In this document: positions 1-64,000 of the stretch, piece by piece | Layout of the letters: each line of letters begins with the position of its first letter | How positions within the stretch are numbered: the stretch's first letter is position 1 | DNA from: Gautieria morchelliformis | Lineage: Eukaryota; Basidiomycota; Agaricomycetes; Gomphales; Gomphaceae | Length of the DNA: 64,000 bases | Direction: 5' to 3' | Assembly: GCA_015179125.1 (NCBI GenBank) | Contig: WHVA01000307.1 | Span: forward strand, 1-64,000 | Notes under the pieces: model-generated | What the model was told of the DNA's origin: nothing | The model's input: the letters and a program-made list of their open reading frames with translations, nothing else | The model's database searches: none | Made by a program: the position numbers and the translations under genes

Positions 1-696
1 GATGAGTTACTTCCACTGGCGGAATTCCAATACAACAACCATGTACATTCCGCCACACAACAGACTCCCTTCATGCTTGACTCCGGATGACACCCGCGCA
101 TGGGCTTCGAACCATGCCAGGCTGAGTCCCGACTTGAGACGGTCAATGAGTTCCGAGACCGCATGGACTCCACCCTTTCGGAAGCCAAGTCGGCCCTTGC
201 GAAGGCCAAGGATGACATGGCAAGGTACTACAACCAATGCCGGGTTCCTGATCCGGAGTACCAAGTTGGAGACAAGGTGTATCTAGATGCAAGTGACATC
301 CGCACCACATGCCCTTCGCAGAAGCTTGCCCACTGCTACCTTGGGCCCTTCACAGTGATGCGGAGGGTTGGACGGAATGCATACCGCCTCCGACTTCCGA
401 TGTCCATGTCCCGCCTCCACCCCGTCTTCAACGTGGTGAAGTTACTCCCTACGCTTGAGGACCCAATTCCAGGTCGGAAGGCTCATCCACCACCTCCGCC
501 GGAAATTGTAGATGGGGAAGAGCACTATGTGGTGGAACGGATCCTGAACAGCCGGTTTGTGCGAGGACGACTCCAATTCCTCGTGAAATGGGAAGGGTAT
601 GGGTATGAGGAGAATTCGTGGGTCCTGGAGCAATATGTTTCCGCTCCAGACAAACTCCGTGAGTTCTATAGGACACACCCCGGTGCCCCTCGCTGA
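1..696 (+). mobile_element. Ty3/gypsy chromovirus fossil, 3' part of pol (integrase C-terminus and chromodomain)
   Basis: The open frame from about 100 to 696 ends in a chromodomain; the words LQFLVKWEGY and ENSWVLEQY are typical of chromodomains fused to the integrase of fungal chromoviruses. Before it lies the integrase C-terminal region (GDKVYLDASDI, LGPFTVMRRVGRNAYRL, LHPVFNVVKL). The element runs in from the left edge, so only its 3' end is visible. A purine-rich tract and an LTR follow directly, which fixes the orientation. It is treated here as a fossil; whether the rest is whole cannot be judged from this window. Confidence 0.9.
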
Positions 697-766
697 ATCC
701 GCTCGCTAGCATTTCAATCCCTTGTGTGCCATGCTTTGAGGACGCAGCACGCTAGAGGGGGGGTGA

Positions 767-1255
767 TGTCAGGGGACACCCTGTTTTCCATTTCCAGTTC
801 CAACACCACACCCAGTTCCGACTCCATTTCCGACCCCGCTTCCAGTTCCGATTCCATCTCCGCCTCCGCTTTCGGAAATGATTCCGCTTCTGGGAGAACT
901 TCCACCAGTTCTGTTCGCCTTGCCAGTTCCACTCCAATTTCCGACTTCCACTCTCGGAACAGTGTCAGAAATCAAGCGACTCGCGTAATAGGTGGCATCA
1001 AGGGTTGATCAAGGGTCCGGGAGGTCAGGAGGATGCAGGGTTGATGGCGGGTGCCAAGTGTTGTCCCTGGCTGCGCAGTGTAGTATAATACGGGCTCGCT
1101 GACATTGGGGGTCCTTAGACTTTTCTCTTTGGATTTCCCCTTGTCAGGTGAGAATCCCTTCTCTTGTATACTCTGTTCATTTATACATACTTTGGATTTC
1201 CCCTTGTCAGTTGTGTGGTAGTGTGATCTCCACAACCAGCCAGGGTTGCCCTTAC
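767..1255 (+). repeat. 3' LTR of the Ty3/gypsy element
   Basis: The LTR begins TGTCAGGG directly after a G-rich polypurine tract (755-766) and ends in CCCTTACA. The two ends form an imperfect inverted repeat (TGTCAGGGGACACCCTG against TGTAAGGGCAACCCTGG). It is about 489 bp. The right edge falls where the reading frame of a Ty1/copia gag remnant stops, so the gypsy element probably inserted there. The other LTR lies outside the window, so no target duplication can be checked. Confidence 0.65.
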
Positions 1256-1665
1256 ATTGTCCTGATGATACCGATCTTGCTAGGATCAGTGGACTTGAAC
1301 TTCTTTGTCAATGTGTTCCATGCCTTGGCACATTGATCTGTTATGGCAATGGTGGTTTGAAGCTCTGGAGAGATACAGAGTAGTATCTGACTGTAAGCAA
1401 CATTATTCCTGTCATCCTGCTTGTCCTGAAGTTGGGTTAAGGGCATGTTGCCTATCATGTCGATCCCAGCTAAGACTGTGATCTGTGGGTTAGTGTCGGT
1501 GAGGCGGGTATCTGTACCAGTGATTGTCTTGAATATCCCCCTGTCCCTCACCATTGCTAATAACTCCCTCTTCCAAAACATCCAGTTCTCTTTATCCAGC
1601 TTTGGTTTGATCTTGTGAATGTGGTGCTTTGGTGGTGAGTGAGTGGGTGTGGTTGTTTGTGCCAT
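1256..1665 (-). mobile_element. Ty1/copia gag N-terminal remnant
   Basis: The minus-strand frame starts with MAQTTTPTHS and contains LDKENWMFWKRELLAMV and QCAKAWNTLTKKF. These are typical of the gag (UBN2-like) region of fungal Ty1/copia elements. The frame is cut at the edge of the gypsy LTR. It is a fossil fragment, since no other copia coding region is near. Confidence 0.75.
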
Positions 1666-1910
1666 GGTGAAGTCGATGAGACTCTTAATCTGAAGAGAGT
1701 TGTCATAGCTGAAATGTAGTAGCTAGTGGTGATATGATTCAGGTTTCGAGGTGAAGTCAAACTGAGAAGAGTTTGAGTGAGACAGTATACACACATACAA
1801 GTAATGTATGCACCCAAGGACAATAGCAGCTGTGATTGGCAGCTTCAGGATAATGGAACACAGTGAGTATATTACTACTGGTCTTGGATGTACATGGACA
1901 GGTACTTAAC

Positions 1911-2638
1911 TGTTGTAGGAATCACTGGGCGATGTTGCAGTACTGAGGTGGGGTGATGAACAGGGATAGGAGTGAGACAGTAATGAAATATGAGAGTGAA
2001 TGTGTACTAGATGAATGTGGGATTAGCTAGACAGGGCTATACATACTGCATACAAGCCTGTCAGCAAGAGGGGAGGGTGCAGGGGCGATATGATGTAAAT
2101 ATGGGCAAAACCGTGCAGGGACAGCTTAACACATCTTGGGCCTTGATGTGGATCAGTGTTACATGCACTTCGATCAGTATATGGAGTAATGGCCTGAATC
2201 AGTAGCATGTGATCTTTGACGTCAGATGTGTGTGTGACATATGTGCCTTGGTTTGGTAGGCTCCACAGTTGATGGAAGGATAGTATTGGCTTGGTGATAG
2301 GTGTATGTGAACACTGGAGATGACAAGTATGTGTGTGTGTGGTGGGATGAATGGGTACTGGGTTTGTGACAGTCATGGCCATGATGATGATGCAGTGTGA
2401 TGGTGTGGCATGTACGACTGTGTGATTTGTACTGTCCCAATAAGGAAGGTGGTCCATTGTGGTTCATAGACACGAGGTGATTTTGTTATGGTATTTTAGT
2501 GTGGTTTTGTGTTAGAAGTGGGATTGCATAACTTTGGTTGTATATTCATAATGCTGTGCATCTTTACTAAGTTGAAGCTGTGTGAATTGCAGTGAAAGGT
2601 TGAACAGCAATGTAAATGGTATATTTAATGCATAACAG
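1911..2638 (-). repeat. possible 5' LTR of the Ty1/copia remnant
   Basis: On the plus strand this block starts TGTTGTAGG and ends GCATAACA, so it has TGTT...AACA ends, and it lies on the 5' side of the copia gag remnant about 245 bp from its start codon. This fits a 5' LTR plus leader. There is no second copy in the window to compare with, and I see no clear primer-binding site, so the call rests on position and end sequence only. Confidence 0.3.
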
Positions 2639-2830
2639 TTAAACTCTCAACATTATAATGTTGCCCTATAAGTCCTCTTTCAAACCAGTAAATCGATAGA
2701 TGTATACCTGGTTGTTAGGCCCTAATCAGTGAATATTAGTTAATCAGTACCTGTCACTGCATTCTGACTCTATCATTAAGTACTGTGATGTGTCTACTTA
2801 ACTCTCCATGTAGTGCAAAAATCCAATCAG

Positions 2831-5800
2831 CTACCTCTTCATTTTACCAGGTCTGATAAGGTGATACCACAGCCTGATGGCTCGACGAGCCTTGTAAGGC
2901 CTGATATAGACTTTTAAGTTTTTCTGACAAGAACATCGAAAAGACAACGGAAGGGACCTCACAGATAGAAATATATAAACAGATCCGGAGACCATGCACT
3001 TGCCATCCCGCGACAGTGCCACCGACGTGACGAATCTGGGGATGCCTTCAAATGATGATGAAATTACCTCCCTGGTGTCTGCATTCCATACACGGATCAA
3101 GCTGACACCAGACTCAGAGACGATCCGCTTGGAATTGTGCGAGAACGTCACTGACGGAACCCAGTGGTTGTGGCCTTCAAATGGTGCTGAAATGATCGCC
3201 CCGGTGGCTGCATTCCACACGAGGATCGTCTCACCAGACTCAGAGATGATCCGCTTGCCGTCGTGCGAGAACGCGACCGACCTGACCGAGCCTGCGTGGC
3301 CTTGGAATGGTGCTGAAATGAGCTCCCCGGTGTCTGCATTCCACACACGGATCGTCTTGTCACGAGACCCGGAGACGATCCTCTTGCCATCGTGCGAGAA
3401 CGCCACCGACCTAACCGACTGGGTGTGGCCTTCGAATGGTGCTGAAATGAGCTCGCCGGTGTCTGCATTCCACACACGGATCGTCTTGTCATTAGACGCG
3501 GAGACGATACGCTTGTCGTCATGCGAGAAATCCACCGACGTGACCCAGTCGGTGTGGCCTCTGAATGGTGCTGAAATGAGCTCCCCGGTGCCTGCACTCC
3601 ACACACGGATCGTCTTGTCATAAGACCCCGAGACGATGCGTTTGCCGTCGTGCGAGAACACCACTGACATGACTCTGTCGGTGTGGCCTTCGAACGGACC
3701 TGAAATGAGCTCCACGGTGTCTGCATTCCACACACGGATCGTCTTGTCAAAAGACCCGGAGACGATCCGCTTGCCATCGTGCGAGAACGCCACTGACGGG
3801 AGCCACTCGGTGTGGCCTTCAAAAGGACCTGAAATGAGCTCCCCGGTGTCTGCATTCCACAGACGGATTGTCTTGTCGCGAGACCCAGAGACGATCCGCT
3901 TGCCGTCGTGTGAGAACGCCACCGACGTGACCCAGTCGGTGTGGCCTCTGAATGGTGCTGAGATGAGCTCCCTGGTGCCTGCACTCGACACAGGGATCGT
4001 CTTGGCATGAGACCCGAAGACGATGCGCTTGCCGTCATGCGAGAACGGCATGAACCTGACCCAGTCGGTGTGGCCATCGAATGGACCTGAAATGAGCTCC
4101 CCGGTGTCTGCATTCCATACACGGATCGTCTTGTCATCAGACCTGGAGACGACCCGCTTGCCGTCGTGCGAGAACGCCACCGTCGTGACCCAGTCGGTGT
4201 GGCCTCTGAATGGACCTGAAATGAGCTCCCTGGTGCCTGCACTCCACACACGGATCGTCTTGTCAAAAGACCCGGAGATAATCCGCTTGCCATCGTGCGA
4301 GAACGCCACCGACATGACCCAGTCAGTGTGACCTTCGAATGGCGCTAAAATGAGCTCCGCGGTGTCTGCACTCCATACACGGATCGTCTTGTCACCAGAG
4401 CCGGAGACGATCAGCTTGTCGTCGTGAGAGAACGCGACCGACGTCACACAATCGGTGTGACCTTTGAATGGCGCTGAAATGAACTCCCCGGTGTCTGCAC
4501 TCCACACACCGATCGTCTTGCCATCAGATCCGGAGACAATCCGCTTGCCATCGTGCGAGAAATCCACCGACGTGACCCATTCGGCGTGGCCTTTGAATGG
4601 TGCTGAAATTACCTTCCCTGTGTCTGCACTCCATACACGGATCGTCATGCCACCCGACCCGGAGACGACACGCTTGCCGTCGTGCGAGAACGCCACCGAC
4701 GTGACCCAGTCGGTGTGGCCGTCGAATGGCGCTAAAATGAGCTCGGCGGTGTCTGCACTCCATACACGGATCGTCTTGTCATCAGACCCAGAGACGATGC
4801 GCTTGCCGCCGTGCGAGAACGCCACCGACCTGACCCAGTCGGTGTGGCCTTCAAATGGACCTGAAATGAGCTCCCCGGTGCCTGCACTCCACACACGGAT
4901 CGTCATGTCACCAGACCCGGAGACGATTCGCTTGTTGTCGTGCGAGAACGCCACCGACGTGACCCAGTCGGTGTGGCCTTCCCTCTCAGGGTGCAGACCT
5001 CTGAGGGAGTGAGGGCGGAAACTCGAAGGGTTGACCTTTTTCGGGCGATCCGGTTGTGGGTCGCCTGTGGGCGTCAATCCTTTATTTATCTAATTTTTGA
5101 GATGAGTCCAAACATCCGCACGACATAGTGGCGTGTTGCGCACCTGACTCGGGGCACCCAGGCTCTCAGAATGCAGCCCTCTGAGGCGGTGAGGGCGGAA
5201 ACTCGAAGGGTTGACCTTTTTCAAAACTTTCCGGCGACCCTCTTGTGGGTCGCCTGTGGCCGTCAATCCATTATCGATCTAATTTTTGAGATGAGTCCAA
5301 ACATCCGCACAATGTAGTGGTGTGCTACATACCTGATTCCGGTCACCCAGGCTCTCAGAATGCAGACCTCCGAGGTCAGAGCGGAAACTCGAAGGGTTGA
5401 CCTCCTCCAAAAACAACACACCACCTGGGGCCAGAAGGGGAGCGAGAAGAACCTCCCACTGTGTGAGTGTTTTTTCTATTGTGCGAAACCCTGATTGATA
5501 CGAAGCCATGCCACGAAACCATCACACTCACCAACAGAACTAGAGGATCGGTCGGGACGCTCAGGTCTCTCAATCAGTGTAATCTTCCTGATTAGATCCC
5601 CTGCCACACGTCGAACTGACAGTGAATATTTGACCCTATTATAATACAACCGCTCGTGGTATGAGTAGTTTTCTTAGAGTATGCCGATTCAAGCTCACTT
5701 GCAGAGCTCTTTCAAGTCAGAATGATATTCATTCATTCGCTGGAATTCAATGGCATCTTTGGGATCATGGAAGATATGCGGTGTGTTTTCAATCGCTCGC

Positions 5801-5985
5801 TTGATCTTCGCCAGTCGCGCGCGAATTGCCAGTTGGCAAAGCAGGTCGAGGCTCCTTCCTCCAATTGCCTTCAGTGCCTTTCCTGACAGAGCTCCCGGAC
5901 CCCAGAGGGTGGACGAGGAGGACGCTGTTAGCAAAGACTCTGAGAAAGAGAACGAGTCATCGTTGAGTGGCTGGAAGGGATGCAT
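2831..5985 (-). CDS. WD40-repeat protein with highly conserved repeats, NLR-type candidate without a NACHT domain
   Basis: My exon model is 5985-5699, 5635-5532, 5475-5333, 5278-5144 and 5089-2831 (minus strand). Donors are GTGAGC, GTGAGT, GTATGT and GTGCGC, all acceptors end TAG, and phases agree throughout, giving about 975 residues. The first 130 or so residues look helical (RARLAKIKRAIENTP). Exons 3 and 4 and the start of exon 5 carry a repeated KKVNPSSFRPH...RGLH segment. Exon 5 encodes about 15 WD40 repeats of 43 residues, each like EGHTDWVTSVAFSHDGKRIV, with almost identical DNA; a sixteenth is degenerate. That suits two seven-blade propellers. Such near-identical WD40 arrays are typical of fungal HET-E/D/R-type NACHT-WD40 recognition proteins, but no NACHT domain or P-loop is visible here. 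The protein is probably cytoplasmic. Exon 5 may hide a further intron near the C-terminus. The Helitron array starts 322 bp upstream of the start codon. Confidence 0.85.
4985..5400 (-). repeat. tandem exon-intron triplication in the WD40 gene
   Basis: A unit of about 185-195 bp occurs three times (about 4985-5160, 5165-5345 and 5350-5400, the last partial). Each unit contains the exon segment encoding VNPSSFR, a donor (GTATGT or GTGCGC in the full copies), and an intron ending CTCAAAAATTAG. The internal exon (5278-5144) is 135 bp with phase 0 on both sides, so copy number can change without shifting the frame. Confidence 0.8.
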
Positions 5986-6307
5986 GATTCACGATTGCTG
6001 GGCCTATAGGTAAGGGTCGGTGAAGGGCAAAGCAAAGGCTGGCGAGGGCATGTCTGTCAATCCAGAATCCTATATTAGAACCGAAGCAATGCTGTGCAGA
6101 TATACAGTACTGCCTTGAGACGGCCGTATGGCGGTCAAACCGCACAAATATCAAATTCCGCACGCGCTTGGATTGTCCTCCCTGCCCTTGGTTCCTCAAT
6201 TTGGAGATGCATCTCTAAAAGGAAATCCCGTGTCATGCCCGTGCGATTTGTCATGATAATCCATGATCACATACTCTGGCGCGGGCGTGCGTGTAATCAG
6301 TTTCCCA
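5986..6307. other. intergenic DNA, promoter side of the WD40 gene
   Basis: There is no gene here. It is the 322 bp between the first codon of the WD40 gene and the 3' terminus of the Helitron array, so any upstream promoter sequence beyond it is now Helitron DNA. Confidence 0.5.
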
Positions 6308-6530
6308 CTAGGTGGGTACCCGCGCTTCGCGCGGGGGTGTAGGTCAAACGCCTCAGTAAGGTCAAACGCATCAGTAAGTCTAACACATCGGTAAGTCTAA
6401 CATATAAGTAAGGTCAAGTACATTGGGGAAAATCAAAGTAATCAATTTCCATCAAGTAAAATGAAGTCAAACACATAAACCATATCAAGAGAAGTGGATA
6501 TTAAAAATCAAGGAGCTCTAAGTAATACAT
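6308..6530 (-). other. Helitron H1 3'-terminal region with hairpin and subterminal repeats
   Basis: Reading plus strand, CTAG is followed by the hairpin CCCGCGCTTCGCGCGGG and then degenerate tandem repeats of about 17 bp of the form GGTCAAACGCMTCAGTAA. The last codons of the helicase (about 6508-6530) border this block. The same structure recurs at 12855, 15794, 20047 and 26835, and in decayed form at 13614, 17377 and 28305. Confidence 0.85.
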
Positions 6531-9500
6531 CTTTATATACAATGTTGGTTGTGTTCAAACCCTCCTCAAGCAAGACCTTCACTTTGTTCCAGCTTGTTCC
6601 CCTTGAAACACCAACATACAACTGACCATGTCCAAACACTGGATATATCAGGTCCAGCCCAACCGTACCCAAAGACTGTCCCTGAGACTTGTTGATGGTC
6701 ATTGCAAATGCCACACGCACTGGAAACTGTCTCCTCTGCAGCACAAATGGTAATTCCCCCTCTGATGGTGAAATGGTGATCCTGGGGATGAAAGCAGTAT
6801 TTCCTGCATGTGGACCTGAGATGATCCTGACCTCCAACACTCTATTCCTCATCCTCACCAACCGCAACCTTGTCCCATTGCATAGTCCTTGCTTCTTATC
6901 CAAATTGCGCAACATCATCAGAGGCCCTCCAGGCTTGACTTCCAAGTGAGCAGGAGGAAGACTGCCCATCTCTATGGAATTCAGATACTCCACAGGATAC
7001 TGCTCTGCAAAGTCGGTTTCCTTGACAGAATCTGCACAGTGGAAGACCTGAGCATCACCTGGAAACTGCCTCAACACCATGGAATTGATCTCATTGACCT
7101 CAATATTTCTGGGACAGAGGATGGCCCGCTCCAAGAAATAATTGTCCTGGGCAGGGATTGCATTGCCAATGCCAGGGTATATTTCCTGGATCAGCTCTGC
7201 AATTCCAGGGCCACAAACCATGTGTTGAGGGAGTGAGAACGTATGATCTAGTGGGAGATCCTTTCCCTGACCCACATTCTGCAGCCATTCTGCAAACCTG
7301 GCTCTGTCAGGGTCATTTCTCACCCGCATGTTCTCTCTCAAATGGAGGACCTTGATCTTTGGCCACAGATATGACTTCTGAAGGGTAGCTCCCACGATAT
7401 CCTCCTTGGAGCCTTTGGGGACAATTGGGAGAGTCTGCTGAAAGTCACCTCCAAAGGCAACCGTGATGCCACCAAAGGGTCGGTCAGGCTGGTCAAGGAA
7501 ATCCCTCAGTGTCCTGTCAATGGCCTCTATGGCATGGCGATGCTGCATTGCAGCCTCATCCCAAATGATGAGCCTGGCCAGTCTCAACATATCAGCCTGG
7601 TCAGAGTTCTTTTTGATGGAGGAGAGAGAGCGCTCATGGACAGGAATTGGAATTCCAAGCATGCTGTGAGAGGTTGTCCCATTAGTGAGGATAAGTGCAG
7701 CCATTGCAGATGAGGCTACAGCAAACACAATGAGACTCTCCGCTCTACAGGAGTGGATTAGGGTGTTCCATGTGAATGATTTCCCAGCGCCCCCTGAGCC
7801 AGTGACGAAAAACATTTGTCCATTAGGTTTCCCCTGAGCATCTATGTCCAGTGCCGACCGTAATATCTGATCATGCGCAGACCTTTGCCCCTCATTCAGC
7901 TTGGGAACCTCCTCATCAGCCATCTGCCTCTCTTGAACAGGGTCATAGTCCCTCTGCTCAGCTATGAACCTGTTTCCAATCAGGACCTCCCACTCACCTA
8001 CCACCCGAGGCATATCTTTAAAGCTGCTCAAGGACATGCCATTACGCTGAAGGAGTTTATCCAAGAGAAAGAGGCCAAAATCATAGACCTGATCATCCCG
8101 TGGCTCCTGGATATTGTGCCTGATTTGGAGCTGATGTCTGAGATCATCACATATGTGCTCCTTGAAGGCATCCCATAGTCTGTCAGGTTGTGAGGGAATG
8201 CAATGGCCAAGGATGGTGGCAAAGAGATGTCTGAGCTGAGCGCCTGTTTTCATGCCACTGGCTTCCTGGAGACACAACCTCCACTCCTGATCATCCTCCA
8301 GAAGTCCCCTGGAAAGACAGGCCTCCTTGTAAGTAGCACATTGTATGCCATCCACTGTCCTAAGCTCCTCAAAGGATCTGGCCCCCTTGACCACCGTGAG
8401 GAGAGTGCGCAAATAAAATCTCTCTCCTGATTTGGGGCTTGCAAAGTGAAGATGTCCAATGCTATATCCCCTTTGACATGGTGTCCATACCCTTTCCTCT
8501 TTTTGCCAGGTAAAATGCTCAGGAAAATCCACATAGAGCACATCGCATGCATGAGGGTAGGCAGCATTGGCCTCAAAGTAAGCCATGAGCGCTGTCTTTG
8601 ACCCCTCGACCCTGTTCATGATGGTGAGCGGATCAGCATCAGGATTGAAAACGACTGATTGCTGGTCTTTTTCATGGACTGGCAGTGCCATGACTGCAGG
8701 CACCTGGGTGTGGATTTCCCGCTCCAGCAACCTCCAACAGGCCTCATGAGCACTGACATAGCGAGCGTCCAGGTACTTCTTTATCTCATCATGGTCGACA
8801 CCGAACTCCATCGTGGTCCGATCGTGGCCCTTGTATAGATACTTGTGGATATACTTGACGCACCTCACACTGAAGGTGAATTCAAGGTTGATGTGACACC
8901 GGAGTTTGAGCAAGAGCAGAGGAGAGTATGGCACAACCCATCTGTTGTCCAGCATGTCACCTCTGACATTGTGCAGCCTTCCATCATTGCGACGACGATA
9001 TTTTGGATATCCATCTACATTCACAACGGTCTCCTCACAGAATGGCTTTGGGAAGCCTTTCTTGCACTTGCCATTTTCCATGCAGGGTGCATTTGGATTC
9101 ATTTGTCCACAGGGACCATGTGTCATCAGCTCACAGACCAACTGGTAGAGGACAGGATGTGTCTCTGGATCAGGGAACTCTGCTGAAATCATAGAATCCA
9201 CCTCATGTGGATGTTTGACCTTGGACTCCCTATCGAACCAGGTCAGCAGGTGCATGTGTGGGAGCCCCCTCTTCTGGAATTCAATAGTGTGAACGCGAGC
9301 GACGGTTTCTCCAAAGATCTTGTCCTTGACGATCAAGTCAATGAGGTATTTCTTTTTGAGGTGAAACACCCGCGACACCAGGTCAGGTCTGTCCTGAGCA
9401 GTTTGTCCAGGGAGCAACTCGGCCACTATCTCATCCCACTTTGGATTGGCAGTCATGGTAATAAATAAATCAGGGGCACCCTTCTTTGTTGTAATGGCCA

Positions 9501-11487
9501 GGGAGTTCTGGCAGTTTTGATTCATGTCCCGTGTACTTCCTTGAAATGTCGCAGGCAGAATGACTTTTATGCCCAAGCTGTTTGCATCTCCCATGTCATT
9601 GTCCAAGCCTCCATATGAATCTACCATCTGGTTATACTGCTCAGCACGCAGAGTGTGTTGATTGGCCCTGATCCACCTCAGTCTGCTTTGCTCTGCAGCA
9701 GCCCAGGAGTCTACAATGTACTGCTGGAACAATTTGCCACCACGCAGGAGTGTTGTAGGTTCTCTCTCTCTCTGGAACAGACGATATGCATGGTACTGTA
9801 TTTGGGTGACCTGGCTCCGTCGGTTTGGATTGGGATTGGCCTGCCGAGCACGCTCTGGCTCACGATAAGGAATACCTGGTTCCCATCCCAACTCTCCCTT
9901 GGGAAAGAGCAAGACATAGTGCAGAGAGGCATAGTTTGCATTGGTATCCAATACCCTTCTGAAAGGTCCACCTCTGAGCTGGACAATAATATCCCTAGGT
10001 TCAGGGTCGATGCCATCTCCAGGAAGAACGACTGCAATCTCATCTGCAGTTGGGACATTATATCTCCTAGGATCCCTGTGTGCCCTGTACGTGAGCCTTG
10101 CCTGGATGTCACCATTCTGTTCTTGAGCTCTGAGCCTCTCAGCTGCTTGTTTATATGTGCGCACATGAGGATTGCATAGCAGGAGCATTTCCTGCAAGTC
10201 TCCCATGATAGTTGGAGACAGACGCTCATTACGATTTTTTCTCTTTGCCAAAGCCAGTGCAGGATCATATATGTAAAGCTGGGCATACTTTGGATCGTCT
10301 TCATTGTCAGGGAGGAGAGAGCCATGGAGATGATACAGTTCACCCTGTAGCTTGAGCACATATGGACCACGACCCTCCCGAAGCAAATCTTGGTCAAAGT
10401 CGGCCCCCACAGAAGTGAATGCAAACGCAGCATTATACTGCCTGATATTCTGGCGAAATCCTTTTGCCTCAGGGTCCTGGCCTTCTAAGAGCTGTTTCAA
10501 CGGCTGAGGGGGCTCTGGCAGGTCTTCCAGCTGCACCTTTCCTTCCATACAGCAATCACCAAACCTGGGCCGCACATTTGAGGATTTCTGCAGACGTTCT
10601 GCCCTCCAGTGTAATGCTCCACAGTCAGGGCAGGGAATAACCATGGGACCCAAATCATGACGCTGCACATCTGCCTCAATTATTCTAGAGCGACCAAGTG
10701 GAAGAGGAGGAGGAGGTCGCTGAGGACGCTGCCGAGGTACAGGGAGCGGCTGAGGAGGTGCAGGGAGCAGCTGAGGAGGTGCAGGGAGCGGCTGAGGAGG
10801 TTCAGGGAGTGGCTGGGGAGGCTGAGGAGGTGCAGGGAGCGGCTGAGGAGGTGCAGGGAGTCGCTGAAGAGGCCGCAAAAGTGCAGGGAGTAGCGGCGGC
10901 ATTGGTCTTATTGCATTGGCCTGAGCCGGCAATGCTGCCACTCCTGCAGAACCTACTACAGAAGGATTAGCTGCCTGTCTACCTCTTCCCAATTGCTGCA
11001 ATATAGCAGACTGCTCAGCAGCCTGAGCACGCAACTGTGCAATTCCTGCAGAACCAACCACAGGAAGATTGGGAGGTGGCCGTATAGGCTCCTGCCTGTA
11101 TCTTCTCACAGGCTGTGCTGCTGGGATTGCTGCTAACTGAGCACGCAGGGCTGCCACCTGCTGTCCAGGACTGGGATCCGGAGGACGTGACGGCCCTGGA
11201 GGCATAGGAGGACGTGGTGGCCCTGCAAGGATAGGAGGACGTGATGGCCCAGCCACAGGTTGTTGAAAAGGATCAGCGACATTGCTTCTAGGAGGAGGGC
11301 GAGGGATGGCAAAAGGCTGTGGTGGAGGGGGAGGCTGGTCCTGAGCTCTGACAGCAGCAGCAGCAAGTGCACGCGCTCGCCGATCAGTGGGCGACGTCAT
11401 ATGACCCTCTTGCTCCTCCCTTGCCCTTTCACGCTCCTGCTGACGATTTCTCTCTGGAGTAGAAGGATCCCTGAGAAATGTAGGCAT
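6508..11487 (-). CDS. Helitron RepHel protein (HUH rolling-circle endonuclease plus Pif1-type helicase)
   Basis: One uninterrupted frame of 1659 codons. Residues about 35-265 are proline- and glutamine-rich (PPQPLPAPPQ). A zinc-finger-like CPDCGALHW with later CC follows near 283-315. The Helitron N-terminal Rep domain contains the HUH motif in GLPHMHLLTWF near residue 740 and the KYLYKGHD motif near 885. The helicase part has Walker A GSGGAGKS near 1228, Walker B IIWDEAAMQHR near 1310, GGDFQQTLPIV near 1348, and TINKSQGQSLG near 1600, ending YVGVSRGTSWNKVKVLL. These are the Pif1/RecD motifs of Helitron helicases. The product would nick and unwind DNA for rolling-circle transposition in the nucleus. 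All key motifs are present, so it may be active. The first exon could be preceded by untranslated leader exons. Confidence 0.93.
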   Translation of the reverse strand: MPTFLRDPSTPERNRQQERERAREEQEGHMTSPTDRRARALAAAAVRAQDQPPPPPQPFAIPRPPPRSNVADPFQQPVAGPSRPPILAGPPRPPMPPGPSRPPDPSPGQQVAALRAQLAAIPAAQPVRRYRQEPIRPPPNLPVVGSAGIAQLRAQAAEQSAILQQLGRGRQAANPSVVGSAGVAALPAQANAIRPMPPLLPALLRPLQRLPAPPQPLPAPPQPPQPLPEPPQPLPAPPQLLPAPPQPLPVPRQRPQRPPPPLPLGRSRIIEADVQRHDLGPMVIPCPDCGALHWRAERLQKSSNVRPRFGDCCMEGKVQLEDLPEPPQPLKQLLEGQDPEAKGFRQNIRQYNAAFAFTSVGADFDQDLLREGRGPYVLKLQGELYHLHGSLLPDNEDDPKYAQLYIYDPALALAKRKNRNERLSPTIMGDLQEMLLLCNPHVRTYKQAAERLRAQEQNGDIQARLTYRAHRDPRRYNVPTADEIAVVLPGDGIDPEPRDIIVQLRGGPFRRVLDTNANYASLHYVLLFPKGELGWEPGIPYREPERARQANPNPNRRSQVTQIQYHAYRLFQREREPTTLLRGGKLFQQYIVDSWAAAEQSRLRWIRANQHTLRAEQYNQMVDSYGGLDNDMGDANSLGIKVILPATFQGSTRDMNQNCQNSLAITTKKGAPDLFITMTANPKWDEIVAELLPGQTAQDRPDLVSRVFHLKKKYLIDLIVKDKIFGETVARVHTIEFQKRGLPHMHLLTWFDRESKVKHPHEVDSMISAEFPDPETHPVLYQLVCELMTHGPCGQMNPNAPCMENGKCKKGFPKPFCEETVVNVDGYPKYRRRNDGRLHNVRGDMLDNRWVVPYSPLLLLKLRCHINLEFTFSVRCVKYIHKYLYKGHDRTTMEFGVDHDEIKKYLDARYVSAHEACWRLLEREIHTQVPAVMALPVHEKDQQSVVFNPDADPLTIMNRVEGSKTALMAYFEANAAYPHACDVLYVDFPEHFTWQKEERVWTPCQRGYSIGHLHFASPKSGERFYLRTLLTVVKGARSFEELRTVDGIQCATYKEACLSRGLLEDDQEWRLCLQEASGMKTGAQLRHLFATILGHCIPSQPDRLWDAFKEHICDDLRHQLQIRHNIQEPRDDQVYDFGLFLLDKLLQRNGMSLSSFKDMPRVVGEWEVLIGNRFIAEQRDYDPVQERQMADEEVPKLNEGQRSAHDQILRSALDIDAQGKPNGQMFFVTGSGGAGKSFTWNTLIHSCRAESLIVFAVASSAMAALILTNGTTSHSMLGIPIPVHERSLSSIKKNSDQADMLRLARLIIWDEAAMQHRHAIEAIDRTLRDFLDQPDRPFGGITVAFGGDFQQTLPIVPKGSKEDIVGATLQKSYLWPKIKVLHLRENMRVRNDPDRARFAEWLQNVGQGKDLPLDHTFSLPQHMVCGPGIAELIQEIYPGIGNAIPAQDNYFLERAILCPRNIEVNEINSMVLRQFPGDAQVFHCADSVKETDFAEQYPVEYLNSIEMGSLPPAHLEVKPGGPLMMLRNLDKKQGLCNGTRLRLVRMRNRVLEVRIISGPHAGNTAFIPRITISPSEGELPFVLQRRQFPVRVAFAMTINKSQGQSLGTVGLDLIYPVFGHGQLYVGVSRGTSWNKVKVLLEEGLNTTNIVYKDVLLRAP

Positions 11488-11763
11488 AAGCTTAGAGGAA
11501 CAATCAAGCTACCCCACTTCAACTTACATTTGCAAGCAGATGCTGTTGTTGTTAATTTTTCTTGGGCAAAGTCAGGGGGATTTATTAATTTCTAATTAAA
11601 TAAAAGTCAGACAGCTCACACCAGACCACAGAGAAATACATACATACCAAGGATGGGACAGGGAGTTTGTTTGTTAGGCAAAGTCAAGGGAATATTAATT
11701 TCTATTTAAAAAAAAAGAAAATGTCAGATGGCTCACACCAGACCACAGACAAATATATGTACC

Positions 11764-12251
11764 TGTTAGCAACTAGGGGCTATGGCAGGGAAGGTTCGGT
11801 AGAGTTCTTAGAAAGCTAGAATCAAATATACTCTCTCAGTGAATTTATTGTCACTGATGTATTAATACAATACCTAGAATCAAATATACTACATGATTTT
11901 CAGTCAACATGCTATGTAAATATGAAGAATACTACTCGCCTCTCTCAGTGAATTTATTGTCACTGAGAGAGGAGTGTAATCCTGTCTCAGAAGGCATATA
12001 CTTGCACCCGGCCCTTTAGCGCCCAAGGGCTCGCGCGTCGAAGTCGTTTCAAACTCCGCTGGGTGCAGCCGCCTGTGAAAGTAGAAATAACAGAATAAAA
12101 TGGAGAGATAGAGAGTGACTGGAAAATTTCGAAAATAAGCAGAGAAATGGATGCATGGTACAAGAACAGTATGAGAAAATATTGAAACACCACACAATAA
12201 ATTGAATATATTATGCTTGATTTTGGTGCAGGAGCATAAATGCACCCAACA
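11764..12251. repeat. 488-bp solo LTR inside the leader of Helitron H1
   Basis: The block starts TGTTAGCAACT, ends CACCCAACA, and is flanked by a perfect 5-bp duplication GTACC (11759-11763 and 12252-12256). No internal element sequence is present. A second copy of the same length lies in inverted orientation at 63393-63880. LTR-retroelement family, solo LTR. Confidence 0.85.
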
Positions 12252-13052
12252 GTACCAAGGAAGGGATGGGGAATTTTTTTGATGAAAATATCCAAGTCTT
12301 CTTCGGCTATCCAACTGGAATAATTCCAGTAAAAGGTCCTGGTCGTGGTCCTGGGGAGATGTCTTCTTCAACCACCAGTAGTGCAAGTCAACACTAAGAG
12401 AACTGCAATGCAATTGTGGCTCCCTCTAAGGCAGCCTGGGATGATTACCTGGCTCCTTAGCAGAGAAAAAGCTGCCCCACTGAAGAGGTCAACCCCAATA
12501 GTTCACAGCAGAGATCTCCCTGGGAAGAGATCTTTTGTAGTCTACACTATATAGGCTATCTATTAATTCACTCTCACGCAATTTTATTCTATCTAGAGGG
12601 CAGAGAGGAGAGGAGGGTGGTGGTGGAGTGCGCAAAAGCGGCTGCGCAGCGTTCTGCCAGCGCAGCGCGGCTTTGAGCGCTTGAGCCACCAGAATGCTGC
12701 GCAGCCTCGAGCGCTGGAGCCGGCAGACCGGCGTGAACCGTGGGTAGGGCGTAGGGCTCGCGGCTGCGCCGCTCGCGCACTCCGCTGACAAACTAATGAC
12801 CAAGCATTGGTCAGCGGGCCCACAACCACCCACCCCCCGCGTTTAACTCTTAGACTAGGTGGATACCCGCGCTTCGCGCGGGGGTGCAAGTCAAACGCCT
12901 CGGTAAGGTCAAACGCATCAGCAAGGTCAAACACCTTGGGTAAATCAAACTGGGATAAGTCAAACACATTTGGATAAGAAAATTTCATTCAGATAAGTAA
13001 AACACATTTTATTGATTGAAAGTAGCTCTAAGTAACACATCAAGGTAGGTAA

Positions 13053-13612
13053 TGTTATGACCATGCTGCTTGACCAACTCTGGTACCTCCATGCCTCCTC
13101 TGGCTCTATTCCACAATGTCCACACTTTGACCTTTTGATTCCCTTGTTCTTTACTATTCACATACTTCCCCTTTTGACTCTATTCACTGGCCTTCCCTAC
13201 TTGACCCTTAGCATAGCAAGTCCGGAGCATCAGGAGATTCATTTGTTCCACTATCAATTAGACCCACATTCCCCTTGTTCTTTTGCCTATTGATTGATCT
13301 TAGTTCTACCCAGCACCCCCTTGTAGTTCCTCTTGTTCCGTATTAGTTACTTACTCCATTTATCCTAGTTACTTTTGCTTGCACTGGAATTGCTTACCTC
13401 TACCTTCTGACATGTTGTCTCAGCTCTTTGTATAAAACCCAGTCATGTGTGCCTCTGTTTTGCAATCAGATAATTGACTTGAATATATGACTCCCTTTGC
13501 ACTGTTTCCTGTTCTTACCACAGCAAGTACTTGCAAGGCCTCTGTCTCTCTGACCTCTGCCTTCCATCTCGATTTCTGATATCCAACTTAACTCAATTCT
13601 TGAACCCTTACC
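13053..13612 (+). repeat. LTR-derived segment carried in Helitron c1
   Basis: It starts TGTTATGACC and contains a TATAAAACCC box, aligning by eye with the solo LTR found at 16198 and 27230 (same start TGTTAYGAC and same TATA region), so it is an older relative of that LTR. It lacks a recognisable LTR 3' end and stops at the inner Helitron terminus. The site 13253-13257 (ATCAA) is the empty form of the position where the younger LTR sits in c2 and c3. Confidence 0.6.
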
Positions 13613-13613
13613 T

Positions 13614-13781
13614 GTAGGTGGATACCCATGCTTCGCATGGGGGTGTAGGTCAAACACCTCGGTAAGGTGAAATGCATCAGCAAGGTCAAATGCATTGGGT
13701 AAATCAAACTTGGGATAAGTAAAACACATCTCATTGCCATTGAAAGTAGCTATAAGTAACACATCACGATAGGTAATGTCT
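13614..13781 (-). other. inner Helitron 3' terminus of c1
   Basis: It repeats the terminal structure: hairpin CCCATGCTTCGCATGGG, GGTCAAA-type subterminal repeats and the helicase tail codons. The hairpin differs from the outer one by two compensated base pairs, and the terminal tetranucleotide on the minus strand is CTAC instead of CTAG. Confidence 0.65.
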
Positions 13782-13789
13782 CTACATAT

Positions 13790-14570
13790 GTCTGCATGTG
13801 CCCAAGTATAGTGTGCATAGCATGTCCTCCATGCACAGTGTGTCCCTCAAATATAGCATGCTTATTGTGTGCCTGGTTTGTAACATGACCCCACATATAA
13901 CATGTCCCCAAGTATAGTGTGCATAGCACGTCCTCCATGCATAGTCTGTCTCCACATGTAGCATGTCCCTGGTTTGTAGCATGTCCCCAAACGTAGCGTG
14001 CCCCTAAATTATAGCATGTGTGTCCCCCATGCATAGCATGTCCACATGTGTAGCATGTCCCTACATGTAGTGTGTGTAGCATCTGCCTCAAGTATAGTGT
14101 GCAAAGTGTGTCCCCCATGCATAACATGTCCCCCAAGGATAGCATGTATAGAATGTCCCTTGTTTTTCCCCATGCATAGTTTGCGTAGTGTGTCTCTTGT
14201 TTGCACCGTGTCCCCCAAGCATAGTGTGTCTGTCCCCAAGCATAGTATGTCCCCAAGCATAGTATGTCCCCAAGCATAGTGTATCCCACCATATAGTGTG
14301 CACATCCCCATGCATAGTGTGTGTGTGCCCATGCATAGCATGCTTGTCCCCATGCATAACAGTGTGTCTCTACGCATAACATGCATGTCCCCAAGCATAG
14401 CATGCGTGTCCCCATGCACAACATGCATGTCTCCACGCCTAACGTGCATGTCTCCACACCTAACATGCATGTCTCCATGCATAGCGTGCGTGTGCCCATG
14501 CATAGTGGGTGTAGCATGTCCCAATGGCATGTGTAGCATATCCCAAGGGCCTCAAAGTGAAGCAAGCAGA
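13790..14570. repeat. CATGCATAG/TGTCCCC minisatellite in c1
   Basis: A degenerate tandem array of units about 17-27 bp long built on the words CATGCATAGYGTG and TGTCCCC. It leaves several reading frames open on both strands, giving Cys/Met/His-rich repetitive ORFs that I do not regard as genes. Confidence 0.85.
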
Positions 14571-15500
14571 GGCTGTCTTTTCATTAACTTCTAGCAAACT
14601 CAGGGACATGTATCAATATCTATTTTGTGACATACAGATATAAATAAAATAGTAAAGGAGGCCATATTTAAGCAGCTGCTGTCATTAATTTTAGCAAAGT
14701 CAGGATTATCTATTTTTTGAAAAATGTCAAAACAAATGTCCAGTACGTTTAAGCTGAAGTTATTATTAATTCTAGCAGAGTCAAGATTATCTATTTTTCG
14801 AAAAATGTCAAAAAAATGCACTGTACATTTAAGCTGGAGCTGTTGTCAAATTTCACAAAGTCAGGATAATTTATTGACATCTATTTGTGAAAAAATGCCA
14901 AAAAAGTACAGTACATTGAAGCAGAAGCTGTTATTAATGCCCAGCCCAAGCCAGAGAAGCCCAGAGACTGACAGAGAAACCCAGAGGCCAGCCAAAGCCA
15001 TAGTAAGCCAGCCACCAGTATAGCCAGAGAAGGAGTGCCTGACAGCTTTACAGTAAATAAAACAACAAAACAAAACACATTTAAAAGCACAACCTATTGT
15101 CATTAATTTTAGAGGAACCTTATTGATGTCAATTTTCGAAAAAAACCTGAAAAATATATATATATAAATACTTTTTTTCAGCACAGTGTTGGGATTTTAT
15201 TTAAATCTATTTTCGAAAAAATTCACAAAAATATAAAGCACATGTGACAATACAATATGATGAAAAAAAAAATGGAACCAATAAAATTACAAACACAAAT
15301 ACAATACAATACATGGCAATGCATTAAAAAAGAGATATTACCTACCAATAGAAAGCCAGGGAGGAGACACCAGAGAGCGCAGAAGACAGCAGACAGCGCA
15401 GACAGCAGACAAAGCAGAGAGCAGACACAGCAGAGAGCACACAGCAGACAAAGCAGACAGCAGAGAGAGGAATTGCCGGTCAGGCAGATTCCTGGCATTC
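14570..15500 (-). repeat. leader-like AT-rich repeats and AGCAGACAGC tract in c1
   Basis: Units of roughly 100 bp share the words CTGTYRTTAAT and AAAGTCAGGAT with the leader of H1. On the minus strand they contain branch-point and acceptor-like strings (CTAAAATTAATGACAG). At about 15360-15470 there is a short-period AGCAGACAGC repeat. Equivalent blocks are at 18780-19730 and 29755-30700. Confidence 0.6.
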
Positions 15501-16197
15501 CATCCTACCGAACTGCCTTTATATACCGCGCGCGCGTGTCGTGCACGGACCACGCGCGAACGGGTCACGTGACCGCGGACGCAGCAGCGCAGCGTTCATT
15601 GCTCGCGGCTGCGCCGCTCACCGCTGACCTAAAGAGAGCCCTGGAGCCAGCAGACCGGCGTAAACCGGTGATAGGGCCAGGGGCTCGCGGCTGCGCCGCT
15701 CGCGCGCTCCGCTGACAAACTAATGACCAAGCATTGGTCAGCATTGGTCAGCGCGCCCACAACCTCCCACCGTGCTACTTTCACCTATAGGAACTAGGTG
15801 GATACCCGCGCTTCGCGCGGGGGTGCAAGTCAAACGCCTCGGTAAGGTCAAACGCATCAGCAAGGTCAAACGCCTTGGGTAAATAAAACTTGGGATAAGT
15901 CAAACATATTCGGATAAGAAAACTTCTTTCAGATAAGTAAAACTCATCTTATTGATTGAAAGTAGCTCTAAGTAACACATCAAGGCAGGTAATGTTATGA
16001 CCATGCTGCTTGACCAACTCTGGTACCTCCATGCCTCCTCTGGCTCAATTCCGCAACGTCCACACTTTGACCTTTTCATCCCCTTGTTCTTTACTATTCA
16101 CATACTTCCCCTTTTGACTCTATTCACCGGCCTTCCCTACTTGACCCTTAGCATAGCAAGTCCGGAGCATCAGGAGATCCATTTGTTCCACAATCAA

Positions 16198-17015
16198 TGT
16201 TACGACTGTTCCGCTCAACCATCTCCGCCATATCCGCATATCCTCCGCACCACCTCTGCACCGCCTCTGCCCCACCTCTGCACCGCCTCTGCACCACCTC
16301 TGCACCGCCTCTGGACCACCTCTGCACCGCCTCTGGACCACCTCTGCACCGCCTCCGCACCACCTCTGACTCTATTCCATAACATCCACACCATCTGCAA
16401 CCCTCTACCTCGACCCTTGTGATTTCAGTACCCTGGCCACCTCCAGATACCGGCCCCCGTACTCCACCCTGAACATAGCAAGATACCATTTCCGTAATTC
16501 CGTTTCTTCCGAGGCCTATTGTACTTACTCGCCTTGTTCTTTGCCATTGTACTTACCCTACCCTGCCACCCCCTTGTCATCCCATTGTTCCGCATTAGTT
16601 ACTTGCCCCGTATGTCTATCCGATTCCTGCACTCTCCAGAATTTGCTTAGTACCATACCATTACCTGTTGCTTCAGCTCTTTGTATAAAACCCCCTCATG
16701 TATGTCTCCGTTCCTGCAATCAGATAATCAACTTCGATACGTGATTCCCTTCGCACTGTCTCCTGTTCTTAGCACAGCGAGTTTTGCTAGTCTTGTCTCC
16801 TTCCGCTCTCGACCCCCTGTCCTCCGCCTCTTCCGACCTTTGTTCTCCGACCCTCGAACCTCGACTCTCAGTACTCTGTTCCCGACTTCTGCCTTCTCCG
16901 ATATCCGCAAGTCAATCCCGAAATACTTAGGATGGTAGTTCATCAGGGGCACAACACATAAGTTGAAGCCGTTGTCCTTTCCAGTTCTGACCTCTGGGAA
17001 TTCCAATACGTAACA
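16198..17015 (+). repeat. solo LTR nested in c2
   Basis: It starts TGTTACGACTG and ends CAATACGTAACA (perfect TGTTACG/CGTAACA ends), flanked by ATCAA at 16193-16197 and 17016-17020. It includes a TATAAAACCC box near 16684 and a short-period CACCTCTGCACCGCC repeat, longer here than in the c3 copy. There is no internal sequence, so it is a solo LTR of 818 bp. Confidence 0.88.
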
Positions 17016-17376
17016 ATCAATTAGACCCACATTCCCCTTGTTCTTTTGCCTATTGATTGTTCTTAGTTCCACCCGGCACCCCCTTGTAGTTCCTCTTGTT
17101 CCGTATTAGTTACTTACTCCATTTATCCTAGTTACCTTTGCTTGCACTGGAATTGCTTACCTCTACCTTCTGACATGTTGTCTCAGCTCTTTGTATAAAA
17201 CCCAGTCATGTGTGCCTCTATTCTGCAATCAGATAATTGACTTTGATATGTGACTCCCTTTGCACTGTTTCCTATTCTTACCACAGCAAGTACTTGCAAG
17301 GCCTCTGTCTCTCTGACCTCTGCCTTCCAACTCGATTTCTGATATCCAACTTAACTCAATTCTTGACCCCTTACCT

Positions 17377-17515
17377 CTAGGTGGATACCCATGCTTCACA
17401 CGGGGGTGTAGGTCAAACGCATTGGGTAAATCAAACTTGGGATAAGTAAAACACATCTCATTGCAATTGAAAGTAGCTATAAGTAACACATCAAGATAGG
17501 TAATGTCTCTACGCA
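17377..17515 (-). other. inner Helitron 3' terminus of c2
   Basis: CTAG followed by CCCATGCTTCACACGGG, a partly unpaired version of the hairpin, then subterminal GGTCAAA repeats and the helicase tail codons (YLDVLL). Confidence 0.65.
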
Positions 17516-18770
17516 TGTCTGCATGTGCCCAAGTATAGTGTGCATAGCCTTGAATATAGCATGCTTATGGTGTCCCTGGTTTGTAACATGCACACATAAC
17601 ATGTCCCCAAGTATAGTGTGCGTAGCATGTCCTCCATGCATAGTGTGTCTCCACATGTAGCATGTCACCAAGTACAGTGTGCATGGTGTGTCCCACATGC
17701 ATAGCATGTCCCTGGTTTGTAGCATGTCCCCAAACATAGTGTGTCCATAAATTATAGCATGTGTGTCCCCCATGCATAGCGTGTCCACATGTGTAGCATG
17801 TCCCTACATGTAGTGTGTAGCATCTCCCTCAAATATAGTGTGCAAAGTGTGTCCCCAATGCATAACATGTCCCCCGAGTATAGTGTGCATAGCATGTCCT
17901 TTGTTTGTAGCGTGTCCCCCAAGTATAGCATGTGTAGAATGTCCCTTGTTTGTAGTGTTTTCCCCTGTAGTGTGTCCCTTGTTTGTACCGTGTCCCCCAA
18001 GCATAGTGTGTCCCCACATATAGTGTGCACATCCCCATGCATAGTGTGTGTGTGCCCATGCATAGCCTGTGTGTCCCATCCCCCAAGCATAGTGTGTCCC
18101 CACATGCAGCATGTCACCAAGTACAGTGTGTGTGGCATGTCCCACATGCATAACATATCCCTCAAGTATTTTGTGTGTAGCATGTCCCTAAATTATAGCA
18201 TGTGTGTCCCCCATGCATAGCATGTCCACATGTGTAGCATCTCCCTACACATAGTGTGTGTAGCCTCTCCCTCAAGTATAGTGTGCACAGTGTGTCCCCC
18301 ATGCATAACATGTCCCCCAAGGATAGCACGTATAGAATGTCCCTTGTTTTTCCCCATGCATAGTGTGCGTAGTGTGTCTCTTGTTTGTACCGTGTCCCCC
18401 AATCATAGTGTGTCTGTCCCCAAGCATAGTATGTCCCCAAGCATAGTGTATCCCACCATATAGTGTGCACATCCCCATACATAGTGTGTGTGTGCCCATG
18501 CATAGCATGCTTGTCCCCATGCATAACATGTGTGTCTCTACGCATAACATGCATGTCCCCAAGCATAGCATGCTTGTCCCCATGCACAACATGCATGTCT
18601 CCACGCCTAACGTGCATGTCTCCACACCTAACATGCATGTCTTCACGCCTAACATACATGTCTCCATGCATAACATATGTGTCTCCATGCATAACATATG
18701 TGTCTCCATGCATAGTGTGTGTAGCATGTCCCAATGGCATGTGTAGCATATCCCAAGGGCCTCAAAGTGA
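17515..18770. repeat. CATGCATAG/TGTCCCC minisatellite in c2
   Basis: Same unit as the array in c1 but longer (about 1.25 kb), and nearly identical to that in c3, with a few units gained or lost. Confidence 0.85.
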
Positions 18771-20229
18771 AGCAAGCAGAGGCTGTTACTTATCATTTAC
18801 TTTTCGCAAACTCAGGGACATGTATCAATATCTATTTTGTGACATATACAGACATAAATAAAATAGTAAAGGAAGCCATATTTAAGCAGCTGCTGTCATT
18901 AGTTTTAACAAAGTCAGGATTATCTCAAAACAAATGTCCAGTACGTTTAAGCTGAAGTTGTTATTAATTTTAGCAAAGTCAAGATTATGTATTTTTTGAA
19001 AAATGTCAAAAAAATGCACTGTACATTTAAGCTCCAACTGTTGTCAATTTTCATAAAGTCAGGATAATTTATTGACATCTATCTGCGAAAAAATGTCAAC
19101 AAAGTACAGTACATTGAAGCAGAAGTTGTTATTAATGCCCAGCCAAAGCCAGAGAAGCCCAGAGACTGACAGAGAAACCCAGAGCCCAGCCAAAGCCATA
19201 GTAAGCCAGCCACCAGTATAGCCAGAGAAGGAGTGCCTGGCAGCTTTACAGTAAATAAAACAACAAAACAAACCACATTTAAAAGCAGAACATATTGCCA
19301 TTAATTTTAGAAGAAACTTATTGATGCCTATTTTCGAAAAAAACCTGAAAAATATATATATCAAAATACATTTTTTTCAGCAGTCTTGGGATTTTATTTA
19401 AATCTATTTTCGAAAAAAATAACAAAAATATAAAGCAAATGTGAATACAATATGATAAAAAAAAAGGAACCAATAAAATTACAAACACAAATAAAATAAA
19501 ATACATTGGAATGCATTAAAAAAGAGATATTACTTACCAATAGATAGTCAGCCAACCAAAGCCATAGACAGCCAGACAGCTAAAAGAGGAGACAGCAGAC
19601 AGAGCAGACAGCAGACAGCACCCAGAGCAGACAGAGCACAGAGCAGACAGCGGACAGAGCACAGAGCAGACAGCACAGAGCACAGAGCAGACAGAGCACA
19701 TAGCAGACAGCAGACAGAGGAATCGCCGGTTGGACAGGTTCCTGGCGTTATGTCCTTACCGTTCGGCCTTTATACCGTGCGCGCGTGTCGTGCACGGACC
19801 ACACTCGTGTATGCGCGCTCTAGTCACGAACGGGTCACGTGACCACTGCGCAGCGTTCTCTCGCGGCTGCGCCGCTCGCCGCTGACCTAATTTGGAACGC
19901 AAACGGTCACGTGACCATGCTGCGCAGCGTTCTTGGCTCGCGGCTGCGCCGCTCGCGCGCTCCGCTGACAAACTAATGACCAAGCATTTGTCAGCATTGG
20001 TCAGCGCGCCCATAACCTCCCACCGTGCTACTTTCACCTATAGGAACTAGGTGGGTACCCGCGCTTCGCGCGGGGGTGTAGGTCAAACACCTCAGTAAGT
20101 CTAACACATCAGTAAGTCTAACATATCAGTAAGGTCAAGTACATTGGGGAAAATCAAAGTAATCAATTTCCATCAAGTAAAATGAAGTAAAACACATAAA
20201 CCATATCAAGAGAAGTGGATATAACAAAA

Positions 20230-23200
20230 TCAAGGAGCTCTAAGTAATACATCTTTATATACAATGTTGGTTGTGTCCAAACCCTCCTCAAGCAAGACCT
20301 TCACTCTGTTCCAATTGGTCCCTCTTGATACACCAACATACAACTGACCATGTCCAAACACTGGATATCTCAGGTCCAGCCCAACCGTACCCAAAGACTG
20401 TCCCTGAGACTTGTTGATAGTCATTGCAAATGCCAAACGCACTGGAAACTGCCTCCTTTGCAGCACAAATGGCAACTCTCCCTCTGATGGCTTAATGATG
20501 ATCCTGGGGATGAAAGCAATATTGCCTGCACATGGACCTGAGATGATCCTGACCTCCAACACTCTAATGCTTATCCTCACCAACCGCAACCTTGTCCCAT
20601 TGCATAGTCCTTGCTTCTGATCCAAATTGCGCAACAGCATCAGAGGCACTCCAGGCTTGACTTCCAAGCGAGCAGGAGGAAGACAGCCCATCTCTATGGA
20701 ATTCAGATACTCCACAGGATAACGATCTGCATCGTCGGACTCTTCAATGGAATTTGCACAGTGCAAGACCTGAGCATCACCTGGAAACTCCTAAACACCA
20801 TGGAATTGATCTCATTGACCTCAGTGTTTCTGGCACAGAGGATGGCACGCTCCAGAAAGTAATTGTCCTGGACAGGGACTTGATTGCCAATGCCAGGGTA
20901 TATTTCCTGGATCAGATCTTCAATTCCAGGGCCACAAACCATGTGAGGAGGGAGTGAGCACGTATGATCTAGTGGGAGATCCTTTCCCTGGCCCACATTC
21001 TGCAGCCATTCTGCAAACCTGGCTCTGTCAGGGTCATTTCTCACCCGCATGTTCTCTGTCAGATGGAGGACCTTGATCTTTGGCCACAGATATGACTTCT
21101 GAAGGGTAGCTCCCACGATATCCTCCTTGGAGCCTTTAGGGACAATTGGGAGAGTCTGCTGAAAGTCACCTCCAAAGGCGACTGTGATGCCACCAAAGGG
21201 ACTGTCAGGCTGGTCAAGGAAATCCCTCAGTGTCCTGTCAATGGCCTCTATGGCATGGCGATGCTGCATTGCAGCCTCATCCCAGATGAGGAGACTGGCC
21301 TGTCTCAGCATGTCAGCCTTGTCAGAGTTCTTTTTGATGGAGGAGAAAGAGCGCTCATGGACAGGAATGGGAATTCCAAGCATGCTATGAGAGGTTGTAC
21401 CCTTAGTGAGGATAAGTGCAGCCATTGCAGATGAGGCTACTGCAATCACAATGAGGCTCTCCGCTCTACAGGAGTGGATTAGAGTGTTCCATGTGAATGA
21501 TTTCCCAGCGCCACCTGAGCCAGTGACAAAAAACATTTGTCCATCAGGTTTCCCATGAGCATCTCTGGTCAGTGCCGACCGTAATATCTGATCATGCGCA
21601 GACCTTTGCCCCTCATTCAGCTTAGGAACCTCCTCATCAGCCTTTTCCCTCTCTTCAACAGCATCATAGTCCCTTGCTCAGCTATGAACCTGTTTCCAAT
21701 GAGGGCCTCCCACTCGCCTGCCACCCGAGGCATATCATCAAAGCTGCTCAAGGACATTCCACCCTGCTGGAGGATTTTATCCAAGAGAAAGAGGCCAAAA
21801 TCATAAACCTGATCGTCCTGTGGATCCTGCATACCATGTCTGATTTGGAGCTGATGTCTGAGATCATCACATATGTGCTCCCTGAAGGCATCCCATAGTC
21901 TGCCGGGGCCTGATGGATTGCAATGGCCAAGGATGGTGGCAAAGAGATGTCTGAGCTGAGCACCTGTTTTCATGCCACTGGCTTCCTGGAGACACAACCT
22001 CAACTCCTGATCATCATCCAGAAGTCCCCTTGCACGACAGGCCTCCTTGTAAGTAGCATATTGTATGCCATCCACCGACCTAAGCTCCTCAAAGGATCTA
22101 GCCCCCTTGACCACTGTGAGGAGAGTGCGCACAAAAAATCTCTCTCCTGATCTAGGGTTTGCAAAGTGAAGGCGACCGATGCTATAACTCCTTGGCGCGG
22201 TGTCCATACCTTTTCCTGTGAGTGCCAGGTAAAATGCTCAGGAAACTCCACATAGAGCAGATCACGTGCTTCAGGGTAGATATCATTGGCCTCAAAGTAA
22301 GCCATGAGCGGTGTCTTTTTCGCCTCAGCCCTTTCCAGGATGTTGTCCACATCCTGGTTGGGATCAAAGATGATTGTGTGATGGTCCTTTTCATGGACTG
22401 GCAGTGCCATGACTGCAGGCACCTGGGTGTGGATTTCCCGCTCCAGCAACCTCCAACAGGCCTCATGAGCACTGACATAGCGAGCGTCCAGGTACTGCTT
22501 AATTTCATCCTGGGTGCGACCAAACTCCATGGTGGTCCGATCATGGCCCTTGTAGAGATACTTGTGGATATACTTGATACACCTCACATTGATGGTGAGT
22601 TCAGGGTTGATGTGACACCAGAATTTGAGCAAGAGCAGGGCAGAGTATGGCACAACCCATCTGTTGTCCAGCATGTCACCTCTGACATTGTGCAGCCTTC
22701 CATCATTGCGACGACGATATTTTGGATATCCATCCTCATTCAGACTGGTTTCCTCACAGAATGGCTTTGGGAAGTTTTTCTTGCACTTGCCATTTTCCAT
22801 GCAGGGTGCGTTTGGTTTCATTTGTCCACAGGGACCATGTGTCATCAGCTCACAGACCAACCGGTAGAGGACAGGATGAGTCTCTGGATCAGGGAACTCT
22901 GCTGAAATCATTGAATCCACCTCATGTGGATGTCTGATCTTGGAATATCGTTCAAACCAGATAAGAATATGCATGTGTGGGAGTCCCCTTTTCTGGAATT
23001 CAATGGTGTGGACGCGAGCGACGGTTTCCCCAAAATCTTTTCCTTGACGATCAAGTCAATGAGGTATTTCTTTTTGAGCTGGAACACCCGCGACACCAGG
23101 TCAGGCCTGTCCTGAGGAGTTTGTCCAGGCAACAATGCATCCAATACCTCCTGCCAGTTGGGATTGGCAGTCATGGTAATAAAGAGATCTGCCACACCAT

Positions 23201-25395
23201 GCTTCCTTGAAATGGCCAGAGAGTTCTGCAGGTTTTCTGCATGTCCCGTGTCCCCCCCTGAAATGTGGCAGGCAGAATGGATCTTTGCCCAAGTTGTTTG
23301 GATCTCTGTCATTGTCATTGCGATGAAAGGCATCCATCATCTGGTTATACATCTCAGCACGGAGAGTGTGTTGATTTGTCCTGATCCACCACAGCCTGCT
23401 TTGCTCTGCAGCGGCCCAAGAGTCTACAATGTACTGCTGGAATAATTTGCCAGCGGCAGGAGTGTTGTAGGTTCTTCTGTTCTCTGGAAGAGACGATAGG
23501 AATGGAACTGAATTTGGGTGACAGCCCACTTCGCTCACGCCCATCTGGTAATTGGCGATAGCGAATACCAGGTTGCCACCCCAACTCTCCCCTGGGAAAG
23601 AGCAAGACATAGTGAAGAGAGGCATAGTTTGGATTCATATCGGATACCCTTTTAAAACGTCCACCTTTGAGCTGGACAATAATATCCCTAGGTTCAGGGA
23701 TGATGCCATCTCCAGGAAGAACCACCGCAATCTCATCCGCAGTAGGGATATTATACCTCCTAGGATCCCTGTGTTCCCTGTACGTGAGCCTAGCCCAGAT
23801 CTCACCATTCTGTCCCTGAGCTCTGAGCCTCTCAGCCGCTTGTCTATATATGGGAACATGAGGATTGCATAAGAGGAGCATTTCCTGCAAGTCTCCCATG
23901 ATAGTTGGAGACAGACCTGGGTTACGCGTGTTCCTCTGTGCCAAAGCCACTGCTGGATCATATATATAAAGTTGGGCATACTGTATCCGCCTCCCAGGGT
24001 TAGGGATGAGAGAGCCATGAATATGATACAGTTCGCCCTGCAGCTTGAGGACATATGGACCACGACCCTCCCGAAGCAAATCTAGATCAAACTCGGCACC
24101 CAAGGAAGTGAATGCAAATGCAGCATTGTACTGCCTGATGTTCTGGCGAAACTGTTTGGCCTCAGGGTCCTGGCCCTCTAAGAGCCGTCTCAATGGCTGA
24201 GGGAGCACTGGCAGCTCTGGAAGCTGCACCTTTCCTTCCATACAGCAATCACCAAATCTGGGCCGCCGATTTGAGGATCTCTGCAGGCGTTCTGCCATCC
24301 AGTGTAATGCTCCACAGTCAGGGCAGGGAATAACCATGGGACCCAGATCATGACGCTGCACATCTGCCTCGATTATTCTAGAGCGACCAAGTGGAACAGG
24401 AGGAGGAGGTCGCTGAGGACGCTGCCGAGGTACAGGGAGTGGCTGAGGAGGCCGAGGAGGTGCAGGAGTGGCTGAAGAGGCTGTGGAGGTGCAGGGAGTG
24501 GCTGAGGAGGCTGAGGAGGAGCAGGGAGTGGCTGAGGAGGCTGAGGAGGAGCAGGGAGTGGCTGAGGAGGCTGAGGAGGTGCAGGCAGTCGCTGAAGAGG
24601 CCGCAGAAGTGCAGGGAGTAGCCGAGGCATTGGTCTTACTGCATTAGCCTGAGCCCGCAATGCTGCGACCGCTGCAGAACCTACTACAGGAGGTCTAGGA
24701 GCTGGTTGTAAAGGTGCCTGCCTGGGTCTTCCCAAGGGCTGTGCTGGGATAGGCTGTATACCAGCAGCGTGAGCATGCAAATCTGCCACCGCTGTAGAGC
24801 CTACTGCCAAATGTCCAATTCCAGCCGCCTGAGCACGCAACTGAGCAATTGCTGCAGAACCTGCTACAGGAGCTGGCTGTCCAGCGTCAGGCCTATTTCT
24901 TCTGAGGGGCTGTAATCGTGGGATAGCTGCTAACTGTGCACGAAGGGCTGCCACCTGCTCTCCAGGACTGGGATCAGGTGGATTTGATGGCCCCGCAAGC
25001 GTAGGAGGGTGCAATGGAGCTGGCTGTACAGGGTCTGGCCTATGTCCTCTCAGGGGCTGCCATGGTGTGATAACTGCTAACTGAGCACGAAGGGCTGCCA
25101 CCTGCTCTGTAGGACTGGGATCAGGAGCAAGTGATGGCGCCGCAGGCATTCGTGGACATGATGGCCCTGCCACAGGTTGTTGAAAAGGATCGGCTGCACT
25201 GCTTCTAGAAGGAGGGTGAGGGATGGCAAAAGGCGGTGGTGGAGGGGGTGGCTGGTTCTGAGCTCCAATATGCGCTCTCCAACACGCTCTCCGATGACTG
25301 GGTGGTGTCATTACCTCCTGCCCCTCCCTCGCACTTTGACGCACCTGCCGACGGATGCTCTCTGGGGTAGATGGATCCCTGAGAAATGCAGGCAT
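20230..25395 (-). pseudogene. RepHel pseudogene of Helitron H4
   Basis: Fragments in several frames cover the same protein as H1: proline-rich N-terminus (25395-24373), zinc-finger and Rep N-terminal part (24361-23354), Rep core (23333-22908, 22974-22000), the Rep-helicase linker (22207-21617), helicase motifs with GSGGAGKS and GGDFQQTLPIV (21536-20703) and the helicase C-terminus (20766-20230). At least six frame disruptions separate them, for example near 21540-21617 and 20700-20766. The HUH region is also disrupted near 22970. The N-terminal part has a tandem amplification of VAALRAQLAAI units beyond what H1 has. The copy cannot encode a full protein. Confidence 0.85.
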
Positions 25396-25550
25396 AAGAG
25401 TAGAGAGAGAATAAAGATATCAATATCAGACTTACATCGCAAGCAGAATAAGGCAAACTCAGGGAAAACAGGCTGTGCGGGTATCTCACACGGATTGCAA
25501 AGCCACTGATCCTAATATAAATACTGCAAACAGCAGATACAGTTACAAAA

Positions 25551-26565
25551 ACTTACCAGAAAGGGGATAATACCCAGGTAGGGTATGCAGTAGTGACAGG
25601 ACAAATGCACTTGAAAAGTGCCTACAAAATGCCAAAAAAGCAAAGTTATAGCAAATAACAACATAATAAGCATCAAGAAAAGGCAGATACAATACCATAA
25701 CACTCACCAGAAACAGCCAGGTAGCAGGTGCAGCAGTGACAGGACAAATGTCACTTGAAAAGTGCCTAAAAAAAGCCAAAAAAGCGAAATTATGGCAAAT
25801 AAGAAGATAATAAGCATCAAGAAAAGGCAGGTACAATGCCATAACACTCACCAGAAACAGCCAGGTAGCAAGTGCAGCAGTGACAGAAAGAATGTCACTT
25901 GAAAAGTGCCTAAAAAAAGCCAAAAAAGCGAAATTATGGCAAATAAGAAGATAATAAGCCTCAAGAAAAGGCAGGTACAATATCATAGCACTCACCAGAA
26001 ACAGCCAGATAGCAGGTGCAGCAGTGACAGGACAAATATCACTTGAGCAGTGCCTAAAAAAAGCCAAAAAAGCGAAATTATAGCAAAAAAGAACATAATA
26101 AGCATCAAGAAAAGGCAGGTACAATAGCATAGCACTCACCAGAAACAGCCAGATAGCAGGTGCAGCAGTGACAGGACAAATATCACTTGAGCAGTGCCTA
26201 AGAAAAGCCAAAAAAGCGAAATTATAGCAAAAAAGAACATAATAAGCATCAAGAAAAGGCAGGTACAATAGCATAGCACTCACAAGAAACAGCCAGATAG
26301 CAGGTGCAGCAGTGACAGGACAAATATCACTTGAGCAGTGCCTAAAAAAAGCCAAAAAAGCGAAATTATAGCAAAAAAGAACATAATAAGCATCAAGAAA
26401 AGGCAGATACAATACCATAACACTCACCAGAAACAGCCAGGTAGCAGGTGCAGCAGTGACAGGACAAATGTCACTTGAAAAGTCCCTAAAAAAGGCCAAA
26501 AAAGCGAAATTATAAATAACAAACATAAAAAAAGGCAGTTTCAGTAGCATCAAACTCACCAGAAA
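25551..26565 (-). repeat. 144-bp tandem repeats, each an intron-exon-like cassette, in the leader of H4
   Basis: The word CACTCACCAG recurs at 25701, 25845, 25989, 26133, 26277 and 26421, an exact 144-bp period, with diverged copies at each end. Read on the minus strand, each unit holds CTG|GTGAGT (donor), a TTATTATGTT or TGCTATAAT branch-like string, a pyrimidine-rich tract ending TTTTTTTAG (acceptor) and then a 58-bp segment up to the next donor. Because 144 is a multiple of three, one frame stays open for 338 codons, but the splice signals argue this is a repeated leader exon. Confidence 0.8.
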
Positions 26566-27229
26566 GAACCTAGATAGGAAGTTAATAGAAGAGATGCAGG
26601 TGGTGGGAGGGATGGGATGGGATGGGATGATGGTAGAAGGAGGGCAGAGGGGACCGGCTGCGCAGCGTCTGCCAGGTCACCCAGCGCTGTACCGGCAAGG
26701 TCTGCGCTGGGCCTGGGCCTAGGGCTCGCGGCTGCGCCGCTCGCTCCGCTGACCTAAATATTACGTAACATTATTTGTAATATTATTAGTCAGCCTCGAC
26801 GCCCACAACCCACTGAGCGCGTTTAACTCTTAGACTAGGTGGATACCCGCGCTTCGCGCGGGGGTGCAAGTCAAACACCTCGGTAAGGTCAAACACACCA
26901 GCAAGGTCAAACACCTTGGGTAAATCAAACTTGGGATAAGTCAAACACATTCAGATAAGTAAAATGCATCTTATTGATTGACAGTAGCTCTAAGTAACAC
27001 ATCAAGGTAGGTAATGTTATGACCATGCTGCTTGACCAACTCTGGTACCTCCATGCCTCCTCTGGCTCTATTCCGCAATGTCCACACTTTGACCTTTTGA
27101 TCCCCTTGTTCTTTACTATTCACATACTTCCCCCTGTGACTCTATTCACCGGCCTTCCCTACTTGACCCTTAGCATAGCAAGTCCGGAGCATCAGGAGAT
27201 CCATTTGTTCCACAATCAATGTTACGACT

Positions 27230-27943
27230 GTTCCGCTCAACCATCTCCGCCATATCCGCATAACCTCCGCACCACCTCCGCACCGCCTCCGCACCACCTC
27301 CGACTCTATTCCATAACATCCGCACCATCTGCAACCCTCTACCTCAACCCTTGTGATTTCAGTACCCCTGGCCACCTCCAGATACCGGCCCCCGTACTCA
27401 ACCCTGAACACAGCAAGATACCATTTCCGTAATTCCATTTCTTCCGAGGCCTATTGTACTTACTCGCCTTGTTCTTTGCCATTGTACTTACCCTACCCTG
27501 CACCCCCCTTGTCATCCCATTGTTCCGCATTAGTTACTTGCCCCGTATATCTATCCGATTCCTGCACTCTCCAGAATTTGCTTAGTACCATACCATTACC
27601 TGTTGCTTCAGCTCTTTGTATAAAACCCCCTCATGTATATCTCCGTTCCTGCAATCAGATAATCAACTTCGATACGTGATTCCCTTCGCACTGTTCTTAG
27701 CACAGCGAGTTTTGCTAGTCTTGTCTCCTTCCGCTCTCGACCCTCTGTCCTCCACCTCTTCCGACCTTTGTTCTCCGACCCTCGAACCTTGACTCTCAGT
27801 ACTCTGTTCCCGACTTCTGCCTTCTCCGATATCCGCAAGTCAATCCCGAAATACTTAGGATGGTAGTTCATCAGGGGCACAACACATAAGTTGAAGCCGT
27901 TGTCCTTTCCAGTTCCGACCTCTGTGAATTCCAATACGTAACA
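27230..27943 (+). repeat. solo LTR nested in c3
   Basis: Same family, same position and same ATCAA duplication (27225-27229, 27944-27948) as the solo LTR in c2; 714 bp because the internal CACCTCTGC repeat is shorter. The identical insertion point means it was inherited through Helitron transposition, not inserted twice. Confidence 0.88.
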
Positions 27944-28304
27944 ATCAATTAGACACACATTCCCCTTGTTCTTTTGCCTATTGATTGTTCTTAGTTCCAC
28001 CCGGCACCCCCTTGTAGTTCCTCTTGTTCCGTATTAGTTACTTACTCCATTTATCCTAGTTACTTTTGCTTGCACTGGAATTGCTTACCTCTACCTTCTG
28101 ACATGTTGTCTCAGCTCTTTGTATAAAACCCAGTCATGTGTGCCTCTATTCTGCAATCAGATAATTGACTTTGATATGTGACTCCCTTTGCACTGTTTCC
28201 TATTCTTACCATAGCAAGTACTTGCAAGGCCTTTGTCTCTCTGACCTCTGCCTTCCAACTCGATTTCTGATATCCAATTTAACTCAATTCTTGACCCCTT
28301 ACCT

Positions 28305-28440
28305 CTAGGTGGATACCCATGCTTCACACGGGGGTGTAGGTCAAACACATTGGGTAAATCAAACTTGGGATAAGTAAAACACATCTCATTGCAATTGAAA
28401 GTAGCTATAAGTAACACATCAAGATAGGTAATGTCTCTAC
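28305..28440 (-). other. inner Helitron 3' terminus of c3
   Basis: CTAG followed by CCCATGCTTCACACGGG and subterminal repeats, the same decayed hairpin as in c2. Confidence 0.65.
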
Positions 28441-29750
28441 GCATGTCTGCATGTGCCCAAGTATAGTGTGCATAGCCTTGAATATAGCATGCTTATTGTG
28501 TCCCTGGTTTGTAACATGCACACATAACATGTCCCCAAGTATAGTGTGCGTAGCATGTCCTCCATGCATAGTGTGTCTCCACATGTAGCATGTCACCAAG
28601 TACAGTGTGCATGGTGTGTCTCACATGCATAGCATGTCCCTGGTTTGTAGCATGTCCCCAAACATAGTGTGTCCATAAATTATAGCATGTGTGTTCCCCA
28701 TGCATAGCGTGTCCACATGTGTAGCATGTCCCTACATGTAGTGTGTGTAGCATCTCCCTCAAATATAGTGTGCAAAGTGTGTCCCCAATGCATAACATGT
28801 CCCCCAAGTATAGTGTGCATAGCATGTCCTTTGTTTGTAGTGTGTCCCCCAAGTATAGCATGTGTAGAATGTCCCTTGTTTGTAGTGTTTTCCCCTGTAG
28901 TGTGTCCCTTGTTCGTACCGTGTCCCCCAAGCATAGTGTGTCCCCACATATAGTGTGCACATCCCCATGCATAGTGTGCATGTGCCCATGCATAGCCTGT
29001 GTGTCCCATCCCCCAAGCATAGTGTGTCCCCACATGCAGCATGTCACCAAGTACAGTGTGTGTGGCATGTCCCACATGCATAACATATCCCTCAAGTATT
29101 TTGTGTGTAGCATGTCCCTAAATTATAGCATGTGTGTCCCCCATGCATAGCATGTCCACATGTGTAGCATCTCCCTACACATAGTGTGTGTAGCCTCTCC
29201 CTCAAGTATAGTGTGCACAGTGTGTCCCCCATGCATAACATGTCCCCCAAGGATAGCACGTATAGAATGTCCCTTGTTTTTCCCCATGCATAGTGTGCGT
29301 AGTGTGTCTCTTGTTTGTACCGTGTCCCCCAATCATAGTGTGTCTGTCCCCAAGCATAGTGTATCCCACCATATAGTGTGCACATCCCCATACATAGTGT
29401 GTGTGTGCCCGTGCATAGCATGCTTGTCCCCATGCATAACATGTGTGTCTCTACGCATAACATGCATGTCCCCAAGCATAGCATGCATGTCCCCATGCAC
29501 AACACGCATGTCTCCACGCCTAACGTGCATGTCTCCACACCTAACATGCATGTCTCCACGCATAACATGCATGTCTTCACGCCTAACATACATGTCTCCA
29601 TGCATAACATATGTGTCTCCATGCATAGCGTGCGTGTCCCCATGCATAGCGTGCGTGTCCCCATGCATAGCGTGCGTGTCCCCATGCATAGTGTGTGTAG
29701 CATGTCCCAATGGCATGTGTAGCATATCCCAAGGGCCTCAAAGTGAAGCA
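28440..29750. repeat. CATGCATAG/TGTCCCC minisatellite in c3
   Basis: About 1.3 kb of the same degenerate minisatellite as in c1 and c2; unit-number differences from c2 near 29350 and 29620-29690. Confidence 0.85.
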
Positions 29751-30804
29751 AGCAGAGGCTGTTACTTATCATTTACTTTTCGCAAACTCAGGGACATGTA
29801 TCAATATCTATTTTGTGACATATACAGACATAAATAAAATAGTAAAGGAAGCCATATTTAAGCAGCTGCTGTCATTAGTTTTAACAAAGTCAGGATTATC
29901 TCAAAACAAATGTCCAGTACGTTTAAGCTGAAGTTGTTATTAATTTTAGCAAAGTCAAGATTATGTATTTTTTGAAAAATGTCAAAAAAATGCACTGTAC
30001 ATTTAAGCTCCAACTGTTGTCAATTTTCATAAAGTCAGGATAATTTATTGACATCTATCTGCAAAAAAATGTCAACAAAGTACAGTACATTGAAGCAGAA
30101 GTTGTTATTAATGCCCAGCCAAAGCCAGAGAAGCCCAGAGACTGACAGAGAAACCCAGAGCCCAGCCAAAGCCATAGTAAGCCAGCCACCAGTATAGCCA
30201 GAGAAGGAGTGCCTGGCAGCTTTACAGTAAATAAAACAACAAAACAAACCACATTTAAAAGCAGAACATATTGCCATTAATTTTAGAAGAAACTTATTGA
30301 TGCCTATTTTCGAAAAAAACCTGAAAAATATATATATCAAAATACATTTTTTTCAGCAGTCTTGGGATTTTATTTAAATCTATTTTCGAAAAAAATAACA
30401 AAAATATAAAGCAAATGTGAATACAATATGATAAAAAAAAAGGAACCAATAAAATTACAAACACAAATAAAATAAAATACATTGGAATGCATTAAAAAAG
30501 AGATATTACTTACCAATAGATAGTCAGCCAACCAAAGCCATAGACAGCCAGCCAGCTAAAAGAGGAGACAGCAGACAGAGCAGACAGCAGACAGCACCCA
30601 GAGCAGACAGAGCACAGAGCAGACAGCGGACAGAGCACAGAGCAGACAGCACAGAGCACAGAGCAGACAGAGCACATAGCAGACAGCAGACAGAGGAATC
30701 GCCGGTTGGGCAGGTTCCTGGCGTTATGTCCTTACCGTTCGGCCTTTATACCGTGCGCGCGTGTCGTGCACGGACCACACTCGCGTATGCGCGCTCTAGT
30801 CGCG

Positions 30805-31000
30805 AACGGGTCACGTGACCACTGCGCAGCGTTCTCTCGCGGCTGCGCCGCTCGCCGCTGACCTAATTTGGAACGCAAACGGTCACGTGACCATGCTGCG
30901 CAGCGTTCTTGGCTCGCGGCTGCGCCGCTCGCGCGCTCCGCTGACAAACTAATGACCAAGCATTGGTCAGCATTGGTCAGCGCGCCCACAACCTCCCACC
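30805..31000. promoter_or_regulatory. palindromic GGTCACGTGACC sites and GC-rich 5' block of c3
   Basis: Perfect 12-bp palindromes GGTCACGTGACC lie at 30809-30820 and 30881-30892, next to two copies of GCGGCTGCGCCGC. c2 has the same pair at 19833-19844 and 19905-19916, and c1 has one at 15563-15574. CACGTG is a common bHLH-type core, so these could be transcription-factor sites or part of a 5' end recognised by the Rep protein; which is not known. Confidence 0.4.
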
Positions 31001-31037
31001 TAGGCGCTTTCATACCGTGCTGCTTTCACCTATAGGA

Positions 31038-31577
31038 ATAGAACACGGCTGGCCGATAACACGACCAGCGCGGAGGGCCACCAACGGCGTGGACGGCGCG
31101 ATGCAAGCGCCGGGCTCAATGGAATGACGAATGTGGTTCTGTATTGCCATCGAATTACTGGGGCAGCCGGGCTGGTCAGCTGCTGAGCCAGGTTGTTCCG
31201 ACATCCACTCACCTGAGACTGGGCTGAGCGCTGAACGTTGAACAGATATTCCGCAAATCTAACAGACGCCAACTAACTGCACATGCAACCGTAAGCCCGA
31301 CTCACTATTTATTGAGTGTATTTGTTATATATATTAGCCTAATATGTTCAATTCAGTTTGCTATTATATATGAGATAACAAATACTCTTTTGGAATCCGC
31401 CGTTCCCGTATCCCAATACACTTCTCTCAGGCACTTCCCACCGCCACATTCAAATACATCCCGGGTTCCAGCACCTCATCATGATATCCATGTATAAATT
31501 GCCAACCCATTGCCTTGCTTTTCCTCGGTTGCGGACTCCCTCCCAGCACCAAACGCTACGCACCAGCAACCTACACG
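31038..31577 (+). other. intergenic DNA upstream of the aspartic protease gene
   Basis: No gene is seen. It holds AT-rich DNA (31300-31400) and a pyrimidine-rich stretch before the start codon, as expected for a fungal promoter. A TATAAAT string is at about 31492, roughly 85 bp upstream of the ATG. Confidence 0.4.
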
Positions 31578-34121
31578 ATGCTCTCTGTGCTCTCCCTTGT
31601 CCTGCTTCTCCCTGCCGCTCTCGCCCTCCCTCCATTCGTGAAGATCCGCGATTCCCCCATTACGCTCCCTATTGCCGCACGTATCAATACTACAGGCTCG
31701 GTCAAGCTCGCTGATGTGAATGCCTATACTGGTCCCGCAATTTGAGAAAACACAGAAATTGACTCAAAAATTAAATCTCCTGACACCAGGCGGACCGCGC
31801 GCGTGCTCGTAGCTTCATCCAAGTCGCCACAGAGAGGGCTGCAAAGCTCGCTGGGCAAGCAACCCCAAACGCTGTCGTCGGCGTCCCTGTGACAAATGGT
31901 GCGGTAAGTCGTGGTGGCTTACCTATGAAGCGCCATTTATCTTCATTCAATTTTGGCGCCTGGCATGACGTAGACTTCAATGCCTCGTATCTTGCCTTTG
32001 TTCACATTATAGTTTAACGTATTCTTCACTGTCCATTATTATTTGTTATATCATACTATGGCCTCGACCGGCGTTAACTGACGCCACCTTACACAACAGG
32101 TCTCATACACAGCTAGCGTCGGTGTGGGTAGCCCCGCGACTCAATATACGCTGATAGTCGATACGTGAGTTGTCTCTCTTGTGTCTTTTGTTGTCAAGGT
32201 GGTCTCAAATAGCAGTTCTGCGGGAGGGAGTGAGGTCGCCTGCCATGTTGTTATTGCCAAGATTGCCGCTGTGACCCCTCTTCAATTAACTTTCCTTACT
32301 TCATGACTAAATTATTGTCCACTGCATGATTTTCCTTGACTGTCTCCTGCCCAGCTGATCTCACCCTCAGGGGCTCCTCCAACACCTGGGTCGGCGCCAA
32401 CAAGACTTACGCGAGGACTGCCACTTCGGAACAGACAATTAACAGTGTTGTAAGTACAATTCGGGTCTCCTCTTACTTACATGTCGTCATCTTCCATCCA
32501 TCCATCTATACTTTTCTTCTTCCTCCCCGCTCGCTGCCCCTCTTCAGCTATATATCTTTGATTATATCACTCAGCACGTCATGGAAACCCGCTGACACCA
32601 TCTCCTGCAGGCCGTCGACTATGGCTCTGGCTCATTTGTATGTCTGCCACCCATCCCGAACACTTGTCTGAACCAGCACTTACGTTTTTTATTATAACTT
32701 TACTGTCTGTAGTCCGGAACAGAGTGTACGTCATCTCTCTTCCGTTTTTGACCTCAATTTGTTGAATAGTCACACCTACACCTCTGTCCCCCAGTCATCG
32801 ACCAAGTCACCCTCACACCAGGCTTAGTCATTCAGTCACAGAGCATCGGTGTTGCATCAACGAGTACAGGGTTCGCAGGCGTGGATGGAATCCTGGGTAT
32901 TGGTGCGCTTTTGTTCTCCCAGCCTTCATCTGGTACGATCCCAGAGCCTGACGCGTGTCAACCTATAGGGCCCACTGATCTTACACAGGGTACGCTCAGC
33001 CCGGATATTATTGCCCTGATTCCCACCGTGACCGATGTGCGTTACATTTCTGTGCAATGTCTCTCTTCTCTGCGCAATTATTGCTCAATTTCTTTCCCTT
33101 CCTTTTCCCTTCTTTTTTATGCTATAAACGCTCGTTGTAGAACCTGTTCTCTCAGGGTAAAATGGCTTCCTACGCCGCTGTCAATGCAGACATACTAAAG
33201 TCCTCCCAGGGACGATTGATTCCGATGAAATTGGTGTTTCATTCGAGCCTGCCACTTCCAAATCCGTAACGAACGGCGAGATCACCTTCGGAGGCACAGA
33301 TGCAAGTAAATTTACGGGATCGATCTCGTTCACGCCTATCACGAGCACATCTCCCGCCAGTACATACTGGGGAATCGACCAAAGTGTTACGTACGTGGAA
33401 ACATGCCTTATATCGTTTTCATCGCTGAGCTGTAATGTATAGATTCGGTACTTCAACGAATATTCTTTCATCGACTGCTGGCATCGTCGGTGAGTGCGCA
33501 TACCCTCGTCGCAGAATGTCGCAGACTTCATACCGAACTGTGAATAGACACCGGCACAACCCTCGTACTCATTGCTACCGACGCCTTCGCCCGCTACACA
33601 GCTGCCACAGGCGGGGTCCTTGACAATGCCACCGGTCTCCTCCGTCTTACGACTGCGCAGTTCGCTAATCTCCAGAGCTTGTTTTTCCATGTCGATGAGG
33701 TGCGTGACGCGATCGATATACTCCACTTTTTCCGCTGGTCTTTATCTTAGACATCATTTCTCCCACCTTCCGCGCCGCTTCTTCCTAACAGCTCGCTAAC
33801 ACTCACCACAGACGACCTTTGAGTTGACAGCCAATGCGCAAGCATGGCCGCGTAGCCTCAACTCCCAAATTGGCGGCGACGCTGACAGTGTCTACCTCAT
33901 TGTTGCAGACATTGGCCGCCCCAGTGGCCAAGGATTGGATTTCATTAACGGATTTTCATTCCTGTGCGTTGAGCTGTTTCTCTTTATTACCACATTCGGG
34001 ATGCATGCGGATTGGTGTTGACCGTCCTACTTTTAGGGAACGCTTCTACTCCGTCTTCGACACCACCAATCGGCGTGTGGGTCTCGCTACGACGCCGTTC
34101 ACACATGCTACAACCAATTAA
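31578..34121 (+). CDS. secreted pepsin-like aspartic protease (family A1, polyporopepsin type)
   Basis: My model has 14 exons: 31578-31715, 31790-31903, 32100-32164, 32371-32449, 32611-32637, 32713-32725, 32795-32902, 32969-33036, 33141-33156, 33210-33390, 33443-33489, 33548-33699, 33812-33963 and 34037-34121. Total 1245 nt, 414 residues, every phase consistent. It begins with a signal peptide (MLSVLSLVLLLPAALA) and a propeptide rich in Arg and Ala. The first catalytic motif DTGSSNTW spans exons 3-4; the flap is YGSGSFSGTE across exons 5-6; the second catalytic motif DTGTTLVL spans exons 11-12. The length matches basidiomycete polyporopepsin-like enzymes. Two microexons (13 and 16 nt) are needed for a correct protein. 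It should be exported and cleave proteins at acid pH. The gene looks intact. Confidence 0.93.
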
Positions 34122-34659
34122 GCGTGCGTCTGGTCGTAACCCTAGTAGGCAGGTGGCTCTGGATTGAACCTATAGTATAGTCTTGTATCTATCTGTCATA
34201 CCTTGAGATATGTCAGTAGCTAACGGGACGGCACTGACCAAATTTGTTTGGATATAGTGTCACGTTCATTTCTAGTATAGTAGACTCCCTCCTAATAGAT
34301 ACCTCCGATTTTTTTTTTTTTTTTTTTTTAATCCAATTTTTCGTCTTTTGGGGCGTAGCCCTATGTAAGACGTTGCTACAGTTTGTGTCCCCGTCAGGTA
34401 TGCTACCTAGCCTTTCTTTCTCTGTCTCCGCTTGTGCTCCTTGGGTGAGGCCCTGGGCGATTCCGTGCCTGTGGTGGCGGGGTGAGATGCTCGCGTTGCT
34501 CGCGGTGCGTTCTTTTTCGGGTTCCCTGATCGTCTTCTCTTTCTCCTCGTTTTCCGTCTCTCTCTTTTGGTTCCTAGCTGTTCTCTTCCACTCTCCTGCC
34601 TGTTCCCCGCTTTTCCCTTATCGTCTCTCCTCTCCCCTCGTTGTAGTTTCTCCTTGAAC

Positions 34660-34910
34660 ACTGCAGAAAGCGCCGGCACCTAAGAATCAAATGAAACAGA
34701 ACTTGATTTTCAGTACAAAACCAGCTAAAAATCAGTACTTGAGCACTGATTTTTAGCTTCTGAAGCATTCCTGGCCCCTTCGACCATGAACTGATTTCTA
34801 GTAGTGAAAATGTCCCACTTTGTACAGTTTTTTAGCTCAAAAAGAACTGAATTCCAGCTTGTTTAGCACTAATAAACAGTACATTCAAAACTAATTTTTA
34901 GGGACATTTA
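34660..34910. repeat. hairpin-rich CTGATTTTTAG repeats
   Basis: GCTAAAAATCAGT and ACTGATTTTTAGC face each other at about 34727-34760, and further half-sites follow to 34905. Similar words recur at 37960-38075. They may be subterminal repeats of the surrounding TIR element. Confidence 0.45.
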
Positions 34911-35399
34911 TTATTGCCTAGCGAGCGGATATGAATGGGTACCGGATGGAAACAGGACGGAAACACTGAGATATGCAGCCACAATGAACTGAAGTATGAG
35001 CTGGCACAGCGCCTGACAGGAGTGGTAACAAATCGACCCACAGGAATTCCGGCGTCCATTCGAGGGAATATGTGGGAAACCCCTGCGAGTACGAGTGGCA
35101 TTGCATCCATCAGCCGAAGGCCTTGGAGACAGCATTAAGCGCGAAGGTGGGTCCCCAGTTGAGGTAGCCACAGACGAATTTGTGGCCTCTGGACAAGGGG
35201 AAGACAGCAAGGGCAGACAAGAGAGGCGGTGTCAAACTCAACACTGAGCAGGAGAGGAATCAGGGGTGGACGCACTGCGCAGGGTACTGTGGACCATTTC
35301 CTTGATATACAACGACACAGGTGAGTGATGGTGCAAATAGATAGGAGCTGCGTACGTCAATTTTGCCTGAGAGTAGAACATCGTATAGGAAGGGACATC

Positions 35400-36360
35400 C
35401 ACACACATGACACTACAAGCTGAGCGCTCCGTCTCGAGCGAGGTGCGCTGCGAGTCCGTGTCGCCGTCCGACGGCGCGCACTGGGGCTCCCCCTCCGCAC
35501 CCGCGCCGTTCGTGCGCGTCGTGTGCTCGTGAGTATTCGTCATGGGGTCGTGTGGTGTTGCTGTGGGCCCTGTCATGTCATCAGGTGTCCGCGTGGCTGC
35601 GTCTTGAGTCCTCGACGCCTGTGCCGCCGCTGTCCCCCTCCTCACCATCTCTCTGTCACTCATTCCCATCCCCCTCGTCTCCCATTCCCTCGGCCCCTTG
35701 TTACTCGTCTCCTGGGCCTGCTTCACGGTGTTTTTCGTCGGTGCTGTGGGCTCGCGAGTCGTCAGGGCAGTCATGGTGATAAGGGTGTGCTTTGCGGGGT
35801 CATCTAGGGGTGCTGTGTGGATGGCACTCTGGCACTCTGGCTCCGTGATCTCGCGTGTCCCTGTCGCGTCCTCGTTGGTCTTTCTGGCCGCTTCTGTCCC
35901 TTTTCTGTCCCTATCCCTCTGCCTGGTCCCTGTCTCCTTTGTCCCCATCATCTCGTGGGTCTGTGCTGCAACGTTGTTCGTCTGTGCCGCTGTCCCGCGC
36001 GTCAGTGTGTTCTTGGGTGTTCCCTGCCCTGCGTTGCATCTCTGTGACGTGTCCTCGCATGTCCCCATCACCGCGTTGTTTGTGCGCATCGTGCGCTCGC
36101 GAGTATTCGTCGCGGGGTTGTGTGGGGATGCCGTGTGGGACTGGGTCATGCTCTGGACCGTCTGTGTAGCTTCGTCCTGTGTCCTTACCGCCTCCGCCGT
36201 CTCCCCTCTCTGCCTCGTCACGCTCTCCCTTGTCCCATTCACTCTTCCCTCGTGCTCCCTTGTTCCCATCTCGTTCCTGTTGTCCCTCGTCACCGTGATC
36301 TTGCGGGCCCACGTCGCGGCGTCGTTCGTCTGTGCCGCTGTCGCGTAGGCGTAGGCGTCG
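35400..36360. repeat. degenerate minisatellite-like tract
   Basis: Repeated words such as GTCTGTGCCGCTGT, GTGTCCCTCGT and GTCCCCATC give a long low-complexity frame on the minus strand (Thr/Asn/Arg/Gln-rich, part of a 499-codon ORF). Loosely repeated blocks are visible, for example around 35520-35640 and 36060-36180. I see no conserved domain in it. Confidence 0.55.
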
Positions 36361-36900
36361 CTGGGGCCTCCTGCGTGGGCACGGCGCCCACGGTCCATTG
36401 CAACGTGTCGCTCCCCGTGAGAGTGACGCCGCTCCGCGGGCGGCCGTCCTCCCAGAAGCCGCTGCCCGTCCGCATGCTCGCGAGCGCGCCCGCGCCCGTG
36501 GCGGCGTCTCACGCGGGGCTGGACGGCTCGACCCACCCGGAGCTCTGGAGGTACTTGCGCGTGGGGACGCTGAGGAGCGCGGCGCCCTGGGTGCCCCAGT
36601 CGGTGACGAGGAGGGTGTGCAGCACGACGTGGGCGGACATGGAGCTGAGGAAGGCGCGCGGGGAGGCGGCGGGGGCGATGGTGTGGGCGTAGGGCTTCCT
36701 GCGCGGCGGTCAGTACAAAGTACACGGTGATGCACATGCACAGGCACAGGTGCAGGGGGACGCGGTGGCTTACGAGAAGAACACGACGTCGGCGTGTTGG
36801 ATGAGCTGGGCGGCGGCACGGTCCGCAGGGTCAGCGTCCGTGATGACAGGGGATGGAGGAGACGACACACCTGCTCGACGCCCGCGCGGGTGACTCCGAG
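36290..36900 (-). pseudogene. PfkB-type sugar kinase fragment
   Basis: Two exons are visible on the minus strand: one ending at 36774 (DADPADRAAAQLIQHADVVF, donor GTAAGC) and one from 36698 (acceptor GCAG) reading KPYAHTIAPAASPRAFLSSM and then LLVTDWGTQGAALLS. The pattern Asp-x-Asp-Pro, ADVVFFS and VTDWGTQGAALL resembles PfkB/ketohexokinase-like proteins. The same frame meets a TGA at 36509-36511 and then stays open (GSGFWEDGRP, GSDTLQWTVGAVPTQEA) before entering the repetitive tract. It lacks the N-terminal half and the catalytic Asp region, so it is a fragment. Confidence 0.45.
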
Positions 36901-37269
36901 ACTGAACACACAGCGGCAACAACAACAACAACAAAAATCCGGACGCAAGCTGAGTAAGCTATCACTGGGGTGAACAGATGACGTACCACTCATTGGCCAT
37001 GGCCCGTACGTCTACAGGAAGCATCCATAGGGCGGGTCACAGCCAGTCGCTGCGAAGATTATAAGTAAGATGTCATGTCCATCAGTGAAAGAAGAGAAAA
37101 ACATAAGAGGTCACAGTTCGTACGCGATGGTTTGGTAGCAACCGCAGAGGGGCGCCCACTGCGAACATACGACGTGGAAGGTGCGTAGAATGATAAGGAT
37201 CGAACCGTGGGTTCTGACGAATCCGATAGAGTCAATGCTCGCACGATCCCGGAGAGGTGTCCTACTTAC

Positions 37270-37421
37270 TGATACTCTGATAAGTCAGTGTCAAAATAGA
37301 CCGCCTCAGCGGCGACAAGGTCGAGCTGCTCATCGGCGACAACAGTGCACAGCTGCTCGGTTGCCAACTCGAGACCAAGAAAATGGGTGGGTTTACCACC
37401 TGGGGGCATCTTGGAAAGCAT
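37270..37421 (-). pseudogene. orphan first exon of a xylulokinase-like gene
   Basis: The minus strand reads MLSKMPPGGKPTHFLGLELA and continues TEQLCTVVADEQLD and FDTDLSEYQ, then a GTAAGT donor at 37269. This matches the N-terminus of fungal xylulokinases (FGGY family: FLGLDLSTQQLK...). The next 250 bp hold no second FGGY exon, so the gene is cut after exon 1. Pyrimidine-rich promoter-like DNA lies upstream (37430-37500). The frame is free of stops. Confidence 0.6.
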
Positions 37422-38708
37422 GTTTGAGCTAAGAGAATGTGTAGAGTATGAGAAAGAGAAAAGAAAGTGACGAGAAAAGAAAGTGATGAGAAAAGAAAGT
37501 GATGGGTGTCGAGTGGAGAATGCAAAGGCCGGTCAGCACCCCAACACCCCGAATAATCAAAAAGGGGACAAAGATGTACCCACCCAAATCTTCCAATATC
37601 AACCTCCCTCATCCACGTCACTCCCGAGGTGTCGCGCTAAAGTTGTCGAGGACGTCTGTCAGAGTCAGAGAATAGTTTAGCGTCGATGGCGGATTCCGCG
37701 TGTCTCAGCACTGGTGTGTTGATCCGCCCAAGGCAGCAGATGTATGCGCTTGCAATGGGGTTGAGGAAGGAAGGCTATTAAAGCGGAGAATCAAAAGACT
37801 TGCGGAAAAAAAGCAGTGACGTGTACACAAGCAGCTGTCTGCAGTATTTCGAAGACGGTGTTTGTGGACCCGGAGATTGATCATGATTAGGTAGAAAAGA
37901 TAATTCATTGGTCATTGGTACTGTACTGTTTGACTTTGCATTTCGTCCTGTACTTAAATTTCAGTACTTGTATAGTACTGATTTTTAGTGCTCTGTGAAA
38001 TTATTTTTTGGGGACTAAATTTCAGTACAAGTCGGTACTGTAATTTAGCTGTAGTGCAAGCGGAACTGAAATATAGCGCTTATTCTTCCTACAGTGTGAA
38101 TCCCTCCGAACCATCCCGTGTCCCTTATGTACCTGAACAGAGGTTTGATTGCCCTCGGCTTTGCGAGTAGAGTGTTCGCCGCTCTATCCCCTCTCTTTAG
38201 ATACCTCCGATAACCCACACTCCCTTATACATAACCCATACATTTTTGCATCTCCCAAAGTTGGTTTGCAGTGCCCTAAATCTCTCGAATACCGCATACT
38301 CCCTTATAACCCATACTCCCAGGCCTCTCCACGAGGGGTATGCGTTAGAAGGGAGTCTACTGTAGCTTGTGTGTAAATATCTATAGGTCTCATAATCTTG
38401 CGAGTGGGAATAACTTTGAAGGCCTTGAGATGAGCATCTGCAACCAACGTTTGTATGACATCAGGAGATCCGACTTTTGATCGAGGTGCCCAGGACAGCT
38501 AATCATGTAATCAGACACTAGCTACCTTGTCCCACGAACTCGATGCCGTCGTGTGATTCATAGATCGATAAAAGACAGGCCTTGATCTGTAGACTGGGAG
38601 ACGACCTTGGCTATAAATGGCTCACCGAAGTATATGCGCCACTGCAAAACAATCGTTTCCTAAACGTAGGAAGTATACTTACAAGCACTCGCATAATGGA
38701 TAGATATG

Positions 38709-41482
38709 TCAGACAAGAACCACACCCTCAGGCTTTTCCTTATCCTTGCCTTCGAAGTCGCCGTTGACATGAATTTCTACTACCTGTGGCTGGTCTCCCA
38801 AACGCAAATCCTCTCCTGTACCGAACCTGTTCTTGTCAGGTGATGAGAATATTCTATCAATTGACTCGAGGGACTTCAAAATGTGGTTAGCACGTAGTGG
38901 CACACGGCGAATGATGCGCACCTTGAGCGCTGTCTCAGGATAAAACAAGTAGACTACAGGGGCAAATGAGGCATTGAAAACAGCGAACACTGAAACGGTA
39001 TTGTATCAACTGTTCGGTTCCGGATACAGAAGACTCTCACTGATGTAGGTCTTCCATTCCAGTTTTCGCATCATGACTGGGGTAACTTGTACAATAATCT
39101 GACGAAGGACATGTCAGGTGGCTATTGTGCCAGACCAATGTTAATTCACCAAGTTAAATAGCCAGTAGGAAATTGTTGCGATGGCAGCGCCTTTAGATCG
39201 CAGACGCAGTGTGCAAACTAGTCAAAATCCGGCTTTTCTGAGCAATGATGAGTGAATTCAGGGGGAGTTTCTCGTACTTTCAGTTGGGTACTATGCGGGA
39301 GATTAGTATCGCGATGTAAAAGGATGAGGCCACTCACAAGCCAGGGAATCGCCAGCCACCCGATGGTCTGAACGATCCAAGGTTAGTCTCACATACTTGT
39401 GGTCATGATGATACGCACAAAGAAGTTGTTAACTGGTGGATCAGACCCATATAAGAACTACACAAGTATACAGTATTCAAAAATGTCACTTACACAGAGT
39501 GCTCGTGGCGGCTGCAGCCCAACCCATTCCCTTGCTCCCTGTTACGCCAATGGACAACAGAACCCCAAGGGCTGCCATAGAAGCTGAGCAACCCAAAGCA
39601 GAAGAGATCATGGACCGACGGCGGCCCATTTTATCGATGTACTGTAGACCAAGTAGGCGGGCATCAAATCAACATTGGATATCAACCTACCCAGATAGGA
39701 ATCATGGCCATTGCGACGCTATTTGCCACATTATAAGTCTGACGATGCTCATGAGGCAAGGCGCTGACTGACGTACTTTCCTACACCTCCGACTCCCAAG
39801 AAAATACGCAACGTATTGTCAGACATCCCAATTGCTTTGTAAATGAGAGTGGTGCTGGTAATGCTTAGTATTTCCGCCCATATGAAGTGCAAAATGGTAC
39901 TCACTAATAGGAGATGAGGCCTTACAAGATAATGGTTAATTTTCTAGTTCATGGGTATCCTAACCACTTACTCGTGCCGCCCATCTGGAAATATTGAGTC
40001 AGACGACCAACAATTGCCTAAGACACAGATGCCGAGCGAAACACACCTGTTGCATCAATTGTATCCCGAAACACAGACAAACCCTTCTGAAATTCTGTGT
40101 ATTTTTTCCCTCGAATAACTCCATATATTTGAAGTCTACGCTGAAACCACGTTCGAGCTCCATCGCATCCTGGATTTTATGACTTTGAGCAACAACAATG
40201 TCATCGGTCGGCTTAGTAGAATGGGACGTGAGGTGTGCAAAAATGGTTCGTGCTTCCGAAATCCGTCCTTGGGCCAGAAGCCATCGGGGCGACTCTAAAG
40301 GTTGTCAAGCATTCACAGGAGGCCCCAGAATTACTATCGAGCTGACCTGGAAGGTCTATAAGCATTATAATTAGTATTACGGCGAAGACAGCCTGGAAAG
40401 CGATTGGGAGCCGCTGCACCCCCAACGATACATAGCATAATATATTAGTCGTTTCATTTATAAATGGAATTACAAAACGTGTTCTTAACCAGTTCACATC
40501 TGAATTGAAATAGCTTAAACCATAATCTTAAGGCATCAAACATCATTTTCAACCAATTTCCTTGACTTTTATAAAGGTACGTACCAACCAAGTAAGAAAT
40601 CCAGATTCCACCCATAAGTGTAGTCTGCCCAATTGCAAGGTCCCGGCCTCTGTGCTTTGGGCTGGAGATTTCACTGTTGTATACGGGAATCGTAGCCGAA
40701 TTTATGCCTTTGTGAAATAAATATATCCCAGGGACAAAAGATGGATACAGTAGGTGGATGTGACGTGGAACTTACCATTGCCAAACCCTGAAATGATGCG
40801 TCCGATAATCATTTGTGGCATGCCGAAGGCTGATGCTTGCAATGCGGTTCCAGCGATCTTGAGATACATTATCTTACTTATACCGAGTAGGAATTCGGAT
40901 ACTCACTAATATCGATGTGCCTATGAGCATGGACATCCTTCTACCTAGGGCTTCGCCCTTGAAAAAAATCAACGCTGCACCCAACAGACACCCAACCTAT
41001 CATACTCGTTATGACAATGACGTGTCTGGGTGGTAGGATCTCACATTGTATACGCTGACCTATGATCCAAATATAATATGTTAACATGTCCTCGCTTCTA
41101 GTCCAACAGTGTTGTACGTACAATGTTGGCCACTTTGGCAGCTTTCTGTATTGGTTGACCGTTCACAGTAGCCGTGAGTTGAAACTGGTTCTTGACTCTA
41201 GCTGATGAAAGAAGTCCCGATAGGACGCCTGTATTTGGTAGATTAGAGATATTATGGTGTGCAGGACATATACTGTATCACCTTGGTCGTAACCTGTTGT
41301 GCACAGCGATTGGTAACAGCTTCAAAGTGGACAGTTATATGGATACCTAAGAGAAGAAATCCCATAGATGAAGCAGCTGTAACAGCGTTGGCGAGATGTC
41401 GCCTGATGAAGTTCAAAACGTAACTGATGTTGATGTAATTTTGTCAGACTTACCCTCTAAGTCGATGTAGTCCCAAAACCAT
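38709..41482 (-). CDS. MFS sugar transporter (hexose/lactose permease type)
   Basis: Exon 1 is 41482-41454 (MVLGLHRLR, donor GTAAGT) and exon 2 starts at 41402. Exons then give SSMGFLLLGYDQGVLSGLLS (TM1), GEALGRRMSMLIGTS, MPQMIIGRIISGFGNG, IPVYNSEISSPKHRGRD, ESPRWLLAQGRISEARTIF, VCLCFGIQLMQQMGGT, YIDKMGRRRSMISSALGCSA and, in the last exon, SFAPVVYLFYPETALKVR before a hydrophilic tail. GRR, RGRD, ESPRWL and YPET are the standard sugar-porter signatures, so a 12-helix plasma-membrane sugar/H+ symporter is expected. Introns are about 45-90 bp. One junction near 39955 does not keep frame in my reading, so either I have misplaced it or the gene carries a lesion. A decayed relative lies head to head about 1 kb away. 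Confidence 0.8.
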
Positions 41483-42507
41483 TCCGAACTAAATTGGTTG
41501 TTCTGCGCTGGCAATGGCCTGCTTGAAGGTTTCTTCGAGGCGAAGTATTAGACGTCTTAAGAACTCTGGTGGATGAACTAGACCTCGTCATTCGGCCCAG
41601 ACAAAGGATGGAGAAGAATAGGAATCTGGATTACAGAACATTATTGGAAAAAGAGAAAACCCAACTAGCTTATGTTGCATATCGTACCGCACTGCATACG
41701 AACATACCTTGTCACCTCGATACTACCCCACGAGGGTCCTGCCATCCGGAGGGCATGGCGCCCGAGGCCAGAGCTACACATTACGTCTAATCGAGCTCAC
41801 ATGTAGGCGGAGAATGGGGCATGATGTCATGGGTAGGGAAACTGCTACTAATGGCTAGGTTCACTTTGGAATCACCGGGTTTGGGCAACTACCACCGAAT
41901 GTTGAGAATACTAGTACGGTAGTATTACGACCATTTGCTCACTTTTAGCGTGACGCGCCGGTTTCGTAGGCGCAATGGTCCAATGGGTAGCTTGACCCTG
42001 CTGAATATGGCTCAAACCTGAATTTCGGTCACAGATCCAGGCCAGTCAGCCTCGGAGTCAAGAGCGGGTGATGCGTGACCACATGCCAAAATGGCTCGGC
42101 TCAAAGGTCACCGTAATGCGTGACGTGAGCAAATGGTCGTAATACTACAGACCGAATGTTGAGAATACGAACGAGGAGTCAGGCGGTACCGTGGTAACGT
42201 GACCATGAGTACCGTTCCTCACTTACCAACCATTGCAATAACTTACAAACTCCTAATAACAACCCCTCACTTATTCATCATACACTATAACGCTAAACGT
42301 CTACACCTCAGTCGTAGCTTTATGTCCATCGGTATGCAAAGACTCAAACCCAAGGCATACAGCTTATAGTCCCGGATATCCGAGATGGGTGGGTGGAAAC
42401 CCTTTCCTCATCGCATCCTCCGCCCCCCCCCGGTGATTCCCAGTTTGGCTACACCCAGGATATAATTGTGGCTGTGAAGGTTCGGCAAAAGTTTATCGAA
42501 CGTCTTT
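41483..42507. other. intergenic DNA between two divergent sugar transporter genes
   Basis: No gene is seen. It contains a short inverted-repeat element (41919-42148) and a poly-C run near 42423. Confidence 0.5.
41919..42148. mobile_element. MITE with 24-bp perfect TIRs
   Basis: GTAGTATTACGACCATTTGC at 41919 (24 bp in all, to 41942) is exactly inverted at 42125-42148. The 230-bp element has TA next to each end inside the palindrome, which suits a Tc1/mariner-type MITE. An 18-bp direct repeat, ACCGAATGTTGAGAATAC, flanks it at 41894-41911 and 42151-42168. Confidence 0.75.
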
Positions 42508-43950
42508 ATGGAATACCGGAACGACACTTCAATATATTCAAGCTGGGTGCACGAGGATAAATATCTAAGGTATGTATTCATCTTACTGCATACACTCCCT
42601 TATGTTGTGTACACATCTTTCAGCTACCACGATATCTTGCCTAACAGTACTGCGCTGATAGCGCGTACGTGTGACCTCGGACTTCGCCAAACTTTTTTTT
42701 TTTTTGGCGCAGTCGTCTACAGCGCCTCCGCATTCATCACAATTCTCTCCGAGTCGCCAAGCCTTGCTGTCCTCATAGTCGCTCGATGTGTTCAAGGGTT
42801 TCTCTCCATGACTGCGCCCATTATCCAGGCCGGCCACTCCCTTTGTGGGTATTGATTACCTCTACCTCAACTTTGGCTATGCACTCTGCGTATGTCGGCT
42901 ATATTTTCTTTCATACAATGCCATTCTAGATATCATGGAGGGGTCCTTAAAGTGTACCTGCTTTTTTTGGATGGAATTCTTGCACGGACGTTCTGGCCCC
43001 GTGAGACTCCCCGTTGGCTAATTAAGAACGGATTCCAGATAGAAGGTGGGAACGCCACCCCGGAAAATTCTGTCCTTCGCCGACACAAGGGGCTAGGTTA
43101 GAGGACGTGTGCTTGTCGGCTGATGCGATTTCCTGAATCACTTCTAAGATGTTTGCGTAGCTTAACGGCATTAACTGGCGCCTCTCCTTCATTCCCGAAA
43201 ATCTTACTTGGGCCTGTTTTGACGAGGCTGAGGAGTGCGTTTTATACTCGGGTTAAATCTGTGAAACACCTATCGAGTCTGTTACAGCCTTTTGTATTTT
43301 GGGATTCCCACAATAATCTGCGTTTTGGGTGCGGTTCCCAACATGCTACTCATCCAGTAGGTAGGCTGGGCCGCAAGCCGTTTCTTTTTCTCTGAAGGGT
43401 GATTATCGCACTTTGTTCCTCCACCGTAGATGGATGACAAAATTAACAAGTATCCCTGCCGCAAATATCAACGGTTCGCAGCAAATGGGAACTTCGCAGG
43501 TCGGTACCAGTAGTACCACCTGTCCTTTTGTTGTGATGACTCACTTATTGCATATCTCTCTTCATATTTGGGGCATCACGAGGTCCATCCCCTTACCCCT
43601 ACCAGCCATGATATTCTCTCCGGGCGCGTGCTCGTAGGATGGCTCGCAACCGGTCAATCAAGGTTGAATTTCAGATCCTCGGTCCCTGGCACGTTGTCTC
43701 CTTAAAGTGCCACTGGTTGTTTAGTTTCCCAATCGCATATGCAACACCCCTCTCGGTGCTGGTCATTTGTTGGCTTCGTGATCATATCCTTCTTCCTCGT
43801 ACTCATGGTCATCCCCGAGATGGCCCACCTAACGCTGGAGGAGCTCGGTGAGGTATCCGGGGATACAGTCGCCAAGGGAGATACTGTGACCTGGACATTG
43901 CTGCTGGTGAAGGAGGCCTGCCGCCAGCATGGTTCGTTGACTGTGCGGAG
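42508..43950 (+). pseudogene. decayed MFS sugar transporter
   Basis: Pieces in several frames match sugar porters in the right order: GAVVYSASAFITILSESPS and VARCVQGFLSM near 42700-42820, PRETPRWLIKNGF near 43000, and VVISFFLVLMVIPEMAHLTL then EELGEVSGD near 43770-43860. Normal intron splicing might join some pieces, but the middle (43280-43600) has stops in all frames and no transporter motifs, so I call it a pseudogene. A run of T (42690-42703) sits in an early exon. It lies head to head with the intact transporter. Confidence 0.6.
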
Positions 43951-46729
43951 CCGAGGGTGTTATTGGGTTTCTTCTACACATCTACCCATCCACCCATCCA
44001 ACTTCTCCCCAATAGTATATGACATATACTTGACTTGTATCAATAGTTTACAGCAATTTTCCTTTTGCCTCCTGTCACAGAGTGGTCGCTGATGAACTCG
44101 TCTGTGGGCAACCTTCAGGGGACGTCACATTGGCAAGTTTAAACATTTGACTTCTGGTGGATGTTTCATGCGCTCATGACTACAATGCGCTCACCAATTG
44201 GAAGGATTTCGACTTCATTATTTCTGTAATGTTGATCAGCCATTTGCGCCATGACAGAGAGTACGATTGCAGACGGGAGGGAGATGGGTTTCCAGGCTGC
44301 TCCAGAGAGTGCCGTCAAGCAGGTCTAGCAGGTCGATGCATGATATCAGATGCGATGAATGCACTCTTTGGGACTGAAAGGTTGTCTGTAATTTGTGCTG
44401 TGTCTGTATCTGCCGATTACCGTTTTTACACGTTATTGCATAATCTGGAGCTCAATTGGATGCGAACACAACATTATAAGAGTTAATTAGTATGTATGTA
44501 TGCCTGTAAAATGCTAATATTCCAGGGTGTTCGTCGCCGTAACCGACCGCGGCGAGCACCGGTTCATCCAGATATGCTATATGCAGCAACGAGATATGAC
44601 TGAGGCCGGTTGTTTATAAATGAATTATGTAGCAAAGGACAGCTGTCCAGTTCCGTGCCACTGATGCCCGGGTGAGCTGTATAAGAAGGTTTTTAGATAG
44701 TAAGTCCGCCCTAGATTTGGTAAGATTCATGAGCTTCGTCTCATGATCATAATTCCTCCGCGTGCGTTACAGTAAGCACGCGAAAACCATGCAAGTCAAA
44801 ATTGGCGACTTACTGTAATCGATGGATTGATCACGTGATTGGCCGCTTGCACCAAACACTACAACACATTACTTTGAACCTCGTTATCTCTCTGAATCTG
44901 CTACGACTCAACATCTTGCTCCAGCGCGCTGGTAACTTCTACGTGTACACAGTGTTGGCTGTTGCACACTCGGGCCGTCGGCATATGTCCAATTTTCTGA
45001 TTGCATTCGAACGAGACGGCGGATATACAGCATGGCAGGTCCGCCAATCCAGTGCGACACCTCTTTCTCTTGATATTCTAGCTGCATGATCCACCTTCTG
45101 GGGCCATATATATCTGCAGCTTCCGTCATTGGTTAGCACCAGAACGTTGATATTTGTAGCGTACCTCTGTACCTACAACTCACGTCATTTGGGAGCACCA
45201 ATATCATCGTGGGGGCTGTACATACACTGCTTAGCCGAGGGATGTAGGTCACTTCGGACATCGTCCCGAGCGGTTCGAAGGATTGATGTGTCTAGAGTTT
45301 GTCTTAATCCGTCTGGAGTATGCATTGATGCGTCTGGATCAGCTTCCATCCAACTGCGCCAGAGCGACGGTCTCTCCGTGATGGATTGTCGTATATACAT
45401 GGTATTCCATGCATTTCCAGTGCGGTTACCGGCGCCGTTCCGAATCGCGCTGTTGGATATGAACCATACGATTTATCCAAGCCAGTTGATCCAATTCCCC
45501 AATGACTGGACCTTGTGCTCGCTGACTCAGATCCCCATTTCCCGTGCAAGTCTGCTCGCCCTCTGTGACTTGGTTACTACCCTGCCAGTGGACATGGGAT
45601 GTGGCATGAGCCACTCCCAACCTTGCGGAGCACAGCGAGAATATTATACACATTCGAGGCGATATCCTCTCAGAACGTCTATGGATTCACATTCCCCTCT
45701 CATGCGGCTGATGTCAACTGATGCTTGAAATCTCAAAAGTGTCCCCCGCGCCATTTCGTATTGAACCCGACGAGATCATGACAGGAGCCCTTGCGCTAGG
45801 TCTCAGCGGTTGGCGAGCTCACCTTGAATATCCTGAGCCAATGGTCGAAATGGTACAGTAGAATCGTTCAGGGATACTGTGGCCGAGGTGCTTATTGCTT
45901 GTGGATGTACGGGCCAAGGATCCTTACGTCTCCGGACTGTCGACTTCACCTGATCTTGCGCATACTCCTGAGCCGGACACCATTATGTGAACCCGTGAGA
46001 TACTAGTACTTTGGTCGACCTACCCGGTATTGGAACTTGAGGCATCCAGGCTACGACGAAGTTGCCAGTAGGGCCCTTAACGTTGTTCAGTGTTCGCAGT
46101 ATTCGAGGTGAGTGGTAGGACGAGAGAGGCGCCGCATGGCACTCCATACTTCGGACCTGTCATCGAAGACATGGCACTCACACTGAAGCTTACAGCTCCC
46201 AACGTTTTCCCGGCGTCCAGTTCAAGCGTGCGTCGTTAGTGCCTTCGTATGGGTCGTTCTGCCACAAGGTTGGGGGTCTACGTTGAGTGGTGCCTTTAGT
46301 GCTCTAACACTAACACCCCAAATGATCTGTTTTCCTTTACAGCCGAGTTCCTACTGAGTCGACCTGGATTATGAGGTTGAAAGAGGAAAGAATATTGAGG
46401 ATTGATAACAGGGTGAGACATCATCAAACTCGATATACAAGTACAACTTTATTCGACGCCATCCAAACGTCCGTCCCAGTGGATTTAGCACACTTCGACA
46501 ACAGCATGGCGCAACTACAAGAATCGTTGCACAATTTCTGAGGATTCAATAATGATCAGTTGATATTTCGAACGTGATCAAGGGCAACGAACTGGCTAAC
46601 CATTTAGCTTTCATTTGTGGGCCGCGACAATGGCAGCTTCAATGGCGGTAAGAGTGCTATTTGGGACGTTTCCTAGGACCTTTTTCTGGGAGAGAATGAT
46701 CGCTTAGTGCTCGAACAGGCGACGGTAAA
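43950..46729. other. region without a recognisable gene
   Basis: Several open frames of 60-200 codons occur, the longest at 45129-45728 (+, 199 codons), but none shows a domain, and codon use looks random. Short exon-like pieces near 45760-45950 (MTGALALGLSGWRAHLEYPE) may be relics of a decayed gene; I could not identify it. Confidence 0.4.
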
Positions 46730-47098
46730 TCAGCTACGGACAATTTTGTCGTCTGCAATTACGACTTTGTCTTTAAGATTCACCCACTGGGCCTTGCCCG
46801 AGCTGCCGGGCTGAGCGGGGATCGGTTCATGGATGGACTCCTTTTTCGCAGGGACCACTGGGAGAAACCACTTGTACAAGGTTGCATCCAAGTGCGTAGC
46901 GTGGAGGTCGGCAGCACCGTTGAATGTCTGTAGCATGACACCAGTGACGGTCTTAGCGGTGGCATTGACGCTAAGAAGTATGACGGGGTGTTTGCCAATT
47001 TTGCCACTCTTTGTCTTTGTGACCGGAATGTCCTTGTCATTGGTTTCGGGAGGGATCGCAAACACGACCTCGCCGCGAGAATAGGTAGGAGTGGTCAT
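46730..47098 (-). CDS. hypothetical protein, 122 residues
   Basis: A single-exon frame with the chosen start MTTPTYSRGEV; an in-frame ATG five codons upstream is possible. The protein has a basic middle (TKTKSGKIGKHPVILLSV), a hydrophobic core (TVTGVMLQTFNG) and an ordered C-terminus (AQWVNLKDKVVIADDK). There is no signal peptide or membrane segment. It looks like a small single-domain cytosolic beta-rich protein. I recognise no named family; similar short proteins seem common in Agaricomycetes by recall only. It stands alone between a gene-free region and the kinase gene. Confidence 0.6.
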   Translation of the reverse strand: MTTPTYSRGEVVFAIPPETNDKDIPVTKTKSGKIGKHPVILLSVNATAKTVTGVMLQTFNGAADLHATHLDATLYKWFLPVVPAKKESIHEPIPAQPGSSGKAQWVNLKDKVVIADDKIVRS

Positions 47099-47113
47099 AG
47101 TGAGATGGAGCAA

Positions 47114-48315
47114 TTATTCTATGAATTGTCGACCTTTATACCTATCAGCCCAGACTGTATCAGGAGTCTGTATGAAGGGTAGCATTGGACAGAAGTCACC
47201 CATTCGCAAAGTCTCTGCGGATACGGGCAACGGGCAGCTTCGGTTGCATGCGATCGCATCGCATCGAAGCGGACCGAGGGGCATTCCGCATGCATTGGGC
47301 ACGCATTCGGGCACCTATCTACCTCGTTTGGAGGGGAAGGAGCGGGCTGAGACATATCGCAAATTTCAGATCACGTAAATCATTGCAAGGTGTGGCCTCT
47401 GCCACAAAAATAAGTTGTTCAGGTCGAGGTCAAGCCTAAGAGGAGTGTATTTTGTCCAATGGTCTGAGTACGAAGGTACGTGTATGACCGTTAGCAGACG
47501 TAATTAACAGAAGCAGTGACTCGCTCCACAGCTAAGAGTAACACGGAGATTAAGCTCCAGAAATCCATTGAGGGTGGGTGCTCATGCTAAACGGCACCCC
47601 GATCGAAGTCACTGCCACTAGTTGAGACTCGGCGGGGAGGGCCTAGTCTATTAGGTCATTTTACACATTTATGCTCACCACCGTCGATGACGGTGAGCAC
47701 ATGTCATATTTCGGTGACGTTGTTGGATGTACGGCCGTGCAGGACGACAAGACGCGAGGGATGCAAGGGATATAAAAAGCGGGATACAATGCGATTTTGG
47801 TAGTTTTTTTTTCCGATTGAACGCGTCCATCAGCATCCATGTATCCGTGGGTTCGTGCGTCTGAGGTCTGGGCCGTTATATGAATCTAAAAGCAAGCAAA
47901 ACTTACCCTATTCTGAGAGTCATTTCGCCGTTGTGATGAATTTAGCGCGTTCGACTGGTTCACCTTGCTCTTGCTCAGCGGCACCCCGATCGAAGCCACT
48001 GCGCCCAGTGGCGTGTGACCATTCACCGCAGTCGTGAGACAGAAATGAGTGTCTTGGAACATCAGCCAAGAATCCAAGCGTAGAGCCTGAATGCATTCAG
48101 TACTGTACCTGCCAGAATGTTACGTGGCTTGGGCGGGCACTCGTGCGCAAGCGCTCAGGCTGAGCGCTTGCGCAGTCTGCCCGAGCGTCCCGACATGATC
48201 GCCGTCGACGAAAGCTATTTGGTACTATTTGTAATCGTCGAATACCTTGATGCCCAAGCAAAGGGACTCCGATAAAACTTGCGCGAGCAACGCTCAACAC
48301 TGATCCGAAACTGAT
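47114..48315. other. intergenic DNA with repeated GGCACCCCGATCGAAG motif
   Basis: No gene can be supported. GGCACCCCGATCGAAGYCACTGC occurs at about 47593 and 47980 and a diverged version near 48255; on the minus strand each reads SIGVPL or FIGVPL, so these may be relics of a repeated protein. A hairpin (GCTCACC...GGTGAGC) lies at about 47673-47698. Confidence 0.4.
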
Positions 48316-50429
48316 ATGGCCTCTCCTCTCATCCTTGGCAAATATTATGCTCTGGAGCGTATAGGGGCGGGAGCTTATGGTACTCTTACTTCCACAACTC
48401 CCCGCTGTTCTGACAAGGCCGAATTGCCGTTTTAGGATTGGTTTTTCGGGCAACAGATGCAGAAGAGCCATCTGAATCCTCAGCGCAATATGCGATAAAA
48501 CTTGAGCGTGCTTCCAAAAAGAAACAACGGCCCCCTTCAGAACACGAAGCTAACGTCCTGAAGATCCTGGCTGATGCCAATGTCTCTCCGCAGATCCCTC
48601 GCGTGATAGATTATGGCTACGATAAACCCAAGCACTCAAAAGCCCTGGTTCTTGATCTATTGGGCCGCGACCTCCAGTCCATGCGTAAACAGTGTGGAGG
48701 TCGGTTCAGCATCAAGACCACTTTAGTGCTGGCCACTCTGCTCGTGCGTGTTCGTGACTTCTATTCCGTTTTTCTCTGATCTCGCATTTCTTCTCAGATT
48801 CCTACTATTCGGTATATCCACTCCAAAAGTTTTGTCCACAGAGATATAAAACCCGGAAATATGCTTTTGGGGCCTAAGGGCAGCGAAACTAGCGTTTACA
48901 TTGTCGACTTCGGCATTGCTAGACGGTATAGAAATCCTCGAAATAGTGTCCATATGCCATTCCTTGATGGGAAGCCGCTGGTTGGCACCGTTCGTTACGC
49001 GAGTCTCAATACTCATGTCGGGATAGGTGAGTTGTTGAGGTTCCGAAAGTACTCCTGATTAAGTAGATTCATCTTTTGCCAAAGCACAGACACGGCGGGA
49101 TGACATTGAGTGCCTGGCATATGCCCTTATCGATTGCTTGCGAGACTTGCCCTGGGGACATATTACGGGCGGAACCTCGAAGCAGTTTGAGGACAGGGTC
49201 AGGGAAAAGAAACGATCTTGGACTCCCGAACGACTCTGTGTTGGCATCCCCAACGCATTCAAACTCCTTCTTTCTCATGCCCGACAACTCAAGTTTGACG
49301 AGGAACCCGACTACGACGGTCTACAAAAGGCCTTTACAGATGAACTGAAGCACCATGGGTATTCTCTGGATGGCTCTCTCGACTGGTCTGCAGCTAGTGA
49401 CAGCAAAGGTGTTTGATGGTTGTGATACCCTGTGCCATAGTCACTAAAGCGTTTCTTTCAGATTTTGCACCCCTTATCACGAAGCAAGCCCGCTCTTCAC
49501 CAGCAGTGACGGAGAAAACGCGAAAACTGTTCGATTCAACCCGACCTGGTGATTTCATCAAGCTCAAACTCCTTGGTCCGCCTACTGTTCAATTCAGCGG
49601 ACGCTTCAATAGTGTCAATACGGATATTAGCTTCTGGCAGCCTCCATCGTTGGCTGGTAAAGAGTGGGAGTTTCCCTACAGACCAGCGATTGTCGCATCT
49701 GTGACGCGCGATGTTATCGTTCATAAAGGAAGAAAGGGGATAACGCTGTCTGTTTATCCTCTCATGGTGCGAAAGGAGGGCCTGGATGAGTTTCCAGAAG
49801 ATATGCGAAGCCAATGCATACCCCTGGACGCATCTGTGCTCGCCATTGATTCCCGCACCCCACAGGTCGAGCCCGAATGGACCCTTCCCAACACATATAT
49901 CTACGACACTTGTGTCACTCTCACTGTTTCCGTAGATCCCTATCTTATGTCGGTTAGTAGGAGCCAACGTTTTCTGCTGCTTGCATTTGACCCTAATCAT
50001 CTCCAGGAGGTGGAACTTGGTCCAATATATTGGCGTCTCAAAACCTCAGAGGACCTTACGAAAGTCACAGAACAACTACAGCTTGTCAACCGACCTCTCG
50101 AAGCTGGCCAATCGATTCGGCCAGAGGATCGCGACGAAACAATTGGTATCAAGAAGAGCAAACGCCGCATTCTCCAAACCGTACTTGCGGAAATTGGTCC
50201 ACTGACTCCCACCGATACTCAGGGTCGGGGTATAGTATGGTCGGGAAGGAATGGGTGGCTGAAAGAGTATAATCAGATCGGCAGCCGTCGCGAGCAGGAA
50301 CAGGAAGGTTCCGATGATGCAGAGTCAAGTGAGGAGTATGATTCTGATTACATTTACGATAGTATTTCTCCCCCGGGGGAACGGCGGAAGTCTTGTACGG
50401 TGAACTTGGACGCAACCAACTATGAATAG
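48316..50429 (+). CDS. casein kinase 1-like Ser/Thr protein kinase with long C-terminal extension
   Basis: Five exons: 48316-48379, 48436-48743, 48798-49026, 49067-49408 and 49462-50429; 1911 nt, 636 residues, phases consistent. Residues 1-300 are a CK1-type kinase domain: glycine loop IGAGAYGLVF (16-25), Lys43 in YAIKLERA, LDLLGRDLQSMRKQCGGRFS (CK1 hallmark), HRDIKPGN at 138-145 and DFG at 161-163, then GTVRYASLNTHVGI and RRDDIECLAYALI, which are typical CK1 substrate-lobe motifs. It should phosphorylate acidic or primed Ser/Thr. Residues from about 315 to 636 form an unknown domain (FIKLKLLGPPTVQFSGRFNS...), ending in an acidic stretch (EGSDDAESSEEYDSDY). The usual CK1 C-terminal tail is much shorter. 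The gene looks intact. Confidence 0.93.
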
Positions 50430-50610
50430 TACTTCTCCCGCCACTCCCTGCAGTACTTTTACCATCACATTGCATTCTTATTATATTACCCAGCGATACA
50501 ACGATCGTCCACAAATCGTGGGCAGCGGTCTAGTCACGAGTGAAACACCGCCGTCTTATACCATGCATATCAACAATATCTTTGGCGAATACATGCTCAT
50601 CAACGAACAG

Positions 50611-51091
50611 TTATGGGAGTCCACCCGTTATTGACGACAATGATTCCGGGGAGGCCTCTGCGAGTCCCGCACATACCCAGGAAATGTTCTGAGAAGTGAC
50701 GCCGGAGCTTTTCGGTTTTGGAGGCTTTCCGTCAAGCTCTACAGTCAGGGCGGGTTCGATGAATGACCACGCAAACCCTGTATTTCTGTCCATTCCGCTG
50801 AAGATAATACGAACCTTGAGAAATTCGTGCTGAGTGGTTTAAGAGCGCGACAGTGGTAAAACGGAGTGGGAGCACAGCCGAGGTGCTTACCGTGAGATCA
50901 TCTCCACCGAGGATGTATGCTATGACGGTCGGTTTGCACGAAAAATATTTATCCCACGCGCCATTCGAGGTATTTCCCTGCTCGCGCGGTATTGAATAAT
51001 ATCCAAGTTGCGCACGCAACATCAAATTTACTTTTGCACGTGATACTTCAATATATCTCGTGCGCAAGGTTTGAGTACTAGTTGATAACAA
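50611..51091 (-). CDS. hypothetical protein, two exons
   Basis: Exon 1 is 51091-50891 and exon 2 is 50814-50611, joined across a GTAAGC...CTCAAG intron with the frame kept (GGDDLT then VRIIFSGMDRNTGF). That gives 134 residues: a start region TRYIEVSRAKVNLMLRAQLG, a core IPREQGNTSNGAWDKYFSC and a C-terminus VELDGKPPKPKSSGVTSQNI. There is no signal peptide. I do not recognise the family. The start codon is uncertain; an exon may exist further upstream. It is convergent with the kinase gene, with ends about 180 bp apart. Confidence 0.6.
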
Positions 51092-51549
51092 ACTAGTTCA
51101 TTGAATCATTATGTTGGTGATGCAGCAAGCTCATATATGTGCCATGGTTTATCAAGAAATCAATGAACATGTTGGCGGGGTTTCTGTATGCTTCGTCTTA
51201 CATAGGGCACGGCCCTAAAAGACAAAAATGGATAAAATAAAAAAAGAAATAAAAAAAAGAAATCAATGGCTAGCTCATCGCTGGCAATTTCAGTTAACTC
51301 TAACCACCGTCCCCTCGAGACCCTTAACCTTCTTAAGGGTTGCCGCCTTTATGCCGTCCTCCATCTCGAACACGTGTTGCTCCTTAACAGTTTCTATCCC
51401 TTGCAACCGGCATTCCGTCGTAACGCCCGGGGGCAGGCAGCAGAGGCTGACTGTTGGAATCATGTACACCTGCAGTAAATTACACGCTTGTTCAAATCAG
51501 ATGCCCATTCCTACGCCTCCACATGCGGTTCACCTGAACCGTCCCCTCG

Positions 51550-51630
51550 CATCCTCAGTACGGTGCCCGTGCACCGTAGCCCGCCGCCTGTCCGTATGGT
51601 GCACATGTACCGTACGCCGCCCTCTCCCTG
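51550..51630. repeat. GTGCAC-rich minisatellite, left part
   Basis: Units containing CGGTGCNNGTGCACCGTA, cut from the larger right part (56153-56520) by the copia insertion. Confidence 0.7.
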
Positions 51631-54600
51631 TATTGTGAGCAACCTCTGTAGGCAGTATCAGAACCTGGACGGCGTCAGAAGAATGTCTGAAGCGCCGTCT
51701 TACACGCGTTGGGTAACTATACTAGTTGCTTAGTAATATCATCTGTAAAGAGAAGGTGGTGCCGACTCGGTGACTGGTCATTCGGATTCACAACACTCCC
51801 CCGCGATTGAACCATCGTCGAGTCCTAGTTTCAAGCGTAGCTTTTGGTGCTGCGATTTGGTTAGGAGATCGGCGACGTTGTCCTTCATGGATACAGGTGA
51901 GACTTTGATAGTTCCCTTGTTGATACATTCTCGAATATAGTGGTATTTGACATCGATGTGTTTCGTTCGTTTGTGAAACACGGCGTTTGCGGCAATAGCG
52001 CGAGCCCCTAGTGAGTCTGAATATATGTCGAGTGGGAGTTCTACCTCGAAATCGAGTTGTTGGAGCAGGGAGATGGTCCACTGCGCATGCTTTGTGCACT
52101 CCATCAACGCCATGTACTCTGCTTCCGTCGATGACAGTGCGACGGTCCTCTGCTTTTGTGCGGCCCATGCTATGGAGCTTCCTGATAGTATGAACATGTA
52201 GCCGGTTGTTGATCGTCAGCCGTCGGTGCCAGCGGCCCAATCTGAGTCGCTGTAGCTGACGAGTTCGGTGGAGTCGTTCCTTCCATATGTCAGGGCGTGT
52301 GTTTGCGTTGTGAACAGGTAACGGAGGATGTGTTGGGCGGCGAGTAAGTGGTCTGCCGTGGGATTTGCGCCAAATTGCGAGAGCCGGTTGACCGTGAAGC
52401 ATATGTCCGGTCTCGAGCCAAGCATGGCGTACATGAGTGATCCCACTATTTGCCGGTAGCTTGAGGTGACGGTTGAGTCGAAGAACTTTTCGGTGTTGGG
52501 TACAAGCTTTGTGCCCGGCGGGAATGGCGTGTACACCGGTCTACACTCCAGCATATCGTATCTGGTCAGCATGCATTCAATATAATGGGATTGATCTATG
52601 CTTATCGTTCTTTGGCGATCACGCGTGATGTGGATTCCCAAGAAATGATTTATCTCCCCTAGGTCAGTGATCTTGTAGCGCGTCCCAATTTTCGCTTTAA
52701 GATCGTTGACGGCTGCAAGGATTCCAATTATCGCTATGTCATCCACATATACAAGCACGATGGTGGGGTGGTCTCCCCCGTCGTCACGTTTGATGAAGAT
52801 GGATACGTCGCTGGCGATGTTTTTTTGGAATCCCAGGGTGTCGAGCGTCTCTTGCAGGTGCGCGTGCCATTGCCGTCCCGCTTGTTTTAACCCGTAGATG
52901 GCCTTCGACAGTTTGCACACCTTGTTTTCCTTCCCTGGGACTGCAAAACCTTCCGGTTGGTCCATGTACAGTTATTCATCCAGGTTGCCGTTGAGATAGG
53001 CTGATTTTATGTCGATTTGGTGTACTTCTAGGTCGAACCCCACTGCAAGTGCTAGCAGTAGCCTCAGGGAGTCGAGCCTGGCGACTGGCGTGAAGGTCTC
53101 TTCATAATCAATGCCCAAGGTTTGCAGAAAGCCTTTGGCGATGAGTCGGGCCCGTTATCTGGTGATTTTTCCTTGAGTGTCACGCTTCGTTAGGTACACC
53201 CATCTGCATTTCACCGTGCGTCTGTCTTTTGGTAGGTCGGTCAGCTCCCAAGTCCTGTTATCCAGTAAGCATTTTATTTCTTCTGTCATGGCCCGATGCC
53301 AGAAGTCGGCTTCTGCGGAGGACATCGCGGCCTGATGTGATGTTGGGTCTCCCGTGGGTGTCGTGTCCGCAGCAGCCAGGAACACTGTAATTGCGTTCGT
53401 CCATACCGCGGGTACCCAACGCTGAGCCCTGTCTGGGCTAGCGTTCATTGGGTCGGGGCGCAGGGACCTCCCCACAATGCGTGCAGATCTTCGCGGAGGT
53501 ACTGGTACGCGTGGTGGAGCCTGTTGTGGGACATGGCCTGGGACTGGTGGTCCTGGAGGCGGCGGTGGACCATGTGCTGGTGCATGGTCTTTGAGATCTT
53601 CGTCGTCGCTCTCTGGTAGCGCTAATTCGACTAGTTCAGGCGTCAGTTGCGAGGGCTGCGAAGGGTTAGGGTTCGGTTGTGCGATTTGAATGGTTGGGGC
53701 ACGGAGAGGATATGCGTTTTCCTCAAATACAACATCAGTGGATATCAGGATTTTGTGTGTAGATGGATCCCATAGCTTGTACCCCTTGGTGGATCCATCA
53801 TATCCTATGAAAATCAGTTTTTTTTGACGTTGGATTGAATTTGGTGCGCTGCGTTGTGGTGTGCGCATAGGCGAGGCATCCGAACATTCGGAGGTAGCTG
53901 AGGTCGGGTGCGTGTCCAAAAAGGCGTTCATGTGGAGAGAGGTAATTGTTTGCACATGAGGGAGCGCGATTTCTTACATGTGCAGCTGTGGCGACAGCGC
54001 TCTCCCAGAATCCGTGGGACATGCCGGCACTTTGTAGCATGGCATGCGCGGCTTCCGCGATTGTTCGGTTTGCTCTCTCAGCGACGCCGTTCTGTTGCGG
54101 TGTGTGTGGCATGGTAAGTTCATGCTTTATTCCGTTCTCTGCAATGTACTGGATGAATTCCATTGATAGGAATTCCCCCCCGCGATCCGAGCGTATGGCT
54201 CAGAGCGTACCTTTGTAGTGCGTGGAGACGAGCGCATGGTACTTCTTGAAGCAGTCAAAGGTGTCAGCCTTCGTTTGCAAGAAGAATACCCATTTGTAGC
54301 GCGTGTAGTCATCCACCAGTACATAGTGGTAGCTATGGCCCTGGATGGAGCGCGTTCGCATGGGGCCTGCGAGGTCCATGTGGATTAGTTCAAACGGTTG
54401 AGTGCGGCGGTGAGTCGAGGATTTGAATCTCCTCCTTGTGGATTTCCCTAATAGGCAGCCTTCACACGTCGATAGTGCGCGTCGCGAATTTGGGTCGATT
54501 TGGTCGTTAATCCGTTTCAAGGGCGACCAAGAGAGATGACCAAGGCGAGCGTGGAGGACGTCTAGAGGGACATTCGTTTGCGCTGAGTGGATGGATGGCA

Positions 54601-56152
54601 TTGCGCAGCTTAGTGTGAGCCAATAATGCTGCCCGGTAAGCTGGCCTTCCGCATACTTTACCCCGTTTCTACTGAGGTTTACTTTTTGACCCTCGAAAGT
54701 GACGGTTATTCCTTTCTCTCCTATTTTGAGGATCAAGATGAACCGGCCACTGATGTCTGGGGCGTGAAGTACGTTCTGGAGCTCGATTTTTCTCTCCATT
54801 CCACTCACTCTCGTTTGCATTACGACTGTGCCGATGCCAATGTAGGGTACACCTTTCTTTTTGTCAGCTAGGTATACCATGCGCGGTGTCGGGAGCGTTC
54901 GATACATCGAATAGTCGGCTATGTCGTGTGTTATATGGTCAGTGCAACCCGAGTCGAGCATCCATTTGTGCGTGCTTGCGATATAGAAGCAAATGGTATC
55001 ATTTGCGGCGTCGGAGGTTACAATGGGTGTAGTATCTGACGAGCTTGGAGAGCTGCCTGCGATCGCAGTGCTTACAGAGGGCGCCATTTCCTCTTTCTCC
55101 TTTTCTTTCGCTTTTCTTTTGCCCTTTCTGTCACCGGCTCCTTTTTTCCTCTCGGACTGTGCCTCTTCTCGAGACAAGCCATCCGCCTTGCGCCAGCAGT
55201 CCTTTTCCCAGTGTCCAGTGCCTCCGCAATAATTGCACTTATCCTTGCCTGTATTTGACTTCGCGCGGATAGCGTTCACGTTCGGCTGGGCTCCCTGTCG
55301 AAGTTCTTTGGACAGGATTCGGCTCTGTGTGTTTGCCCAATCGATTTGCGAGAAGTCAGAGATGGTGGCAAGTATCGTCTGTTGTGCGATCTCGTAGGAT
55401 GCGGGTAAGGCTTGAAGAACGTTGAGGGTGTGGAGAGGGTCACTGATGGCTAGACCCACGGCAACGATTCGATTTCTCAACTCAGACATTTCGTCGATTT
55501 GTTGCGTGAGTTGGGTGTCATGCGAGAACGTCATGATTGTATATTTACGGTAGTCGACCCATAAATTGAGACCTGTCCTCGTGCCATAGGTCGTTTTTAA
55601 ATTGCTCCAGTTCTGTTCTAGAGTTTTTGCCATGTCGAGGGATTGGTGGATGGAGGGCTTGACGGATACCAGCAGCAAGGAGAGACCCTGGCGAGATCGC
55701 TTCTCCCAGTCCTCGAGTCGCTTGCGCTTGTCGTCCGTTGGTGGCATGCTCAGGGAGGGTGTCAATTCTTGACCCTCAGCGATGCGCAAGGCGTCGATGA
55801 ACATAAGGGCGGCTTATAGTGAAAAGGCCCATGTTTCCCAGTTAGTCCCATCGAACTTTTCGATTGTTGATAGGAGCTTCGATGTAGTTGTGTCAGCCAT
55901 GGTGCGGCTGGCTTGCTGTGAGACAGTGGTAGATTTTTTTGCACGCGACGATTAGGTTAAGTTTTTCAGGGAGCGGGGCCCATAACCTATTGTGAGCAAC
56001 CTCTATAGGCAGTATCAGAACCTGGATGGCGTCAGAAGAATGTCTGAAGCGCCGTCTTACACGCGTTGGGTAACTATACTAGTTGCTTAGTAATATCATC
56101 TGTAAAGAGAAGGTGGTGCCGACTCGGCGACTGGTCATTCGGATTCACAACA
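51631..56152 (-). mobile_element. Ty1/copia LTR retrotransposon, young, nearly full length
   Basis: LTRs of about 165 bp lie at 51631-51795 and 55988-56152 and differ at only a few positions, so the insertion is young. The flanks carry the 5-bp duplication CCCTG (51626-51630, 56153-56157). On the minus strand, in order: gag (about 55800-55100) with the zinc knuckle CNYCGGTGHWEKDC, protease DSGCTDH, GAG-pre-integrase HARLGHLSW, integrase core (LAGPMRTRS, DDYTRYKW), reverse transcriptase with YVDDIAI, and RNase H near the 3' end (STEAEYMAL). The polypurine tract GCGGGGGAG borders the left LTR. All parts are present; the coding region has a handful of breaks, so it is treated as a fossil. Confidence 0.93.
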
Positions 56153-56520
56153 CCCTGCGGTGCACGTGCACTATAGGCCGCCCCTCCGTCCAGTGCACAT
56201 GCACCGTACCCGGCCTGTCAGTACGGTGCACGTGCATCATAGGCCGCATCTTAGTACGGTGCACGTGCACCATAGGCCAAGCCTCAGTACGGTGCACCTG
56301 CACCGTAGCCCGCCTCTCAGTCTGATGCACGAGCACCATAGGCCGCCCACTCGGTACAGTGCACCGGCATCGTATCCACCCTCTCAGTCTCTCAGTACGG
56401 TGCATGTGCACCATACGCCGCGCCTCAGTACGATGCATGTGCACCATAGGACGCCCCCTCCCTACGGAGCACAGGCTCCCCTCCGTACGGTGCACACGCA
56501 CCATAGGCCACTGTCCTGCA
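56153..56520. repeat. GTGCAC-rich minisatellite, right part
   Basis: About eight units of 35-50 bp of the form CGGTGCACGTGCACCATAGGCCGC. The core GTGCACGTGCAC is palindromic. It continues the sequence at 51550-51630 once the copia element is removed. One edge lies at the truncated end of the permease gene. Confidence 0.8.
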
Positions 56521-56539
56521 GAAACTGGAGAGTAAATAA

Positions 56540-57800
56540 GATGTCACCAAAAAAGAGCTTACCACTGACTTGAGAGAACGGCAGGAGCATAGACTCTAAT
56601 ATTAAATGTGTGGACCCTGGTCATTTTCGTACGGTGGCTTTGCAGATCCAGACTTTATAGTAATTAGACGCGGTGTACCACAGGACGGTAATCGCAGGCG
56701 CGACCCTAATGCCAGACCCATCGATGTAGCACAATACACCCGGCAGCCAAGCCTACAAGAATACCAATATTTTTCAGGAAGGGAGAGCCAAACCACTCTG
56801 TGAGAACTATGCTGATGAACGATAAGAATCAGATGTCGATAAACTCAGGAGAGCCCTATGGCAGAGGCCACACAATCGTGGCGGGACATTTCTGAAATAG
56901 TCCGCTGGTGGGGCACAGTTGACAGCCATTTGCTCTGCCGCCAGAGTTAAGCGCACCCGAGGCACCAACGAAAAAACCGCTGATCAGAAGGAACACCATA
57001 CATGTAACATATACGCCCCATAAGTAATATTGTTATTTGGTGGATGGAAGGTATTATACTCTACCTGTGATCAGTGGCGGGAACAGTCTTGTGATGGACA
57101 AAGGACAAAAACATTCAAGAGCGGTACCTGTCATAGAAGGATCAACTGATTAGTTAGTTGGGAGTGCCAGAGCATATCTTACCGAGAAATTTGCCATAGG
57201 CTTCAGGCATTCGTGACGAACGACAGTGCCATCGGAGAACGTAGTGGACGAGCATGTGCCATCGCTACACATAGCGTCAAAGATCTGCGCAGTGACGAAA
57301 CCTTAGGTCGCTATAATACTCTTCAGTGATAGTAGAAGTACAGATTTTGCAGTAGACAGTGTCGAGAAACTAGTGCCAACAACTACTGAGCCAATACAGA
57401 AACCAAACCAAAATTATTCTTACCTGATATTAGATCAGTCCCAAGATAATAATGATGAACGAGTTTTAGGCGGGACATTTGCACCAGGCTGACGATCTCT
57501 GCAGTTGCGTTAGATGCACCAATCTGCAGGAGGTGGCATCCACCGTTCCTACCAATGATGCCGAGATCAGGTACGCTGATATTGCAGGATCCAAACTTGG
57601 AGATTCACGAAGGTGATGGGTGACGATAAGACCTGCACCAATGTTATATCTGGCCCTCAGTCAGCTCTCGATAAACTTACCATGTTGCAAGCCTGAAGCA
57701 ACTGCAAGACTAAAGGCAAATCATTGTCTAGAGCATAGAAGGGCGGCGTCCTGAGGTAAAAGGAAGAGTGGGCACAGCCTTGCATCCTCCCGTGTCAAGA
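56540..57800 (-). pseudogene. truncated purine permease of the NCS2 (UapA/UapC-like) family
   Basis: Minus-strand exon pieces follow the UapA order: PPFYALDNDLPLVLQLLQAC (TM1), GLIVTHHL, ISAYLISASLV, LKLVHHYYLGTDLIS, FDAMCSDGTC, SITRLFPPLITG, FFVGASGALNSGG, SPFLKNIGILVGLAAGCIV, and KMTRVHTFNIRVYAPAVL. YYLGT, FPPLITG, GSPFLKN and VYAPAVL are the landmarks of fungal xanthine/uric acid permeases. The pieces end at about 56560, where the GTGCAC minisatellite begins; the last third, including the nucleobase-binding QN-GxxxxT motif region, is missing. Some inner segments have stops in the natural frame (near 56862). I therefore call it a truncated, probably dead gene. Confidence 0.7.
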
Positions 57801-58128
57801 CTTTATTCAATGTAACCAGCCCCCGAAATGTTCGTTCGGTCATCGAGGATCAGACAGCAAAGGCAGATTGCGGCGTGAGAGTAGACGTGACTAGATAATA
57901 TTGGCGGCGTCAGGGGGTTGTGTGTAAGATGGTTTTAGAGGGGACTTCGAAAATATCTTAGCAGACGGGATGACCAGTCGTAGCCAAGTATATGTTCAGG
58001 GTTGGTTCTCTCTATTATACATGTATTGTTTGGGTAGGCTACTTATATGAGGAGACACGGGCCTAGGTGCCCGTGTCTTACCTTTTGGTGTGCGTAAGTG
58101 GTTGGCCGTATTGGATCTCCGCTAGTAA
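57801..58128. other. intergenic DNA, nothing recognised
   Basis: A short palindromic sequence, GGGCCTAGGTGCCC-like, is at about 58050-58075; nothing else is seen. Confidence 0.3.
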
Positions 58129-58464
58129 TTATGCTGGTTCCTTACACTCGCCATCCCTGTTCGACGCAGTCGGACAAAAACGCTGAAGGGAAAAAGGTAC
58201 TTTTGAAGCCCAGTAGCTTCGAAAAAAAAAGCTGGTAAAGTACATTCTTGTGTCTGACATACTTATGTCGGTTGTTTGGAGTCCATTTCGATCCCGGGTG
58301 CCATTGGCAACACGGCTGCAAATATCGGATATTACGTTGGCAAGTCCTGAATAGGTACTGGTGCAAGGCTGATCAGGCATACCCTTGCTTTTGCCTTTTC
58401 CAGGTTCGCTAGTGGCATCCTCGAGGCGCTCCGTCATTTCGTTCTGCAAGGCCTCCAGGGCCAA
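58129..58464 (-). CDS. uncharacterised short ORF
   Basis: The 111-codon frame starts MALEALQNEMTERLEDATSE and is helix-forming and charged at the N-terminus; the frame continues upstream of the ATG (LARVIESQRLALEALQ) up to the edge of the gypsy LTR at 58493. So it may be the truncated end of a longer gene or of another mobile element that the gypsy element interrupted. No domain was recognised. Confidence 0.3.
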   Translation of the reverse strand: MALEALQNEMTERLEDATSEPGKGKSKGMPDQPCTSTYSGLANVISDICSRVANGTRDRNGLQTTDISMSDTRMYFTSFFFRSYWASKVPFSLQRFCPTASNRDGECKEPA

Positions 58465-58492
58465 GCGCTGTGATTCGATGACTCTTGCTAGG

Positions 58493-59032
58493 TGTTACGA
58501 TACGATCCTTCGTAAGGTTGACCGAGCTCGGGGGCAAAACCTGAGGTATGGTCCGAGGTTACGTGGCGAGGTTTTGATAGGGAAGTCGGAGAGGGACTAG
58601 GCTTCAGCTTATGTGCTGCGCTGACCCTACGCACGAGTCCCAACTTCGGAGGCAAATGAATAAGAGGCGAGGTTTAGCTTAAGAGGCGAGGCTTAGAAAC
58701 TAACTAGGGATCAAAGTATACGGTAGTTGATTTTCAGACTGAGGAGTAGGAATGCATACAAGGGGGTTTATATACGAGTGAGGGTACGAGTCAGGGGCGA
58801 GCAAATGCGGGGGAAGGTCAGGGCGAGGTAATATACGAATGATGCGTGATGGAGCGGAATCAGTAACTAAGGGGATTCGGGCATGGGATCAAGGTCGGAT
58901 ATGAGCTCTAGCTCTAGCTCGGGCTCGGGCACAGGATTAGAATCACAAGTACTCGGGCATGAGTATCACGAGGCTCGGGCTCGGAAGAAAGGTTATACCG
59001 GTAAGTAACCGGCCAAAGGCTGGGTTCTTACA
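58493..59032 (-). repeat. 3' LTR of the Ty3/gypsy element
   Basis: It begins TGTTACGA and ends TTCTTACA on the plus strand (540 bp). On the minus strand the polypurine tract AAGGGGGGATAC sits directly before its first base, which proves it is the 3' LTR of a minus-strand element. The 5' LTR is beyond the right edge. Confidence 0.8.
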
Positions 59033-59164
59033 GTATCCCCCCTTATGGCCGAGACCCTCAAGGCTGTAATATGAACAAGGTTCACCTATCCTTGAATATA
59101 GATCCCGGCCCGATGTTAAGTAGCCGGAAAGGCGAAGCTTAAATCGTAGCCGAGGTTAGATAAA

Positions 59165-60317
59165 ATGCTGGGTAGGAGGCAGCAAACCCAAGTGCCAATG
59201 AATATGGTGCGCCCTCAAGCACTCTTCAACTCTGCTGTCGACGAAAACAGTGCGAACAACGCCTTCGACCAGACCTTGCTGTCTGAGGAGGACGGTCCCT
59301 CGGGTGAGGTTATGCCCGAGGTTCGACCCGAGGTCATCCTGTGGCCCATTGAGGATGCGGGGGCCATAGACATGCAGGAGCCGTGGCAGGAAGGGCCGAA
59401 AGGCAAGAAGGTGAGTACCATCGTAGTCTCGTCTTGGAACGTCACTTATTTGAGTAGTATAAGCGGATGTTATTCACACATCACCCGTCAGACTTGACCC
59501 TATACGGGTACAAGCTTGCCGACGGAGGGCCCCGCGAGGGCTGAGGCGAGGTGCGCGTGCTGCGAAGGGCGCGACTATGCGTGCCTTCGTGCCGTTAGCA
59601 TTGACTTCGGCATCACCGACCAGGGTGCCTGTGTGTGGTGCAGGACGCGATCTTTGGGCTGTAGTATAGCCCATGGTCGTCTCAGCAAGGCGAACCCAGG
59701 GAAAGGTCAGGCGAGTGAGGCAGGCAGGAAGCGGGCGAGGAGCGAGGACAGCGAGGACGAAAGAGACCAAGGTTCGGGACGATGTTGAAAACAACGATGA
59801 CTCAAGTGATTGGGTCGAGCGAAACTTGGAGGGGAGGGTGGAGCGGATGGAAGTGAGGTTGAGCGAGGAGGAGGGAAAGGAGGCTGGGGGAGCGAGGCAG
59901 AGTGAGGGGAGTGAGGTTGAGGAGGTGAGGCAGAGTGAGGGGAAGGAAACCGAGGTCAAGGAAGGTCGGAGGGCGAAGAAGGACAAGAAAACGAAAAGGT
60001 CAGAGCGAAGTGCTGAGATGAGGGAGTTGATAGTGGCGGTGAGGGATGTGGGACAGAAGGTTGGCAAGGTTGGGGAGAGGGTTTGTGAGTTGTTGGGGGA
60101 GTTTAGGGCGGCGAATGATAGGATGAACAGGGCGGACATGGAATTCATGAGGATAAGGAGGCGGCGGAACTATCTGAAGCAGATGCAGGCGGCGAGGGAT
60201 TTGGCGAGCTATGGGGGACACGGGGGTCTGGTGGAGCGAAGTAGTAGTAGTAATGAGGAGGAGTCAGGCGAGGATAGCGATGGGAGTGGGGGGGAAGATA
60301 TGAGGATGTTGGAGTAA
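59165..60317 (+). other. antisense open region between pol and the 3' LTR of the gypsy element
   Basis: On the strand opposite to pol, three successive open stretches (59165-59497, 59516-59788, 59673-60317) encode an acidic N-terminal part (VDENSANNAFDQTLLSEEDG), a cysteine-rich part (ARCACCEGRDYAC...CVWCRTRSLGC) and a long Glu/Arg/Lys-rich coiled-coil-like part ending EEESGEDSDGSGGEDMRMLE. A GTGAGT follows the first stretch at 59411. The codon pattern and the CxxC...CxxC spacing suggest a real protein, perhaps an extra gene of this element family. How the stretches relate was not resolved. Confidence 0.45.
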
Positions 60318-63300
60318 ACTAACTAAGGGAATAATGGAATTTCTTGGTGTTTTTCTTTTCTTTTTGTTTGTTGTTCGATTGCAAGGATTTTTTGTTATCT
60401 AAGTACTGGGGGTCATGGGGGTTAAACAAGGAAATGATCATAGAGCAGTCAAAGGTCCTGGCTTGCCCGGATAAGACTCGTGGAAGTCAGTGACCAGCTC
60501 CGAGGCATGACCAAGCTCGGAAGCAAGGATCCACGAGGATTCTTCATCGGTACCTTCGTAAATAGTCCACCGAACGAGATAGAGCAGTTTGCAGCTCTTC
60601 CATCTATTATTGATCTTGGAGTCAAGGATTTCCGAGACTTTGAACTCGGGCTCGCTGTCGATGACGACTGGGGGCAGAGGACGCTGAACTCGGTTCGGAA
60701 TGGTGTTGGGCGAGGCTGGTTTGAGCATGGATACGTGGAATACTAGATGGACTGAATGCATGTGTTCTGGAAGTCAAAGGGTGAAGGAGTGAGTACCCGC
60801 TCGGGAAATGATCTCAAAAGGGCCCAAGAACTTCTCGGAGAGCTTCTTGGTGGGCCGAGTTGTCCTGAAGTACTGTGCCTTTACAAAGGCGAGTGACCCT
60901 ACTTGGAACTCAGGGGTGGGCTTGCGACGAACATCGGGGCTTTGTAGGTCTTCTGAGCCTTGAGGATGGTGCGACAAAGTTCTTGGTGAAGCTCGTCCAG
61001 GTCAACCACGAAGTCTCGAGCTCGTGCCGAGGTGAGGTCGCGCTCAGGGTGAACCGCGAGGTTCGGGTGGTAACCCTTGTTAGCAAAGAACGGGGATATA
61101 CCAGTGGTTGCGCTAGGCGCATTGTTGTAAGCGAACTCGGCTAGGGGAAGGAGCGAAGCCCAGTTGGACTGCTGATAGTTGCAGTAAATCCTGAGGTACT
61201 GTTCCAAGGTCTGGTTAGCGCGCTCGGTCTGACCATCACCCTCAGGATGATATCCCGAGGTGAAATGCAACCGCATGTCCAAGGCTTTCCCTAGAGAACG
61301 CCAAAAGTGCGAGACGAACTTGGAACCCCTGTCTGAGGTGATGTGTGAGGGGACTCCATGCTTGGAAAAGACATGGAGGATGAAGAGGTGGGTGAGCTCT
61401 TGCGAGGTTATCTTGTCTGTGGTTGGAATGACGATAACCTGCTTAGTGAAGCGGTCAACAATCACTAGTATGGAGGTGAACTCGGATGAAGGTGGGAGCT
61501 GCTCAATGAAATCCATAGAGATGGAATTCCAAGGCTTCTCGGGAACGGGGAGTTGTTTCAGGAGACCATAGGGCTTGTGACGTTGCGGCTTGCTTCGCAT
61601 ACAAGTGGTGCAAGTCTTGCAATACTCCTTGACAAAGGATCTAATCCCTGGCCAAGTGTAGTCTCGTCAGATCAGCTCCAAGGTTTTGTTGACCCCGAAG
61701 TGTCCCGAGAGAATGTGGTCGTGCTTGTATTGCAGGATGCGAAGTCGAAGGTCATGTGCCGCTGGAACATAGGTTTGGTTGTCGAGCTTAAGAAAGCCCT
61801 CCGGGTCTGTGGTCCACCTCGGGTCATTAACCAAGCCGAGGTGCGACTTGGCTATGGGGTCCGAGGGGAGGTTCGCTAGTATGTCAGCTCGGATCTGCTT
61901 GGTATCAAGCAGAGAAGCAGCTCGGAGTACGACGGGAGCGAGGTTAGTAGCTCTAAGGGACGATGCCAGCTGGTGTTGAGTAAACACTGGCCATAGGTTC
62001 TGTGGGTTTATGGTGGCATAGTTGCTATTCCCCTCTTTAAGGTAGACGTCCCATCGTCTAGTGAGAGAGTCAGGCTTCGTTCCGAGGCGACCAGGTCGTA
62101 AACGGATGGCGAGGTTGAATTGGGAGAGGTATTCTGACCACCGAGCTTGTCTATGGGTTAAGAGCTTCGTTGGTGAAAAGTATTCGAGGTTCTTATGATC
62201 GGTTATAACGTCGACAGGGTTGCCAGTGTTGAAAAGTTTCAAAGATTGCTAGGAGTTCCTTGTCGTGAACATCATAGTTGAGCTTGGTAGAGGTGAACGT
62301 GCGGGAGTGGAAAGCGACAGGATGAAGTTCGCCTTCCGAGGTTCGCAACGATAAGATTGCCGCTAAAGCGTAATCTGAAGCATCAGTCTCTACGATTAGT
62401 GGAAGATCAGGAATCCAGTGGGTAAGGATAGGAGCAGTAGTGAATGCCTTTTTCAACAGGTTGAAGGCTTGTTGACAATCCTCGGAAAAGTTCCAAGGGG
62501 TACCCTTGCCGGTAAGTTGGGTGAGAGGAATGGTGATGTCTGAGTAGTTGTGAATGAAACGTCGGTAGAAATTTGCGAAACCGAGGAAAGATTGGATGTC
62601 GCGAGCTTTGCGAGGTTCAGGCCAGTCTTGAATGACCTTTACCTTGTCATCCACCATAGTGAGGCCCTTGGGAGAGAGTATGTAGCCGAGGAATTAAACT
62701 GAATCGCGATGAAACTCGCATTTGTCCTCTTTGGAGAAGAGGTTGTTGAGTCGCAGTTGTCGCAAGACTTCCTTGACATGTTCAACATGTTTGGAGGGGT
62801 CACTGGAATAGATTAGAATGTCATCCAAGTATACCACCACACAAACGTCCAAAAGGCCGGCGAAAATCTCGTTCATGAATCTCTGGAAAGCAGCAGGGTC
62901 GTTAGTAAGACCAAATGGCATAACCAACCATTCAAACGACCCATAGCGAGTCCTGAAGGCGGTTTTCCATTCGTCACCCTCGGCCACCCGTACCAGGTGG
63001 TAAGCATGATGAAGGTCAATCTTCGTATAGATGCGAGCATTCTTTGGGGCATCAAGTAAGTCAGCAATCAATGGCAATGGATACCAATCTTTTTTCGAGA
63101 TCTTGGTTAAACCTCAGTTGACACACAACCGAAGTGAGCCATCTTTGTTGCGAACAAACAATACCGGTGCACCATGAGGCGAGCGTGAAGGTCGGATGAA
63201 ACCAACGTTTGAGTGCTCGTCGATGAACTCGCGAAGTGCTTTGAGTCCGGAAGCTGAGAGAGAGTAGATGGGGCTGATAGGCGGTGAGGTCCCTTCTTCA

Positions 63301-63392
63301 AGGTTGATCTTGATATTGTGGGGTCGGTGGGGAGGTAGAGTGTCAGCATGTGCTTTGCTGAAAACATCTGCAAATTCATGATATACTTTGGG

Positions 63393-63880
63393 TGTTGGGT
63401 GCATTTATGCTCCTGCACCAAAATCAAGCATAATATATTTGATTTATTGTATGGTGTTTCAAACCTTTCTCACATTGTTCTTGTACCATGCATCTATTTC
63501 TCTGATTATTTTCGAAATTTTCCAGTCACTCCTTATCTCTCCATTCCACTTTGTTATTTCTATTTTCACAGGCGGCTGCACCCAGCGGAGTTTGAAATGA
63601 CTTCGGCGCGCGAGCCCATGGGCGCTAAAGGGCCGGGTGCACGTATATGCCTTCTGAGACAGGATAGTGCTCCTCTCTCAGTGACAATAAATTCACTGAG
63701 AGAGGCGAGTAGTATTCTTTATATTTACATAGCATGTTGACTGAAAATCATGTAGTGTATTTGATTCTAGGTATTGTATTAATATATCAGTGACAATAAA
63801 TTCACTGAGAGAGTGTATTTGATTCTAGCTTTCTAAGAACTCTACCGAACCTTCCCTGCCATAGCCCCTAGTTGCTAACA
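63393..63880. repeat. 488-bp solo LTR inserted in the gypsy pol
   Basis: It begins TGTTGGGTGC and ends GTTGCTAACA, the inverted counterpart of the solo LTR at 11764-12251 and of identical length. It interrupts gypsy pol between the residues KKHVP and VYHEFADVF; the flanks TTGGG and TCGGG are likely a 5-bp target duplication with one difference. It is younger than the gypsy insertion. Confidence 0.85.
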
Positions 63881-64000
63881 TCGGGAACATGTTTCTTAAC
63901 GTTCTCAGAAAGCTCGGAAGAGCTTTCTCCCGATGTTGCTCCTCGGGCGAGGAGCTCAGGCGAAGCCAGATTGAGCTGAAACACTTCTGACCCTTCTAAT

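Follow-up and report, generated by a model that had tools for sequence, protein, structure and literature searches.

Composite Helitrons with an inner and an outer 3' terminus in Gautieria morchelliformis, a large family that probably propagates past its inner terminator

The DNA analysed here (the window) is a stretch of 64,000 nucleotides from Gautieria morchelliformis, and lies on contig C346; the assembly comprises 122 Mb in 1,113 contigs. With a terminus motif allowing up to three mismatches, eight matches were identified in the window, compared to 0.02 expected from shuffled sequences. These 3' termini are located at 6308, 12855, 13614, 15794, 17377, 20047, 26835 and 28305. They belong to five Helitrons on the minus strand, which are arranged head to tail from 6308 to 31038 in the order Helitron 1, c1, c2, Helitron 2 and c3. 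The features are as follows.

6308..12854, minus strand: Helitron 1, autonomous type, identified by an unbroken frame and a terminus
12855..13052, minus strand: c1, outer 3' terminus, ending in CTAG with a perfectly paired GC hairpin, and the 3'-terminal region, assigned to a sister Helitron, Y, by the same region in Y copies
13053..13613, no strand: c1, LTR piece, a truncated solo LTR beginning with TGTTATGACC after GGTAA and broken off at CCCTTACCT (sequence reading, comparison to the LTR of Y)
13614..15793, minus strand: c1, inner 3' terminus (CTAC) and body X up to the 5' end TTCCTATAGG (terminus match, folding)
15794..20046, minus strand: composite c2, outer terminus at 15794 and inner terminus at 17377 (terminus matches, folding)
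16198..17015, no strand: younger solo LTR interrupting the LTR piece of c2, target site duplication (TSD) ATCAA (read by eye, c2/c3 comparison)
20047..26834, minus strand: Helitron 2, autonomous type, Rep and PIF1 in separate broken frames
26835..31038, minus strand: composite c3, outer terminus at 26835 and inner terminus at 28305, right end of the array, followed by host T (termini, folding, host junction)
27220..27943, no strand: younger solo LTR in c3, same site as in c2, TSD ATCAA (c2/c3 comparison)

Helitron 1 contains an unbroken frame of 1666 codons (6508-11508) with matches to Helitron_like_N (PF14214), PIF1 (PF05970) and Pif1_2B (PF21530), the combination of Rep/HUH and PIF1-like helicase found in the Helitron1 type. 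To the left of the array, the host sequence ends in TTTCCCA, and to the right it continues with TAGAAC; the flanking A and T of the whole array fit a single insertion between A and T. Judged from the array and the junctions with host DNA, the 5' end is TCTAAGAG in Helitrons 1 and 2 and TTCCTATAGG in c1 to c3. The 5' end of the composites reads TTCC and is preceded by host A (31030-31040, and the copies L004, L007 and L008), in contrast to the canonical TC. The younger solo LTR splits the LTR piece of both c2 and c3, and several composites elsewhere in the genome break at the corresponding query position. The shared site in c2 and c3 and these breaks suggest an inherited insertion.

In a preliminary description of the locus, c1, c2 and c3 were each described to carry an outer 3' terminus, an LTR-derived segment and an inner 3' terminus. 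This organization was confirmed by the terminus matches and by reading eight uninterrupted copies of the LTR. In c1 (12855-15793, minus strand), the outer end extends for 198 bp to GGTAA, followed by the LTR from TGTTATGACC (13053) to CCCTTACCT (13613) and then by the inner terminus. The outer termini of all three composites end in CTAG with a perfect stem of 7 bp (-9.6 kcal/mol), and thus have the 3' CTRR and the hairpin about 11 nt before the end that characterize the Helitron1 type.

The eight uninterrupted LTRs were identified by a pattern for the LTR without the following C, which was found at nine places in the genome, the ninth being c1 itself (with G). In four of these copies (L069, L074, L075 and L077) the order is terminus, GGTAA, LTR, a second GGTAA and Helitron body; in L070 the repeats are slightly altered, and the sequence of L072 ends early. 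A complete solo LTR is therefore present in sister Helitrons, designated Y, at about 200 bp from the 3' end and flanked by duplicated GGTAA. The unduplicated site was found at three places, two of which (L100 and L102) belong to relatives that lack the LTR and have an A-flanked 3' terminus each, while the third (L101) belongs to a copy that carries the LTR and has an altered flank. Because of the GGTAA duplication and the empty site in relatives, the LTR is identified as a solo LTR that inserted into Y, and since it is complete in the Y copies, the composite reads as Helitron X plus a 3' fragment of its sister Y. The preliminary description had regarded the LTR as DNA captured from between two Helitron ends; this part of it has to be revised, since the LTR was already inside Y. 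It had proposed a search for the LTR-derived segment beside a single Helitron end; the Y copies carry the LTR complete, and outer terminus and LTR thus exist as an independent Helitron. It had further named as contrary evidence a 5' end belonging to the outer terminus and LTR inside the composite; this was not seen at any junction read, and at each of these the LTR piece stops mid-LTR, directly against CTAG.

The junction between LTR and inner terminus has 209 matches genome-wide with up to two mismatches, corresponding to about 200 copies. Among the 100 junction matches listed, one is not a composite, and all 40 copies that were scored span the junction at 95-100% identity. The divergence of the LTR piece among 38 composites has a median of 4.4% and a maximum of 15.9%. 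In a tree of the LTR, 30 of the 38 fall into one well supported group (100/99), and 37, together with the left piece of a second family (family B, see below), into a weakly supported one (89/81) beside the Y copy L069; the remaining composite, L060, is placed among Y copies. The tree has no single composite clade (three changes), and one clade was recovered in 0% of 200 bootstrap trees; by this tree, the composites may or may not go back to one origin.

The copies may form a transposing unit, or only a chance chain of nested transposons spread by segmental duplication. For the latter, it can be cited that 47 of 57 outer termini abut the 5' end of another Helitron and that c2 and c3, which are 96% alike, are members of one array. 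However, the copies are distributed across many contigs, have differing host DNA past the 5' end (c3, L004, L007 and L008) and differing left flanks elsewhere, and carry the canonical A and T at their ends, so that segmental duplication is disfavoured and appears very improbable. Instead, the composites probably constitute a large non-autonomous family which moves as X, truncated LTR and outer 3' end of Y, as judged from their sequence.

A marker located just inside the inner end of X was used to identify copies that end at the inner terminus. It has 234 matches with up to two mismatches; the 100 listed have zero or one mismatch, and 69 of these, on contigs up to C417, were compared to the junction list, so that 31 listed and 134 other matches lie outside this comparison. 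Of the 69 sites, 68 are composite (56 coincide with junctions, 10 have a diverged junction and 2 are among the scored junction copies) and one is truncated (L093). None of the 69 compared sites, out of 234, ends at the inner terminus. An ancestor consisting of X only was also sought by means of A-flanked CATGC termini, which occur at 12 places; the X marker was found in none of the 11 that were read (L039, L048 and L103 to L111), of which L103, L105, L106 and L108 have sequences too short to judge the marker, and the twelfth is on C901. An ancestor with its end at the inner terminus, for which the preliminary description had proposed a search, was hence not found in this range. The inner terminus lies within a many-copy element with an intact outer end, as in the pseudo-3'-termini Helitrons of maize, and the progeny end at the downstream terminus, as expected for read-through. 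This agrees with the proposal of the preliminary description that replication ran past the inner terminator to the outer end, and bypass of the inner terminator is quite likely the mode by which the composites propagate.

The bypass had been attributed to a weak, decayed inner terminus; an impaired inner end is seen in only some of the copies. In c2 and c3, CTAG is kept at the inner end and the stem is impaired (-3.5), with 39 of 200 shuffled sequences folding equally well. In c1, however, the stem is perfect (-6.9), and the CTAC on its Helitron strand is a private change rather than the decayed signal of a subfamily: in a set of the 30 closest copies, which counts c1 itself, the inner CTAG is present in 29. 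The inner stem is perfectly paired in 21 of these 30, in which the change of the second arm to GCATGGG restores pairing, and, in a similar proportion, the outer stem in 19 of the 28 that were read. These shares of CTAG and hairpin rest on the 30-copy set, picked by similarity to c1. For 35 composites with both ends read, many of them loci picked by a pattern containing CTAG and CATGC, the outer stem is the more stable one in 26 and the inner one in 9, with mean stem energies of -8.1 and -5.1, respectively (Wilcoxon p 3.5e-5).

The first arm of the inner stem is CCCATGC in 95 of 100 junctions among the matches listed, which corresponds to CCCGCGC after two CpG changes, and the second arm of c2 and c3, ACACGGG, can be reached from GCGCGGG in two G-to-A steps. 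Both observations point to a founder with a mismatched inner stem, CCCATGC..GCGCGGG. A natural stem of this kind, present in L104, folds at only -3.4. The inner hairpin would thus be impaired in the founder as it is in c2 and c3, and is paired in c1 and the majority of its nearest copies. Since these copies are mostly paired and retain CTAG, loss of the inner signal alone does not explain the bypass in this subfamily, where it must rest on another feature, either the GC content of the stem, the subterminal sequence or the nearby stronger terminator.

Further information on the origin of the junction was obtained from the flanking bases. Read on the plus strand, all 57 outer termini, of whatever kind, have A immediately before CTAG, as would result from insertion between A and T and equally from a neighbouring 5' end that begins with T. 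In the four copies with host DNA following (c3, L004, L007 and L008), the base beyond the 5' end is T. Insertion between A and T without a TSD, as in the Helitron1 type, is therefore seen at both ends. At inner junctions of the c1 to c3 type, the base before CTAG is T (CCT/CTAG) and not A; T was counted at 50 of 50 inner termini, in part a matter of definition because this flank was used to sort them. Only three places in the genome have a T before CTAG that does not follow a C. In the flank survey, C was found at 3 of 69 'outer' termini, two of which are inner junctions of family B and one of which (L024) is not a terminus.

A genome-wide pattern with C or G before the terminus identified 56 places, 52 of which share GGTGGGTACCCACACTT. 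Seven of the 52 were read, and all lie in the LTR of Y, cut at CAATTAG (five) or CAATTCC (two). At 41 of the 56 places, the terminus is located 689-764 bp before an uninterrupted LTR. By this arrangement, the approximately 52 sites are assigned to a second composite family (family B), with the order outer terminus, LTR piece, inner terminus and then LTR-bearing Y. The junctions read CAATTAG/CTAGG or CAATTCC/CTAGG, and in both copies read the outer stem is intact and the inner stem mismatched. On the Helitron strand, the base after the inner CTAG is A or C in family A and in the CAATTAG form of family B, and G in the CAATTCC form, so that the captured DNA lacks the T after CTAG that marks canonical insertion. 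Of the other four places with C or G, one is on C85 and two (L117 and L118) are ordinary 5' ends with the last base altered. In L119 (C1103:257105-257155), the terminus is joined to the LTR of Y at another point, GACCTCTGG/CTAGG; it was seen once and is possibly a third junction type. L078 (C354) contains three stacked 3' termini, at offsets 25, 1506 and 1895; here the outer terminus of a composite of family B comes after the LTR piece of family A.

It was considered that an intact X inserted into the solo LTR of Y and then moved from its own 5' end past its own terminus to the 3' end of Y. Nested insertion followed by bypass yields the observed order without extra steps, has been proposed for multi-terminus Helitrons of maize (PMC3288121), and is favoured by the position of the junction inside the LTR in both composite families. 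However, Helitron insertion leaves A before CTAG, as at the 57 outer termini, and the junctions read CCT/CTAG and TAG/CTAG. This objection is weakened by Helraiser, for which 46 of 1,751 insertions outside AT were reported. In addition, the donor junction predicted for such an insertion, the 5' end of X joined to ACTTCAGTTACAATACT, was not found, and 114 LTRs are uninterrupted; the search needed 18 exact bases, so that an old donor could escape it. The sole match to X 5' end plus the rest of the LTR proved, on reading, to be an ordinary LTR with a point mutation. Taken together, insertion of X into Y is somewhat unlikely.

Alternatively, an intact Y beside X in an array may have lost its 5' part up to the CTAG of X, perhaps from a Rep nick. 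Such a deletion accounts for the exact CTAG on one side and the arbitrary point in the LTR on the other, and for the non-A flank in both families. However, no intermediate was seen, two deletions that both stop precisely at CTAG call for an explanation, and the outcome is indistinguishable from the joining of an already truncated Y; a deletion of this kind is rather doubtful. The absence of an A flank in either family and of a donor junction modestly favours joining in an array over canonical insertion, and the chances are about even that the founder arose when a 5'-truncated end of Y came to lie beside X in a head-to-tail array, and not by an ordinary insertion of X between A and T.

For the origin of the composites by joining in an array, the following sequence of events is proposed. 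A solo LTR inserted into Y near its 3' end, as shown by the TSD and the empty site. The terminal piece of Y, cut mid-LTR, lies directly against the CTAG of X at the junctions, and the resulting unit of X, LTR piece and Y end has been multiplied and dispersed as a whole. In this process, the Rep-helicase of a related autonomous element may begin at the 5' end of X, pass the terminator of X, one stem arm of which would already have been mutated in the founder, and come to a halt at Y's GC hairpin, which is intact.

Experiments back bypass of the 3' terminator as the way in which Helitrons acquire new DNA. Bypass and multi-terminus Helitrons are already known for Helraiser and maize, and the composites are the same kind of thing. 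Like the maize Helitrons with pseudo 3'-termini described by Dong et al. 2011 (PMC3288121), they contain an inner 3' terminus in a multi-copy element with an outer CTAG end; that paper accounts for the maize case by Helitrons nested in one another, with transposition starting at the inner 5' end. However, 99 of 100 sampled pseudo-termini in maize were reported to be without CTAG, in contrast to the one of 30 c1-nearest copies here, so that the inner ends do not conform to the maize type. Also in contrast to maize as reported there, the captured piece can be traced to its source, with TSD and empty site, and a base other than A flanks the junction.

The composites resemble Helraiser and Helibat (Grabundzija et al. 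2016, PMC4778049) in the hairpin terminator and in a bypass giving rise to new 3' ends. According to that report, flanking DNA was taken in about 11.7% of events when the end was intact and in at least 36% when the hairpin was missing; in bats, de novo ends were found in 39 of 395 copies, one exemplar bypasses a CTAG without palindrome, and copies gained ends from adjoining 5'-truncated Helitrons. Compared to these cases, it is here an entire family, about 200 copies strong, that propagates with the bypassed end inside. The arrangement head to tail with abutting ends is shared with tandem Helitron arrays of bat and plants (cited in PMC5876387 and PMC5148889), but differs from those described there in that autonomous and composite members are mixed, five in a row. 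In Pleurotus HELPO1 (PMC4289320), an LTR element, there LTR/Gypsy, is likewise part of a fungal Helitron chimera. HELPO1 is reported as a single copy, whereas in the composites the end with the LTR has been transferred to a second Helitron and multiplied. The present case stands apart by its retained CTAG, by a source piece that is identified in full, by the copy number and by the second family.

In the reading proposed here, the LTR was cut at two distinct points, CCCTTACCT and CAATTAG, and terminus replacement would have occurred at least twice. It is conceivable, and put forward tentatively, that Helitron terminators are damaged by CpG mutation and that mobility returns when, within an array, the damaged element is joined to a sister's 5'-truncated end, a recurrent process by which composites may become the largest families. 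Natural cases in which the source piece, the empty site, the bypassed end and the new end are all readable seem to be few. The approximately 200 copies represent a natural experiment on terminator function, with two hairpins a few hundred bases apart, one of which is used and the other passed. Many of the used and passed hairpins share CTAG and similar pairing, and they differ mainly in the GC content of the stem and in the subterminal sequence.
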